NCBI GenBank assembly: GCA_010405405.1
Contig: MU004231.1
Location: forward strand, 3,156,401 to 3,220,400
Direction: 5' to 3'
DNA: 64,000 bases
Origin: Microthyrium microscopicum
Taxonomy: Eukaryota; Ascomycota; Dothideomycetes; Microthyriales; Microthyriaceae
Below, piece by piece: positions 1 through 64,000 of the stretch. Made by a program: the position numbers and the translations under genes. Numbering within the stretch: position 1 is the stretch's first letter; each line of letters opens with the position of its first letter. Under the pieces are notes generated by a model that had not been told where the DNA came from, did no database searches, and saw only the letters and a program-made list of their open reading frames with translations.

Positions 1-898
1 GTCAACAGATACGTCTAAATCAGCAGATGATGTATCTCAGGCCTTCACCAGACTTGCAGCAGTTGCTGGAACGTCCACTTGCCATCTGGCCATGAGCGCC
101 GAGCCTGTTTTCGTCAATGGAGTCTGGGGTCCTTATCGAGATGTCTTGATACCAGAATACTGGATGGCGGAAGGAGGACAGAGTGCAACAGGTGAACTAC
201 TGAAGCATGTTATCGAGACACACCCAGCGTATAACGATGCCGTTGAGGCAGCCAAAGCATCTGACTCCAACATCTACGACTTCCTCAACTCCCATCTTCA
301 AAAGACAGCAGAAAGCCAAAAAGCGCCAAACAAGAACGTCAGCTGGCTCGGACGACACATGTTCTTCTACGGCGATCTTTTCGGTAACCGATCTCCCATC
401 GCAGATCCAAACATGAAAGGTTCCATCGTCGGTCTCTCCTCCGACAAAAGCATCGATGCGTTAGCCCTCTTATACTATGGCGCCATGGAGTTTATCGCTC
501 TACAAACCAAACAAATAGTCGAGCAGATGAACGACTCTGGCCATGTAATACAAAGCATATTCATGAGTGGCTCTCTCTGCCAGAACGACATCCTGATGGA
601 TCTTATGAGTACTGCTTGCGATATGCCAGTACTCATACCCAAATACATTCACGCTGCCGTCGTCCATGGTGCCGCTATGCTGGGAGCTAAAGCCGCCAGT
701 CATGCAGATGGTGGCAAAGGAGAGCCGTTATGGGATATAATGGTTCGGATGAGCAAACCTGGTGATGCTGTGTATCCTAATAAGGATGCGGCAATGAAGA
801 AGCTGCTTGAGGCGAAATACAGGGTCTTTCTTGAGCAATGTGATCAGCAGCAAAAGTGGAGGAAGGATATCGATCAGGCTGTAGCTGATTGGAAATAA
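1..898 (+). CDS. FGGY-family carbohydrate kinase, 3' part (ribulokinase-like)
   Basis: C-terminal part of an ATP-dependent sugar kinase of the FGGY family, probably the fungal D-ribulokinase type; the 5' end lies before the window. The reading frame is open from base 2, so the ATG at 92 is internal. What shows it: A-G-T-S-T-C-H at about 74-94 matches the conserved nucleotide-binding segment of the second FGGY domain. It is followed by G-V-W-G-P-Y and Y-W-M-A-E-G-G-Q-S-A-T-G, typical of the ribulokinase branch. Near the C-terminus a G-S-L-C-Q-N-D motif and an A-A-V-V-H-G-A-A-M-L-G helix close the fold. The family phosphorylates free ketopentoses or related sugars in the cytosol. Family assignment is firm; substrate is inferred. 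No intron is needed in the visible part. The stop is TAA at 896-898. Confidence 0.88.
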   Translation, partial: STDTSKSADDVSQAFTRLAAVAGTSTCHLAMSAEPVFVNGVWGPYRDVLIPEYWMAEGGQSATGELLKHVIETHPAYNDAVEAAKASDSNIYDFLNSHLQKTAESQKAPNKNVSWLGRHMFFYGDLFGNRSPIADPNMKGSIVGLSSDKSIDALALLYYGAMEFIALQTKQIVEQMNDSGHVIQSIFMSGSLCQNDILMDLMSTACDMPVLIPKYIHAAVVHGAAMLGAKAASHADGGKGEPLWDIMVRMSKPGDAVYPNKDAAMKKLLEAKYRVFLEQCDQQQKWRKDIDQAVADWK

Positions 899-1393
899 CG
901 TGTGCTAGTGAGTCCAGCAATCCTTACATTTCAATATCCAAAGGGGTCCTCCAATGGTTGGGGGAATCCAGGCAACGATCAGTAGTTGACGTAGACAGTA
1001 TGCTTCAGGTTAGCGAGCTCTTTCATGCTCATCACCAAACCTTCTTCAAATAATATCCACCGTAGGCAAAGACTTGCAAAGCAATGCATTAAAGAAGAAC
1101 ACTTTTTCGTGTAGTATCATAGCACTAAAAGCTGTTACACACCAATACACCATGCCTTGCCCTCAAAGCCTCATAGCCATTACACCTTTAGCATCTATCG
1201 CCAAATTCCATGCTAATCATCACGTCGTGCTCGTCTTATCATTCACATACTTCAACGTCCGCAGTACCATACACATCAAATCGATCAATGCCATAAGAAC
1301 CACGGATATCCTTTCCCAACATGATTTTTGTGGCAACACAGTCGTTAAGACTATTCGTATTGCTTATGACCAAACGCTGCTATCGCAACAGGA
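899..1393. other. Intergenic, convergent 3' ends
   Basis: Lies between the 3' ends of the FGGY kinase (plus strand) and the first paralogue (minus strand). It presumably holds both 3' UTRs. I see no coding signal and no repeat. Confidence 0.5.
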
Positions 1394-3778
1394 CTACGCA
1401 CTGTCTCGCTCTCGGAACTTTGCGCGCTGGTTTGGAGGGACATAATTATCGCGATCCGGTTTTCGGTGCTTGGGACGAGAAGATCTATTGGCAAGAGCGA
1501 GTTGCATAGAAGCATCCTCTAGTCGAACATCGCGAGACAAATTGCCAACTTGAGCAGATCGTTGCGGTCGTAGAGGCACTTGAGCAGAAGTGCCAGTGTC
1601 TCCACCATCGACTTGGACCGCTTGACCGCCATTTTGAGCGACAAGGCTATTGTCTTGAGCAGGTGGATGAACATTTGGCTGCATCAGTTCAGCAACGTCT
1701 GGGATAGTACAACCTTGATATGAGATGGTAAAGCCACGGGCTTGCAGTCCACGAATCTCTTCAGCCACTTGGTCGTCATCTTTCTCATCAGGGTGAGGAC
1801 CGTTGCGACTATGCAAATCATCGTTTCCAGCTGGTGCGCGTACATCTCGTCGATCCCGAGGAGTATAGTTATCTAGTGGTATCGACACCACTTGCTCCTG
1901 TTGAAGTATTCCTCGAGCAGGACGATTGTGGTTTCTAGTTGCTTGGCTTAGACGAAGTCGAGGAGTAGTATTGTTTCCTGGTGGTGTGGGCACCACTTGC
2001 TCCTGCTGAACTACTTCCTGAGCAGGACGATCACGATTTCCAACCCGCTGGCGGTTGTCTCGTCGATTGCGAGGCGCCACGTTGCCTACATGAGCTGGTG
2101 CTCCGAATCGCTGTCCATTTGTTGATTGGGCAGGTAGATCTGTACCGTGCGCTACTGGCGCAGTGTTGGCCTTTTGGGTAGTTGTTATATCGGTAGCCCA
2201 TTTCGATTTCGACATTTCATTGGCAACTCGAGACGTAGGAGGATTGTTTGCATCAACCACCGGAGTAGCCCATTTCGACGTCGATAATCCGTTTGAATCT
2301 CGAGTAACAGCGATGGTCGCAGGGAAAGTTTTTGCCTGCACCTTCGAGGTAGCCCATCTTGATGTTGAGACTCCGTTCGCAGCTTGAGTAAGATCGTCAG
2401 AAGAAGGAGGCGCATCTACAGCCTCTGGAGAAGCCAACTGAGTAGGAACGACTGTATCCTGAGCTTGTAAAGTGACTTTCGCCATTTCGACAGCAATGCC
2501 ATTTGCACCTTCAGAGGCAGCCATTGGGGCGAGCAGAGCCGTAGTCATGACCTGAGCCGATAGACAACTATTGGTCCCATCAGGCTTGGCAGTCTCTCCG
2601 CTGGTAATAGCCTCCTGGGTTGGAGGAGCCGTATTTTCGTTTGGTGTGCTATCATTGGCAGTTTCGACAGGTTTGCTAGCCTCACTCTCGGCGGGACGAC
2701 GGCCACTAACAGCGGGAGCTTCTTGACTTAGAGAATCCGGTTGCTCGCAAACATCGTTGCTAGTCGACATAACATGTCGAATGTCGTTACCATCAGAAAC
2801 TCCTTGAGTCACGGGATTAGGTTGACCATTGGTTTCGTCGGATGCTGGGAGATCAGTTTCGCCTGTAGCTTCCACTGGAGCGGAAGGAGTCATTACTTTA
2901 GCTGTTGTAGCAACAGTGACTGTTCCGATAGCCTTGCCAATCTCATTCTTCGTATCTTGTCCTTGGGGAGCAATAGATTTAGCCCGAGCTAGGTCGTCGA
3001 GGTAGCCCATCTCGAACGCCAACTCGGCCTCCTCTGCCCAGTCGATTGCCTGTGGTTCCATGCTTATTTGGGTAGCTACATTGTGAGGAAACTTATCAGA
3101 CGATGGTAGCTCTTGGGCGGGCGCCTCGGGATTTGCTTCGGCGGAAGGACTATCAATTGGAGGTGACTTCTGAGTACACGCCTCGATCGCAGCAGCCTTC
3201 TGTGCGGCCTGTCGAATTTCGCGATCTTTTGCCACCATTTCCGCAGGCATTAGAGACTTGTCTGCCCATTTAGAAGCAAATATCGAGAGATGGCCATCTC
3301 GAACACACAGGTCCAACGCGGCGGCCAGAGGGGCTCCTCCACGTGTTGTAGGCTCTACTGCAGCGGCGTGCTGGGTGACCAAAGGAGGTATCGCAGGTCC
3401 CATTGCCGATTGAGATGACCCATTATTTGGTCGAGGCTGGCGTTGGAGATTAGATCTGGCGTTGTTGTGGTTCTCCCCGTGGCGGGCACGATTGGTTTGG
3501 GCATTATCGTTGTTCTCGTTGCGGCGGCCGCGCTTGGCTTGGTCGTTGGCGTGATTTTCGTCGCGGCGACCACGATTTTGCTGGCTATGGGCATTATATT
3601 CGTTGCGGCGATCACGATTGGCTTGGCTATTGTTGTAGATCTCGTCGCGGCGAGCACGATCAGGTTGGCTATTAGCATTGTTCTCGTCGCGGCGACCGTG
3701 ATGGTGTTGGCTATTCGCGCTGTTGCCATCGCGGCGACGATTGTGCCAGACATCGCCGTTTTTACGACGCTCCTCCAT
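1394..3778 (-). CDS. Low-complexity protein, paralogue 1 of a tandem triplet (794 aa)
   Basis: Function unknown. A single coding exon follows a 5'-UTR intron. Residues 15-112 are seven tandem 14-residue repeats of type R-R-[DN]-E-N-x-A-N-S-Q-x-x-R-x. Residues ~125-195 are a core shared with the next two genes: G-P-A-x-P-P-L-V-T-x-H-A, then C-V-R-D-x-H-L-x-I-F-x-S-K-W-A-D-K and M-P-A-E-M-V-A-K-D-R-E-I. A Ser/Thr/Ala/Pro-rich middle carries three S-[RK]-W-A-T motifs at residues 473-477, 501-505 and 525-529. Residues ~584-650 hold two imperfect copies of a ~40-residue Q-E-Q-V-V-containing repeat. The tail reads N-Y-V-P-P-N-Q-R. There is no signal peptide or membrane segment, so it is probably intracellular and mostly disordered. 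The Y-V-P-P-x-x-R tail resembles a short motif found in RNA-binding and translation proteins such as Ded1/DDX3 and PYM; that link is a guess. Confidence 0.8.
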   Translation of the reverse strand: MEERRKNGDVWHNRRRDGNSANSQHHHGRRDENNANSQPDRARRDEIYNNSQANRDRRNEYNAHSQQNRGRRDENHANDQAKRGRRNENNDNAQTNRARHGENHNNARSNLQRQPRPNNGSSQSAMGPAIPPLVTQHAAAVEPTTRGGAPLAAALDLCVRDGHLSIFASKWADKSLMPAEMVAKDREIRQAAQKAAAIEACTQKSPPIDSPSAEANPEAPAQELPSSDKFPHNVATQISMEPQAIDWAEEAELAFEMGYLDDLARAKSIAPQGQDTKNEIGKAIGTVTVATTAKVMTPSAPVEATGETDLPASDETNGQPNPVTQGVSDGNDIRHVMSTSNDVCEQPDSLSQEAPAVSGRRPAESEASKPVETANDSTPNENTAPPTQEAITSGETAKPDGTNSCLSAQVMTTALLAPMAASEGANGIAVEMAKVTLQAQDTVVPTQLASPEAVDAPPSSDDLTQAANGVSTSRWATSKVQAKTFPATIAVTRDSNGLSTSKWATPVVDANNPPTSRVANEMSKSKWATDITTTQKANTAPVAHGTDLPAQSTNGQRFGAPAHVGNVAPRNRRDNRQRVGNRDRPAQEVVQQEQVVPTPPGNNTTPRLRLSQATRNHNRPARGILQQEQVVSIPLDNYTPRDRRDVRAPAGNDDLHSRNGPHPDEKDDDQVAEEIRGLQARGFTISYQGCTIPDVAELMQPNVHPPAQDNSLVAQNGGQAVQVDGGDTGTSAQVPLRPQRSAQVGNLSRDVRLEDASMQLALANRSSRPKHRKPDRDNYVPPNQRAKFRERDSA
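3443..3736 (-). repeat. Coding minisatellite, 7 x 42 bp
   Basis: Seven tandem 42 bp units encode the 14-residue R-R-[DN]-E-N repeats near the N-terminus of paralogue 1. Unit length is constant, so frame is kept. Neither neighbouring paralogue has this repeat. Confidence 0.85.
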
Positions 3779-3829
3779 CTTATTTCGTTAGTTTATTGTA
3801 CCATTTAGACACTCTTCGTGATTGCTTAC
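3779..3829 (-). other. 5'-UTR intron of paralogue 1 (51 nt)
   Basis: Read on the minus strand it starts GTAAGC, carries a perfect ACTAAC branch site and ends in AG directly before the ATG of 1394-3778. No ATG is seen in the short exon upstream, so I call it a leader intron. Paralogues 2 and 3 have the same arrangement. Confidence 0.7.
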
Positions 3830-4216
3830 TATTTGTGTTGGTTTGGTTTGCTGATAGTTGGTCGATTTGTTGGATGGCTTTGGATGAGCAATAGAGAGAA
3901 AATCGAACAGTGCTTAGTTTCGGGCGTGGGAAAAGGTTGGCGAGGAGAGAAATGAGGTCCAGGAAGCAGAAGAAGGCAAATAAGGTATATATAAGGACCG
4001 AGTAAGGTGCTAGCTCAGTAAGAGGTGCTCAGTGACTGTCACTTTCCTCACCTCACTGGCAATTTTCACGGGCTAAATGGCCAGCAACGAATAATAACAG
4101 GACTTCACTACCTTAAGAATGGTATGAGGTGCAATTGATACGTGTGGCGTTGTCAATATACCTCAATATCAAGCTGGAGGTGGAAATGAGCGAGTCTGAA
4201 CCATATACAGAAAGCG
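3830..4216 (-). promoter_or_regulatory. Promoter of paralogue 1 with duplicated upstream block
   Basis: A TATATATA stretch at ~3985-3993 is a likely TATA box. Farther upstream, ~4108-4216 holds elements in fixed order: CCTTAAG, TATGAGGTGCAATTGATA, CAATATCAAGCTGGAGGTGG, then CCATATACAGAAAGCGG. Matching elements at similar distance lie upstream of the next two paralogues. The remaining stretch 4217-4823, up to the 3' end of paralogue 2, shows no coding signal. Confidence 0.6.
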
Positions 4217-4823
4217 GAAACAACAACATTTTTGACAAGCGCTCTGCGCCTGTCACATAGGTGATGGTACCAAAGACTTATACGCTCGGTAGCGAAGGCA
4301 TCAGGTGCCTTGATCAACATTTTGATAGGACTGTTACAACAGATCTCGGACTTTCATATTGGTGCGAGCTAACAGTAATGCCTTCACGAAGGACTTATCA
4401 GATACCTTAACGATTACTAGTACATTCTTGACCTTTATACTTGGTTTGTTTGCGAAAGCAAATCATTAAAGTCTCATTATTTCTAGCAAAGCTCAGCAAA
4501 CCTTTCGGTTTGGCTACCTAGGTAGGTAGCTAGGTACAAACACTTTTTCTGGCTGATGCCCGGCTTGTTATAGCTGGCGATCTCAACTCATCACTTTTCT
4601 TTTTGCGGGAAGTGGACAAACCGGTAGGTTGACGTCCGTTTTCCAGTTCTACGTTCTTCTTTCCTCGTTCTTACTTGGGCAATGTTCATCCCTAACCTTT
4701 TTAAAAGTTCATACCCCACATTTTGCTTTCTCTACCGATCTATCCTCATGATGCTGAATAGCGATTCACGATCCACACGCTGATAACAGCGTGATCATCA
4801 TACCAGTTTTCGATTACCCAAGG

Positions 4824-6974
4824 CTATAAGGACTTTGTGCGCGTATGTCGAGGAATGTACACCTGGGCATCTGAGCTTGGCTGTCTAGGTTGGGAGTTTT
4901 GCGGATTTTGGACAGACTCAATGGCGACGTCTCGATTTGCACGGTGAGAAGTGGTATTGAAAGGTTCGGACGGAACTGGACGCGCCGCAGTTGCTTCTTG
5001 TGTAGAGCATTCCACCCGATGTAGATGATTGAGACGGCCCTGACCCTGATTGCCTAGACGATTTTGTTGAGCCTGGTTACGATGGTGTGCTGGACGACCT
5101 CTATGACCCTGATGATTTGTGAAAGATTGTTGGCTCTGATGGGTAGGGAAAGCTTGTTGTCCCTGATGACTAGGTTGGGCTTGTCGGCTCTGATGAATAT
5201 GGAAAGCCTGTTGTCCCTGGTGAGAAGTGTGACTTACTTGGCTCCGATGAGTTGGGAAGGCGTGTTGTCCCCGATGATCTGGCCAAGCTTGTTGTCCTTG
5301 ATGAGTTCGGGAAGCTTGTTGACCCCGACGAGTGGGCCGAGCTTGCTGACCATGATGAAATGGGGAGCTTTGCTGACCCTGGTGAGTCGGCCGAGCTTGC
5401 TGACCAAGATTTGGACGAGCTTGATGGCCTCCATGGATTGATTGAGCCTGCTCGTTGTGATTGAAGCGGGTTCGTTGGCCACTCTGATTTCGAAGAGCTA
5501 GAGGTTCTGCAGAAATAATGGCCGTAGCACTTATATCATGTGGTCGAGACTCCTGTCGCGTGTCACGATCATGAGGAGTCAGCATAGCGGAAAGAGTGCC
5601 CGAGGCAGAGTTTGGTGTAGCAGTCATACCTGGCCGTCCAGATTGCGCATTACGATGGTCAGCAGTGGTCATTATAGCAGGTGTGCTCGGCGCTTGTGCC
5701 CATCTCGAACTCTCTATACCTGCGGAGGCACGAGGAGCCACATCTTCGGCAGGGCTAGACACTGCCTGAGGCTTTTGGATGGTGACTAGAGCATCAAGTT
5801 TAGGCAAGTTTGCCCACCAAGGTGCTTGAACGCGATTCTCTTTGACAGTGACCGTGGCTGGTAATGCCGGCAGATGTGTCCACCAAGGGTCCTGCGCGAT
5901 GACTCGAGCTTGGAGCATGATGTCGTCAGAAGAACCAGGAGCCGCCTGATGTTCTATAGTAGAGCCTACTGAAGACATTTCGAGAGAGTCTGCCCATGAT
6001 GGTTGCTCTACGTTGGAAGACACTCGAGTAGTCGTGCTGTGAGATGGATCAGCTGCTGCTTGATCCTCCTGGGGAGCCGCCTGGCCTTGGACAGATGTTT
6101 CTTCGGGTGATGATGAAACACCGGAGAGGGTTGCAATAGGCGGCGCTTCTAGTTGTTGAATAGTCTTTATAGGTGGCAAGTCTGGGTCATCTGCCCATCT
6201 CGATTTTCCTACTTCATAGAGAGCTTGAGTCGTCTTTTCAACAGAAGTTTCAAGCGATGTTTCGTGCTTTTGACCATCAAGTTGAACTGGAGGAGCTATG
6301 CTAACAGCTGGAAGTAGATTGGTAGCACCCAGCATAACAGACGGCATAGTGGCAACAGGCTCTGGTCGTTTTTGGTTCTTCTCGCGCTGTTGCTTCACTT
6401 CACGGTCTTTGGCAGCTATCTCGGCTGGCATCTTTGACTTATCTGCATACTTGGAGTCCCATATTCCAAGATGTGGATTTCTAACGCATGAGTCCATTGT
6501 GTCTACCAAATCAGCTCCTGCTCGAGTAGTGGGTGGTGGTCCAATGGGAGCGTGGCCAGTGACCAGCGGAGGTCTCACTGGACCCAGTGCTGCTTCTGAG
6601 GTGGGATCTTGAGCTGGCGCTCGGTGGCTAAGATTAGCTTCGTTCAAGGTACGACGGAAAACATGGTCGTTGCGGCGGTAGGAATTTGCGCCGTTGAAAT
6701 TACTGCCTGTGTTATTGTTGCGAGGACCACGGCCGCGATGGTTGACATTTGTTTCTTGAGGGGCGGGAGGTACAGATGGTGCTCGGAAGGCAGGATTACG
6801 GTCGACAGACGTCTGGTCAGGTACATTGCCAATATGATTGGAGTTGTTGCTGTTTCGACTGAAGTTGTCGCCAATTTGATCGAAGCTGCCGTGGTTATTG
6901 GTGTTGTTGCGAGCACCGCGCCCACCATTACGCCTATATCGCCAGTGACCGTTATTGTTGTGGCCGCTCGCCAT
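4824..6974 (-). CDS. Low-complexity protein, paralogue 2 of a tandem triplet (716 aa)
   Basis: Function unknown. Residues 1-110 are rich in Asn, Gly and Arg (RGG/RNN-like). Residues ~128-200 are the triplet core: G-P-V-R-P-P-L-V-T-x-H-A-P, then C-V-R-N-P-H-L-G-I-W-D-S-K-Y-A-D-K-S-K and M-P-A-E-I-A-A-K-D-R-E-V. The middle carries tryptophan motifs at S-R-W-A (258-261), S-W-A-D (326-329), W-W (364-365 and 386-387) and S-R-W-A (423-426). Residues ~513-640 are a Gln/His-rich tract of ~10-residue units of type H-Q-G-Q-Q-A-R-P-T. The tail V-Y-I-P-R-H-T-R aligns with the tails of the other two. No membrane or secretion signal is seen. The start is the first ATG after the leader intron, in context AG-ATG-G as in the two other copies. 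Confidence 0.8.
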   Translation of the reverse strand: MASGHNNNGHWRYRRNGGRGARNNTNNHGSFDQIGDNFSRNSNNSNHIGNVPDQTSVDRNPAFRAPSVPPAPQETNVNHRGRGPRNNNTGSNFNGANSYRRNDHVFRRTLNEANLSHRAPAQDPTSEAALGPVRPPLVTGHAPIGPPPTTRAGADLVDTMDSCVRNPHLGIWDSKYADKSKMPAEIAAKDREVKQQREKNQKRPEPVATMPSVMLGATNLLPAVSIAPPVQLDGQKHETSLETSVEKTTQALYEVGKSRWADDPDLPPIKTIQQLEAPPIATLSGVSSSPEETSVQGQAAPQEDQAAADPSHSTTTRVSSNVEQPSWADSLEMSSVGSTIEHQAAPGSSDDIMLQARVIAQDPWWTHLPALPATVTVKENRVQAPWWANLPKLDALVTIQKPQAVSSPAEDVAPRASAGIESSRWAQAPSTPAIMTTADHRNAQSGRPGMTATPNSASGTLSAMLTPHDRDTRQESRPHDISATAIISAEPLALRNQSGQRTRFNHNEQAQSIHGGHQARPNLGQQARPTHQGQQSSPFHHGQQARPTRRGQQASRTHQGQQAWPDHRGQHAFPTHRSQVSHTSHQGQQAFHIHQSRQAQPSHQGQQAFPTHQSQQSFTNHQGHRGRPAHHRNQAQQNRLGNQGQGRLNHLHRVECSTQEATAARPVPSEPFNTTSHRANRDVAIESVQNPQNSQPRQPSSDAQVYIPRHTRTKSL
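5055..5438 (-). repeat. Coding repeat, ~13 imperfect units of ~30 bp
   Basis: Encodes the Gln/His-rich decapeptide tract (H-Q-G-Q-Q-A-x-P-T type) of paralogue 2. Units vary in sequence but hold the 10-residue period over most of the tract. Confidence 0.75.
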
Positions 6975-7021
6975 CTAGATTTTGTCCGTCTCCGGTATTT
7001 GGACTGAGAAAGATGACTTAC
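6975..7021 (-). other. 5'-UTR intron of paralogue 2 (47 nt)
   Basis: Minus-strand GTAAGT to CTAG; the acceptor AG touches the ATG at 6974. Position and design match the leader introns of paralogues 1 and 3. Confidence 0.65.
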
Positions 7022-7400
7022 TTTGCGTGTGAAGTATATTTGTGATGCGATGAGCGTGCGATGTGAGCTGATGCGGTTCAAGAATATAGAGTGGTTGAAG
7101 AGAGTATTGGCGGTGCGGAAAGGCGAGGAAGAGGTAGAGGAAGAAGAAGTGGAAGGCGAGGAGATAGAGAAAGGCCAAAGGATTATATACAAGGACGGCG
7201 ACTGTTAGAATCGAATCGAACCATCACTGAGAGGTTACTAGCGCCAATCTAACCGAACGAAAGCAAAACAAGCATAGGCTACCTTAAGAAACACATTCGG
7301 TCAATTGATATATAACGAGCGGCAGTAACGACTACTGAGAGCACCTCGATATCAGCCAGGAGGTGGCTGTTGTAGATGATCTAACCCATATACGGAAGCA
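7022..7400 (-). promoter_or_regulatory. Promoter of paralogue 2 with duplicated upstream block
   Basis: A TATATA core at ~7184-7189 lies in a setting (followed by AAGGAC) like that of copy 1. The upstream block spans ~7280-7400: ACCTTAAG, TCAATTGATATA, CTCGATATCAGCCAGGAGGTGG, CCATATACGGAAGC. It lacks the ATGAGGTGCAAT element present in copies 1 and 3. The stretch 7401-8132, up to the 3' end of paralogue 3, has short random ORFs but nothing I can call. Confidence 0.55.
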
Positions 7401-8132
7401 GTATTCGGTCAACAGATATTCTACTCTTGGCCATCCGCTAGACCACCTGGTACTCGCTGGATATTCACAATGAACCGAGACAAACCGGCTTATAGGCCTT
7501 GGAGTATGCTCGTAAGACGAGAATCACATTATCCTCCGAAGCAAAGGCAAAATGAACCAGCTTCGAAGCTCTCATAATGATGTACCAGGGATATATTCGC
7601 TCTTTATGCTCCTTGTATGTTTGCGAGCTACCACAGTTTGCGCTGTGGTCAACGACTTCTAGTGGCAACTGGTAGATAAGGCTATTGACAAACAATCTCC
7701 TCAAACTATGTCAGACTTTTCGACGATGGTCTTCTGTCTTGGGCAGGCAATGTTTAGGTTAGTGTTCGACTTGCATTCATTCGATAAGGTAGGTCACCAT
7801 ATAAAATATGTATCCCAAGTTATATCGCGCTCTAGGTATCATCCAAGGTTGAAGACTTTTGACTTATTATATCATTATTTCGTACTGCCCATGCCTCGGA
7901 ACGACTGGTTCTTTCAGTTGGTGCTTCGCTTCACCTTTTCATATTCATCACACTCTAGCCGTCTATCAAGAAGTAACCTTTGATTGCAAAGACGCAGTTG
8001 CACCATCCACGAAGTTCTAGCCTTCTCTTTACCTCCATCATCCGAGGTGCTCAGATCATTCTTCGTCTTCCATTCCATGCCAATCATTGTAGGCCAATCG
8101 CCATCCCTTCATCGAATCCTTTCCCCTTGTCA

Positions 8133-9668
8133 CTACTTCTCTTCCTCTCGAGTCTGTGGAGGCATTTTCGGAGGAACGTAGACTGAAGCATTCGGTCTAC
8201 CTTGATTCTGTCGTCGACCTCCTGCCACAGGACCAGCTAACGCACCTTCACCTTGACCAGGAGCAGGATTTGAGTTGGCGTTCATGTTACGACGGTGAGG
8301 AGGTGGTGTCAGACGTCCCTGGCGATTTGTTTGGCGGGAGCGACCATAATTTGTAGTCTGAGATGGGTGGTTTGGCACTCGCGCAACGGCCGTCATAGGA
8401 GCGTTGGCATGAGGCTGAGCCATGTGAGGAGCTCGAGGCTGACGCTGCTGGCCTACTGCTTGGGCATGACGAGAAGTATTCACAGGCCGTAATTGGTTGT
8501 TGCGCTGATCTCGAGAGGTGTTTCTAGTGCCTTGAGTCAGATCGCTAGAATGAGCGGGTTGTGTATGCGGCGGCTGGGTAAAGCCTGCGTTGTTGCGAGG
8601 CTGGAAATGATAATCAGCGCCGTTTCGACGATGGAAGTGATTGTTGGCGTTCGTTGCAGGAGTTGCAGCTGCATGTCGTGAGCGCTGTTGCATTCCACGG
8701 TTCTTGTCGACAGTAACGGTAGGCGCATTTGCCCATCTAGACGCGGCGAGGCCAGTGGGACCTTGAGCAACAGGACCTTGAGTAACGGGACCTTGAGCAA
8801 TGGGACCTTGAGCAACGGGACCTTGAGCAGGCAAATCGAGTAAGGAGTCCGGAGGTTTGATGTCGGAATCCGCAGTAGCATCTGCCCCTCGCGAAGTCGG
8901 GACAAAAGGCGCAGCTTGAGCAGATAAGTTGCCAGTATAGAGAGCGAAGATCGAGTCCGATTCGATAGGTTCGTCCGACCATCTGAAAGATGCGGCACGG
9001 GAGGATGCGTGCACCGTCTCTCTACCCGAGACGCCAGGAACGTTGATGGTCGGCTCTTTGGTCTCGTCCGCTAAGCTCAAAGCAGCAATATCAGGGGAAA
9101 CTACAGCCGAGTCCTGATCGAAGGATCCAATCTGTGTCTGTGGCTCTGTAGAAGTCACATTGGCAGAGCTAGCTTCCGACTGAGATGACTTAGTAACGTC
9201 GACGAGAGGCGCGAGAGAAGCAGTTGGCTCAAGAGAAGCAACTGGTCTTAGAGAAGCAGTTGGGTCTGTGGGAGCTACAGGGTCCTTTGCAGCGACTGAT
9301 TCTTTGGGAACGAGTGGATCTGCTGGAACGACTGGATCTGTTGAAGTGGCGGACGCAGCCAGTTTCTTCGCTCGCTCCTGCTGAATCTCGCGGTCTTTGG
9401 CTACCATCTCCGCCGGCATCTTAGTCTTGTCGGCATACCTAGAGGCGAATATGCCTAGATGCGGGTCGCGCACACAGTTGTCCAAAGTCTCCGTCAAGGA
9501 CTCTCCTGTACGGATAGTTGGCGGAGGACCGGGTGGTGCGTGCTGGGTCACCAGAGGGGGCGTGGCGGGCCCCATGGTTGGTCGCGTATTTGGAGCTGGT
9601 TGATGATTTGAGTTGTCGGGTCGTTTCCAGTTGCGGCGGGTTGGCTTCTTGGTACTACGGTCTTCCAT
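8133..9668 (-). CDS. Low-complexity protein, paralogue 3 of a tandem triplet (511 aa)
   Basis: Function unknown; the shortest copy. The core is at residues ~31-100: G-P-A-T-P-P-L-V-T-Q-H-A-P-P-G-P-P-P, then C-V-R-D-P-H-L-G-I-F-A-S-R-Y-A-D-K-T-K and M-P-A-E-M-V-A-K-D-R-E-I-Q-Q. A Pro/Ala/Ser-rich middle follows, with F-R-W-S-D at 228-232, an AQGPV pentapeptide array at 281-305 and S-R-W-A-N at 310-314. The C-terminal third is basic and rich in Gln, Asn and Arg, ending V-Y-V-P-P-K. No repeat class is shared with copies 1 and 2 apart from the tryptophan motif. It is likely intracellular and disordered outside the core. Confidence 0.8.
   Translation of the reverse strand: MEDRSTKKPTRRNWKRPDNSNHQPAPNTRPTMGPATPPLVTQHAPPGPPPTIRTGESLTETLDNCVRDPHLGIFASRYADKTKMPAEMVAKDREIQQERAKKLAASATSTDPVVPADPLVPKESVAAKDPVAPTDPTASLRPVASLEPTASLAPLVDVTKSSQSEASSANVTSTEPQTQIGSFDQDSAVVSPDIAALSLADETKEPTINVPGVSGRETVHASSRAASFRWSDEPIESDSIFALYTGNLSAQAAPFVPTSRGADATADSDIKPPDSLLDLPAQGPVAQGPIAQGPVTQGPVAQGPTGLAASRWANAPTVTVDKNRGMQQRSRHAAATPATNANNHFHRRNGADYHFQPRNNAGFTQPPHTQPAHSSDLTQGTRNTSRDQRNNQLRPVNTSRHAQAVGQQRQPRAPHMAQPHANAPMTAVARVPNHPSQTTNYGRSRQTNRQGRLTPPPHRRNMNANSNPAPGQGEGALAGPVAGGRRQNQGRPNASVYVPPKMPPQTREEEK
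8754..8828 (-). repeat. Coding repeat, 5 x 15 bp
   Basis: Five tandem 15 bp units encode A-Q-G-P-[VIT] pentapeptides, residues 281-305 of paralogue 3. Confidence 0.85.
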
Positions 9669-9715
9669 CTAGTTTTGTCAATCTGAGTTGTCAAGAGACG
9701 GCTTTGGGCGCTTAC
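9669..9715 (-). other. 5'-UTR intron of paralogue 3 (47 nt)
   Basis: Minus-strand GTAAGC to CTAG directly before the ATG at 9668, with an ATTGACA branch-like site 9 nt before the AG. Same architecture as copies 1 and 2. Confidence 0.65.
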
Positions 9716-10084
9716 TATACGGATACGCAATATTTAGAACTTTCTGATCTGTGAATGCTATAAAGCGTTTAATCGAAGTCGGCGATATCAAAAGCTGGCG
9801 GAAAGGGTTGAAGAGGTGGTTGAAGGTGTTGAAGAGAAAGCGAAAAGTAAAGTAAGAGAGAAAGTCAAGCGGAGTATATAGAGGCTAAGAGAGGTAGGTC
9901 ACTGACAACTTTCGAGCCACAATGACCCAGAGCTAACCAAATGAAGCAAAGTCAGAACTGTTCACCTTAAGCAGAGTATGAGGTGCAATGAGGTAAATTG
10001 AGGTGCCGCGAGTGCGGTTATATAAGCCTGGATACTGGCATGGAGGTGGCCGATATATTCAGTCTGAGCCATGTCAAGAAAGCG
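9716..10084 (-). promoter_or_regulatory. Promoter of paralogue 3 with duplicated upstream block
   Basis: A TATATA core lies at ~9885-9890. The upstream block at ~9961-10084 has TTCACCTTAAG, TATGAGGTGCAATGAGG, GGCATGGAGGTGGC and AGTCTGAGCCAT in the same order as copy 1. Confidence 0.55.
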
Positions 10085-11120
10085 ATATTTACCCAGCAAG
10101 AGCTCACGTAGATGAGTTAGCTAGGTAAGTCTCATCGTAGGACTCCCACGAAATGCAAAGAAAACGATGTACTTGTGGACACCTGCAAGAGCAATATATG
10201 GTATGAATGGCATTGTCACTCTGGTTTATTGGGAAAGAAGGATCATCACAGATGCTTTGACGAGTATCCGCATGAGAGATTAAGTAAATAATCGCACCTC
10301 TCTGTGAAGGGAAACTGTTCAGTCTAGGTAAATCTCTAAGGTAGTCTTCATGTTTTCATGTCATAGCAAGACATACTTAGTTTGCGTCGTCTCAGCAACA
10401 TCGAGCAATTGATATGGTGTCGCTGAACGCAAACATTCTCTTCAAAGTATGCTAGACATCTCAAGGATATTCCTCTGTCTCAAGCAAACAGGTTCTCCGG
10501 TCCTTGTTCGACATGCTCATTCATTAGGTAAGTCCCCATTCATAAACTCTTCCGCTGTATAAGCCCGATGTGGGACATGTTTCCATATCCTGCCAATGTG
10601 ACATAATGCACGTAAGAACGCCACATGCCTTTCGAGGGAATGGTCAGGGAAGGATCGGGGGAGGAACTGGCCCTGATATCGGTGTGGATCATCGCTATTC
10701 GTCAGAGGAGCTTCGTAGGCCGAGAACGTGGTAGCTGGAGCTGCTGTTGTGGGCAAGACATGACAGCGAGAGCAATCGTTAGTATGAGGCCCTGGGAGGC
10801 GAGTATGCATGTCAAAGCGGCGTGGATATTGACACTTTATGATACAAAAAACTGTGTCTGTAACTTGTCTGCCATTTTAGATGTAGCGAAGTACGATCAC
10901 AGGCTTGCGGCCTTTCAGAACATCAGTCCATTATACAAGACTCGTGCTTCAGTTCTAAAGTGAATTATCCGTGATCACAAAAAAGGAGGCGCACATACGA
11001 TTTCCAAACAGGTGAGTATTTCGCATTCTTCGTGCTAGCAAATAACGAGCTCCGTCCCAAAACGTCCCGTTGCAATACATAAAAGAGTTTAGTGCCATTA
11101 ATATTACGTCCGTCCTACAA
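10085..11120. other. Intergenic, no supported gene
   Basis: A 97-codon minus-strand ORF (10517-10810) has a plausible mixed composition but no recognised motif and no clear splice context, so I do not call it. The rest shows nothing. Confidence 0.4.
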
Positions 11121-11887
11121 CTAAGCAAACACATGCACTGTTGTGCCTCCAGACTTCTTCCAGGTAGCAACAGTGACACCGCACTTGCCGCACTTGTGGA
11201 CAACGTCCTTGAAACCGTCTATTAGGTATGGAATGCATGGCATGAGGAGTACGAGGCAGAAACCGAGAGCCCAGAGACTAGAAAGACAGTTAGTTTATGC
11301 GCTACCACTTTATGATATGGTGTATCTTACTGTGTGCAGTCTCCACTGACGCGAGAAGTGTTGGTCATGCCTCTTTGCTTGCAAGATGGGCAATCTATGG
11401 GTGCGCTGGATTCTGAAAGAGTCTGGATTGGCACAGCGCTTTGGAAAACGGAGGTCTGTGGCTGCATCATCACTGGCTGTTGTTGCATCATGTGAGGTTG
11501 CTGGTACGCCATTTGTGGTTGTTGCTGCTGCTGCATCATGGGCTGCTGGTATTGTTGTTGTGGGTGCATCATGGGAGCACCAGTTGGATGACCTTGCATA
11601 GGTTGCTGAGCATACATAGGCTGCTGGCCTTGGGGATAGCCTTGTGGTTGCATTTGAGGGTGCTGCATCTGTGGTGGGTATTGGGGTTGCTGGGCCATAG
11701 GCTGTGGAGTGCCTGGGCCGACCTCAGTGACATATGCTGGTGGTTCTGGCGATGATTGTTAGTGATGATTCTCGCGATAATTTGCGACAGCGCGCAAGAC
11801 CCCTATTCAGCCTGATGAGAGTTTGAAAGTGAAATGGATGTCTTGCGCGTGCGATCATTTAGGAATATACTTACGAGCTTTCTCCAT
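11121..11887 (-). CDS. LITAF-domain zinc protein (194 aa)
   Basis: Small LITAF/SIMPLE-type protein; the family sits on the cytosolic face of endosomal or lysosomal membranes. Exons (minus strand): 11875-11887, 11331-11745, 11121-11277. The first exon is only 13 nt (ATG GAG AAA GCT C). The introns are GTAAGT..CAG and GTAAGA..CTAG with a CTAAC branch site. The N-terminus has P-P-A-Y and a long Gln/Met/Pro-rich stretch. The LITAF domain follows: C-P-S-C (~123-126), G-D-C-T-H, the hydrophobic insert L-W-A-L-G-F-C-L-V-L-L-M-P-C-I-P-Y, then K-D-V-V-H-K-C-G-K-C-G. The paired CxxC knuckles flanking a membrane-dipping segment are the family signature. The 3' exon is essential because it carries the second knuckle. 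Confidence 0.88.
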
Positions 11888-12752
11888 TTTGAAACTTGTT
11901 ATTGATTATCGAAGTTAGTTGTATGTACGGACGTTATGTAACGAGTGTGAGGGATGGGGAGAAGTTGCAGAAAGTGGTGGTGGAGTTGGGTCCGACATAT
12001 ACTCTGGACCACCACGCTCGCACAGGAGAATAGAATTGGGTTCCAGCCATTGCGCTAGATAGGAGAAAGCCACGACCCTGAAGTCCGTAGAAAAACGAGG
12101 CTGAGGCTCGTCGCGAAAATGGTGTTGGGCGTGGTATTGACGACTGGGATTGGATGGAGTTGAGGACACTGGCCCCTTGCAGGCCTTTGCAGGACACTAC
12201 TGCTTCCCGTGAGCCTGGATTGGCTTGGACAAGCTCTCGATCAGCCACGCGATGGTGACAGGCGAATAAGGCTCCTATTAAGACGAGAGAAAGGAATATC
12301 CCAGCGCCTGCGTTATGCTTCCTTTGTTAAGACCGTTCGAGAACAGTGGAGGCATCACGCTGCCACAAATCGGGCTAGCCACAACCTCGTTGTACTCCTC
12401 AAGAGATCCCAAGACGTGCAAGTTTCGCGCTCGACCGGTCAAGTTGCTTAAAGAGTCAAACACTGCGCCCCTTTGCGTGAGTTGTGGATATGCGAAGCGA
12501 GAAGTTACAATTTTAATTTAGCAACACTTCTGCGGGGTGAATATGCACCTTCTGAACTGGTCTGTAGTCTTGCAATTCACTCGAGCGGCACGGCTGGGGG
12601 ATCCGACGTCTGTTCATCTTGATCTGGGCCCATTTGATTGAAACATTGATAAGCAGAAACAGATGATGGGAGATTGAATCTCATCAAATATTTAGTCAAT
12701 GAGATTCAGATAAAGCGCCCGTTTCACACCAAGATGCGGCTGAATGGACAAG
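11888..12752. other. Upstream of LITAF gene to transposon edge
   Basis: Probable 5' UTR and promoter of the LITAF gene near 11890-12200. No coding feature is seen up to the TA duplication at 12753. Confidence 0.4.
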
Positions 12753-12754
12753 TA

Positions 12755-14548
12755 ACGTGCCTCACCCAGATCTCGGCCTACCCAGATCTCAGCCACCCCA
12801 AAAAGGAATTTCAGAAATAAACACTGTAGCATAACACAACCAAAACACAATATAATTAAATAATTTAAATTGATAAATTAAGCTTGAGTTTAATGCCTAA
12901 ATCTGCCTTTTTTAGTTTTTTAATAACTCTTGCTAATACAGTTAAAATATTGTTTAACTAGTTTATAGCATAGTTAAGCATAATCTAATTCTTATCGTCC
13001 ATTTTAGCATTATAATTTCTCTTCTTTCTTTAAGCTTATTTAGAAGTAGCAAATAGCATAGCTACTTAGCTTTAAAGAGAAATTACTTGTTATTATAAAG
13101 CATAGTTCTTTACAAAGATCTAGCTTAATTCTTACTAAACTAAGCACATAATAACTCGCTTTAATCTTAGTATAAATAGAAGCCTTTCCAAAGCTAGAAT
13201 TAAAGCCAAAAAAGTCAAAATAGGTATATTTTATATAGGAACTAACTCTTAGGAATTTTCTATTATCTTAGGGATATGTTATAAGACTATATATTGATTA
13301 ATAGGCTAAATTCCTATTACTATAAATAATAAAACGATATTTACCTTTATAAAAGCTAATTTCCTTGCTTCTATATATATTTAAATAAAGATTCTTTTCT
13401 AAATTAGTACTAAAGAAGATTTAAGAAAAGAATAGTTAAGTTAAGTTAAAAATTTGCGTTTTAAAGGTCCAAAAATGTTAACATCTAATAGCTACGTACG
13501 ATAAGAAGAATATAGCAATAAATAGACTAATTAGATATAGTTAATAATATATTTAAAGCGAAACTTAGGCGTAGCATAACTACTATGATTATTATAGATT
13601 AAAATTTACTATTCCTTAGGATTTAAAGGGGCGGTTTACAATATAAAGATAAGATTAAGCTAGTCTTTGCCTAACTAATTTAACGTCTAGCTATTAGTCG
13701 TAGTAATAAAACGATACTTTAAAGATTTAAGTTCTATACGTAAATTTAGTAGGAACTAATAATCTAAGATAGATTTACCTTTATAAATAGCTAGGAAAGA
13801 TATAAGATCTCTAAGAGTAGAGATTATCTCTAAGATTAAGATATTCTTATAACTACTATTCTCTATAATAAAATAGTTACCTTTCTTATAGTTTTTAGTA
13901 GTCTACCTACTTACTATAATTACTTCTTTGCTAGAGATTCCTAAGCACATTCTAGTCTCGTTAAAGTTATAAATATTAGCTAGTTTAACCTTAAGGGATA
14001 AAATTACTCTTTTAAAATAATTAAAATAGTTATTAACAGCATTAAAAGTAGTATCATTAACTCTTTATTTATTAATTCAACGAGCTAGAATACAAACGAC
14101 TTTAGGATTTCTTTATTTAAATAATTAGATCTAATTTTAGCCTAAAAAGGCACTTAGGATTCGCTACTAAAGAATGCCTTAAGTAAAATCTTTAATTTAA
14201 ATATATATAGAAGTACAACTAGCTAATTCCTCACTTTTAATTTAGTTATAAACTTTAGTTTTCTTCGTAATAGAAAGTTTTTAATATAAGGAATATAAGG
14301 TTTTATATAACTCTTATCTAGCAATTTAATCTTAAAGAGTAGATCTTAGAACTCCGTAAGCTTTAGCTACTACACAAACGGACTTATATTCTTAATTTTC
14401 TAAAGCTATAATAGCAGCTTAGATGTCTTCCTCATTCACTATTTAAATTGCAAAAGAAACGCATTTAAATTAGTAGAGTTACAGTAGTATTTAGTTATTT
14501 AGAAAAATGGCCGAGAAGTGGGTTGGCCGAGATCTAGGTAGGGCACGT
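12755..14548 (-). mobile_element. Decayed Tc1/mariner-type (Fot1/pogo-like) DNA transposon
   Basis: A 1,794 bp element flanked by TA at 12753-12754 and 14549-14550. Terminal inverted repeats of ~41 bp (12755-12795 and 14508-14548) begin ACGTGCC and share AGATCTCGGCC, with about seven mismatches. The left TIR contains a tandem pair of ACCCAGATCT. The interior is very AT- and TpA-rich, unlike the flanks. On the minus strand, 13954-13974 encodes I-Y-N-F-N-E-T, matching the Y-N-F-D-E-T-G region around a catalytic Asp of pogo/Fot1 transposases; surrounding fragments fit the same family. Size, TIRs and TA duplication agree with Fot1-type elements. There are many stops in all frames, consistent with RIP, so it is inactive. 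Confidence 0.85.
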
Positions 14549-14550
14549 TA

Positions 14551-15431
14551 ATTGGCGCAAATAGAACCGCCAAGAGAGTTGGTTGCCCGACTTGGCTCTT
14601 CAAGTTCCACAGGATTTAGCCTTAGGTAGGCTGAGTTTGGAAAAGGAAAGAGGACAAGATTGAAGTTGATGCACAGCCATAATTACTTAATCTTCCCACT
14701 CTTGACGTTCCATATCGCTTGTTTGGCCGGGAATCAGACATTTTGCAGGCCAGAACAGTCATCTTCCGATTCCATTACTTCACGACCTTCGAGATTGTGT
14801 ACCTCGCGGCTCTATATCACAATCAAACCTTAGTTTCGGCCACAAGCTCTCATCTAGTGCGATGTCTACCATCAAATTCATTGGGCGACATCGCAGTGAT
14901 GGGAGCTCGCTTGTCATTTCATCTATTTGTAACTCTTGAAAAACAACAACCAGAGTACAAAAATGGATGGATATTGATATGGTTATCAAGACCCTTATGA
15001 GCGCTTCTGGTATGGACCAGCATTATAGATAATTGGTAAGGATCGCTCTGTCTGACAGGTCGCCAAGCAGTGCCCTGCAGTGATCTACAAACTGCAGATC
15101 TCGTTTCACTTTTCAGCCTTTCAGCCTTATGCATATTACTTGCAACAGTTCAAGGTTATACGGCTCCACATCATCAATTTTGATCTGAATATATGCAGAA
15201 TTTGGACCGCATTCTGTTCGACAATACCGAAACAATTCCAATCAAAACAATATCATGAACAACAATCTTTCAAACAAGTTCATCTCCACAATTCATCCTC
15301 ACAACATATAACTTTCCAACAAACCATTTTCCAGACATAGATTCCTGCAATTTTTGACCACACATCATCCCAAACGTACCCGACACCCTACCCAATTCTC
15401 CTCTAATATCAGCCTGGGGTTCTCCAACCCC
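14551..15431. other. Intergenic
   Basis: Only short ORFs without recognisable motifs. I see nothing that supports a gene; the right end may hold the 3' UTR of the gene at 15432-15978. Confidence 0.4.
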
Positions 15432-15978
15432 CTACATCTCCCTTCGACCTCCACACCCATCCTTCCGCCAAAACCTAACCCTCCCATTCTCATCAACCTC
15501 ACTCTGATCACACGAAAACAAAATCTCCCTCTCACTAACCTCCCGTCCCTCCCACACCACTTCATCCACAACATTCTCTGGACGGCCGCGGCCAGAGTAG
15601 AATTCGTAGCGCCATTGGCCATCGCGGAAGTAGACTTCGCGGATGATCATGATGATGCGTCTTGATTGAGTGAGTGCTGTGGAGGCGGTGGCGTGTGGCC
15701 AGCGGGTGAGGACGATTTGGTTGCGGGTGTATTTTGGGTGGTGGCCGCGCTTTGGGGTTGGTGGTTAGTTGAGGACTGTTGCGAGATGGGGGCTTTAGGG
15801 ATGAGGGTGACGGGAGAAAGTGGGAGGGTCATTTATTAAGGTGTTGGAGGCGGTACTTACGGCGCGGGCGGCGTTTGATGCGTCTCCTCGCGCGAAGCGT
15901 TGCTCTTCGTCTCGGAACTAGGCGGTTAGTGCTGATGGTTGGAAATGGGATAGAGAAGGAGCATACTTCGAGTCCCAT
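15432..15978 (-). CDS. Small uncharacterised protein, three exons (128 aa)
   Basis: Function not recognised. Exons (minus strand): 15967-15978, 15861-15917, 15432-15749. Intron 1 runs GTATGC..CTAG with a CACTAAC branch site. Intron 2 is GTAAGT..AAAG with CAACTAAC; its acceptor is less canonical. Exon phases join cleanly: a 12 nt first exon (M-G-L-E), then F-R-D-E-E-Q-R-F-A-R-G-D, then a basic exon containing Y-T-R-N-Q-I-V-L-T-R-W-P, Y-F-R-D-G-Q-W-R-Y-E-F-Y and a charged tail. Three splice signals plus protein-like composition across the joins make a real gene likely. There is no signal peptide or membrane segment. Aromatic/Arg patches such as G-Q-W-R-Y-E-F-Y suggest a small folded domain. Confidence 0.6.
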
Positions 15979-16889
15979 GGTTGAGAATTCAATTGGTTGT
16001 TTTTGGCAGTTTGCCTGGAGTTGATTCCTATTTTAGGTGATCATGAACCCTTCTTGTTTTCGAATTGATGTTGGAAATTTTGTTTGTCTTTGGATCTTTG
16101 GCGAGTCTTCTGATGGCCAAACCAATGTTTGCTGATTCAATAAGATTGTGATGGAGCAGTACAGGTATATTGTAGTCAGCCAGAAGATATCAGCCCAGTT
16201 GGTGATTTGTATAAATTCGAGAGTGACTTGTCCAAATTTGACAAAACAGGCTTCCTCACTGAATCAGTGATCTTGAGATTATCAGTGGATAATAGTGCTT
16301 TGATAATGAGTATAGGGGAGTGAGGTGATGAAAAGAGTTCTGATTGGCCAATACTCTTGTAGAAGGATACTTGATGTAGTGTCAGATCTTCACATAGTCC
16401 GAGTCGTGATGTCTTGATGAGGAAGCATCATGGACAGCTAAAGGTAGCTGCTAGGTACAGTGAGCGATAAGCTGCTACAGGCTGTAGGATCGGTCGGTGT
16501 TGCTCCAAAGGTATATCTCAATTACATCTTGCTTCTTGGAGATGAATGTCCGCTCTGAGACTGATCTTGGAAGGACCTGAAGAGTAAACTATAGGAGCCA
16601 TCGAGGTATGAGAATAGGCACTTAAGATCGCCTTAGCTTTCTTCAGCTATAGTATCACCTTATCTTCTTTTGTCCTCAAATGAACGAACTTAGTCTTCTC
16701 AAGGTATACAAAGAATACAGTAAGCATAATAAGACCATGAACAGGACAAGACGTCTACACTGCTCAGTCACAGCACTATCCTTCACAACCAAACCAAAAG
16801 ATAAACATACTCGATGTACATAAAAGCGCTAACAAACTACTGTACTTTGAAGTCTTAGAATCTATCCATACATAAAGAGACCAGCCATT
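15979..16889. other. Intergenic between two minus-strand genes
   Basis: Holds the promoter of the 128 aa gene and the 3' UTR of the choline kinase gene. No coding or repeat signal. Confidence 0.4.
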
Positions 16890-19800
16890 CTAATAATCCA
16901 CCACTCTCGCCAGCATCCTAACATCCTCTGGCACCTCCTCAACCCCCATAATGCCCAATCCCAGCACATCGCCCCAGAAGAACTTGGCCCGATCAAGACT
17001 ATACGCCAAGTAATCGAACCCTTCGCCTTCCTCGCCATCCTCCTCCTTTTCTTCTGCGGCCACAGGATTGTCGGCGGCAACAATATCATCACTAGCTACA
17101 GCACTCTCCCCAAGCTCAACAACCTCCTTCTTCCCAGCCTCCACGCGTGGTTCCGCACGCGGTGTCGCATCGCCAGTCTCCTCCAGCGGGCTATCTCGTC
17201 TATTCTCTGTACCTTCATCACGCGCACGCAGATACGGGCTCTTTAGATCCTCAAAGGCCGGCATGCCTTCAATCTTGGCTTGCACGATGCCCCACATGAC
17301 CCACTGCGCAGAATTGACACCGCGCCAGATGCGTGTTTCCCAACGCAGTTGATCGAGGAGTGCGCGTCGGGCATCTTCGTCTTCAGGTAGTGGTGGTGGT
17401 TCGCGCAGAGATGCGGCGCTAGATGCTGGCGCAGATGCATTGGAGCTTGGCGCGCGGGCCTCAAGCATAAGAGAGGACAACATGTTGAGAGCGGTGGGTG
17501 TGGAGGAGGACATGTTTGGCGTGGATGGCGGGCTGCCGGCGATGGATGACAAGGAGGCGGTGGAGAGACGGTTTGATGGTGCAGCCGGTGGGAAGGATGG
17601 GCGATGAGAGACATAGGCCGAGAGAAAGTTGTTTTGTTCGGCAGGGGTGGGATATTTGGAGACTGAGCAGGCAAAGGAGGTGTCTGCGTTGTGGTAATCG
17701 TAGCACCATTCAGTAAAGTGATTTGCGAATTCGAGACCGGGGACATTGGCGTTGGCGTATTCAAAGTCAATGACAATGAGACGCTTGTGTTCGTTAGCGG
17801 GCAGTGGGCTACCTCCTTCTTGGATGAGACGTAAAATGTTGCCGTATTGAGCCTGAAAGGTGTAAGCACGTTGTCTTCTATAAATATCACGAATGACCAT
17901 ACATCATTATGAGCAAACACTAATCGATCGTTCACGCCCGATTTTCCATGGTACTGCTCTTCTAGCCACTTTCGATACCGTAGCAAAGCTTCCTTGAAGA
18001 GCTTGAAATCCGAGCCAACAAGATGACCATGTACAGACAAATTCTTAATAGCTGGAGTACTCTTTGCCATCTCTCCTTCAACCCATGCTACAATGCGTTC
18101 ACAGCGTGCCATCCACTTGTCAATATTCTGCCATACAAACGGTCCTGCTTGGATTTCTGCATTGAGGAGTTCTATTCCGTCATGTAGTTCGCGCATCCGT
18201 TTGGCAATCTGTCTGGAGATATCAGGCTTGCTCAACTCCTCTGCATTCAATGGTCTAGCATTGAAAAATTCTTCAAATCTGCCGTTGAGGAATGTACCGA
18301 GGAGGCGTGGACCAATTCGTTTTCGAGCCAACCGCCGCAAAACAGCAAGCTCGCTTTCGCGGTCAATCAGATGATCAACCTGTGCTCCGTAAATGCGAAG
18401 CAGTAGCCTTGCAGGCTTTGATTTCAGTGAAGAGCCAGGTCGGTCTGATGAGGAGCTCTCAGGAATGTCCTTGGGCGGGTTGACTTCGTACACTGCATTT
18501 GTTAACGCACCGCTGAGGCGTTCAACACCAATAGTGTCACTCTTGTCCAGTTCGATCCTACGCCAACCCTTGATCTTGAGAGTATGAGTTAGTCGAACTA
18601 TTTCGTATTTGAACGTTCTCCAAGCATCTTGCTCTCTTGTAGAGTACGAGCGGGTGAGATCTGGTCTAGATTCACTAGCCTCAGTCAGTCCACCAGTATA
18701 CGAGAGGGTTTTACGATTGTCCAAGATAACGTCGCAAGATGGGACTTGGTGCTCGCTTTCGTAGAAATCGGAGTCAGATCCAATGGTAGCGCTCGAGTGT
18801 CTGTTGAGTTTTCGTATGGAATGAGAGCTTTTGTTTGATGCCGCATAATTCGGAGCGAACAAAGTCATATTGCGCTCTAGGATTTCCTGCAGCATGTCGA
18901 GCGCAGTAGAACCTTCTGATTCAGCATCCGAAGGCCTTCTGCTAGATGGAAGAGATGTAACCCCTTCAGCGTTCTCGTCATCCACAACAGCTGATGAGAT
19001 GGAGCTTTCTGTAGGCTGCGGTGCCTCCTTTTTCGGAGCTGGAAGCTTGGCGAGTGTGGCTGCAGCTTTTTTCTTCTGCTTCTTGGAAGATCGACGAGAT
19101 TTCTCCTTCTGGATCCATTTCATAAGGTCACGATACGACAAATGGTAGTGGCGGCCACTGTGGTGACCAGACGTACTTGAAGGTCCAGCTGCTTCTCCAG
19201 CCCGGCTGGCCGCCACCGTAGACGAATATGTAGCGTCATGACCAGATCTTGGTGCAGCTTGAGGAGCAGGTTGCGGAATTTTGAGTAAATCTGCCGGGGT
19301 TCTAGCTCGAAGGAACTCAATAGACGGACGCGAACCGATTCGTCGAATGCTGGCTCGGTACTGCGGTTGTCGCGCTGCAGAAGCCCGAGTATCAAGATTG
19401 AAATTTTGCTCGCTGTCTGTGTCAACTTCCCTGGTAGGACCGGGCATCATGGAACTGATATTGTCCGGTTCGGCAATGGATACAGCTGGACATGGTTAGT
19501 AATGAAGAAAAAGACGAATGGGTGTTTCTCTCTCATAAATAAGGCCAGATGAGCAGTTTTGAAAAGACAATTTTTTAATCAGACGAAGCAGCTGGTGACC
19601 TTGTTAGAGAAGCTATGGGATCTGCAATCTCCAAAGAAATGGTTTAAACTCGATGGGCAATTAGGGTCTCGTTAAGCCGAGAGTAAAGTTGAAGTTGAAC
19701 CCCAAATAAACTCTTGGGACTGGGGAAACTCGATAACTAGATCCTCGAAGCCACCCTTGCTCTTCCAGTTACCAAATAAGTTCATCGTCCGGAGCCATGC

Positions 19801-20090
19801 CTGCGAACACGCGAGAAGAGACCGGCATTCGCAGGATACATCGATATTGAGGGCGAAAATCCCGACAGGCGGGATGAAGAATACACAGATCCGTCTACAT
19901 TGGACTCACTAACCCAGAAGGGACGAGCTGGCGGCTGAACTAACGCGACTTGCCGAAATAGAGACTTACATTTCATGCTGGGGACCCGAGGAGACTGGCC
20001 ATCTATATTGGGCGAAGCCAATGCGGATTTGGGTTTCTGGTGTTCTGTGTGGCTGTCCTGGCCAGGACCGCGGTCCTCCTGAGAAGCCAT
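16890..20090 (-). CDS. Choline/ethanolamine kinase (888 aa)
   Basis: Cytosolic kinase that phosphorylates choline and/or ethanolamine with ATP, the first step of the Kennedy pathway. Exons (minus strand): 19970-20090, 17903-19485, 16890-17852. The middle exon ends in H-N-D and the last begins A-Q-Y-G-N, rebuilding the catalytic H-N-D-x-Q-x-G-N loop across a 50 nt intron. V-I-D-F-E-Y-A-N-A-N with N-H-F-T-E-W follows, the choline-kinase motif. The first exon (M-A-S-Q-E-D.. to ..S-M-K) joins S-V-S-I-A-E-P-D through a 484 nt intron, long for this genome, so a further small exon cannot be excluded. The first ~270 residues are a low-complexity, Lys-rich fungal extension. A Ser/Ala-rich insert lies after the catalytic part, and the tail contains F-D-Y-L-A-Y. 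Choline versus ethanolamine preference cannot be told. Confidence 0.88.
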
Positions 20091-21268
20091 AGACGCGGAT
20101 TGCGGGGTGCAGGATTGTGTGCAGGAACTCGCGAACAAGTAAGGCTAAGTGGAGGGACTAGCAGATTCAGTTATTCGCAATTATCAGAGTAGATGTCGTG
20201 ATAGCAGTGGAATGGTGTGTAGAGGACCTATACAAAGAGGGGAAGAGAGAGGTTGGAAATGGAGTGAGAAATGTCAAAGGGCAAGCGTGGGGGCAGTGTG
20301 GTCAACTGCAACTGCAACGGCTGGCTGAAACTTGACTTGATGGGAACAATGACGAAGTAAAAGAAAGCGCGACCAGACTTTAAAGGCGCGCTTCCCATCG
20401 CCTACATGTGCCTAATCTTTTGCCTCAAATTGCCAACTATTATTCCACGGTCCGAGCCGTTGGTGCAAGTTCCAGCGTACAGTAAGAAAGGCTGGGGAGC
20501 CTTGTCGAAATAAATTCTGTTTCCTGTTTTCTTGATGGACAGCACAAACAGTTGACAGCATAGCCGCTCTGAGGCTCCCATCATGACTTTTAACAAAAAG
20601 AATACCTCGATATCTAGCGCACGCCGCATTGGATAAATGGTCAAGAAATATCATCGCACTCGATAATAGAATATAGCTTATGGGAGCCAGCGAAGCTGAT
20701 GGGAGCACAACATGCATTTTGCTCACCGGTTGATAGCAGCTGTCAACAAAGGTAAGTTATATGGGAACACAACTCTTGTATTACCAATCTACAAATGATC
20801 GTTCCACCCCTTAATTTATCTTTAAAGCAAGCAGCTTCAATAAAACTATCATCTGAGCCAAATATCATAATTGCCATCCATACAAACATTTTTCTCGGTA
20901 TTCAGAGATTCTATGTCTGCTTATGCTTTATTATCCGACGCTTTATGATGAGCCAAAAAAGGTGTTTACAGGCTCTCATAACTTTGCTTATATTACTTGT
21001 CTATTGTATACATTACTACATATGTGAGCATGGTCAAAATGGAGGAATACTGCTATATTCTAGTGTAATCATATATAATAATGCAGAATGTTCAAATGCA
21101 ACCAACATATATCCACCCACTGGGAATCATGTACTCTAAAAATGTGTATATCATGCCGTGAAAACGTTAATGCAACATCCCACATCGACATCAATCCGCT
21201 AACGCCCACAATGCAACACAGTACAGAATCAGCCAAAAGCCAATCCAGACATGTATAATCCATACCCT
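20091..21268. other. Choline kinase upstream region and intergenic
   Basis: 20091-20400 is the likely promoter and 5' UTR of the choline kinase gene. 20400-21268 contains only unsupported short ORFs and is rather AT-rich toward 21100. Confidence 0.4.
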
Positions 21269-22871
21269 CTAGATTCCTCTGATCTTTACCCTCTCACCAT
21301 TCCCTTCCGTCCTCAAAGCCCTCCGATCAACATGTAAATCCACATGTGCCAGCACCTGTGCGCCTCCAACAGCCTCACCATCTCCATTGACAGTAGTCAC
21401 CTTCGGACTACCCTCTCTCGGACTACCAACCCTCGTCCCAGGACCCATAATCGCACATGCAGCATCCACACACGCGCCAAATGCATGTCGTACCAGTGAA
21501 TCACCCGTCAAACTCCCAATCGCGAATACCGCTGGCGCAATCTGTGCGCCATGGCTCTCCAACTTGGCTCGCAATGTCTGACCGGTTACTTGCACGTCTT
21601 TCATGCGGCCCGTGACTTCAAGTAGTAGCTTTGGATCTAGGTAGCTGAGGGAACCGCGTTGGCCGACATGGTACGCGAGATTGCCAACTATGCGCGAGAG
21701 ACTGGTGCCGTCCGAGAGGGTGAGGTTGACTTGAAACCCTCCAGTGCTGAGAGGAGTGACGGAAGTGATGGTAGCATTGGGTAGTCCTTCGTAGGTAGAT
21801 GCCCAGTCTCGGTGCGCGAAGAACGGATTTGACTTGCTTTTACGGCGCATTGATGGCGAGACGGCGGCGCTGGAAGGCGTGTATTTCGCAGCGGCGGCTT
21901 TCATTTGACGATATACGGAAGCATATTCTGGATATGCTTGGTTATGGCAACCGCGGAGTGGCGAGGGACGGTCAGTGGGCGCCCATTTGAAGAGGTGGAT
22001 TATTTTGCGACCTGGTGGGCTTGAGATGATGGTGTCGGCGGCGGAGAAGCCGGATCCGATGACGAGAAGGGGAAGATCTAGGCATGAGGCTCGTTGGATA
22101 GGAGCGAGGAGTGGAGGAGGCGAGATGGAGTGGGTGAAGGTTCCAGTCGCTAGGACGAGATGCTTGCATTTGATGTTGTGTGGTTCGATAATGAAGCCAT
22201 CGGTAGTTCGCGATACTCGGGAGACTGGATAAGAAGTTTTGATCGACGATGTTATTCCTACAGCATTTGGGTAGGCTGCGTAATAAGAGGCTACCAATGT
22301 CCTGGATGGTCGCATCAACTCTGGCGGATTCTTTCCATATAAACGTTGATAATGTTCAGTGAAGGAATAGCCCGGTAAAGAAAGCATCTCCGAGTAACTG
22401 AGAGTTCCGATATCGTCACTGGCTGATCCTGATGCTCTTGTCCATTGACCACCCGGATTTGACGATTCTGTGAGTACTATATGGGATACAGCCTTTTCCG
22501 GCCGATACCGCCAGTCTATACATGATGGTGGATTGATCTCAGTGTCGGCGTTTGGTCGAACAAGGGTATCCAGAAGCGCGTTGATCGCAAGAGCTTGCGA
22601 TGCATATCGTATTGAACTGCCAAAATGCGAGTATATTTCTGGCGTTATATGAAGTAGATTTGGTAGTCTTCTGAGCTTAGAGTCCAGTAAATCGTCCGGA
22701 TGATCTCCAGTGTAATATGGTACATGGCCATTGAGCAAGTAGCTCAATATCAAAGATGAAGGGCCTCCTCCTGTTGCAAAGAGAAAAGGTCAACGACATT
22801 CATTGCGCAAAGTTCAAATTCATACCTATAATCACAGTATCCAATTCGACTTGATCATCATTCGGGACCAT
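21269..22871 (-). CDS. FAD/NAD(P)-dependent oxidoreductase, OSGIN-like (515 aa)
   Basis: Flavoprotein of the pyridine-nucleotide oxidoreductase / N-hydroxylating monooxygenase superfamily, closest in pattern to the OSGIN (oxidative-stress-induced growth inhibitor) group. Exons (minus strand): 22826-22871 and 21269-22770. The short first exon gives M-V-P-N-D-D and D-T-V-I-I-G; the second begins G-G-P-S-S, so the FAD-binding G-x-G-P-S motif is assembled only after splicing (GTATGA..CAACAG). Further signs are an N-P-G-G-Q-W segment, L-V-L-A-T-G-T-F, a second Rossmann motif V-I-G-S-G-F-S-A-A-D, and a C-terminal F-A-I-G-S-L-T-G-D. The length suits the family. The substrate is unknown, and no secondary-metabolite partners lie nearby. 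Confidence 0.82.
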
Positions 22872-23933
22872 GACGACACGTTAAATTGATGGTCGCCACT
22901 GGGAGGAGAGGTGTTTAGTAGCAGAAGATGAAACGACATTGGAGAATGTAAACCTTAAAAACAACCCGGGCTATCGGAATTCACTGAATTGCATAGTGAC
23001 AACTTGTGCCGAAGCCATCTGAGGGCATCGGATTGGATTTGTAACCATCTGGGATCCTGCGATTCTGGCCGAAAATTCTAGGTGTTAGCGCCGGAAGAAA
23101 GGTTACTTGCCGAAGGCACACTATAAAGAGCAGGTGGATCACATCTCCTACAAAGGACCCTGTCAAAAGCTAGGTCAAGCAATGGAAACCCCATTGAATA
23201 TTCTGTCAGGCGTTGCAATGGTTGGATTGTGGTCCAGATGATTGTTAGGGACCGTTGGTTCAACTTGCAGACGTACACGAAGATCCAGCGCGTCGGGCGG
23301 TTATTCCCGTTACACGAAGCGTTGCCTCAGTTTGTTCTGCACCCCATGCCCCATGCATCGTCTGAGCAAGCGAATAGGCAAATATCGGTACAACGATTGG
23401 ATGTTTATTTCAAGCATAATGTAGGACATGTGGGGGATTATCAAATGAATGAGGTGGGGATGTCAACGCTTGCAGGCGTGACACCTCAATCCTTGATGCC
23501 CATGGAATTTTATGGATGGCATCATCATTGACAACGACAAGAGCTCGTCTCACCATGTGTGGAGGACAAAATGGTGCAAGTCATTATGCGAGGCTTTATA
23601 CATGCAGTGACAGTGGACCCCATTACAAATCAAAAGTATAATCACATATTCTTTGATATCATATCAACAGCAAGTAAGAACCATACTGTCCTCACTGTCT
23701 TCTCTTAGTAATAAATATACATTCGCGCAGACTAATATCTGGTCCACAACCTTCCATCGAGTAAAACAATACACCAAGCACCAAACAAACACCCAGCAAT
23801 CGTACCTCCCAATGGTATCAAAGTCGTTTGCGCAAAAACAAAGAAAGAACGCTTAAAGGGTATGTCCTCCAAAAGGATGGCATGCAAATATGTACAGTTC
23901 ATGAGTGTATGGACCGAAACAATGCGAAAACTT
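22872..23933. other. Intergenic
   Basis: Upstream region of the OSGIN-like gene and 3' flank of the transporter. No supported coding feature. Confidence 0.4.
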
Positions 23934-25801
23934 TTAGACAGCAGCCCATTTGACTACTTCGATTGCCATTACGACAAGAATGAGAGTTGATGGTAAGATC
24001 CTATAAGCGGTTAGCGTTTGTACAGATATCAAATGTGTAGATGTGAGAAACGTACCATATCACGTAGCTCTGGAATAAGAGTTTTGTCATTGCGCCAACG
24101 TAAACGTTGTTCAACTGGCAGATCTGGGCCAGTTGAAGCGCACTTGGTGCTCCAGTAAGTAGGAAGCAAACGACCACAAATACAGGGTCGTCAACAATGC
24201 TCACGGGAGCAAACTTGGCCAGGATAGCGAGGAATGGTGCCATAATCAAAGTGGGTAGAAGCATACGGCTGAGAATCGCGGCGATGAGAAGCTTCTTTTC
24301 CAATTTAGGATCTTCAGCATTGAGTTGCGCCTGTGGGAGCGTGTTGCGAGCAAGGTTTGCTCCAAGAACAACCAGAATGAGGGGAACAGCAACACCACCC
24401 GACTGCTCGATTGCTCGTGTGACGGAGGTGTTCAAGAAAGTTCCTTTGGTGAAGAATAGATGCTGAAGTTTTGGTACGGAGGCCACGACGATTGCGATGA
24501 GCATGGCCCATAGAGGTGGATTCATGAAATCCCAAACTCCGAGGAAAAATCGTTTTGACCAAGAACCGAATCTCGATAGTACCGATTGGACGGATTGTGG
24601 GAGAGATGCAAAAATTCTGCTTGAAATAGATGCTATGGAGTGTCCAATGGCGATGAAGATTTTCGCAGCATTTTGCTTCGTGCGAGTCCATAGTGAAGCA
24701 TCCTGAGAGAGTTCGGAGTCCGTTTCAGAAGATGAAGGGGAGTCTGGATGGTCCTGAACAGTGGGGTTCGTCGATGAGGACTGAGTCGGCTTTAATTTAG
24801 GCAAATGAGTATGAAGTTCATCCAACGTCGTGCTAGACGAGGTATATAACTTTCGATTCATTGGTGTGTCAGCTCCACTCCAAGTATTTGGATCTAGGCG
24901 GGTTCCGCTAGGACTAGAGGAACCGGTACTGCCTTCGCCTTGTGTAGATTCTTCATCCTCGTCGTGTACCATAACAAGCAGTCCTGTTCGCTCATCTGAA
25001 CTAGCTTCTTCCTGTCCATGTCGTCCGTCCTCCATCTGACCATTCGCAGTACCACCTTCTTCGACAGTGAATTTTTCTGGTGGCGCGAGCAATACGTGAT
25101 AACCCCAGCTCCATCGTACAAGTTGACCGAGTTGTTGGAATATCAGGAGATATAGAATACCTCGTGCAGCCACCTCGTCATCATTATCGTGCTTGATTTT
25201 GTCCCAGTGAAGGCCAGGGAGAGTTTTCGATAGAGATATGATGAGTGAGATTGGAAGAGAGTTGGAATTGCCAAAAACGCCCATGGCGGTTACAAAGTTC
25301 TGAGGGCGCTTCTTGAATCCAAACGCCTTGGAGATGGCGCGTGATACAAAGTAGGAAACGAACGTTTGTACGCCGAAGATGACTGGGATTATAGCAAGTT
25401 CGGTGAGTTTATCCGGGGTAAGTTGTGAAGCTAGTTTGGTCCATACTACAAAGATCAGTACTTGTCATAGAGGCTAGACCGTATATCTTACTCAAACAGG
25501 GCGTGAACAGCATGACGTTCAGATTTGCGAGGAACTTTTGTGATTCGGCATCAAACATGCCTTGTCTGGCTATTATGTAGCCAGGCAGACTGACACATAC
25601 TACTTCCAAGACAGCGCCAAAAACGAGGACGTTAAGATGCCAGAAATTTGGGTGTTTGTCGCTGGCGGAGTGAAAGTTGGATGAATCGGGGACAGTTGAA
25701 CCGAGCATGGATGGGCTCATCTGAGAGGAGAAGAAGGTGTCGTAGTTTCGTGATTGTAGTTGGATATCTGTTGGCGCGAAGCCATGGGAGGACGCCCACA
25801 T
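23934..25801 (-). CDS. Auxin-efflux-carrier (PIN-like) family membrane transporter (588 aa)
   Basis: Multi-pass transporter of the membrane transport protein (AEC/PIN-like) family; the fungal substrate is unknown. Exons (minus strand): 25492-25801, 24056-25445, 23934-24000. Intron 1 (46 nt, GTAAGA..GTAG) rebuilds F-T-P-C-L-I-W-T-K-L-A, the conserved end of the first helix bundle. Intron 2 (GTACGT..TATAG, CTAAC branch) rebuilds S-Y-V-I-W-I-L-P-S-T-L and adds the last helix, ending K-W-A-A-V. The design is N-terminal helices, a hydrophilic charged loop of ~170 residues (Glu/Asp/Ser-rich), then C-terminal helices with P-L-I-L-V-V-L-G-A-N-L. A G-N-S-N-S-L-P motif follows the first bundle. The final 67 nt exon is easily missed. 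The start at 25801 is the first in-frame ATG; Met28 is an alternative. Confidence 0.87.
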
Positions 25802-27140
25802 GGTGACGGATGTGAGAAGGATGGAGAGGAAGAAGGAGCGAGAGGTTGAATGTTGAGGATGGTGAAGGTAGCCTGGAGTTCAGAAAGTAGAAACAAAATG
25901 TTGTCTGGGAGGGCGTGGGATGAGGTGGCGTGTAAAACGCGCAAAATGGCGAGATTGGGTAGGATGAACAGTGACGAGCATGGGACCAACAGAAAGAAGG
26001 TAGTTGTGGCTTGTGAATAAGGATCTCGAGCAAGAGGGGGTGATCAAGGCAGAGGAAAGATAGCAGGGCAAGAGAAAGTGGTGTTGAGGGACTTTTAGGG
26101 ATAGCTTGGTTGACCAGGGAAAAGGTGACGCGGCAGAGTTTACAAGCGCATGGTTCTCTTGATAGAAATGCGAAACAACGAGACAGAAAGGAGAAAGATC
26201 AGAGAAGTGGATATTACAGGTATTTGAGATGTTGATAAGGTTTAAAACTAAAGCATATCGCTCTATCGCTCTATCGCTCTTGGGGATTCTTGGAGGAGCC
26301 CTGGACTCTGGAGGTTGGGCCAAGTCACCTACGCCATAATGTCCACGACTCTCCTGCTCAGTGCTGGCAGCTGCCATGTGCGCGTTGACACGATATCATT
26401 GGATACCAATATAGCGACAGGCACCAAATGCTGGACAGAGCACTCTGAAGTTGAAATATGGTAAGAGGGCCATTAATGTCCTACTCCTACCGTGTATGAG
26501 CCAACAATTTTATATAGAGATGGCTTTAGCTCCCATCGCACTCGATAATCCATTAAGCACTTCATGACTTGCATCATGACTCCATGAGAAAGATACTGTC
26601 CGATAACGTGAAAACCACAGGGCAGACAGCAGTCAATCTGCTCGCCTACAGTACCTGTATTTTGAAGTCGCAGAGTCTGGACAATCTGGACATGAGCACT
26701 AACCCTGTCGCAAAACTCAAAACTCAGCCTCGATTCGCATACCTCCGTAATGTACACAAGCACACAAGTTCGATCTGTGCTGTGGCAAAACCTCAAACTT
26801 CCAGTCTTCCACTGACTTCCGTATCGTTACCGAGTATTCGTTAGGGACTGGAACTTTCATCAATATCCCGGATCCCGGATCCGCTCTTCCTCTCTACCGC
26901 CACACCTGCTAAAACAAAAAGTCATTTTCTTGACATAGGAATCCGCGTATAGAGGGTTACTGTTGTGACTATATAATTGAAAAAAGTACAAGAGTGTACA
27001 TAGAGAGTATTGTGGTACTATCAGGTAGTATCTAATATCGAGGACAGTGTATGAGCAAGGAAAGCACGATTGGAAATTGACTTGCAACCCACCAAACCAC
27101 CAAACCACCAAACCGCCAAATCATCAATTCCCATCTACTC
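25802..27140. other. Intergenic up to the large transposon
   Basis: Promoter of the transporter near 25802-26400, including a small CTCTATCG triplet repeat at ~26260. Nothing else is supported. A CCAAACCA-type short tandem tract at ~27090-27118 lies just before the transposon edge. Confidence 0.4.
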
Positions 27141-27142
27141 TA

Positions 27143-27175
27143 CCGCAGAGAATTCTTCAGATGCAACATTAATTA
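27143..27175 (+). repeat. Left terminal inverted repeat
   Basis: 33 bp beginning CCGCAGAGAATTC directly after TA. It pairs with the right copy with one mismatch. Confidence 0.93.
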
Positions 27176-27373
27176 AGCCTATTTGGGACGCCAAAATTGG
27201 TGCTTACTACTCACTAATTTTAGGGGACCCTACATAGCGCTAACTAATTTTAGGGGGTGTAGCGTACCACAGGGTTGCTAATTTTAGGAGCTCTAGCTTA
27301 CCACGAATTGTCCCCTTTGTCTTGGCGTTTATATCAAGCCTGTTGAGCACTCAAACAGCTACAGTACTGCGAG

Positions 27374-27463
27374 CGAAGGGGACAACACCAACGAAGGGGA
27401 CAACACCAACGAAGGGGACAATATCAACAAAGGGGACAAACAGGTGCTGATCAAAGGGGACAA
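27374..27463 (+). repeat. Subterminal AAGGGGACAA array
   Basis: Five copies of AAGGGGACAA, the first three in exact 18 bp spacing (CGAAGGGGACAACACCAA). An inverted copy lies at 27308-27320 (TTGTCCCCTTTGT), and a near-copy sits close to the opposite end at 34320-34332 (TTGTCCCTTTTGT). Presence at both ends suggests transposase-binding sites. Confidence 0.8.
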
Positions 27464-27484
27464 CACACACGGAGATAAGGCGTG

Positions 27485-28740
27485 TTAAATCCTAAGCCAG
27501 TTCGTGGTGGAATGTGTGGTGGTAGGGGCACATTTTGGTGTTTCGCCGCAGCTAATCCCTGAGCTGTGAGGGCTTCAAAAAATGGTATTTTTGGCTATTT
27601 AATAAAGAGGATTAGGGGCGCCCCCTAAAATTAGTTATAATATTAGCTACTAACAGCTAATATTAGCTGTTAGTAGTTAAAATAGCTACTATCTGAAAAT
27701 GCGTTATTTTCAGCTACTGTGAGATAATCTAGCTCTTTGAAAATATAAAGGGTTAGATAACGTGATCTAGCACGTGACCATCACGTGACACGGCACGTGA
27801 TCACAATATTAAGATCTAGTAATTCCTAGATCTTAATATTACGTGTTGAATACTATGGATTTAAATAGCTCAAGTAGCTGCTGTAGGATAATCTAGCCCT
27901 TTAGATGTGAAGGGTTAGATAACGTGATCTAGCACGTGACCATCACGTGACACGGCACGTGATCACAATATTAAGATCTAGTAATTCCTAGATCTTAATA
28001 TTACGTGTTGAATACTGTGGATTCAAATAGCTTAAGTAGCTGCTGTGGGATAATCTAGCCCTTTAGATATAAAGGGCTAGATTTGAAGCTAGTCCTAGAT
28101 TGGTCTAGCTTCACGGACTTAAGGCTCTTAAGTCCTAAGCTACTTTGTGGTGGAATGTGTGGTAGTAGGGGCACATTTTAGTGTTTCGCCGCAGCTAATT
28201 CCTAAGCTGTGAGGGCTTCAGGGGATCGTATTTTTGGCCTTTTTAAAAAGGGGATTTTAGGCTAATAGTAGCTATAATATTAGTTACTAGTAGCTAATAT
28301 TAGCTGTTAGTAGCTAAAATAGCTACTATCTAAAAATGCGTTATTTTCAGCTACTGTGAGATAATCTAGCTCTTTGAAAATATAAAGGGTTAGATAAACG
28401 TGATCTAGCACGTGATCATTACGTAACAGGGCACGTGACGGCACGTGATTACAACATTAAGATCTAGTAATTCCTAGATCTTAATATTGCGTGTTAAATA
28501 CTATAGATTTAAATAGCTCAAGTAGCTACTGTGGGATAATCTAGCCCTTTAAATGTGAAGGGCTAGATTTGAAGCTAGTCCTAGATTGGTCTAGCTTCAC
28601 GGACTTAAGGCTCTTAAGTCCTAAGCTACTTTGTGGTGGAATATGTAGTAGTAGAAACACATTTTGGTGTTTCGCTGTAGCTAATCCCTAAGCTATAAGG
28701 GCTTTAAGAGATTGTATTTTTGGCTACTTTATAAAAAAGA
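27485..28740 (+). repeat. Long direct repeats with CACGTG palindromes
   Basis: Three direct copies starting at ~27485, 28130 and 28614 share a segment with GTGGTGGAATGTG and TTTCGCCGCAGC. Copy 1 is internally duplicated by a ~162 bp unit, and copy 3 is truncated. The inner unit carries clustered CACGTG hexamers and a GATCTAG..CTAGATC palindrome. Confidence 0.8.
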
Positions 28741-29275
28741 TAAGAATTTAGCTAGGATTCTATGAGATTAGTGATTATGCCTACTAATTTTTATAGTAAT
28801 TCTAGTTAATTCTTAAGTAAATTCTGTTCTTAGCTATAGTTTAGAGATATATTTACTAAGTCTTAAATTTTTAGAGATTAGATATATTTCTACTAGATTT
28901 AGCGTTAGCTAGACTAGTTACTATAAACTAGACCTAAGTTTAGGATAGTTTATTATTAAGTTGGATTTTATATATAGCTTATAGTTAGTATAATTATAAA
29001 GCTTTATATAAGAAGTAAATAAGAATCTACTATCTAGCTAGTCTAATAATATTAGCTACTAGATTACCTCTAAAACTCTTTTAGAGTCTTTAGTAAAGAA
29101 TATAATATATTTCTTAGTTTACTCTTTTAGGGTGGCTTAGAAACGAATATTTATATATTTTTAAAGAAATACTTTTTATATTAAAAAGTTATTTTCTTTT
29201 TATTAAATTAATTTATCTTTATTCTATTTTCTTTATTATATTATTAGATAATATAATAAATATTAATTTACTCTA

Positions 29276-29498
29276 CTACCTAAGTAAGTAGTAAAACTAC
29301 TAGAAGGTTAAAGTAGTTTAGTTCTACTTAGATAGTTAGTCTACCTAAGTAAGTAGTAAAACTGCTAGAAGGTTAAAGTAGTTTAGTTCTACTTGGATAG
29401 TTTAAAGTAGTTTAGTTCTACTTAGATAGTTAGTCTACCTAAGTAAGTAGTAAAACTACTAGATGGTTAAAGTAGTTTAGTTCTACTTAGATAGTTTA
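29276..29498 (+). repeat. 65 bp tandem repeat, ~3.5 copies
   Basis: Units begin CTACCTAAGTAAGTAG and end CTTAGATAGTTAGT. Copies start at 29276 and 29341, then a partial copy and a further copy from 29435. Confidence 0.85.
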
Positions 29499-32389
29499 TA
29501 CTTTGTTTTAGGTATACTTTATATATTTTATAAAGTAGAACTTTAATAAATTATATTTTAGTCCTTTCTACTTACGTTAGGTAATATTTATTTCATGTTA
29601 AAATATAGGTAAATATTTCTAAATAAGAGAGACTAATAGAATATAATACTAAGCCAAAATTAAATAAAAAGCGTTATTAGGGCGGTATAGCATATAGGGC
29701 GGCATATTAATCTAATTTATATATATTTACTATAAAAGATAGCGAATTAGAGCTAGAGTAGTCACTAGACGTTATTTATAGCTTCTATAAGAATATCTTG
29801 CTTATCCTTATTAAAATAGTAATAAAGATTGGGGCGGCCTATCTTTTAAAAAATATAGTTTAATTATTTATTTCTATTTATCTTATTAGTTACTAGATAT
29901 ATACTTTCTATATTAAGTATCTTTTAATAAAAATATATAGACGATAAACGTATATTATTATTGTTAGGATAATTAGTCTATATAGCTTTCAGCCTATTAG
30001 TAGATATATTAATCTTTAGTATAAAAGCTTTTATAGATTAAGTAGGAGAGTGGTAAGCCCCTTATTAACTTATTTCTTATAGAGTAAAGCTAGTTTTAAT
30101 ATAAGGGTAAGCTACTTTCTAAAAGGGAAGTATTATACTTAGAGAAAGGGGATATTTAGTCTTTTAATAGTGTATCTATTTAGTATTTATTACTACTACG
30201 TAGTACTTTATATTAGTAGTAATAAAGCTAATCTTAAGGTCTTACGTGCAGAAGTTAGTAATATAAAGGCTCTTTTTATTAAGCTTAGTAATAAATACTA
30301 TATAATTATTACTTTAAAAGCTATAAGTACCTTTGTCCCTTTTTACTCTTAAACTTTGCTACTTTAAACCCTTCTATAAGTTAGGTATAAATTATTACTT
30401 TAATCTATCTAGAACCTATAGCGTGTACTAACTTAGGAGTACTATAATAGATAAGACTTACATATAAGTATACTAAGACGTTTACTAACTCTAGGATTAA
30501 TTTAATAAGCTCTTCTTAAATAATGATTTATTTAGTATAATAGGCTAAGGTATAGATCTTTATAGAAGAAGGTAAAAGCCTAAGATAGCTTAAGCTAACT
30601 TGTACTTTTAAGAATAGTTATACTATGCTTACTTTAAATTATTCTTACGTTCTTAGTAAGTTAGAGAGCTAATGAAAATAACTATATAATTAATCTCTAT
30701 TACTAGTAATAGTAGATAAAGTTAGATTCTAGTAGAGTTCGTTAACCCTAGAGATTTTCTAGACTACTAATTAGCTCTCTTAAAGCGACTAGCCTATCTA
30801 GGTTAGGCTTAGATTCCTAAACGCTAGATTATTATGCGTGCTCCTTTAACTTCTAAAGCTTTATACTCTAGACTAGATTTGCTATTAATTATTATCCTAG
30901 ATAGCTTCTAAATATCTTTCTCTTTTATGGATTTCTTATCTTTACCTTTGCCCTAGCTATTCCCTCCTAGCTTCCCTTTGGCTATTCCCCTTTAGCTATT
31001 CCCCTTTGGCTATTCCCCTTTAGCTATTCTCTCTAGCTTTACCTTGTTTCTTAGCTCTTCCTTTCCCTTTTCTTTCCTAGTCTCTTTATCTTCTATTATT
31101 CTTTGTAGATTTGCTAGTAGTTAAACTATAAAATGTAGACTATAGAATCTTGTGGCACTGTTTATAGGTATGCCTAGCTATACTAAAAAAATGATTTATT
31201 AATAGTATATGCTAGATATAACCTATAATTATACCTCCTTATATAATTTCTTAGTCAGAGAAGAGTATTACTTAGTTCTTAGAGCTACTACTAATAAAGG
31301 AAGTCTATTTTAAGATAGTATATTGCTTTCTATGACTCCTTCTATAAATAGAGATATAGTATACTGTAGATAAGTTTGCTAATATAATTAGTAACTAATT
31401 AAACTAGCTTTAAAGGCAAATATATAAGTTATTCTATAGATAACTAAAAAAGATTCTCGTACTTCATGAAAATGAGATAAAAGACTTAATATATAGAGAA
31501 CTCTAACTTTTAGTAGTAGTTATTAATATGCAAAATCTATTCCTCTACTTTTATTAATTACTTCTTTAGAATAGGCTTCTTTGTAATTAACTTCTTTGCT
31601 ATAGGCGTCTTTATAGCCTAAGGATCCTTCTTTTTATAAGGTTCCCTTAGTCCTCTCTTCTAAATAACTTTTATAATAGGCTAAAGATTTGGATTAAACT
31701 TTACCTAATTAGTAGGACTTGCTAATTAAGGATTTTGTTACTAAGAAGGATTAGGTTTCTAAGACTAATTATCCTTCTTCTTGCTACGACTCTTCTTTAG
31801 GACTTAAATAGAAGAATAGTAATTTATGGGGGGAGAAAGTCTGTTCTAATAGTTAAAGTTTGCTTAACTCTAATATTAAGGAATAGGTTGGTGCTACCCT
31901 TCTTAAGTTTGATCTGTTAGTTAAGCTTTATACTAAGTTGAAAAAGTAGAAATAGATTAAGTATAAATAGTCTAATATTAATTCTAAGACAAAGAGTAAG
32001 ACTAAGACGGAAGTAGAGATTAAGGATAAGCAGTCTGAAACGGAAGCTAAAATAGAGGCTAAAATAGAGTCTAAACTAGAGCTATAGCCATAGAAGGATC
32101 CATGTATTATAAAGGCTCTAATTCTATATACTTAGAGTCAAATTTAAAGTTAGAAGAAGAATTAGCTTCTTCTTCTTGTTAATTTAAGTAATTATTAACC
32201 TCTTCTTTATTAGCCTAGTTAGCGTAAAATAAAGGAATACTCTTTTCTTTTTTAATCTTTATCTCCTTAGGAGGATTTAAATCGTTAGAATTGTTCCTTA
32301 GTAGTGGCATTAATCTCTAATCTAACAAATTAATATTACTAGTAGCTATTCCTTTTACTAATATAAGATAATCTTCTAAGCTATCTAGA

Positions 32390-34100
32390 GTAATGTTGAT
32401 TTTAGTATAAGTGAAAGAACGCTTCATAATGTTATATTTTTGGTAAGTTTGTTAAGTATGAGCCTTTTCCTACGCGTAAGTAACTATTTTAGTTAAGATG
32501 ATACGTTTTTTGCTTACAATAAGATTGTAAAAATCCTTATTTAGATACGCTTTAAAAGCAATTTCGTCTTAATATTCCTAAAGGTACTTCTTAACAACTT
32601 AGTTAATACTAACGTCTAAAGGTTAGATCTTAGCTATTAGTCTAGGGATAATAACTATAAGAATAATGCTATATGCACAATAGTGAGCCTTAACTTCTTT
32701 AGTTATATAAAACGCTATAGAGTTAATAATAACCTTTAACGTTAGCTAAGAAGGTATAGGCTACATTAGTAAGTAAATTTAGCTAGTAGAACTGCTATTA
32801 GACTTTGTAAGTTTAGTAGTAGTAAAGACATAAGCTTCATTACCTTAGGAATTAAAGCCCGTACCACGTTCTAAAGGATAAGTTAGAATAAAAATAAATT
32901 TAAAGAAGAGTATCCTTACCTTAAGCTTATTAGTAATATTGTTCTTGCTTAAGTTGGTGCCACTTAGAATCTACATAAGGAACCTATTAATCTTCAATCT
33001 ATAGAATAATTAGGAATAAATTTATCTAGGTAGTTTTGTTAAACTTTATAATAACGCGTTTATCGTAAAGAAATCCCTTAGCAACTTCGTTTTAACCGCA
33101 ATATTTAGTAGGTAATCCATAGAATATAATCAACGGTTTTATAACTATCTTCTTGTTAGCAAAGGCCCCTAAATGTACCGTCATTAATCGTTTCTCTTGT
33201 CTGCTTCTAGAAATAGCATAAAATATATTGTTTAATCCTACTAGGTAATAGGTGTAGCTAGGTATAGTTTCATATACGTAAGGAGTTTTATCGCTATTTA
33301 TAATAAAATGAGTAGGGATTTAGGTATGTACCTCTACTCTATAGCCTATAGGAGTAACTAACCTAGTATAGCATTGCTAATAAAAAGAAATAAAGCGATT
33401 GATAAATTGTTTCTAATCCTAAGGAAGGTTTTGGCCTATATAGGTTATCTTTCGATAAGAAATCTAGTAGCGTTTTTAAAACCTTATAAGCTAGCTTCTT
33501 AAAAAGTAAGGTCTTTAAGGAATAGCCTATCTAGATGCTATAAGGGAAGCATATACTAGAAGCCATTGTTAAGTAGCCTCTCTAAAAAACTAGCTAGATG
33601 AAATTTTTTGGTTCTCTACAAGCTAAATAATGAACTAGTAATAGATTATAGATTCTAAGTCTAGAAAGTGTTCTCGTTCTATATTAAGTTCTATTCTCCT
33701 TAGGTTGCTAGTAATATATTTAGCCTTATCTCACTTTTTCTACTAGCGACAGACTATAGATTTGTTAACCAAAAAGTAGTTACTTACTTCCTTAAATGTT
33801 GTATATTGTTATAATTGCTTAGTTACTAGATCTTTAAAGTATCCAAGCTCTAGACGTAAATGTGGAATTTGCCTTTTGTATAGCTAAAGGACGTAGTGTT
33901 TATGAATTATCTATCCTAGGATTTTAGTCCGTATAGTAATACTATATATCTTGAAAGCTCTTTTTTTTAGGGCAGAGCAGTTAAATTTACTATCTTAACT
34001 ACCAAATTCTTTAGTAGTCTTTTTATATTTAATAAAGTAACTTTGCCTTACCTAAAGGTTAGCCTTTTTAGTATCTATTAATAGATTTTGCCTTAGAATT
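32390..34100 (-). pseudogene. Transposase remnant of the large element
   Basis: Edges are approximate. Minus-strand fragments resemble a CENP-B/pogo-type transposase: an N-terminal part around 33.4-33.9 kb with a helix-turn-helix-like, charged composition, and DDE-domain parts near 32.6-33.1 kb including P-L-D-V-S-I-N at 32601-32621. Stops are dense throughout, so no product is possible. Confidence 0.65.
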
Positions 34101-34412
34101 AGTCCTTGCTCTAATATCTTTAGTTAATTAAGTTCTTTTATTAGTAATTTATATATATTTTCTATGTATGTAGTTAAGTTTGTAGTTTAATTAAGGCTAC
34201 GAAGTCTTTAGTTTATTAGTAGCCTTTCCTATAGCTTTCCTCTCTGTATTGCCTTTTTACTAGTAATTTAGCGTAGCTAAGTAAGTTACTAAATCTAGTA
34301 TACTAGTTATGGGATGTAATTGTCCCTTTTGTAAAACCAATATGTGATTATAAAGAGTAGTGCTACGATCTATAATTGGTGAAAATTATTATTGCACTAA
34401 ACTAAAAGAGGC

Positions 34413-34445
34413 TAATTAATGTTGTATCTGAAGAATTCTCTGCGG
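34413..34445 (-). repeat. Right terminal inverted repeat
   Basis: Inverted partner of 27143-27175. On the minus strand it starts CCGCAGAGAATTC and is followed outward by TA. Confidence 0.93.
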
Positions 34446-34447
34446 TA

Positions 34448-34820
34448 CTTACCACTTTCCATCCAACCACAACATCAACTCCCTCAACTTCTGCCCGCTT
34501 CTTCCTCCACCACAATCTTCACTTCATCTTCCTAGAAATCTTTCTTTTCTCTCATTACCTCCTTCATAACCCCTCCAATCCCCACCTCCAACTTGCTGAG
34601 GCCCTCTGACGTACTGCGCCCACTAGTGCCTCTCCCGCAACTTCTCGATTCTGTGCCATCAGCCAACACCACATTCACTGAACCACTCACAATCTCGCGA
34701 TTCTGAAAAGTCATTGGATCAATTTACACGCCGTTTCTCTGCTTCTCTTCCCTCCTCTTCCTCTCTCCTCTACTGTTCCTTTCGCTTCACTCTGGTCCAG
34801 CTGGCACCGGCCACCTGAGA
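34448..34820 (+). promoter_or_regulatory. Residual promoter/5' UTR of the MAPKK gene
   Basis: Only 373 bp separate the transposon duplication from the MAPKK ATG. The segment is C/T-rich, as in fungal leaders, and is not visibly AT-mutated. Any more distal promoter now lies beyond the 7.3 kb element. Confidence 0.55.
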
Positions 34821-37011
34821 ATGACCGACACCCCCGAACAAATCCCTCCTGAGCCCATTACAATCGATACCCAAGCCGTCAATGCACTAGATTTTGAAAA
34901 GCCCGCCTCTGCGCCTCCTTCTGAGTCTGAACAAGTCACTATGGCCTCTGTAGACCCTCAACCTGATGCCCTTCAGCCACCGCCCGCTGCTCCTCCAAGC
35001 CAAAGCATGGCACCACCATCTGCCCCTCCAAGTAATGGCAATCCTGTACGCCCACGACCCCAGATACCTACACTTTCTAGCCGCAGTGGCCTCAACATGT
35101 CCCAAGACTTGGCCGAACGCATGAAAGCCTTTCGCCTCGGCCGACAAGGACCTCCACCAAGCTCTAGAGTCAATTCTTCTGTCAGCGATAGTGCCGCTAC
35201 AAGTGCCTCTGGAATTCCTCCTGTTAGCCCTTCCGTAAACTCTCCATCTCCAACTTTTGCAGGAGGACTTCCAGGAAATCTCCGACTGCCTGGTAGCAAG
35301 CCTCAGGTGACAAGCTTGCACTCTGCCCCAGCTGTGCCAGGAGTTCGAATGCCACCCAAGAAGCAATCTTTAGCCGAGAAGCGTGGATTAGCTCTTCCCG
35401 GTGGCCTTCCAGGAACATCTCCTGTCAATGGCACAGGTGGTCGCAAGAAACCAGGACTGTCATTATCTCAGATGGGTGGTGGGGCTCCTGCACCTGCAGA
35501 CGAGACTAAACCCACTGGTGGAACAATGATGGATAAATATTCAGAATTTCTAGACGCTAAAACTGGAGCTCTAAGATTCAAGGGCAAAGCTACTCTCACT
35601 TCTGATGGCGTCGAATTTGCCAGCGGCAGAACTTTTTCAATCTCCCTGGATGAAGTGGACACGATAGATGAGCTAGGGAAAGGCAATTATGGAACAGTCT
35701 ATAAAGTGAGGCATGCAAGACCAAGAGTACGACGCCCAGGTATGGGTCTGGCGGGCAACAAGCCATCACATCTGGGATCATCCAATGCTTCCACCTGTGA
35801 TCGAAAATCGTTGGATGCAGAGACAGATGAGCAAAACCAAAGCGCGACGGTTGAGTCTGTAATGCAAGGAAACACTTCAGGTGCTATTATGGCCATGAAA
35901 GAAATTCGACTGGAACTGGACGATGCCAAATTCGCCGCAATCATTATGGAACTGGACATTTTACATCGATGCATATCACCGTATATCGTCGACTTTTTTG
36001 GTGCTTTCTTTCAAGAAGGTGCAGTGTACATTTGCATGGAGTTCATGAACGGAGGGTCAATCGACAAGATTTATGGTGATGGAATTCCGGAGCCGGTACT
36101 CAGGAAAATTGCCTATGCCACAACAATGGGACTGAAGAGTCTAAAAGAAGAACACAATATCATACATCGCGATGTTAAACCAACCAACATTCTTATCAGT
36201 ACAAAGGGCCAAGTCAAAATCTGCGACTTTGGAGTATCGGGTAATCTTGTGGCCAGTATTGCGAAAACAAACATTGGCTGTCAAAGTTATATGGCCCCAG
36301 AACGAATTTCTTCAGGAGGCATTTCCATGCCTGGAAGTGCTGGAGGCACCTACTCCGTTCAATCCGATATTTGGAGTTTGGGTCTGACGATAATTGAGTG
36401 TGCATTGGGTTGTTATCCATATCCACCAGAAACCTACAACAACATTTTTAGCCAACTGAGCGTAAGTGCAACTCTTAGCATTTGGACTTCGTGACTCTAA
36501 CATATACCTTCAGGCAATTGTGGATGGTGAACCACCAGATCTACCTGCAGACAAATTTTCCGAAGCAGCTCGCAATTTTGTTGCTGGTTGTCTAAACAAA
36601 ATTCCAAAGCTACGGCCAACTTATCCAATGCTCCTCCAACATGCCTGGCTTGCACCACTTGCTAAACCAGCCGTCATTCAAGAAGAAGATGAGGACGAAG
36701 AAGACACCACTCCCGCTTCTTCAGGCGATCCAACCCCTGATGAGGTAGAGACAAGCTTGGTGACTCCTGAAGCAACTCCAGCATCTCCAAGTTCTCAGTT
36801 GCCACCTGATGTAGTCGACGTGGAAGTTGCTGAATGGGTTCTGCAAGCTCTGGAAAAGAAACGACTGGGAAAACTCGGCAAGGCTGCCAAACCCGCCTTG
36901 CACGCTGCACCCCTTGATGCAGTGGCTACTCCCGAAAAGCATCCAGCAGCCGAGACTGTCGTCACAGAAGTCAGCGACGAAGCGAAACCCGTGGCAGAAG
37001 CCGAAGCATAA
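34821..37011 (+). CDS. pbs2: MAP kinase kinase, Pbs2-type (osmostress HOG pathway), 712 aa
   Basis: Dual-specificity MAPKK expected to activate the Hog1-type MAPK. Exons 34821-36461 and 36514-37011, intron GTAAGT..TTCAG. The first ~280 residues are Pro/Ser-rich, with A-F-R-L-G-R in the region where Pbs2 proteins dock partners. Kinase signatures: Gly loop G-K-G-N-Y-G at ~285, ATP lysine in A-M-K-E-I-R at 360, H-R-D-V-K with Asp451, D-F-G at 469-471. The activation segment is S-G-N-L-V-A-S-I-A-K-T, where Ser479 and Thr483 match the MAPKK phospho-sites. The phrase I-R-L-E-L-D-D-A-K-F and this activation segment are characteristic of Pbs2 rather than Ste7 or Mkk1. About 60 residues of insert sit between the Gly loop and the lysine, as in fungal Pbs2. 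Exon 2 adds subdomains X-XI and an acidic tail. Confidence 0.95.
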
Positions 37012-37966
37012 AGCTTAAGTACTTGCTTAGTGCCGCGATCGTGTATCCTCAACAGCACACCAATCTGTCGCTATTACTCTCTGTACCTCGAATCTTCCTT
37101 GAAGATACTCCCATTATCTCAAGCGCCCTTCGTCTACGTCATCTTCCATCTACCTCGTCCACCTCGCACTTTCACAACCTCTCAAGCCTCTTCCCAGAGA
37201 GGCATTTGTATATTTTCATCTTTCATGTTTCTTAGCGTATCACTGCAAGTTTTCCTCACCGGAACTAGCATTGGCGGTGCCTCTGTATACGATTTTGGCC
37301 CAACAAACACCCTCCAGCATTGCCTCTGTTCATATGTAAGCATCACGAAGCTAAACCCATCCATGTCACGAAAGGAGCTGTTCTCTCATATGTCTTGTAC
37401 GGTAGCCCGATATGACCGTGACTCGGTGGAGGCCGGCTGGTCGATGGGGACATGTAGCTATTCAACGATGCAAAAAATTCCAAAAACTTTATGCTAAGTG
37501 GTATACGTCGTTCAATCTGCTCTTCTTTTTCGTGACTATTCCAGCACCTTATATACCCGATAACCTCGCGAGATTCCTTTCTCTCATTGTCAGAATTCAC
37601 CTCGATAGGATTAGGAAGACGCAATGCCAAATAAGTCCCGTAGAAGTAGCGAGGGTATATCCATTTCCCACTGAAGAGACAAAGTCTCGTAAACAACTAC
37701 TAATGGCGTCTAACACACAAAAAAGCGCGCTCACAACGCTCTGCACAAGAAAAGCTTTGCTATCCAATCAACACGCCTAGCATCAATGAGACTCAAAGAG
37801 AAAAGTAGGAGCTTTCATAACAGAACCATCATTCAAAAGCCTCGCATGTCCAACTGTTGATCACTAAAGAAATATAAGAACCATCTTTTCATCATACTCG
37901 CTCGCTTTGCTCGCTCCGCTTTCATCTTTAACATGGTCTCCATATCTACAGCCTCCACCGCTTGTT
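37012..37966. other. Intergenic, convergent 3' ends
   Basis: Likely 3' UTRs of the MAPKK and the Q-rich protein gene. The short ORFs here lack motifs. Confidence 0.45.
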
Positions 37967-40957
37967 TTATACCAACGTCGTATAGACTGGCGCGCGGACC
38001 AGCACGCTGCGATTCCGAATAACAACTCCCAAACCCACGGCCAACCGCACGCGCTCTTCGCGGTTACTTGGTGTTTCGCGTCCGCCTGCCGCCGCGCCAT
38101 TCTGTTTACCGGCTGATCCTGCGCTGCCTGGCTTCTGTGTCTGCTGTATGGGTGGCTGACCTGGTGGTTTTGCGGTGTTGGTGCCCATGAGGTTTGCGAG
38201 CATACCTCGGCGGCCCTTGGGTTCGTCTTTGGGTGGTGGCATGGGCTGTTCCAAGTCGTCTGGGCCAGGTGCATCCTTGGCGGAGTCGTTGTCATCGTCG
38301 ATTGCGCCAGGTCCTGTTGCTCCGCCGGCGATGGGTGAAATGAGTTGTGGGATTCCTTGCTCGAGTTTCATGATTTCGGGCGAGATGGGGCAGAGCGGTG
38401 GATAGTACTCAATGGCGACTTCGCGAGACTCGCCGTGCAAGTGGGCGCAGATGTTGGCAGCGAGTTCGACGATCATGTATACACCGCCCGCGAGATCCGG
38501 CGGTGCAGGGTCAATGAGGAAGTCGGAGATGTCTGCGATGAGCTTCCCGTTGAGATGCTGCAACAAGTCCTGGCGATGCTGCTGAGCGGCGGGCGCGCGG
38601 AGGGCATCAGCGAGACCTTCGAGGGTAGACATGCGCCAAGAGGCGAGCTTTGAGGCAAGAGCTTCCTCTTCCTCGCCCGAGTTACAAGGTGGAGCGAAGT
38701 GGCGCAGATTGGTCAAAATCGTCTTGAGCTGAAAGCTGAGTTCTGGATCTAGGTCGGGGTGGAAAATGCGCTCAAAGACTTCTCGGTAGAGCCAGCACGA
38801 AATGAAGGCCCGGCCAACGGCAGTCATTTCTTGCTTGCCTGTGGTTATGGCGTCTTTGTTAACTGCACGGTGTAGCCATTCCGGGATGCTCGTCCAGGAT
38901 TTACGGATGGAGAAAGATAGCTGTGAGATCAGTCCGTCTAAGCGCGAGAAGCGTGCCGAGTATTCCGAGTCGTCCAAAGAAGTTTTTGAGGCCGAGAGTC
39001 GCTGGTTCGCAAGTGTGTTTTGGAGCTGATGCACTTGCGACTCTTTTTCAAAATAGTACTTTTTGACTTTTTGGTACTTTTCCTCTGCAAAGCAAGTTAG
39101 TAACTATCCTAATCCGAAGTATAACTCGCATATCAAAAACAGAAAACCTACTCAATTCCTTATGATCCTTCATCAATTGATGATAATGAGCAGCTTCCTC
39201 CTCTGTAAAATCACCTGGCCCTCGATCCGATGGCGTAGCACGCCCATGATCACCCTCTGCTGGAGGCGGAGCTTGGGGACCGCCTGGTACACCGCGATAG
39301 GGTTGTCCTTGGGCGCCTGAAGGTACAACATTAGCTGGGAACGTTTGCTTGCCGGTGGACTGACCACCCGGACCTTGAGGATGTGAAGCTGTCATTGAGC
39401 TCTCGCGCGAGGAGGAATGCATACTCTTTCCATCTGGTTGGCGAATATTGCCGCCAGACCGGCTAGGTGGGGGCATCGGACTCGGAGCGGATTGCTGACT
39501 GGGAGAAGGTGGTTGCTGTGGAGCAGATTGTAAATCTGTTTGCACGTTTTGTGCTTCTTGTCCCGCAAAAGGCGATGGTGGACTCTGTACTTGGGTAGCA
39601 CTTGGTGGGGCTTGCAGGAAAACTCCCTCTTGCTGTCCCGTTACTGGACGGGTTGCTCGCGGTTGATGTATGTCAACTGCAGATGTTTGACCTTCAGGAG
39701 ACTGTGGCTGAAGAGCGAATTGGGGGCCTTCTTCTGGACTTGGCTGGCTTGGCTGAACTGAATGCTGCTGATCAAAAACGTAGCCAGGTGGAGGCGCAGT
39801 TGGATGGGCCTGTGTTTGCCCTCCTAAACCTTGAGGCGGGGGATAATGCTGCTGTTGTGAGTGAAACTGCTGAGGCGCTTGCTGCAAATGTTGCTCAGGA
39901 TATTGTCCAAATTGACCTTCCTGTTGTTGCTGTAATTGAAGCTGTTGTTCCGGTGATAAGTATACCTGCTCAGAACTGCTAGTATTTTGTGCTCGGTAGC
40001 CTTGGTGGAATTGCTGTTGAATTTCACCAGGAGGAGGATAGTATTGTTGTTGACCTTGTGGGGGAGGATATCCCTGTACGAGCTCACCGTCTTTAACAAG
40101 GACTTGCTGTCTGCCAAACTGAGGATTGTTAAAGCGAGCCTGCTGGCTATCCTCGTCTTCTTCCGTGGGAGAGAGAAGAAGCTGGCTACTATTGCTCTGT
40201 CTAGCCCACTGTTGCCGGCCCTCTATATCTGGATTTGGTGAACCCTTTCCCCTCACTGATAGCTTTCTGCCAACCCCTCCCACTTGATCGTGGCGGCCGT
40301 CTTTGCTGCTGGTTAAACCAAGACGGTCACGGATACCGCGCTTTTTATGTTCCTCTGGAGGATGGCTTTGCTGGCCTGGCAGGTAGGCCGAATGGCGGTT
40401 TTCTTGACGTTGATACTCGTCAACGCCCTGTTGACGAGGAGGATTTATGTAGCCGGTTGAGACGTTGGTGTTGATCTCAGAATTGGGCGGCTGTGCAGCA
40501 GTACGACGTGGTTGATTATTAGGATGATTTGGATGACTAGGAGAACGAACAAGACGGACTTGTTGTGGTGGTTGCTGTTGCTGTTGCGCCTGCTGTTGCT
40601 GCTGTGGGTCGGGTTGGGCAATGGGTTGCTGGCTCGGATCGATGCGCTGGTATTGTGCAGGTTGGATGCGAGGATCTATAGGATTAGGAATAGTGATTAG
40701 CTAACAATCCAAGCTGGTCGGTCAATTGCATAATTCGAATAAGACTGGAGAGTAGAAAGGACAGTGGTGGGAAGAGCGGTGGGTTCAGGGGCCAAAACCG
40801 AGGGGAGCAAACATGGCACAATTGACGAGGTTACTGGAACAAAGTACTCACCGGCTGCTATCACTTGTGGAGCTTGTTGTTGCTGTTGAAGGTAGGGCTG
40901 GTTGATTTCTACCGACGGCTGGGGCCCTTTCTTGTTGCCGAACAATCGTCCTTTCAT
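37967..40957 (-). CDS. Gln/Pro-rich coiled-coil protein, uncharacterised (915 aa)
   Basis: Not recognised as a named protein. Exons (minus strand): 40852-40957, 39152-40675, 37967-39084. Introns are GTGAGT..TATAG and GTAGGT..TGCAG with a CTAAC branch site. The N-terminal ~540 residues are low complexity, dominated by Gln and Pro, with some basic patches (K-K-R-G-I-R-D-R-L-G). Then comes a coiled coil assembled across intron 2 (K-E-K-Y-Q-K-V-K-K-Y-Y-F-E-K-E-S-Q-V). After it lies a ~270-residue folded, mostly helical region with S-I-R-K-S-W, C-W-L-Y-R-E-V-F and L-E-Q-G-I-P-Q-L-I-S-P-I. The tail is Pro/Gly-rich and ends in a Val/Arg-rich strand. The intact, spliced frame and globular C-terminal half argue for a conserved fungal scaffold protein; its role is unknown. 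Confidence 0.78.
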
Positions 40958-43506
40958 GGCATTGAAAGTGGAGGGGAGCAGAGGGAACGGAGAGTAACGG
41001 GCGGGAAAAAAGAGGTGGAAGATGTCGCAGGAGTCGCAAGTTGCAGGATTGCAGGTCGCGGGGCTGAAGACCTTCTGGGGACTGGCACTTGGGAGTTGTG
41101 GAGGATCAAAGTGCCCAGCTTCCAGTAGAGTAATCCAGTTTTAAGCGAAGTTGACAGCAAGTGAGCACCGGTCTTGAATTGACTTGCTGCTTGGGAAATC
41201 TAGACACCGTTCTTGGGAGTATGGGACTCGCTAGTGGTCAGTCTAAAGTCTCAAGGCTCAAGAGTGGTGGTGCAAGTCAGCTTCCGTCTTGGGGGATCAG
41301 AGATGCTTGCAAGCTGTCGACAGCGGTATAAGGGGGTGGAGGGGATAGATAGAAGGCGACACCATTGAATGGGCGCAGAATAGAGTGTTGATTGATCTTG
41401 TAGAAAATGGGGAAGTTGGGTGAGAAGTTTAGAAGGAAGTAAGATCAACAAAGGTCAGATGGGCTTAACCTCGTGTTGTCGTTACTCTACCACTAAGGAG
41501 AGTTGATGGGAGACTTGCAGACTTGGAGTCTTGGACAAGTAAAGATTCCAGACAGATCAAGTCCCAACTCGGTCAATCTGTTAAGAAAGGCTACTCCAAA
41601 ATAGGCCCAGCAAGTCAGGACTCATGTACACCAAGCTGGGATTCCTCTCAAGTTCTAAATCCGGCTAGACTTTTCATGATGGACATGCCACGCGCGAGCA
41701 TCTACTTTCTTCTCACACCTCCAAGTAAAGCATATATATCCCCATGAGCAGCTGTATATTCGTCCACCTCTATCACTTGCCACTGCTATCCACCACGATA
41801 TGCCCGGCCAGGGCTACAATGGCCACTGATAATCCAAATCAGCCCTCGAAATGCCGTTCATTGTTTCTTCAGGCAATCAGACATGCTCAAGCTCCAACTA
41901 GACCAGCCACAATGCCAATTATACAACCGATGCGACCAATTGCTTACTCTGCGCCTGTCACATCGTAACTCGCCGCGCTGAAAAGAGCAATCGGTACAGC
42001 ACAGTAGTGAGCACAGCAAGGTCTCTTTCAAGCTGTTACACACTTTACACAGCTACTATTATCTATCGATACCTTCCGCATTACCTTGAAGCACTAGAAG
42101 CACAGACTGGTTGCTTTTGTACCTCAAAGCGTTCTCAGCTGGGGTTGAGCCAAAAAGCAAACTCAAAGGCATGGCAGCCGCACACATCTCGTCTTCGGCC
42201 GAATCAATCTTGCCCAGAGGCTCTTACAAGTGACTACAACTCCATCTCTCGCGTCGTCAAAAAGAGATAGTGGATCCTATCTCGACAGGCTGAAAATCAT
42301 CAAGATCAGCTTTGCGTAAAGTGTTATCTGTTCCTCCATGCCTAAATTCGGTCAAGTGTAAAGTGCGTGAACGACCCTCCATGTCTATTTTTAGCAGACA
42401 CTCCCGTGAAGGGTGCAGTGCAGCAAACACAGGGGCCACCGGCACGCCTAGAAACACCGAACCTGGGTCCTGCTTGATGCACAAACGTCAAGCCCTTTTT
42501 GTCCAATTATCAACTGCCTCAGCCTTGGATGGGTGCATCCCACGGATGCGACGGCTACAAGTCGGAAGCTTTGCAGCAATTGAAAATAACTGGTCACTTC
42601 CCATCCACTTCAGCGTTACTAGAGGAGTAGATGGGAAGGACACCACTTATTGTGCTCCGCGGAAAGTTTTGGTCCTACCATTCTTTCACCAGAGTATCAT
42701 GAGAAAGACAATTTTGAGTAGGTTTGTTTGTATCATTGCTAACTAGGGGTAATTATAGGGATCAAAGAAACTTCTATCTATTTGAACACTCTTCCATATC
42801 GCCGCGCTCCTCGCGTCTTTTCGTCACACTCGCAAAGTCCAGGTCTCAGCGATGCTACAAGCACTTTTGCAAGTACGAGCATCAAGCATGAAAACATCCG
42901 GAGCCATTCTGCGACGGCCAGGCCGTGTTCTTGCTGGAGAGCACACAAGGTCATCGAGCAGAAAGGCCAGAAAGGCTTTTTCCAAAGCTTTCAATGCACC
43001 AGTGCCTTCTGGACTTTGCCATATCGTACACCATATTTTAGGGTCCATTCCTTCGCCCGTGAGGAGACCAAAGTTCTAGTGCCGAGTACATGCGGACCAA
43101 TTTGCCAGCTGTGATCCCCCACCCAAGCCTAGATGGGGAACAGCTGGTCAAGTTTGCTGCGAGTCCTTGTCTCTGATTGCACACGCCTTTGGTTGCGAGG
43201 ATGTGGTGAGAGTGTTCAAAATATCGAAAAGTCCAGAGACGAATCAAAAGCAAGGAATCATGGAAATCGCGGGTCCAAAACGCCAAACTCTAATGCACCG
43301 ATATGGTAGCGTTGGTTTTGCATTCGGCCCGAGTTGTTGATAGTTGGTTTTTATTCCTTGGTTTGAGTGGAGATGCCATTTCGATCTCGAGATACCGTAA
43401 TCTCGGATAACAATGAAGGGGAAAAAGGACTCGATCGACCACGCTCTGGGAGAGTCTACTTTATAAAGTAAAATAAGAGGTAATGCATAAAATTCGTAAG
43501 GAAATT
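40958..43506. other. Long intergenic stretch, no supported gene
   Basis: 2.5 kb. 40958-41500 is probably promoter and 5' UTR of the Q-rich protein gene. ORFs up to 144 codons occur on both strands, but none has a motif, a splice context or consistent coding composition. No tRNA-like box pair was seen. Small species-specific genes cannot be ruled out. Confidence 0.4.
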
Positions 43507-44058
43507 TCAACTCATAGCTGCACCATACGCCCAACGATTCGACACTGTAGGATTGATGTTGGCCATATCTTCGTCGTCGTCGCGAAAGAGGAAGTTGACG
43601 ACGCGAAACATGGTCTCGCTCATGTCATCGTCCACGTTGGTCTCGCTTGGAACTTCTTCGAAATGCTCCGAGTTATCAACATGTCCGCGCCAGGAAGCCG
43701 ATGACTGGTAGACGGGGACGGCTGGAGTCCATGTGGAGGAGGAGTGGAAGATTGCTGGTGTCGCGCTCTGCATGGCGAAATGGCTTATGGAGCGCTGTTT
43801 GGGAAGACCAGGCGGAAGAGGTATTCCACGGCGCCAAAGATACTCGATGCCGGTATCATTGGGCAGATGGTTCACCCAAGGGTTGTTGCCACCATTGGGA
43901 CAGTAGAAAAGGGGATAATCCGTGGCTCTAGTCGCAATACTTGATGTAGACGCGATTGAACTTATCGAGTCACCAGAAATATATTCGTTCCAGCATGGAG
44001 GTTGATTGCGATGGTTGGTACGATGTGAGCGTCTACGGCGTCTGTTGTGGCGACTCAT
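43507..44058 (-). CDS. Uncharacterised protein with basic N-terminus (183 aa)
   Basis: Intronless ORF from ATG 44058. The first ~20 residues are Arg/His-rich (R-H-N-R-R-R-R-R-S-H). A Ser-rich stretch follows, then a segment with N-P-W-V-N-H-L-P-N-D-T-G-I-E-Y-L-W-R-R-G-I-P-L-P-P-G that looks like a conserved block. An acidic tail contains F-L-F-R-D-D-D-E-D-M. It has no signal peptide or membrane helix; the basic head could be a nuclear localisation signal. I do not recognise the family. It could be a lineage-restricted gene. Confidence 0.6.
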   Translation of the reverse strand: MSRHNRRRRRSHRTNHRNQPPCWNEYISGDSISSIASTSSIATRATDYPLFYCPNGGNNPWVNHLPNDTGIEYLWRRGIPLPPGLPKQRSISHFAMQSATPAIFHSSSTWTPAVPVYQSSASWRGHVDNSEHFEEVPSETNVDDDMSETMFRVVNFLFRDDDEDMANINPTVSNRWAYGAAMS

Positions 44059-44945
44059 TATCGGTGTAAAGGGTTGAGATATGGGTGAAGTATCTGAGTT
44101 GATGGGAGGTACCTATACTGTCACTTGATAGTGCAGATGGTGAGAGGGAGGGACCCTAGGTAGAAAGTATCGATGCAAAGCATTGCGAATTACCCAGATT
44201 TATAGACTTTGGCGGTTGTGAGTCAAGATTGGACAAAAAGCACGACAATTGTGTGCCTAGTATCAGACAGTCATGTCTCATCTTGTTCGTTGACTCATCT
44301 CTGATCGAAAAAGTGATAGACAATCCCATATGGAAAAGTCCGTGCGCAGGCCCATTGAGGCTTGTTGCCTGCACCGCCACCCAGGCATTTTACCCATGTG
44401 ATCACATCAATCGTTTTTTTCTCATCTTCTCCGGGATCTCGAATCTCTGGAATTTTTCTTGCAAGGCTGACTCGAAAGAAAAGGAATCAGACATCATTTT
44501 GTATTCATTTAGTGTTTCAAAAAAACAAAGCAAAATTACATTTCCCGGATGCCCCAGCACGCCTACGACCCTACGTGGCAGACGAATTCTCGTGGAGTCA
44601 TATTACCCTCAAATGCCACCACCATTTATACCCAACTCGCCCAATTTAGGCACCGCCAGAATCATCGTCAAGTGAGCTGGCGGCCCCTTCAACGAATGGA
44701 CAGACCAAGTAATACGCTGCAGTTCACCACGATTGCTGCCCCTGCATTACAAAACTCATACACATCTTCATTTACATCGGAGTCGACATGAAACTGCCGG
44801 GCTAGTGAATTTGAGGTGAACTGAAGCTCACCGCCCTGAATTATAGTAGATGCTAGATGCTAGATGCTAGGTGCCAGCCATTGTAGCCTAAAGAGCGTGT
44901 GAACTTGGTCCGCGTATTGAATATCAACTTGCGAGCCACCAGTCA
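44059..44945. other. Intergenic
   Basis: Promoter side of the 183 aa gene and 3' flank of the dehydrogenase. A short AGATGCT triplication is seen at ~44850. No gene supported. Confidence 0.4.
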
Positions 44946-46352
44946 TCAAAACATTGCCTTGACAATTTCGGCCACCTTGTCGAAAACAGGCCCACTCTCT
45001 TGTTTTGTTGCCCGTTTAACAATAATGGGAACCTGGTCGTCGCCCACGCCTTTGTCGCTCAGGCGTGTCGTCAAACCCAGTTCTTCAACAAGCTCGAGCA
45101 CTCGATCTCCAACCGCAGAGGCATCAATCTGCGCCGTACCCGTGACTTTGGCGCCTACAAATGGTGCCATGCGCGCCAGTTGCTCCGCAGCAGCTGGGTC
45201 GTGGGATTTGAGTTTGGCGACGTGCCCAAGGGTGATACATGATGTGATGCCATGTGGAATACCATATGGAGACCCCAGTGCATACCCTAGAGTATGTGAT
45301 AGGCCCAGCGGACTTTTCATTCCCTGACCTGTACGCTTTTAGCATGACTGACTCATAGCATGAAGAAGATGAATACTACCTATAAATCCGAGGCTGGCAA
45401 ATGCGGCCAGCTGCAGTTGTGTGATAGCATCCTCATCTTTGGGATTCTTGTGGTAGATGGGCAGGTAAGTAAATAGCTTGCTTGCTGCCTGGAGTACGAT
45501 CATGCGGTCAAGCTCTGATGCGTCTGGATGATACATGGTCTCAACTGCGTGATCCATTGCACGCATACCAGTGGATGTCCAGAGATGAGGAGGCGTTTTA
45601 ATGGCAAAACTAGAGTCATATAGAATGACTTGAGGATAGAGCTCAGGTGCGCTGACACTAATTTTGAGTCCGTCATCACTTCGAAAGTCAGTCCGAGGTC
45701 AGGAGCGAGTATGTCAAGCAGGTTAATGAGCTTACCCGGTGTAGCCAGCGTTTTTGGTACATTCAGCAGCACTAATCGTTGTTGGGATGGTAATATGTGT
45801 TAGAAATTTGCCCGTCTTTTCATGGACTCGATGAGAAATTGCCTTGGCCGCATCGATTGGAGAGCCGCCTCCAATGCTGATCACCGTATCAACACTGGAA
45901 TCCTTCAGGACTATCTCTGTAGCTTCGTCTATCTCTGCTACAGGAGCATGTTGACGAATTTTGGCAAAGGTGCTAACGTGGTGATCTGTGACATGCATCA
46001 GTACCTTGCTGTGGTTTCTCGCTTTAATAACGCTGCATACCGGTTAGTAAAGCCTCAACCTTTTTGATCAAATCAGTTTTGGTGGCAAGCGAACTACCAG
46101 TTACGATGAAAGCTTTTGACTTTTCACTTGGTAGTGACGAAATGAGATGTTTCTCAACGGATCCGCTGCCATGATGTCTGACGTTGTTAGAAAACCAACA
46201 AACCCTCTTGAAACAAGGAGTAACTTGACAACACGGTAATTCTTGTTGTAATGCCATTTTCCACATTATCATGATAAAACGGTATTGAAGAGGTGTACTT
46301 ACAAGGCTTGAAGCTTGGTTGGTAACCAAGATCCAACCAGATTGTTTGACAT
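44946..46352 (-). CDS. Iron-containing alcohol dehydrogenase / maleylacetate reductase family (372 aa)
   Basis: NAD(P)H-dependent, metal-dependent dehydrogenase, probably cytosolic. Five exons (minus strand): 46303-46352, 46041-46177, 45736-45985, 45380-45678, 44946-45328. All junctions are GT-AG and phases agree. The protein starts M-S-N-N-L-V-G-S-W. The nucleotide motif G-G-G-S-P-I-D lies at 101-107, reached through D-H-H-V-S-T-F-A-K-I-R-Q, which is rebuilt only if the acceptor after GTCACAG is used. Metal-site helices A-M-D-H-A-V-E and S-H-T-L-G-Y with G-I-P-H-G-I-T follow in order. The H-T-L-G / P-H-G pattern favours maleylacetate-reductase-like enzymes of aromatic catabolism over short-chain alcohol oxidation, but no catechol-pathway genes are near. 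A MITE lies 130 bp upstream of the ATG. Confidence 0.88.
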
Positions 46353-47010
46353 AATTGCGCGAAATTGGGAGAAGCAACGGTATGGTTTCAAAGCAGGACC
46401 CTTTAAACACGACCTGACTAGAGAGGACGAGTTCATGTATAAATTTTGGTACTGAAATGAAGCTCTCTGGTGCTCGTTTACCGAAAACTTCTGTTCAAAC
46501 GCACAAAGCTAGCGTGGTTTTTCTTGCAGGGGGCGCGTCTGATTTAGGGGATCCTCACTATTGCTTAGGGACAAAACCTCGCTGGAAAACCGCGCTAGCT
46601 TTGTGCGTTTCAACAGAAGTTTTCGGTAGCCGAGGAGGGGAGTTGTGATCTCACTACTACTTTATCCTGGCTGTGTAAGCGTTACAACCTATGACATATT
46701 TGCCTCCACTTTTGATGCTTTTATGATTTGACTTGAAAGCCGATTATTGCTAAAGTTCAGCGAGGAAAAATTGAATAAAAGCTTACAAACGGACAAACTA
46801 CCTTAGTCACAATGCGAAATATCATCATGTAGTCAGTCGTTTAGATCAGCCGTTTATCGTTCGTCCGCTCAGTCAACTTAGATGACGCGTACTCATACAA
46901 GACATGCTTCTGTGCCAATAATGTTAAACCGACCAGCGCTCCGCTCGAGCTCAATAACTCAAGTCCACCCTGTGTTCTGCATTGCGATCGCCGAACTCAA
47001 GACCAACTCT
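46353..47010. other. Dehydrogenase promoter region with MITE
   Basis: Contains the promoter of the dehydrogenase gene, the MITE at 46482-46626, and the 3' flank of ysh1. Nothing else recognised. Confidence 0.5.
46482..46626. mobile_element. 145 bp MITE with 42 bp TIRs and TA target duplication
   Basis: TIRs at 46482-46523 and 46585-46626 begin CCGAAAACTTCTGTT and match over 42 bp with two mismatches. TA flanks both sides (46480-46481 and 46627-46628). The 61 bp interior is non-coding and of normal GC. Size, TIRs and the TA duplication indicate a miniature inverted-repeat element mobilised by a Tc1/mariner-type transposase. Its TIR differs from those of the two larger elements here. Near-identical TIRs without AT drift suggest recent insertion, or escape from RIP because it is short. 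Confidence 0.9.
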
Positions 47011-49772
47011 TTAACCCATACTCGCAACAGTCTCACAAGCACGCTCCACCACTGCCTGTACACGCGCTCTCAACGCTCCATTCGAGCACTCAACTCGCAA
47101 TTCCCGCAGCCACACGCGCGCCACGAACGGAGCAATCCTAATCTCCAAACCTGGCTCATCTTTGTCCGCCGTGCTGCTCGTCAAGGAAGCCCAAGTGCTT
47201 GCACTAGCAGAGTCGTCGCCAGCAGGCGTAGCGATAATAGGCGTGATGGCCGAGTCGCCGAACTGGTTCTCTAGTAGAAGTAGCAGACGAGCGAGTTTGT
47301 CTGCTGGGTCACGAGTAGTGTGCGGGTTGTGTTCATCATGGTGATGAGCGTGAGGAGATGCGGAGCCTAAAGGAAATGTTAGAGAAGTGCGAAAGAGAGA
47401 TTGGGGAAAGACAGCAGCTTACGTTTGACACCGACCATGCCGGTCTCCATTTGGAGAAGAACGCTGAGAACTGAGTCGGCGATGCTGTCGTTGAGCATGT
47501 TACCTTCCCATTCTAGTGTCACTTGGCCGCCGGTTTCGACGTTGACTGTTACGCTATCCATCACGAGGAATGTAGTAGAGGATTGAGTGGTATGGCCGTT
47601 GGTGCCGTTGCCATTTACGTTGCCATTCGAGCTAGAGGTCGGGATTTCTTTCAGGCCACCAAACATGCCTTCGAGTCCCCATTTGATGAGGTCGACACCA
47701 GCGGAGCAGAAAAGACGCTTTTTGAAAGCAATGCTTGTGGTGGTCAGACCGGCATACTCCTTGAGATCCTCAGGTGCCATTAGAGTGAGATTGAAGCCGT
47801 TTTGAACAAGCACGCCAGAGACGATTCTATCATCTTCTACTGCTTGAGCGGCGGCATCGGATTGAGGAGCGGAGAGAAGGGTGGGAGGGGGTAGTTTAGC
47901 AAGGCGTCCAACAACTTTGGCAAATTTGTCTCGCTTGAACGGTATCTTCACCACCTCACTATTGGCTGGTGTGAATACCTTGAACGGCTTAGCGCGAGTA
48001 CTGTTCAAAGACAGGAGCTTTGATTTGAAGCGGGTCATGGCATGTTTTGCGCCATGGACGAGAATAATGATTTCGGCGCCAGTCTCCTCAACAAATTCCC
48101 GATTCTGCGGCCCATCCACATGGGCAGCAAAACTCGTTTCTTGAATTGTGCAGCGACGAGCGATGTGTCGTTCCTCAGCCACTCGTCCGACCTGTACTTC
48201 TGGCTGGTTCATTATTGCCTTCACAGACTGGGGCTCATTAAGCAGTGTCTGTGCCATGGTTCCCTCAACGCTGTAACCAGTAATGATAACACCATTTTTG
48301 GGATCGGGAGCCCATCTCTCTAGAAGCTGTCGACTGGCTCCATTTTGCATCATACCAGGAGTAGCGAGCATGACACAAGGACCAGTATCCTCAAAGCGAT
48401 CGATCGATTTAAGAGCTCGTACAAACTGAAAGTTCCAAGGGTTTACACTTTCTGGGTCTTTGCCAGATCGCTCTGCATCTGCCATCCGCTCAGCAAAGAG
48501 GCGTTTGATGTTTTCGTTCATGGCAGAAATGTATGTTTTGTAGACGACCATACATCGTCGCGCTAGCTGTGAAGCATAGTATATTGGCACCTTTTGGTAC
48601 TGTGGATGCTTCGACCAGTATTCTTCCAGAATTAGAAGTAGCTCTTGAACGGTCCCTAGAGCAAAGACTGGAAGTAGTGCTCTCCCATTACGATCAAGAA
48701 TACCGGTAACGCCTTTTAAGAAGGCTAGTTCTCGCTCTGCTCGTGGGATATGTAAAGCTGTGCCAAAAGTACTTTCGCATATTAGCACATCAACCTTTAG
48801 GCCTTCAGGAATTGTAGCCTTGACTAAATGCCGATCTTCTTCGCGAGAGTAATCTCCAGTAAAAAGGATTTTTAGGCCAGCAATGTCGATGAGGTACATT
48901 GCAGCACCCAGGACGTGCCCAGCAGGATAAGGCGTGACCCGAATAGAGGATATTGTATGCGTTGTGTAAAAGTCGATCGGTTCGATCTTTGGGAATGTTG
49001 CAAGATGATCAGCCTCCGTATATAATGCGATTTTTTGTTCAGCGGAGGATGTGAGGTTGCTGTTCTATGTCAGAAATCTGATATTGATTCATGGTCACAA
49101 CTTACTTGACGCGTAGACCATCTGGAATAAGCCATCTATAGATAGCTTTGGTTGCGTAGGTCATCAATACTCGACCTTGGAAATTGGTCTTCGCGAGGAC
49201 GTATGGTAGTGCAGCGGCATGATCAACGTGGAAGCTGGATCAGATGTTAGCATTATTCATCGACTATGTAGTGGACAAGATAGGCATGAAGTAGGAGTGA
49301 CACAGTAAAAAGCATGCAGATATAGAGAGCGGACAAGTATGGTATTGATTGATCTTACTACTTGACTGACTGACAATACATCTGCGCGAAGCTATCCAAA
49401 CTGGAAACTTGTAATGCCTGACCAGTGTGCTACTGGTGGGAACTAATAGGCTATGGGCAGCGAGGAAACTTACTGGCTAATTAGAAGAAGATCTACTTTT
49501 CCTAGATCAAACGAATCAAACCATGGCAAAGAACGACTACCGTCATAACCAGGATGCATTCCAGCATCGAGCTACACCAACGTTAATGTCTGTTTGTTTG
49601 ATGATAAAAGCGGATGGTGTACCATGACAGTCTTTCCCTTGTATTCGATGATATGACACGATCTGCCAACTTCATTTCCACCACCTAGGCAGGTGAACTG
49701 CAGTGTATCTGAGGCATTGGCACTCTCGGTTGCAGTGCCATCGAGATCGTCGGCTTTGCGTTTGGTAGACAT
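47011..49772 (-). CDS. ysh1: Cleavage/polyadenylation endoribonuclease Ysh1 (CPSF-73), 789 aa
   Basis: Nuclear metallo-beta-lactamase/beta-CASP endonuclease that cuts pre-mRNA at the poly(A) site within CPF. Exons (minus strand): 49623-49772, 49474-49571, 49106-49234, 47423-49059, 47011-47366. The catalytic zinc motif H-F-H-V-D-H is at residues 83-88; its first His codon spans an intron. Earlier [10 protein letters not shown] and L-D-A-G-M-H-P-G-Y are diagnostic. Later come [13 protein letters not shown], the beta-CASP region with [19 protein letters not shown], and V-D-G-P-Q-N-R. The last exon adds a C-terminal domain ending E-T-V-A-S-M-G, with a His-rich linker. It is divergent from TAF4, with 551 bp between start codons. 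All exon phases agree. Confidence 0.96.
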
Positions 49773-50323
49773 TCTGAGAGAGTCGCATACGATTTGAGAA
49801 CTAGGGAAGTGAGCACTACATTGAGCGCATGACAATATCGATTCGTGTTTGCGGCACGCTATTACAGCCGAGTTGATTGCAAGCAGTAGATACGGTGAGG
49901 CCCGGTCCTTGAATCAGTAGATCAAATGTGTTGAATGGTGAGCAGGTTGAAGTTGAGAAAGTGAGGTTTGGATTCTTCAATGTTGCACGCATAAGGCAAG
50001 CCCATAAGCGCGTGTCCGCGTTTAATTAACCGCCACTGCTCGCCAGGCTTCTCAACTTGCTCTCTCCACCTCCATTTCGAATACTTCACATTTCCAACAC
50101 TCCATCATCAATCCACCGCCATCCTCGACACATAAACATATACCCCGCTATCCGCTTCCTCACCTCACCGCCCGATTCTTGCCGTCAACGCATGGTCTCC
50201 GCCAACATCTGATGGCCTAGTGTACAACACCCTACTTCCTCGCGTGCCGAGCGCGCCCCTTGCTTCCTCAGTCATTCTACCGCCTCCATCGTCACTTCCA
50301 ACACCTATTTGGATCTTTTCACC
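49773..50323. promoter_or_regulatory. Divergent promoter between ysh1 and TAF4
   Basis: 551 bp shared upstream region of two Pol II-machinery genes. The TAF4 side has a long pyrimidine-rich leader (~50030-50323), typical of fungal 5' UTRs. There is no obvious TATA box. Confidence 0.55.
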
Positions 50324-52139
50324 ATGACTGAGCACATGAACCCGCCTCTACCTCCATCCTCCATGTCTAATATGGCAGGACAACCACCCGCAAAACGTCC
50401 GCGGCTGACGACCGATTTCCCCGGCCAAACCAGCACACCAATCTACGGCCCACCTTTTCCCAGCCCAGGACTCAGCTCATATTCATCAAACTCTCTCCCT
50501 CCATCTCCATATCAATCCTTTAGTCCACCGCAACCGATCCAACCCACTCCAACTTCTGCGTATAATCCCACAATGCCTCGGACACCCTCTGGTGTCATGG
50601 GCCCGCCAGAGCGCCCAAAAGCTGATCGAGCCACTAATATTAATGAACTCAGTGATGCGCTGTTTGCTGCAGGCGTCAATATCGCGGAAGAAGAGCGCTT
50701 GGCAATGGAGTATGGCAACAATCAGTTCGCAAGCTTTGGAACGTCATTTGGCCACTCACAAGGCTCTTCGCATACCATCACACCAGAATCCTGGTCTCAA
50801 TCATCGACCGCCGCGCAGTTTGCGCAGTCTTCGCGACCAAATGGATCTCTCGGTGATCCGGACGTAACACTATCAGAATTTGAGCGGCAAGTCCAAGCAG
50901 AGCATTATGCTGCAGCGAAGCGTCAAGCCGAGCTAAAGGCAATCCCTATGAATGATGCCTTCCTCCAAATCAACACAGTCCGCAACCGGATCCATAACCG
51001 AACAACCGAATCACAGGTTTTCTTGAAGCAGGATGGCGTTACGGTTGCCGATGCAAGAAGCTCGCATGCCCATCTTGTCACTGGCCCTCCAGGTTCTAAT
51101 GGGGCTCTAGTGAGGGCGCAAGTCTATACACTCAACGAAACGTCGTCCATGGTGGATCTATTCAGCTTAATATCTCTAGCTACGCAGCAGCGTTTAAGAG
51201 ATGTGATGGAAGATGCTTATGCTACTGCGCGTGCCCGTCAATATGGGTCTGGCGGAGTTGTACCTCCAGAGTGGGCAGACATTGCGACAGGATCGACAAA
51301 CGCCGAAAAAACTACCGTACGACCACAGGCTATATCCGGAACGGCATGGGAGACAGCTCCCGATAGTGCTGTCAGCCCCATGACCGTTGTACCAGCTAAG
51401 CGTATGCTGGCCTGCCGGTTTTAATGCTACATTTTGCTAAACAGGAACAGGTCCTCATGATGACTCGAGTAGAACTCGACCTCCCACACCTCCTCCAGAG
51501 CCAGAAGTAGCTCCTGTGCCCACAATACGGTATCCACCGAGATTACCGATCGTTCTTCGAGAATTGGGAACAGCTTCACTTGCACAGGAGCGTAAACGCG
51601 TCGAGGCCCGAAAGAAGCGACAGCTACAACAGGCAAAGAAAGATCAAGATTCGGCTATGGAAACTGATGATGCTACCGAATCGCCAAACCCTGGAACGCC
51701 AAATTCTGCTAGTACCCCTTCCGTTGTGGAGCCGAAAATTACCAAGAAAGAACGTGAAAAGCTCAACAAGGACAAGCAAACTGAGGAAGTTCTTCGACAG
51801 CAAGCAAATCAGACTGCAGCTCTTGCCCTAGGTGGACTTGGTGGAGGCAAGAAGTACAGCTGGCTTACCCCTGGCGCCCGGTCTGGTGGTGGTGGAACTG
51901 GTGCAGGTCAACGCGACAAACTGGCGAAGAAAGCATTGGGCATAAAAAAGGAAAAGGCAGCTCCTCCTGCTCCAACTGAAGATCCGGCACTGGCTAGCAA
52001 AAAGTCCTATCAATCAGTTGGTCTTTTGAAGGAGACGCCCGGCATTCAGCTACGAGATATTCTTAATGTGATTGAACGGGAAGCAAAAGAGAGTCGCGTA
52101 CTCCTTCGAGGATATTCCCGCCTCGGCAATAGCCATTAG
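50324..52139 (+). CDS. TAF4: TFIID subunit TAF4 (590 aa)
   Basis: Component of TFIID that pairs with TAF12 through a histone-fold-like domain at Pol II promoters. Exons 50324-51401 and 51445-52139, intron GTATGC..AACAG with a GCTAAAC branch. The N-terminal ~100 residues are Pro/Ser-rich with an A-K-R-P-R-L basic patch. The conserved TAF4 C-terminal region starts near residue 270: M-V-D-L-F-S-L-I-S-L-A-T-Q-Q-R-L at ~276-291, then R-D-V-M-E-D-A-Y-A-T-A-R-A-R. After the intron come L-R-E-L-G-T-A-S-L-A-Q-E, a Lys/Glu-rich helix, the block K-Y-S-W-L-T-P-G, and a final helix L-R-D-I-L-N-V-I-E-R-E. The order matches fungal TAF4 proteins. The ATG at 50324 is chosen because the frame upstream offers only non-ATG codons. 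Confidence 0.9.
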
Positions 52140-52546
52140 AAAGCGCGGTTTACCAAACTTTACATGGCTAGGCTCTGGAAGGAGTGAGAATGCAGTGGCA
52201 GTACTCCCTTGGCAGTCAGTATTTGCTCTTGATGGCGGCTTGAATCGAAGAGGGTGGGCGACAATGTCAAATGGGTTTATGGGGTCGAATGGACCATTGG
52301 ATACCCACTGCATATCATCGGTGTTTCAGGCTTCCACTGTCTTGTTGCATAGCTTTGGGTTTGATCAAGCATATCTTCAAAATTCAAGGTTGCTAATGCA
52401 GTTATTATCACATGGGCAATTTAAGCTCTTGATTTACACATGTCGCTTTCTATGTTCGTGTCTTCAATCCGTGTCCCATATCACATCGTTACGACTCCCC
52501 TCCGTGCCTGATCTGAGTCGGTGTTTTGCATTTTGAGTATTGCTCG
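52140..52546. other. Intergenic, convergent 3' ends
   Basis: 3' flanks of TAF4 and the sideroflexin gene. No coding feature. Confidence 0.5.
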
Positions 52547-53771
52547 TCATAATCCTCGATTAAACTCCACCTCTCCATCGTTCCCCACCTTCTCTCGAAA
52601 CTCTTCCTCTACCCACCGCGCACTTACTCGCTCCCGAGCTGGAAACACTCCCAATGCGATCGGCAGCGCAAACACACTCACCCCCAATATCAGCGCCAGA
52701 TTTACCGGTAACGTCAGTCCGGGCCGCGCCGCCAACAGCTTGGTCTTCTGCAATCTCAGCAGAACCAGCGGTGGCAGAACCATAATCGGCGTCGCGTTAA
52801 TCACACGGCTCAATGCCGTCTCGCCCACTGCAATAGTCGCCGCTCGTCGACTCTGACCTAACACCTCTTTACCATCATCGCCTGCTGCAAACACATCAAT
52901 GCCATGCCGAATTTCTTCAGCGCGCATGAGAAATACGTTAAGCACGCCAGCGCTCGCCACAGCCGCAAAGGGTACTAGCCGGCCTAGGACAATGCGGGTG
53001 GCAGGTGAGATGCGCTTGAGGCGTGGGACGAGCGCGTTGAGGCCGAGAGCGACGGAACAGCTGGCGGAGACGGCCAGGGCGTAGGATGTGAGGAGTTTTT
53101 GGGTGGAGAGGGGATGTGATTTGTTGGCGTTGGAGGTGTTGATGGCGACGTTGAGGGATTGGTTCGTGATTTGCCAGAATAGAGTGCCGCGGGTGCGTAG
53201 ATTGGGTGTGAGCATGCCGGCGGTTACGACAAGATTGGTGAGAACAAAGGCGGACATGCGAAAGGGAAGGAGGACGGGCTGGCCGGTGTCTGAGGGATGT
53301 TAGCTATCGCGGTCTGGCGTCCGTAGCGATTCTAAAGTACCTGGGTGAAGGGTAGAATCCACGATCTTTTTGGCTTGCCAGAGGTCCTCATTCATCTCTT
53401 TAATTTGACCGCTTTTGTACTGAGTGAGGATTTGTTTGGACTGTTCCAGTGTTTGCGCTGATGTAAAGAGCGTTCTGTCCGATGGCTTATTAGCTGTGAT
53501 CTTACACGTTTGAAAGCTTCAATATCGGGTTCCTCCATGATGCTCTCATGTCGGCAGCTTCTGCTATCTATCTTCTTCTCCAATTTGAAACAGACACGAC
53601 CTCTGGCCAACATGAATCTAACCTTTGCCCATGTATGTTGTCTCAACCGCTTGATATGCTTTCTCACCTCATGTCTGCAATAGCTGCCGCATGTCTGACT
53701 CGTCCCAAATATGTCGACAAGTCATATCTCGATTCGGGCAAAGGCCTGGCCCCAGGAAGCGATGAAGACAT
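52547..53771 (-). CDS. FSF1: Sideroflexin (mitochondrial amino-acid/serine carrier family), 326 aa
   Basis: Inner-mitochondrial-membrane carrier; the family moves serine in animals, and the fungal substrate is less clear. Exons (minus strand): 53668-53771, 53341-53474, 52547-53289. The rebuilt N-terminus has S-R-Y-D-L-S-T-Y-L-G-R-V-R-H, and the first junction gives A-D-M-R-T-L-F-T-S. Exon 2 carries Y-K-S-G-Q-I-K-E-M and A-K-K-I-V-D-S-T-L-H-P-D, where the family has its H-P-D-T signature. Exon 3 starts T-G-Q-P-V-L-L-P-F-R-M-S-A-F and holds four to five hydrophobic helices, including N-A-T-P-I-M-V-L-P-P. The length equals the family norm. The first intron (193 nt) is longer than usual and hides the start codon. 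Divergent from ATP19. Confidence 0.94.
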
Positions 53772-54168
53772 GACTACTGATGTTTCTCCTGTCAAATATC
53801 AAAAGACCGAATTTGTTCCCAGCTCTTTATGCTTGTCGTGTGATTTCGGGATATTGGCGAAGCCTCGAGAGCCAATTGACCATCAATAGCGCAACCGACC
53901 TTGCAAGTATGGCATCAACTCCTTCTTCCTCTCAAAAACAAAAAGTTGCAAGACTTATCTCATACTTTGTCCTGGTGCGGGCGGTGAGAGCATCGGCAAG
54001 GCGCTGACTCGCTCGCCGAAGCTCGGGATGCCGACTACACCAGGTTGCTGATTGGTCACAGCTCACCATCGATAGATTTTCCAATTGACTTCAACTCTCG
54101 CCCATTACAGCTAAACATCGCTCTACACAACCTCCATTACACTCAATCGCCTCGTCTACCCTTCCACA
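53772..54168. promoter_or_regulatory. Divergent promoter between sideroflexin and ATP19
   Basis: 397 bp between start codons of two mitochondrial-membrane protein genes. No clear TATA box on either side. Confidence 0.5.
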
Positions 54169-54507
54169 ATGGTCACCTACTACACAGTTTTCGGCGCCAA
54201 GGTCGGCTCGCACGTCGTACGTCCCTCTGCATCTGCAAAGACAGCTCCGCGCCTCGCTAAACTCGGATACTAATTGAGTCGAATAGCTCTCGATGGCAAC
54301 CCTCGGCACAACAGGTCTAGTAGGCTGGTACTTTACACGGGGCAAAAAGGAGATCACCAACAGCCCACCGATCAACGCTGGAAGCAAAGAAGAGGAATCT
54401 TTTGTGAAGTAAGATATACTTCCGGATTGCCGATGTCACGAAAGTCTGGCTGACAACCCATTTCTAGGGACTTTATGAAGAAAAAAGAATCGGAAGCGAA
54501 GCAGTAG
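54169..54507 (+). CDS. ATP19: Mitochondrial ATP synthase subunit K (69 aa)
   Basis: Small accessory subunit of F1Fo-ATP synthase linked to dimer stability in yeast. Exons 54169-54216, 54287-54408, 54468-54507. The introns are GTACGT..AATAG and GTAAGA..TCTAG. The product starts M-V-T-Y-Y-T-V-F-G-A-K-V-G-S-H-V, continues L-S-M-A-T-L-G-T-T-G-L-V-G-W-Y-F (one membrane segment), then P-P-I-N-A-G-S-K-E-E-E-S-F-V-K and a Lys/Glu tail. M-V-x-Y-Y-T at the start, A-T-L-G before the membrane span and the acidic S-K-E-E-E-x-F match filamentous-fungal ATP19. Each exon is too short to stand out on its own. Confidence 0.88.
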
Positions 54508-55069
54508 TGCTGATTTTCAATACTAGAAGGATTAAGCAGCATCCAAACGAGATTTAGACCAACGAATATCAGCTGTATTATATGGGCTTTGAGCTTCGAA
54601 CTTCATTCAATTTGTCTCCCCCTATATCCCTTTGCGGCCTTCAGTAGCTATATCTATTAACAAGGAGCGATTCGTACCTAGGTGAATTTTGCCGTCCCGA
54701 CTGCTATGTTAGGAAGGTAGTAGGTTATGGTAGACTGATGTCGTTATGGTAATAGAGTAGCACCTTCAAATGCGCTAGCCACCTCTTTGAAGCAAAACGC
54801 CTCTATACCGAAACCGTATAGCAACACCCTCAATTGCAGTAACTACCACTGCAGTCACCCTTTTTCACTATTGGGGCTGGCCCACCGGGTGGCTCCTGCT
54901 ACATTCATCCACACCATGTTACTTAACCAACCGCGTATTCCGATTGATTCCATTTGCCCTTTTTTCAACACCTCTCAGTCTTTGTAGGCCAATGCGCTCG
55001 AACCTGATTCTACATTTGAACTTCAGCGAGGTTTCCTGATTCCAAAAGTTACAGCAAAAGCGCTCCGAC
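54508..55069. other. Intergenic
   Basis: 3' flank of ATP19 and upstream region of the BTB gene. No supported feature. Confidence 0.45.
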
Positions 55070-56445
55070 ATGTCGCACATCCAACAGTTTTGCTGGATAT
55101 GTCCATTCACGGATTGCCCGTTGTTCTTCAGCACCGCAAAAGACCGGGTTGATCATCTTAGCGAAGTTCATTGGGATAACGAGCCCTACGAGGAGAATGA
55201 CCAAGCAAATATCTTTCCATCAATCGAAGCACAGCACCTGCGAATACCACAGAAGATCTCTCTTAGCGACCAAGGCAACTACAAAGTCGTCACAGGCGCA
55301 CCAGAAGAAGGGCAGGTAGAGATCTGCGTTTGCAAAGAGGCTCTAGCTGCTATTTCACCAGTTTTCAAGGTAAGACCAACGTTAGATGTAATGACAGCGC
55401 ATGCCTTATTTTCTCTGATCCTTCCATGCCTGAACGGAGCATGAATATCGCCGCTAACAGGCTCAGGTTATGGTAATGGGTAGCGCTGGACTCCAGTATC
55501 GCGAGTCGATCCAGCATAGCGCAACCTTTCCTGAAGACGACCCGGACGCGTTCCTCCTGATCATGATTATTGCGCATAAGCTACATGACTACGTGCCTCA
55601 ATTTATGAAGAGCTCCCAATTCTACGAATTGACCGTTCTCGCCCACAAGTACGACTGTCTGAAATCCATCATGCCCTGGATGCATATGTGGAATGAACTG
55701 CGTCGAAATGGACTTGTCAAACTCCCTTCAACACTGGGATGGGGATCAGCTTTGGATCTGGCGTGGATTTATGGTGACCTAGAGCTGTTCATGAAGATGG
55801 CGAAGCACCTCGTAAGGCATATAGTGCATGGCGAAGACTCTCACTCTATGTTGATCGACGGCCAAACGATTATATGTCAAATCACACCACCGGAGGCGAT
55901 TGGTAAGTAGACCACTACATGCGCAAGCTAAATGTAGAAGCATCTAACCATCAGCAGACAATATTCTCCAGGAGCGGGAGCGCAAGCTGGATCAAACGTG
56001 GACGGAATGTAACGTATATATTGACGAGTGTTCTGTCAGTTGTGGCCATTGCCGCAAAAAACAGTGTGGAACAATGAATTCCGAACAGACAACAAAAGCT
56101 ATACGCGAATTACAAATTTTGCCCGCGCAGATGGCGGCCCATAGGCTTCCGAGTATCACAGCAGTCCATCAGCGACTTGGCCGGCTTACAGAATTCAACA
56201 ATGCAGGAGCTCAGTGCCTCCGGGGGCGGATAACTCTGACGGACAGACTGAACTGCTTCTCAGTCAATCCTGTCTCTATGACACATGTTGAACTTTTGAG
56301 AAATGCCGGCATCAAGCTGGGACTACGTACAAGTCCATACTTCAAGGGGACATCCCGCTCCGTTGCACACTACGCCGGGAGAGGGCAGGTAGATGATGTT
56401 CTCCCAGGATACTTCTTTGATGAAGATGACGATATGACCATGTAG
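55070..56445 (+). CDS. C2H2 zinc-finger plus BTB/POZ protein (409 aa)
   Basis: Exons 55070-55369, 55461-55902, 55958-56445. An N-terminal C2H2-type finger (residues ~12-34) has C-P-F-T-D-C, then 12 residues and H-L-S-E-V-H. A BTB-like domain follows: V-E-I-C-V-C-K-E-A-L-A-A-I-S-P-V-F-K at the end of exon 1, then E-D-D-P-D-A-F-L-L-I-M-I-I-A-H and L-T-V-L-A-H-K-Y-D-C across exon 2, as in fungal BTB proteins. Exon 3 is Cys-rich at first (C-S-V-S-C-G-H-C-R-K-K-Q-C) and ends in an acidic tail. Intron 1 has two in-frame acceptors 6 nt apart (55461 or 55467). Intron 2 ends CAGCAG, a NAGNAG acceptor allowing one extra codon. BTB proteins often dimerise or recruit Cul3; the role here is unknown. Confidence 0.8.
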
Positions 56446-56915
56446 AAAGGGACGCGGGCCATTGAGCATTGTGACGATATGAAAAGAGAAAGAACAGCGG
56501 ATCGCGACATATCATCTACGTCTTTTCGATAGCACTCTTGAAGTTTTCCCTTTAGCTTCTGTGTCACGCTATGGTAGTGTGGAGCCTATAGGTCTGCTGG
56601 CGAGAAATCATGAGAGCTAGTGCTATAGCGTAGAGAAATGAATTTTTGGTGGGCCAAAGAAGATGAAGGTTGAATGTAGGCCTTGGTTATGCTGCTGGAA
56701 ACCCATACATACAGAGCGAATGATAGCAGAGATTCTAACTGAAGTGGACAGTCTCTCATCAAGCTACAAAATTACGCAGGATTTATACGAACTTTCATCG
56801 CGAAGTATAATCACATTCTCCCATAACCGAAGTACAGAATATCATTCATTAGAATTACGTAAGTTACAACCGTTAGCAAGTACAAGGTATTGTACATGAG
56901 ATGCAGCATCAATTT
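56446..56915. other. Intergenic, convergent 3' ends
   Basis: 3' flanks of the BTB gene and the chitin-binding gene. Nothing else seen. Confidence 0.45.
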
Positions 56916-58505
56916 CTAGCACATTTTCAAAACACTAACCCCAGTGAGATCACATTGTGCCGGCGATGTCCCTCTACAGAAAAAACCCAACGTGCCAGTG
57001 CCGCCTGTGATATATGCCACGACATGCTGCCAATCTCCAGTGTTGGTGTGTACCAGTTGATTGTGAGTATGAACAGGCCAGGTAGCTGTCCAAGTAGAAT
57101 TCACGCCTCGCATCCAGGCCTCCAGTTTGTATTCCCAGCCAGCAATCGGGGTAGTCGGATCAGGATAAGGGGTAATGAACACATCGGGAATTGTGCCGCT
57201 CGGATCAGTGTCGTTTAGACGGAGGAAATTATCGCCTGCAGGTGAGCAATCGCCGGGGATGCTCTCGTCGCATTGTAGAACCCCATAGTAGAGACCGTCA
57301 TAAGTATTGATACTCCATTGACCTAAACCGGATGAGAAAGAGCCTCCGGGAACCAAATTAGTGCTATCTGCGCATGGTGCCGTGTAATTTGATGGTAGCG
57401 GGTTTGCGGCAGATGCTCTGACATATGTCACGGCATCAACAATACTGGCATCAGGTGCACAGTTCAGTGCAGATGCGTTGTAGGGAGTTGTGAAAGCGGC
57501 GCATGATAACTGATAGGTGTAGTTTGGTGCCTGGTTGGGAAATATTAAGACGCTCTGGTTGAAGAACTGGAACCCGTCACAGTTGGCAAGGTTGTTATCG
57601 CATTGCGTTTGACAAGATTGAAGGTATGCTTCTTTTTCCGAGTCAAAAGTCGAGGGATCTTGAGTGGGTGCGTCGCCAGTCGGTGGATCCAGAACTGGTG
57701 GGCTGACAGTATTGGGGCCGGTGAGATAGCACGGGTATGCGGCTTTGATTTCGTACGTTCCTGTCGGCAATCCGCTGGAGCTGGTAACCGTGGTTGATGT
57801 TGAAGGAGTCAATGATGTTGAGTTGGTACTGGAGAGGACATTGGCTTTTGTTGTTATACTGCTTGTCTTGGATGATACTGTACTGCTTTTAGAAGAGCTA
57901 GTAGACGTGGGCTCGATGCTGGACAAGGACAACGGCTTTGACGAGGACAATGAACTGATCTTAGATGAGATTAAAGTCGTCTGACCGCTGGAAGTCGACG
58001 GCTTGATAGACGGAGACGCTGAGACAGGCTTAGATGAAGCAGCGGAGCTTGGCCTCACGCTGAGCACTGAAGAAGCCAGAGAGGTTGAAACTTTGATTGA
58101 GGACGAAGCCGACGAGCAGCTTCCATACTTCGATTGACAGCCTGAAGAAACTAAACAATCCTGTGATGAGGAACTGCATTTGTTTGATTTTGAACAGCAG
58201 CTTCCGAATGTCGATCCAACGCAAGTTACCAAAGGGCGATTTGATCCACAATTTCCATTCTTGGAGGGTTTCTGAGTAACGTCGTCTGTACATTTTCCAA
58301 AGCCTGTTTGGCAGCCCTTACTAACCAGGCATTGACTGTCGCCATCGGTACATCTATCGTTTTTGGAGCAACAGTCTCCATTATCAGATCCACGACACGT
58401 GTAAGGATAGTCAGGACCGCATTTTCCGTTGGGAGATACTTTGAGGTTGGCGGCTAGGATAGTCGTGGACAAAACCTGAAGCAAAATAAAAGAGCGAATG
58501 AACAT
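56916..58505 (-). CDS. Secreted protein with two chitin-binding type-1 domains (529 aa)
   Basis: Single exon. I take ATG 58505 because the longer frame begins with TTG. Residues 1-~19 form a signal peptide (M-F-I-R-S-F-I-L-L-Q-V-L). Two hevein-like chitin-binding domains lie at ~26-72 and ~84-130, each with eight Cys in the pattern C-G..C..C-C-S-K..C..C..C..C. A long Ser/Thr-rich linker (~131-265) is probably heavily O-glycosylated. The C-terminal part (~268-529) has several Cys, many N-x-[ST] sites and a beta-sandwich-like end with G-G-S-F-S-S-G-L-G-Q-W-S and W-x-x-V, resembling carbohydrate-binding jelly-roll modules. No catalytic chitinase or deacetylase domain is present. Likely a cell-wall or secreted lectin; in plant-associated fungi such proteins can shield wall chitin, which is inference here. 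Confidence 0.87.
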   Translation of the reverse strand: MFIRSFILLQVLSTTILAANLKVSPNGKCGPDYPYTCRGSDNGDCCSKNDRCTDGDSQCLVSKGCQTGFGKCTDDVTQKPSKNGNCGSNRPLVTCVGSTFGSCCSKSNKCSSSSQDCLVSSGCQSKYGSCSSASSSIKVSTSLASSVLSVRPSSAASSKPVSASPSIKPSTSSGQTTLISSKISSLSSSKPLSLSSIEPTSTSSSKSSTVSSKTSSITTKANVLSSTNSTSLTPSTSTTVTSSSGLPTGTYEIKAAYPCYLTGPNTVSPPVLDPPTGDAPTQDPSTFDSEKEAYLQSCQTQCDNNLANCDGFQFFNQSVLIFPNQAPNYTYQLSCAAFTTPYNASALNCAPDASIVDAVTYVRASAANPLPSNYTAPCADSTNLVPGGSFSSGLGQWSINTYDGLYYGVLQCDESIPGDCSPAGDNFLRLNDTDPSGTIPDVFITPYPDPTTPIAGWEYKLEAWMRGVNSTWTATWPVHTHNQLVHTNTGDWQHVVAYITGGTGTLGFFCRGTSPAQCDLTGVSVLKMC

Positions 58506-59702
58506 GGTCAAAGACAAAAGTAACGAGAGACTAAATAACAGAATTAGGAACGTATTAGTGAGATAGATTGAGACATGAGAAAGATGAGGACTTTTGTTGC
58601 GCCTCGCCAGTCCTTATACAAGAAAGATGTCTGAAACTTTGGCTGAAAAGCCGACTGATAGGTTACATTTCATTACTTAAAAGAGCCAAATTTAACGACA
58701 AGCAACAGCGCCTTGTCGTGTTCTGTGCAGCGTGTGGAGAACTAAAGGCAACGGGTAAAAGCTTGAACCAATTGGCACGCCGGACCGTGGTTAAATCGCC
58801 GACTGATGGCTTGCCCAGACGATGCCCAGATGTGGCGTCAACACTCATTGCCCGTTATGGAAGACGTCAAACTTTGATGCGCGTTTTTGTTGAGTTGTGA
58901 ACTTGTTTAAAAACTCGGCCTTGAAGCATCTGGTGGATGACTGGATTTCATACGAACTGACTTGAACCTGCATCCTTCCTCCTCAACCTTTACGGTATAT
59001 TGATGTTCCCATCTACTCCGTACAGACGGTGAGGGTCCAGGGAGGCTGAACTTCACAGCGTTCCGGAGTATAGGGGCACCGTCAAATTCGGCACCAATCG
59101 TCTCATCTCTTTTTCATAGTGTTAATGCTGTGGAAACTCGGATTGACGCGTCGTGTTTGTATCACTGAGGCGTTTAGATGATATGCAGGCAGAAGGGTCA
59201 GAGACTCGCAATTCAGCACTGCGTCGAAGTTATCAAGATCGCAACAATTTTTAGAAAATGTTAAAGCCCGGGATAGCGTAAAAGCTCACAGAGGCAAGGA
59301 TGTCACGTTGTTCAAGTTCTATTTTTGTGCTAATCTTCAACCGCACGACTATTGATCAATTCTACCTACCACATTTTACATATCGCAACTTTTGAAATTG
59401 GTAATGCAGAAGGCCTGCCACCAATTTGGAGCCGTGGAACAACAGAGTCTTGGCTACAGCATACATCAAATGCCGATGGATCATAAGCGTGAGCAGGGGA
59501 GATCTCGTGGGAGACTGAATGATTCACAATTCGAAGGTATGAGAAATTCAAGCTTCCATTTGCCATGTTTCAGCTGGAACATACTACTTTAAATGATGAA
59601 CCAATGCAAATAGCAGTGAGACATTGGAGTAGAGTAGGTACTGCTGATATATCCCTACTTTCTCGCATCGTTGTTGGCATCCTCCTGTCCAGATTTGGTT
59701 GC
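58506..59702. other. Intergenic
   Basis: Upstream region of the chitin-binding gene and 3' flank of the regulator. Unsupported short ORFs only. Confidence 0.4.
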
Positions 59703-61602
59703 TCAATCGCCGACATCTTGTTCTCGTATTGGTAGGAAGTGATTGCTATTATCCAGAAATGCATAAGATCCATCGCCAGGTTGTGTACTAGTGGTAGTAG
59801 TCGGTACATAGAACCCAAGCGGAGGTGGATCGATCAATCGTCTGCAAACATCAAATCCGAGCTCGGTAGCTAGGCCTTCCAACACTCCACTCAGGAAAGA
59901 GACTTCAAGTTCCTCGGATGACTTCAGCTGACAGGCAACTATTCTACAGAAGTTTAGCTCTTTGCTTCGAGTCAATTATGTGGATGAACTTACGCAGCTC
60001 TTATTGCTGGCATCATAGTACCTGCAACACCCAATCGACTTTTCTGACTAATTATGCAGTACTCTAGGCTTCTTATGATTTCCCTCGCATAATCAAGAAT
60101 ATCATGCTCCTGGTTTGGAAGTTGAAGAGCGTTTTGCGGGCTTGGGCGAGTTTGGAGACTCCGTCCACGGAAGATGTCAGTGAACATTGATGGATCATGG
60201 AGTCTTGTTATTGTGTAGGTGAAGCATAACATGCCAGCATTGTAGAGTAGAATGTCTGCTACTTGACTTGGTGAGTTGTAATAAAACACAGTAGACAAGC
60301 ACTTGGGCCGATCCAGTTTCACAGTGATTTTGTTGGTTGGCGCAATATCAGTCTCTGAAACAACTTCTGGATTGATGACTTCCCAATCGTACCTCCACTT
60401 GATGAGATCCCTCATCGATCTTACTATTCGAGCCCTTAGTGACTGTCGAAGGACTGGTTCTTCTTCTGGAGATATGGTATCGTGCGATGCTTTTCCATTG
60501 CGGAACAGTCGATCAACATCATAATACACTCCTGCTAGTGCCGCCACGATGTCCATCAATAAATGATGCGAAGTTTTCGTTTCTGGATGTCGACTCCATG
60601 GAATTGTCTTCCATTCTTCGCTATCCAAAAATGTTGGTTCTCTCGTCGCCACAGACTGGAATATTATCCGCGACCGGACGTAGAGGAAATAGTCATGTAA
60701 AGGTTGAAGAGAGTAAGCTTTCGGTCCACGACGCTCTAACAACTTTCCGATTCCTCCCGCGTGTCTAACCCAGCCGAATTCGTTTGTGTTCATGATGAAC
60801 TCGTAATGATACAAAGTCAGGCAAGTGAGCATGATTTCTTGATCAGTGGATGTTTCAGGATATGCAAGTTTTTCTGCTAGTTGACGAATAGCTCTTCGAT
60901 ATAGACGCCCTCCTTCGTCAATCAATGAAGTATCATTCGAATGCATGCGCCCAAAGTATGTGGTGGCTAAGCTCTTAATTGCGACTTGCTCCAGGGATTC
61001 TGCTCCAGTGGTTTCATCTGACATATTCCATAAGCTGCCTTGCGCCGAATCGCTTTTTGGTTCTAGTAACGTCCGATACAAGTAATTGATACATATCTCG
61101 GCCTGCATGGGCTTGAGATCAACATGGTTTATGAAAGAGACTGCAGATTTGCCAGATGGAGAGTCCGGGTGTATTATATGAGATTCCGCTTCAGACGAGG
61201 ATGGCTGCTCGCTGCCGCTGGGAGCTTCAATGAATCTTCTTTTCGCGAGCTTTGGTGTTTCATCAACAAATCTAAAGTCTTTTTCATAGCCTCCGCAGAC
61301 AGTTCCGTAACGCTCGCAGCGATCACAAGTTGGCCGCTTGTCATCACATTTGACTGTCGAGTTGTTAGCATGAGATAAGCTATTAACATTAGATGTCTTG
61401 ATATGCAAAAAGGTACAAAATAATCTGAAAGGTGATCTAGCAGATATAGTTTTCCGTAGCATTATTGATAGAGACAAAGGGGATTATGAATCTTTATTCT
61501 TCACAGCATCTTCCAAGCTGGTCAGGCTGAGGATTATGGACTGACATTACCTTTTCGTTGCCTACAAGTCTTGCAACCACTTGAGCGAGGCGTGCCGACC
61601 AT
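59703..61602 (-). CDS. Zn2Cys6 transcription factor (550 aa)
   Basis: Fungal-specific nuclear regulator. Exons (minus strand): 61551-61602, 59994-61353, 59703-59943. The binuclear zinc cluster is split by the first intron and reads C-x2-C-x6-C-x6-C-x2-C-x6-C with cysteines at 10, 13, 20, 27, 30 and 37 (C-K-T-C-R-Q-R-K then V-K-C-D-D-K-R-P-T-C-D-R-C). A Ser-rich linker follows, then a fungal transcription-factor-like regulatory domain (helical; L-T-C-L-T-L-Y-H-Y-E and H-A-G-G-I-G-K-L-L-E-R-R-G). The last intron (GTAAGT..TGTAG) extends the protein beyond I-R-A-A by 79 residues. The H-x-G-G-x-x-x-L-x-x-x-R-G block is typical of the fungal_trans_2-like class. The target is unknown, and no cluster is apparent. 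Confidence 0.93.
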
Positions 61603-62533
61603 TCTTCGCAATACTATGACTGGGATTTGTTTTTAGGTACGTACTTCGACTTGGGGTGTTTTCAAGAAGGAACGAAGTAAGTTCATTCTGAATCTTGATC
61701 GAGCGAACGGACTCCCAAGGTCTTCCATTTGTGCCCCTAAATCATGATTATGTGCCATCTTTGTGATGTCCTCTTCGTTGTCAACACAGCTTGCGAACGT
61801 TATGCAGCGTGACGTGGGTGGAGGTTCGTCGGTTCTCAAATTCGCTCATTGGTTGACTATTAATATAAGGTAAGATAGACTGATAGCCAGTCTGTGTGTA
61901 TTTTCCGAGCTGCAGAATTTATTCTCCTGCTTCACCAATCTAGAGTAACAATGAAATTACGGTCGCGTGCACTCTAGATCTTTTGAAAGCTTCTTTCTTG
62001 AAAGCCTGTCGAAATCTGCACAAGGATGGTCCCGAAAACCTTTATATTGCTGTCACTGCCACTCCGTAACATTTTGGTGAGAGATTGTGGATATTATAAG
62101 AGAAGAACATGACCTATAATAGATTGCCAAGCTGCTGATATTAATGCCGTGTAAGATGCTGGAAGATTGGCGGAAATTAAACATGAAGTTTCTAGATCGT
62201 AGTCGACCAGCTCCAGATTGGCAAATTCCACGAGCCACTTAGCAATGATAACTTCAAATTGGTGTTACTTGTTGCATCATCTTAATTGATACTACTACTT
62301 CCTCATGATCTACATCTCATTCATCGTACCAAGTGAGCATGCTCCCCAGACACCGGCCAATAATGCCTCACACACTCTCAACCGCCGAATAAGTATATGT
62401 ACAATAATAGTGACAAGCCTTTTCCTCCTGGTCCAACTCCTCATGCGTCCACACTTGATCTAAATATGCGCCATCCGTTGATAATATATGCAGTGAAAAA
62501 TGCCCCGGGTTTTCCAGGGTCTATCATGAAAAT
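61603..62533. other. Intergenic
   Basis: Promoter of the zinc-cluster gene and 3' flank of the membrane-protein gene. No supported feature. Confidence 0.45.
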
Positions 62534-64000
62534 CTATGCGTAAGGTACTTGCTCTTTCGGAGCAGAGACCTGTCGAGCGGAAAAAGTACAGTGGCCCAAG
62601 CCCATATCAGTGCCAGTCACACCCCACTGAAGCTCTTGGAGTGTAGCATCGGCTGGTTCGTTGGGCGATGGGTGGAGTGCCGCAGATATGGCTGCCGAGC
62701 AAGTGCTAACGACCGGAACCCCAGACTTGAATTTGCGGAATGACATATGGCAGATATAATATATCATAGCCAAGTCCAGTACTATAAGGGCCAAATTGGC
62801 CAAAGGCGCGAATGCGGTTGTGGTAAAATCGTTGCCAGGAAGTCGACCAAAAGTTGTGGACTTTACTCCATCGGAAGTCATTTCGTTGCCCCAGGCTTCG
62901 ACGTCGACCACAAACAGGGTCTGCGAAATGGCGGTATGAATAGCGCAGGAAAAGAACATGATAGGGAAAGCGACCTTATATGGCATAAGGAAAAAGTAGA
63001 CGCCTCGCTGTTTGCCTCGGGGGGATTCAGACACTCGCAGGCCTTTCTTGTGACGGGCAAATCGTGACCATTCGTCTTGGAAGATCATGGCGTAAAATAT
63101 GTTGTTGTAGACAACGTAGAGTGTACCACAAATAACGTGTCCAATGTTCGCGAGGAAGACACTGCGGAACATGCCTCCCTGTTCCTTATTGTGCCAACCG
63201 ATGAGGAAATGGGTGTTGATGCTGCCAATACCTTGAGCGAGCATGCCCTCGAGTGTCATGTTCTCATTGGAAATGCAAAACATCGCCACGGTCAGACAGG
63301 TAGATAAAACCATGCTGCGAAAGTATTAGCAAGGGACTCTTTATTATGGACTGTGAGAACTTACAGAAGGATCCAAACGATAACTCTAGTCCGAATGCCT
63401 TCGGCCCATCGTTTCGGTTTCTTAACAAAGTAGCCTGGAGCAGATTTTCTCCATTGTCCGGGATGGTTGATGATAAAGCTTTTGGAAGCCATGCACATGT
63501 GCTTTGTGTATCGGTCTGGTCGATTCATGTAAGAGACAATCGCATCTCCCGTGGTCATAAGCGGTTGTTCGTTGACGTTGAAGGCGACTGCGAACATGAT
63601 CATGGACTTGAAAAGACAGACAAACAACACAATTAGACAGAAAGGCAGGCTGAGTTGCAGCTTGCAATGCTCATCTGATTTTTCTGAAAGGCAATATTCG
63701 ATCTTTGCTCCATCTGAAACCTTCCACAAAGAAGCATCCAATCGTAAATGTTCTGCGTGATATAGGCACTGGTCCGTAGTTTTCAGTTTAAGTCTGTTGC
63801 ATAACCAGGAGTATTGCTCTGGTCCATCACGATTAATGGCGCTTGGAACAGGAGCTTCGTATGCGTCAAAAACATCGCCGGATCGAGACGAGTTATTTTT
63901 GGAAATTAGAATAACGTTGCGTCTGGCCGATTGCACCGGCACTGCATACTGATCTATGCACTCTTTGTTATCGAGCCTCTCGAGCTTGCCAGCCCGAGCC
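62534..64000 (-). CDS. Fungal multi-pass membrane protein, DUF6536-like, C-terminal part
   Basis: The 5' end lies beyond the window. Exons (minus strand): 63365 to past 64000, and 62534-63314; intron GTAAGT..CGCAG. The joined sequence reads I-V-W-I-L-L-M-V-L-S-T. Visible signs: an extracytosolic-looking stretch with L-D-N-K-E-C-I-D-Q-Y-A and several Cys; C-K-L-Q-L-S-L-P followed by a hydrophobic helix; G-D-A-I-V-S-Y; M-T-L-E-G-M-L-A-Q-G-I-G; and three or more further membrane segments in exon 2. This layout fits the large fungal family annotated DUF6536, whose N-terminal domain would be outside the window. Biochemical function is unknown. The tail contains W-G-V-T-G-T-D-M-G-L-G-H-C-T-F-S. Confidence 0.75.

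What the first reader, a model, noticed from the sequence alone, without database searches (positions are those of the whole stretch)
1394..9668. Tandem triplet of fast-changing disordered proteins built around one conserved ~70-residue core
Seen: three same-strand genes (794, 716 and 511 aa) share G-P-x-x-P-P-L-V-T-x-H-A, C-V-R-[DN]-x-H-L-x-I and M-P-A-E-[MI]-x-A-K-D-R-E-[IV] in one block, and a related C-terminal tail. Everything between is low complexity and does not align well. I recognise no named family. Tandem duplication with core kept and linkers diverging suggests selection on the core and on flexible spacing. This is the best candidate here for an undescribed gene family.
Basis: partly seen in the sequence, partly recalled or inferred. 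Interest (0 to 1): 0.75.

Follow-up and report, generated by a model that had tools for sequence, protein, structure and literature searches.

The report
Three co-regulated disordered fungal adaptor genes
A fungus carries three old, side-by-side copies of an unnamed gene whose floppy proteins share one conserved 70-residue block and short repeated motifs that resemble docking sites of protein-synthesis factors, so they may help control which messages are translated.

Summary
Three minus-strand genes (794, 716, 511 aa) share a ~70-residue core (35 of 76 alignment columns invariant; 58% and 65% identity to copy 1) inside otherwise poorly alignable, mostly disordered sequence. No Pfam or PDB family matches the core. 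No fungal proteome was available, so the family's spread is untested.

I add four things. (1) The duplicates are ancient: synonymous sites are saturated, yet the core is kept (dN 0.30-0.38, against 1.03-1.14 elsewhere). (2) The 465 bp upstream of the three starts are still homologous, the downstream DNA is not, and each start abuts a putative 47-51-nt 5'UTR intron, so the genes are probably expressed and co-regulated. (3) The core holds one copy of a motif, S-[RK]-[WY]-A, repeated elsewhere in each protein; the shared tail is Y-[VI]-P-[PR]. (4) Copy 3 has a PAM2-like peptide (poly(A)-binding-protein docking).

Best explanation: a family of disordered mRNP/translation adaptors whose motifs resemble those of the Ded1/DDX3 N-terminus. 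The function is inferred from short motifs only (confidence 0.35). 'Selection on flexible spacing' is not supported: the stretch before the core differs in length, and each copy expanded its own repeat.

The parts
1394..3778 (-). copy 1 coding sequence, 794 aa, stop TAG
4824..6974 (-). copy 2 coding sequence, 716 aa, stop TAG
8133..9668 (-). copy 3 coding sequence, 511 aa, stop TAG
3191..3400 (-). conserved core of copy 1 (GPAIPPLVT...AKDREI...)
6378..6590 (-). conserved core of copy 2
9366..9575 (-). conserved core of copy 3
2351..2371 (-). copy 1 free Trp motif VSTSRWA
2267..2287 (-). copy 1 free Trp motif LSTSKWA
2195..2215 (-). copy 1 free Trp motif MSKSKWA
6192..6212 (-). copy 2 free Trp motif VGKSRWA (followed by DD)
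5697..5717 (-). copy 2 free Trp motif IESSRWA
8730..8750 (-). copy 3 free Trp motif LAASRWA
8895..8933 (-). copy 3 PAM2-like peptide GNLSAQAAPFVPT (aa 246-258)
   Evidence: regex written after seeing the peptide; Pfam PF07145 PAM2, 14.9 bits, E 0.021 on a 25-aa fragment, below the 20-bit cut-off
1424..1444 (-). copy 1 C-terminal YVPPNQR
4839..4859 (-). copy 2 C-terminal YIPRHTR
8160..8180 (-). copy 3 C-terminal YVPPKMP (no Arg at position 7)
3779..3829 (-). putative 5'UTR intron of copy 1, 51 nt, GTAAG...CTAAC...AAG, ends at the ATG
6975..7021 (-). putative 5'UTR intron of copy 2, 47 nt, ends at the ATG
9669..9715 (-). putative 5'UTR intron of copy 3, 47 nt, ends at the ATG
3779..4240 (-). conserved upstream region of copy 1; holds ATTG(C)ACC-N-CTTAAGGT at 4110-4135
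6975..7436 (-). conserved upstream region of copy 2; same element, low end at 7281
9669..10130 (-). conserved upstream region of copy 3; same element, low end at 9964
3487..3738 (-). 42-bp tandem repeat, 6.0 copies, in the N-flank of copy 1 (N/R-rich)
5107..5410 (-). 27-bp tandem repeat in the C-half of copy 2 (H/Q-rich)
   Evidence: several overlapping rows
8757..8829 (-). 15-bp tandem repeat (GPVAQ-type), 4.9 copies, in copy 3

Best explanation
A tandem family of three anciently duplicated, probably still co-regulated genes for intracellular, mostly disordered adaptor proteins of an ascomycete. Shown: the three ORFs, the conserved core, the repeated S-[RK]-[WY]-A motif with one copy inside each core, the short Y-[VI]-P-[PR] tail, the conserved upstream DNA and the purifying selection on the core. 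Inferred: the core (two predicted helices around the motif) is the main docking module for one partner, and the free Trp motifs add multivalency. The N/Q/R/H-rich flanks bind RNA or favour condensates. The protein works on mRNPs or translation initiation: the tail resembles the Ded1/DDX3 YVPPHLR element (eIF4A/eIF4E contacts), the S-[RK]-W-A-D form resembles the invariant Ded1/DDX3 Trp element (eIF4E contact in yeast), and the PAM2-like peptide of copy 3 would tether Pab1. Copies 1 and 2 lack PAM2, so the paralogues would differ in which mRNP they join. The partner, the RNA binding and the direction of the effect (activate or repress) are not shown.
For: Core and selection. Long form of the motif, [GE][ILVM]xx[SN][RK][WY]A: 8 sites (2 in cores, 6 free), all in these 3 proteins, none elsewhere in 100,773 residues of six-frame stop-free fragments of 15 aa or more (pattern fitted to the sites; shuffle mean <= 0.0003 per protein). 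Tail. PAM2-like peptide: the only L[NS]xxAxxFxP in those fragments, reached in 0.0008 of shuffles, and PF07145 is the only Pfam family reported for its 25-aa fragment (14.9 bits, E 0.021); 6 other fragments of the three proteins gave no family. Literature, passages only: PAM2 consensus xxLNxxAxEFxP and its MLLE partner (PMC4466420, PMC9249222). Ded1 residues 21-27 contribute to eIF4A binding with R27 key, and segment 83-89 with invariant W88 to eIF4E binding (PMC7343385; letters around Y21 and W88 read by me from its primer list). Mouse Ddx3x has GNSRWCD (PMC4468907). The significant human hits for YxPPx[ILMVA][KR] are almost all translation-related and judged mostly convergent (PMC3510515). 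Expression: upstream 465 bp has 151 invariant columns against a mean of 71 and maximum of 91 in 60 shuffles; downstream 400 bp 61 against 59 in 40 shuffles.
Against: All functional clues are short motifs, noticed by eye and then scored with patterns fitted to them, so the probabilities are not corrected for that choice. A looser PAM2 pattern has 5 six-frame hits and is met by 3.7% of shuffles of copy 3. The PAM2-like peptide lacks the consensus Asn and Glu, scores below Pfam's cut-off, and is not reported when the whole protein is scanned (E <= 1). It is absent from copies 1 and 2. The tail matches YxPPxx[KR] only in copy 1, without the hydrophobic residue before Arg; two other six-frame fragments also match that pattern, and copy 3 lacks the Arg that is key in Ded1. 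The Ded1-like pattern RWxDxK has no match in the window. From the papers: mutating the motif in eIF2A did not abolish eIF4E binding, Ded1 Y21A had no significant effect on eIF4A binding in vitro, and the PAM2 motif of Upa1 is dispensable for its function. RGG repeats are scarce: 1, 0 and 0. No RNA-binding domain. Expression itself was not observed.
Confidence: 0.35

Rival explanations
1. Disordered adaptor of another process (transcription, chromatin, cytoskeleton, vesicle traffic): the core binds a partner unrelated to mRNA and the Ded1-like and PAM2-like resemblances are coincidence.
For: The core, the only strongly conserved part, has no reported match in Pfam or PDB at E <= 10 (HMMER's filters drop most weak matches), so it carries no functional label. 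PAM2-like peptide in one copy of three only. Low RGG content.
Against: Three separate motif types point the same way, and the stretch before the core is N/Q/R/H-rich (0.54, 0.41 and 0.34 of its residues).
Confidence: 0.4
2. Fast-evolving family with a role in hyphal biology, stress or self-recognition in which the linkers evolve by repeat expansion and copy number varies; the core is a generic oligomerisation helix pair and the whole protein acts as a condensate former.
For: Different tandem repeats in each copy; two helices predicted in the core (H28-37, H56-69; mean pLDDT 71, pTM 0.33).
Against: The invariant core positions include Pro, His and others outside the predicted helices, more than a bare oligomerisation helix would need (inference). 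Self-association was not tested.
Confidence: 0.15
3. Not functional genes: spurious ORFs or decaying repeats.
For: No relative found outside the window in the collections available.
Against: Core dN well below saturated dS, conserved upstream DNA, ORFs longer than the longest run in each of 300 simulations. The collections searched are viral and prokaryotic, so missing hits mean little.
Confidence: 0.02

Closest known systems
N-terminal disordered region of Ded1/DDX3 helicases (eIF4A- and eIF4E-binding motifs)
   Same: A Y-[VI]-P-[PR] element (YVPPNQR in copy 1 against Ded1 YVPPHLR) and an S-[RK]-W-A-D element in copies 1 and 2 (against mouse Ddx3x SRWCD, yeast RWID) in mostly disordered sequence.
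   Different: No helicase domain. The tail element is C-terminal instead of N-terminal. The Trp motif is repeated and one copy sits in a new conserved core.
PAM2-containing Pab1 partners (such as Upa1)
   Same: Copy 3 has L-S-x-x-A-x-x-F-x-P, matching Leu, Ala, Phe and Pro of xxLNxxAxEFxP.
   Different: Asn and Glu of the consensus replaced; no Pfam domain found in the protein, whereas Upa1 has FYVE, RING and ankyrin repeats; copies 1 and 2 lack it.
Proteins with YxPPx[ILMVA][KR] (eIF2A, eIF3g, TDRD3, NOM1, DDX3)
   Same: Short YxPP element in otherwise unrelated proteins.
   Different: YxPPxx[KR] is met in copy 1 only, and there with Gln where the pattern asks for ILMVA.

Membership tests
Ded1/DDX3 DEAD-box helicases | DEAD/helicase-C domains | tested here: not met
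   No Pfam family in any of the three proteins at E <= 1
Ded1/DDX3 DEAD-box helicases | YVPPHLR-type element | tested here: inconclusive
   YVPPNQR, YIPRHTR, YVPPKMP at the C-termini
Ded1/DDX3 DEAD-box helicases | invariant Trp element (yeast RWIDGK, mouse SRWCD) | tested here: inconclusive
   SKWAD in copy 1 and SRWAD in copy 2 are the only S[RK]WxD in the six-frame fragments; RWxDxK has none
PAM2 proteins (PF07145) | xxLNxxAxEFxP | tested here: inconclusive
   Copy 3: 4 of the 6 specified consensus letters; 14.9 bits against a cut-off of 20
PAM2 proteins (PF07145) | binding to MLLE of Pab1 | not testable with these tools
   needs a peptide binding assay
RGG-motif RNA-binding proteins | clustered RGG repeats | tested here: not met
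   RGG counts 1, 0, 0
Any Pfam or PDB family for the core, NCBIfam for the whole proteins | profile or sequence match | tested here: not met
   Three cores: Pfam none reported at E <= 10; core profile: PDB none at E <= 10. Whole proteins: NCBIfam (prokaryotic) none at E <= 1
Conserved fungal gene family | orthologues in other fungi | not testable with these tools

The most novel reading that the evidence does not exclude
An undescribed ascomycete family of co-regulated, helicase-free proteins that convergently carry Ded1-N-terminus-like eIF4A/eIF4E docking elements plus, in one paralogue, a Pab1-docking PAM2, forming a small tandem set of competing translation or mRNP regulators in which repeat-driven linker turnover diversifies the copies while the docking core stays fixed.
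Probability: 0.15. Interest if true: 0.65.

Novelty: new variant of a known kind. Interest (0 to 1): 0.4.

Why it matters
If right, filamentous fungi hold a family of short-motif translation adaptors that domain databases miss because most of the protein is disordered. The three paralogues, with one core, related promoters and three unrelated linkers, would be a natural experiment on what a disordered linker must keep. Even if the function is wrong, the core is a good candidate for a new domain family.

Tried and rejected
Family searches: whole proteins gave no Pfam family at E <= 1, no NCBIfam family at E <= 1 and no PDB chain at E <= 1 with their profile; the core gave none in Pfam or PDB at E <= 10. 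The tool says HMMER's filters drop most matches above about 0.1, so the high limits do not list all weak matches. PDB hits of the copy 1 tail to MBD5 and MBD6 (3 rows, E 0.34-0.59) are chance-level and rejected. PDB search of the PAM2-like region found nothing.

Homologues outside the window: two scans each of viral and genome contigs had 12, 78, 30 and 594 pattern matches and 0 confirmed relatives. This says little, as these are viral and prokaryotic collections.

Literature: six core peptides in 0 papers of the held library. Six S[RK][WY]A-type strings: 29 papers, of which the 25 listed look unrelated by title. Four or more of 'intrinsically disordered, tandem duplicat, lineage-specific, ascomycete, PAM2': 2 papers, neither on such a family by title and start of abstract. 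Five or more of 'PAM2, Ded1, Pab1, filamentous fung, translation, disordered': 9 papers, 8 listed, none on such a family by title and start of abstract. Searches served to find papers on the known motifs. Seven papers were seen as passages only; none was read whole.

Considered and rejected: secreted effector (the first 40 residues are polar and basic with no hydrophobic stretch, by eye); retroelement gag (no zinc knuckle by eye; 5, 2 and 1 Cys; no Pfam hit); spurious ORFs. A degenerate PAM2 in copies 1 and 2 was looked for by regex and by Pfam on five fragments: none. Fold search of the core model was not run because its confidence is low (pTM 0.33).

Weak points of controls: among 60 sets of random window stretches the highest count of invariant columns was 137 (mean 65), close to the observed 151, perhaps because two draws overlapped; I did not check. 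Without the last 60 bases the observed count is 118 of 451 columns, and no shuffle was made for that version. The dimer-block shuffle is simple. The alignment outside the core is unreliable, so dN there is rough. The motif and promoter patterns were fitted to the sites that they count.

Full report
Setting. The window is from a filamentous ascomycete-type genome, judged by its genes: choline kinase, a membrane transport protein (PF03547), a protein kinase, the CPSF73 endonuclease, a TAF4-like fragment (below cut-off), a sideroflexin and a Zn2Cys6 regulator, and an AT-rich island at 28-34 kb with the signature of repeat-induced point mutation (TA/AT 1.72, (CA+TG)/(AC+GT) 0.42, GC 0.288, against 0.67-0.73 and 1.23-1.32 in three gene-rich stretches; a milder stretch at 12-14 kb has 1.27 and 0.91). 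The reading of that bias as RIP is recalled knowledge. No whole genome is held for it and the species was not identified.

Observation. Three uninterrupted minus-strand ORFs of 794, 716 and 511 codons stand in a row. Their stop-free lengths exceed the longest run in each of 300 second-order Markov simulations of the region (maximum 408). They share one block, GPxxPPLVTxHA...DxCVR[DN]xHLxI[FW]xS[KR][WY]ADK[ST]xMPAE[MI]xAKDRE[IV], with 35 invariant columns of 76. Elsewhere they are 20-26% identical per pair. The core profile finds no fourth copy in the six frames of the window.

Age and selection. Synonymous differences are saturated in core and rest (pS 0.72-0.81), while dN is 0.30-0.38 in the core and 1.03-1.14 in what can be aligned outside it (Nei-Gojobori; the outside alignment is itself unreliable). 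So the duplications are old and the core is under strong purifying selection. The linkers have diverged partly by expansion of different short tandem repeats in each copy. Nothing shows that linker length is selected: the part before the core is 126, 129 and 32 residues.

The 465 bp ending at the three start codons align with 151 invariant columns; 60 shuffles gave a mean of 71 and a maximum of 91, and 60 sets of random window stretches a mean of 65 and a maximum of 137 (perhaps overlapping draws, not checked). Without the last 60 bases the count is 118. The 400 bp after the stops give 61 against a mean of 59 in 40 shuffles. One element, ATTG(C)ACC-N5-12-CTTAAGGT, a pattern written from the alignment, occurs three times in 64 kb, each about 300-330 bp upstream of one of the starts. 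Copies 2 and 3 share a further 120-bp block, 71% identical, about 0.7-0.9 kb upstream. Each gene also has GTAAG...AG ending exactly at the ATG, giving putative 5'UTR introns of 51, 47 and 47 nt; none of the three has an ATG in the 150 nt before the donor; GTAAG occurs 0.74 times per kb and strand in the window. The branch site is a perfect CTAAC in copy 1 and weaker in the others (consensus recalled). As the DNA downstream has lost its similarity, the kept upstream DNA argues that the three genes are used and controlled together.

Motif architecture. Nine [SN][RK][WY]A sites, all with Ser, lie in the three proteins (4, 3, 2; shuffle means 0.017-0.027); one in each protein is part of the core. 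The longer pattern [GE][ILVM]xx[SN][RK][WY]A has 8 sites, all in these proteins, in 100,773 residues of six-frame fragments (the pattern was fitted to the sites). The ninth, in the core of copy 1, misses it because Ser replaces Gly. Of 19 tryptophans, 7 are in S[RK]WA (counted from the listing). All three proteins have one Trp close to a basic run near the N-terminus (position 11, 11 and 14) and Y-[VI]-P-[PR] starting 16, 11 and 15 residues from the C-terminus. Copy 3 alone has GNLSAQAAPFVPT, which resembles PAM2; Pfam PF07145 scores a 25-aa fragment at 14.9 bits (E 0.021; cut-off 20), while a scan of the whole protein reported nothing at E <= 1. A looser PAM2 pattern is met by 3.7% of shuffles of copy 3 and by 5 sites in six frames.

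Structure. The core alone is predicted with two helices, residues 28-37 and 56-69, mean pLDDT 71, pTM 0.33. In full-length copy 3 the residues above pLDDT 50 lie mainly within 36-108; 449 of 511 are below. Both models rest on three sequences.

Mechanism proposed. The protein is a disordered adaptor: core as main docking site, Trp motifs as repeated weaker sites, polar flanks for RNA or condensates. The direction 'mRNP and translation' comes from three resemblances. PAM2 peptides bind the MLLE domain of poly(A)-binding protein (PMC4466420, PMC9249222; passages). In yeast Ded1, residues 21-27 (YVPPHLR) contribute to eIF4A binding and the segment with invariant W88 to eIF4E binding (PMC7343385, passages; PMC11917139, passage). 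The YxPPx[ILMVA][KR] pattern is, among significant human hits, almost confined to translation-related proteins and seems to have arisen convergently (PMC3510515, passages). Each resemblance is weak alone: PAM2 is in one copy, YxPPxx[KR] in one, and S[RK]WxD in two. The same papers hold cautions: mutating the motif in eIF2A did not abolish eIF4E binding, Y21A in Ded1 did not significantly lower eIF4A binding in vitro, and the PAM2 motif of Upa1 is dispensable for its function. I give the reading 0.35, and 0.40 to an adaptor of some other process.

Novelty. I found no description: Pfam and PDB report no model or chain for the core, NCBIfam none for the whole proteins, and six core peptides occur in no paper of the held library. 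Since no fungal proteome could be searched, unnamed hypothetical proteins of this family very likely exist in relatives (my expectation, not a result). It is best called an undescribed family of a known kind: multi-motif disordered adaptors.

Noticed in passing
28000-34000: AT-rich island (GC 0.288) with RIP-type dinucleotide bias (TA/AT 1.72; (CA+TG)/(AC+GT) 0.42). The stretch with the three paralogues shows no such bias (0.73; 1.23), so they escaped RIP or had diverged before it could act.
   Followed up: partly
43507-44112 (-): 201-aa ORF with a basic N-terminus and a C-terminal SNRWAYGAAMS, the only NRWA in the six-frame listing. Only a weak DUF6573 match, E 0.2. Possibly an unrelated hypothetical.
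   Followed up: partly
5775-5912 (-): Copy 2 has a short internal duplication, PWWTHLPALPATVTV and PWWANLPKLDALVTI, near the place aligned with the PAM2-like peptide of copy 3; no Pfam match for either fragment.
   Followed up: partly
7689-7805 and 10430-10546 (-): A 120-bp block, 71% identical (E 4e-8), about 0.7-0.9 kb upstream of copies 2 and 3; not seen for copy 1.
   Followed up: no
2-892 (+): End of an FGGY-family carbohydrate kinase gene (PF02782, E 1.9e-59) next to the cluster.
   Followed up: no
11330-11758 (-): Q/P-rich protein with a partial LITAF-like zinc ribbon (PF10601, E 0.00067, below cut-off); probably one exon of an intron-containing gene.
   Followed up: no
62537-63999 (-): Two long ORFs that look by eye like parts of a multi-pass membrane protein running off the window; no Pfam match for the 263-aa part at E <= 10.
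   Followed up: no
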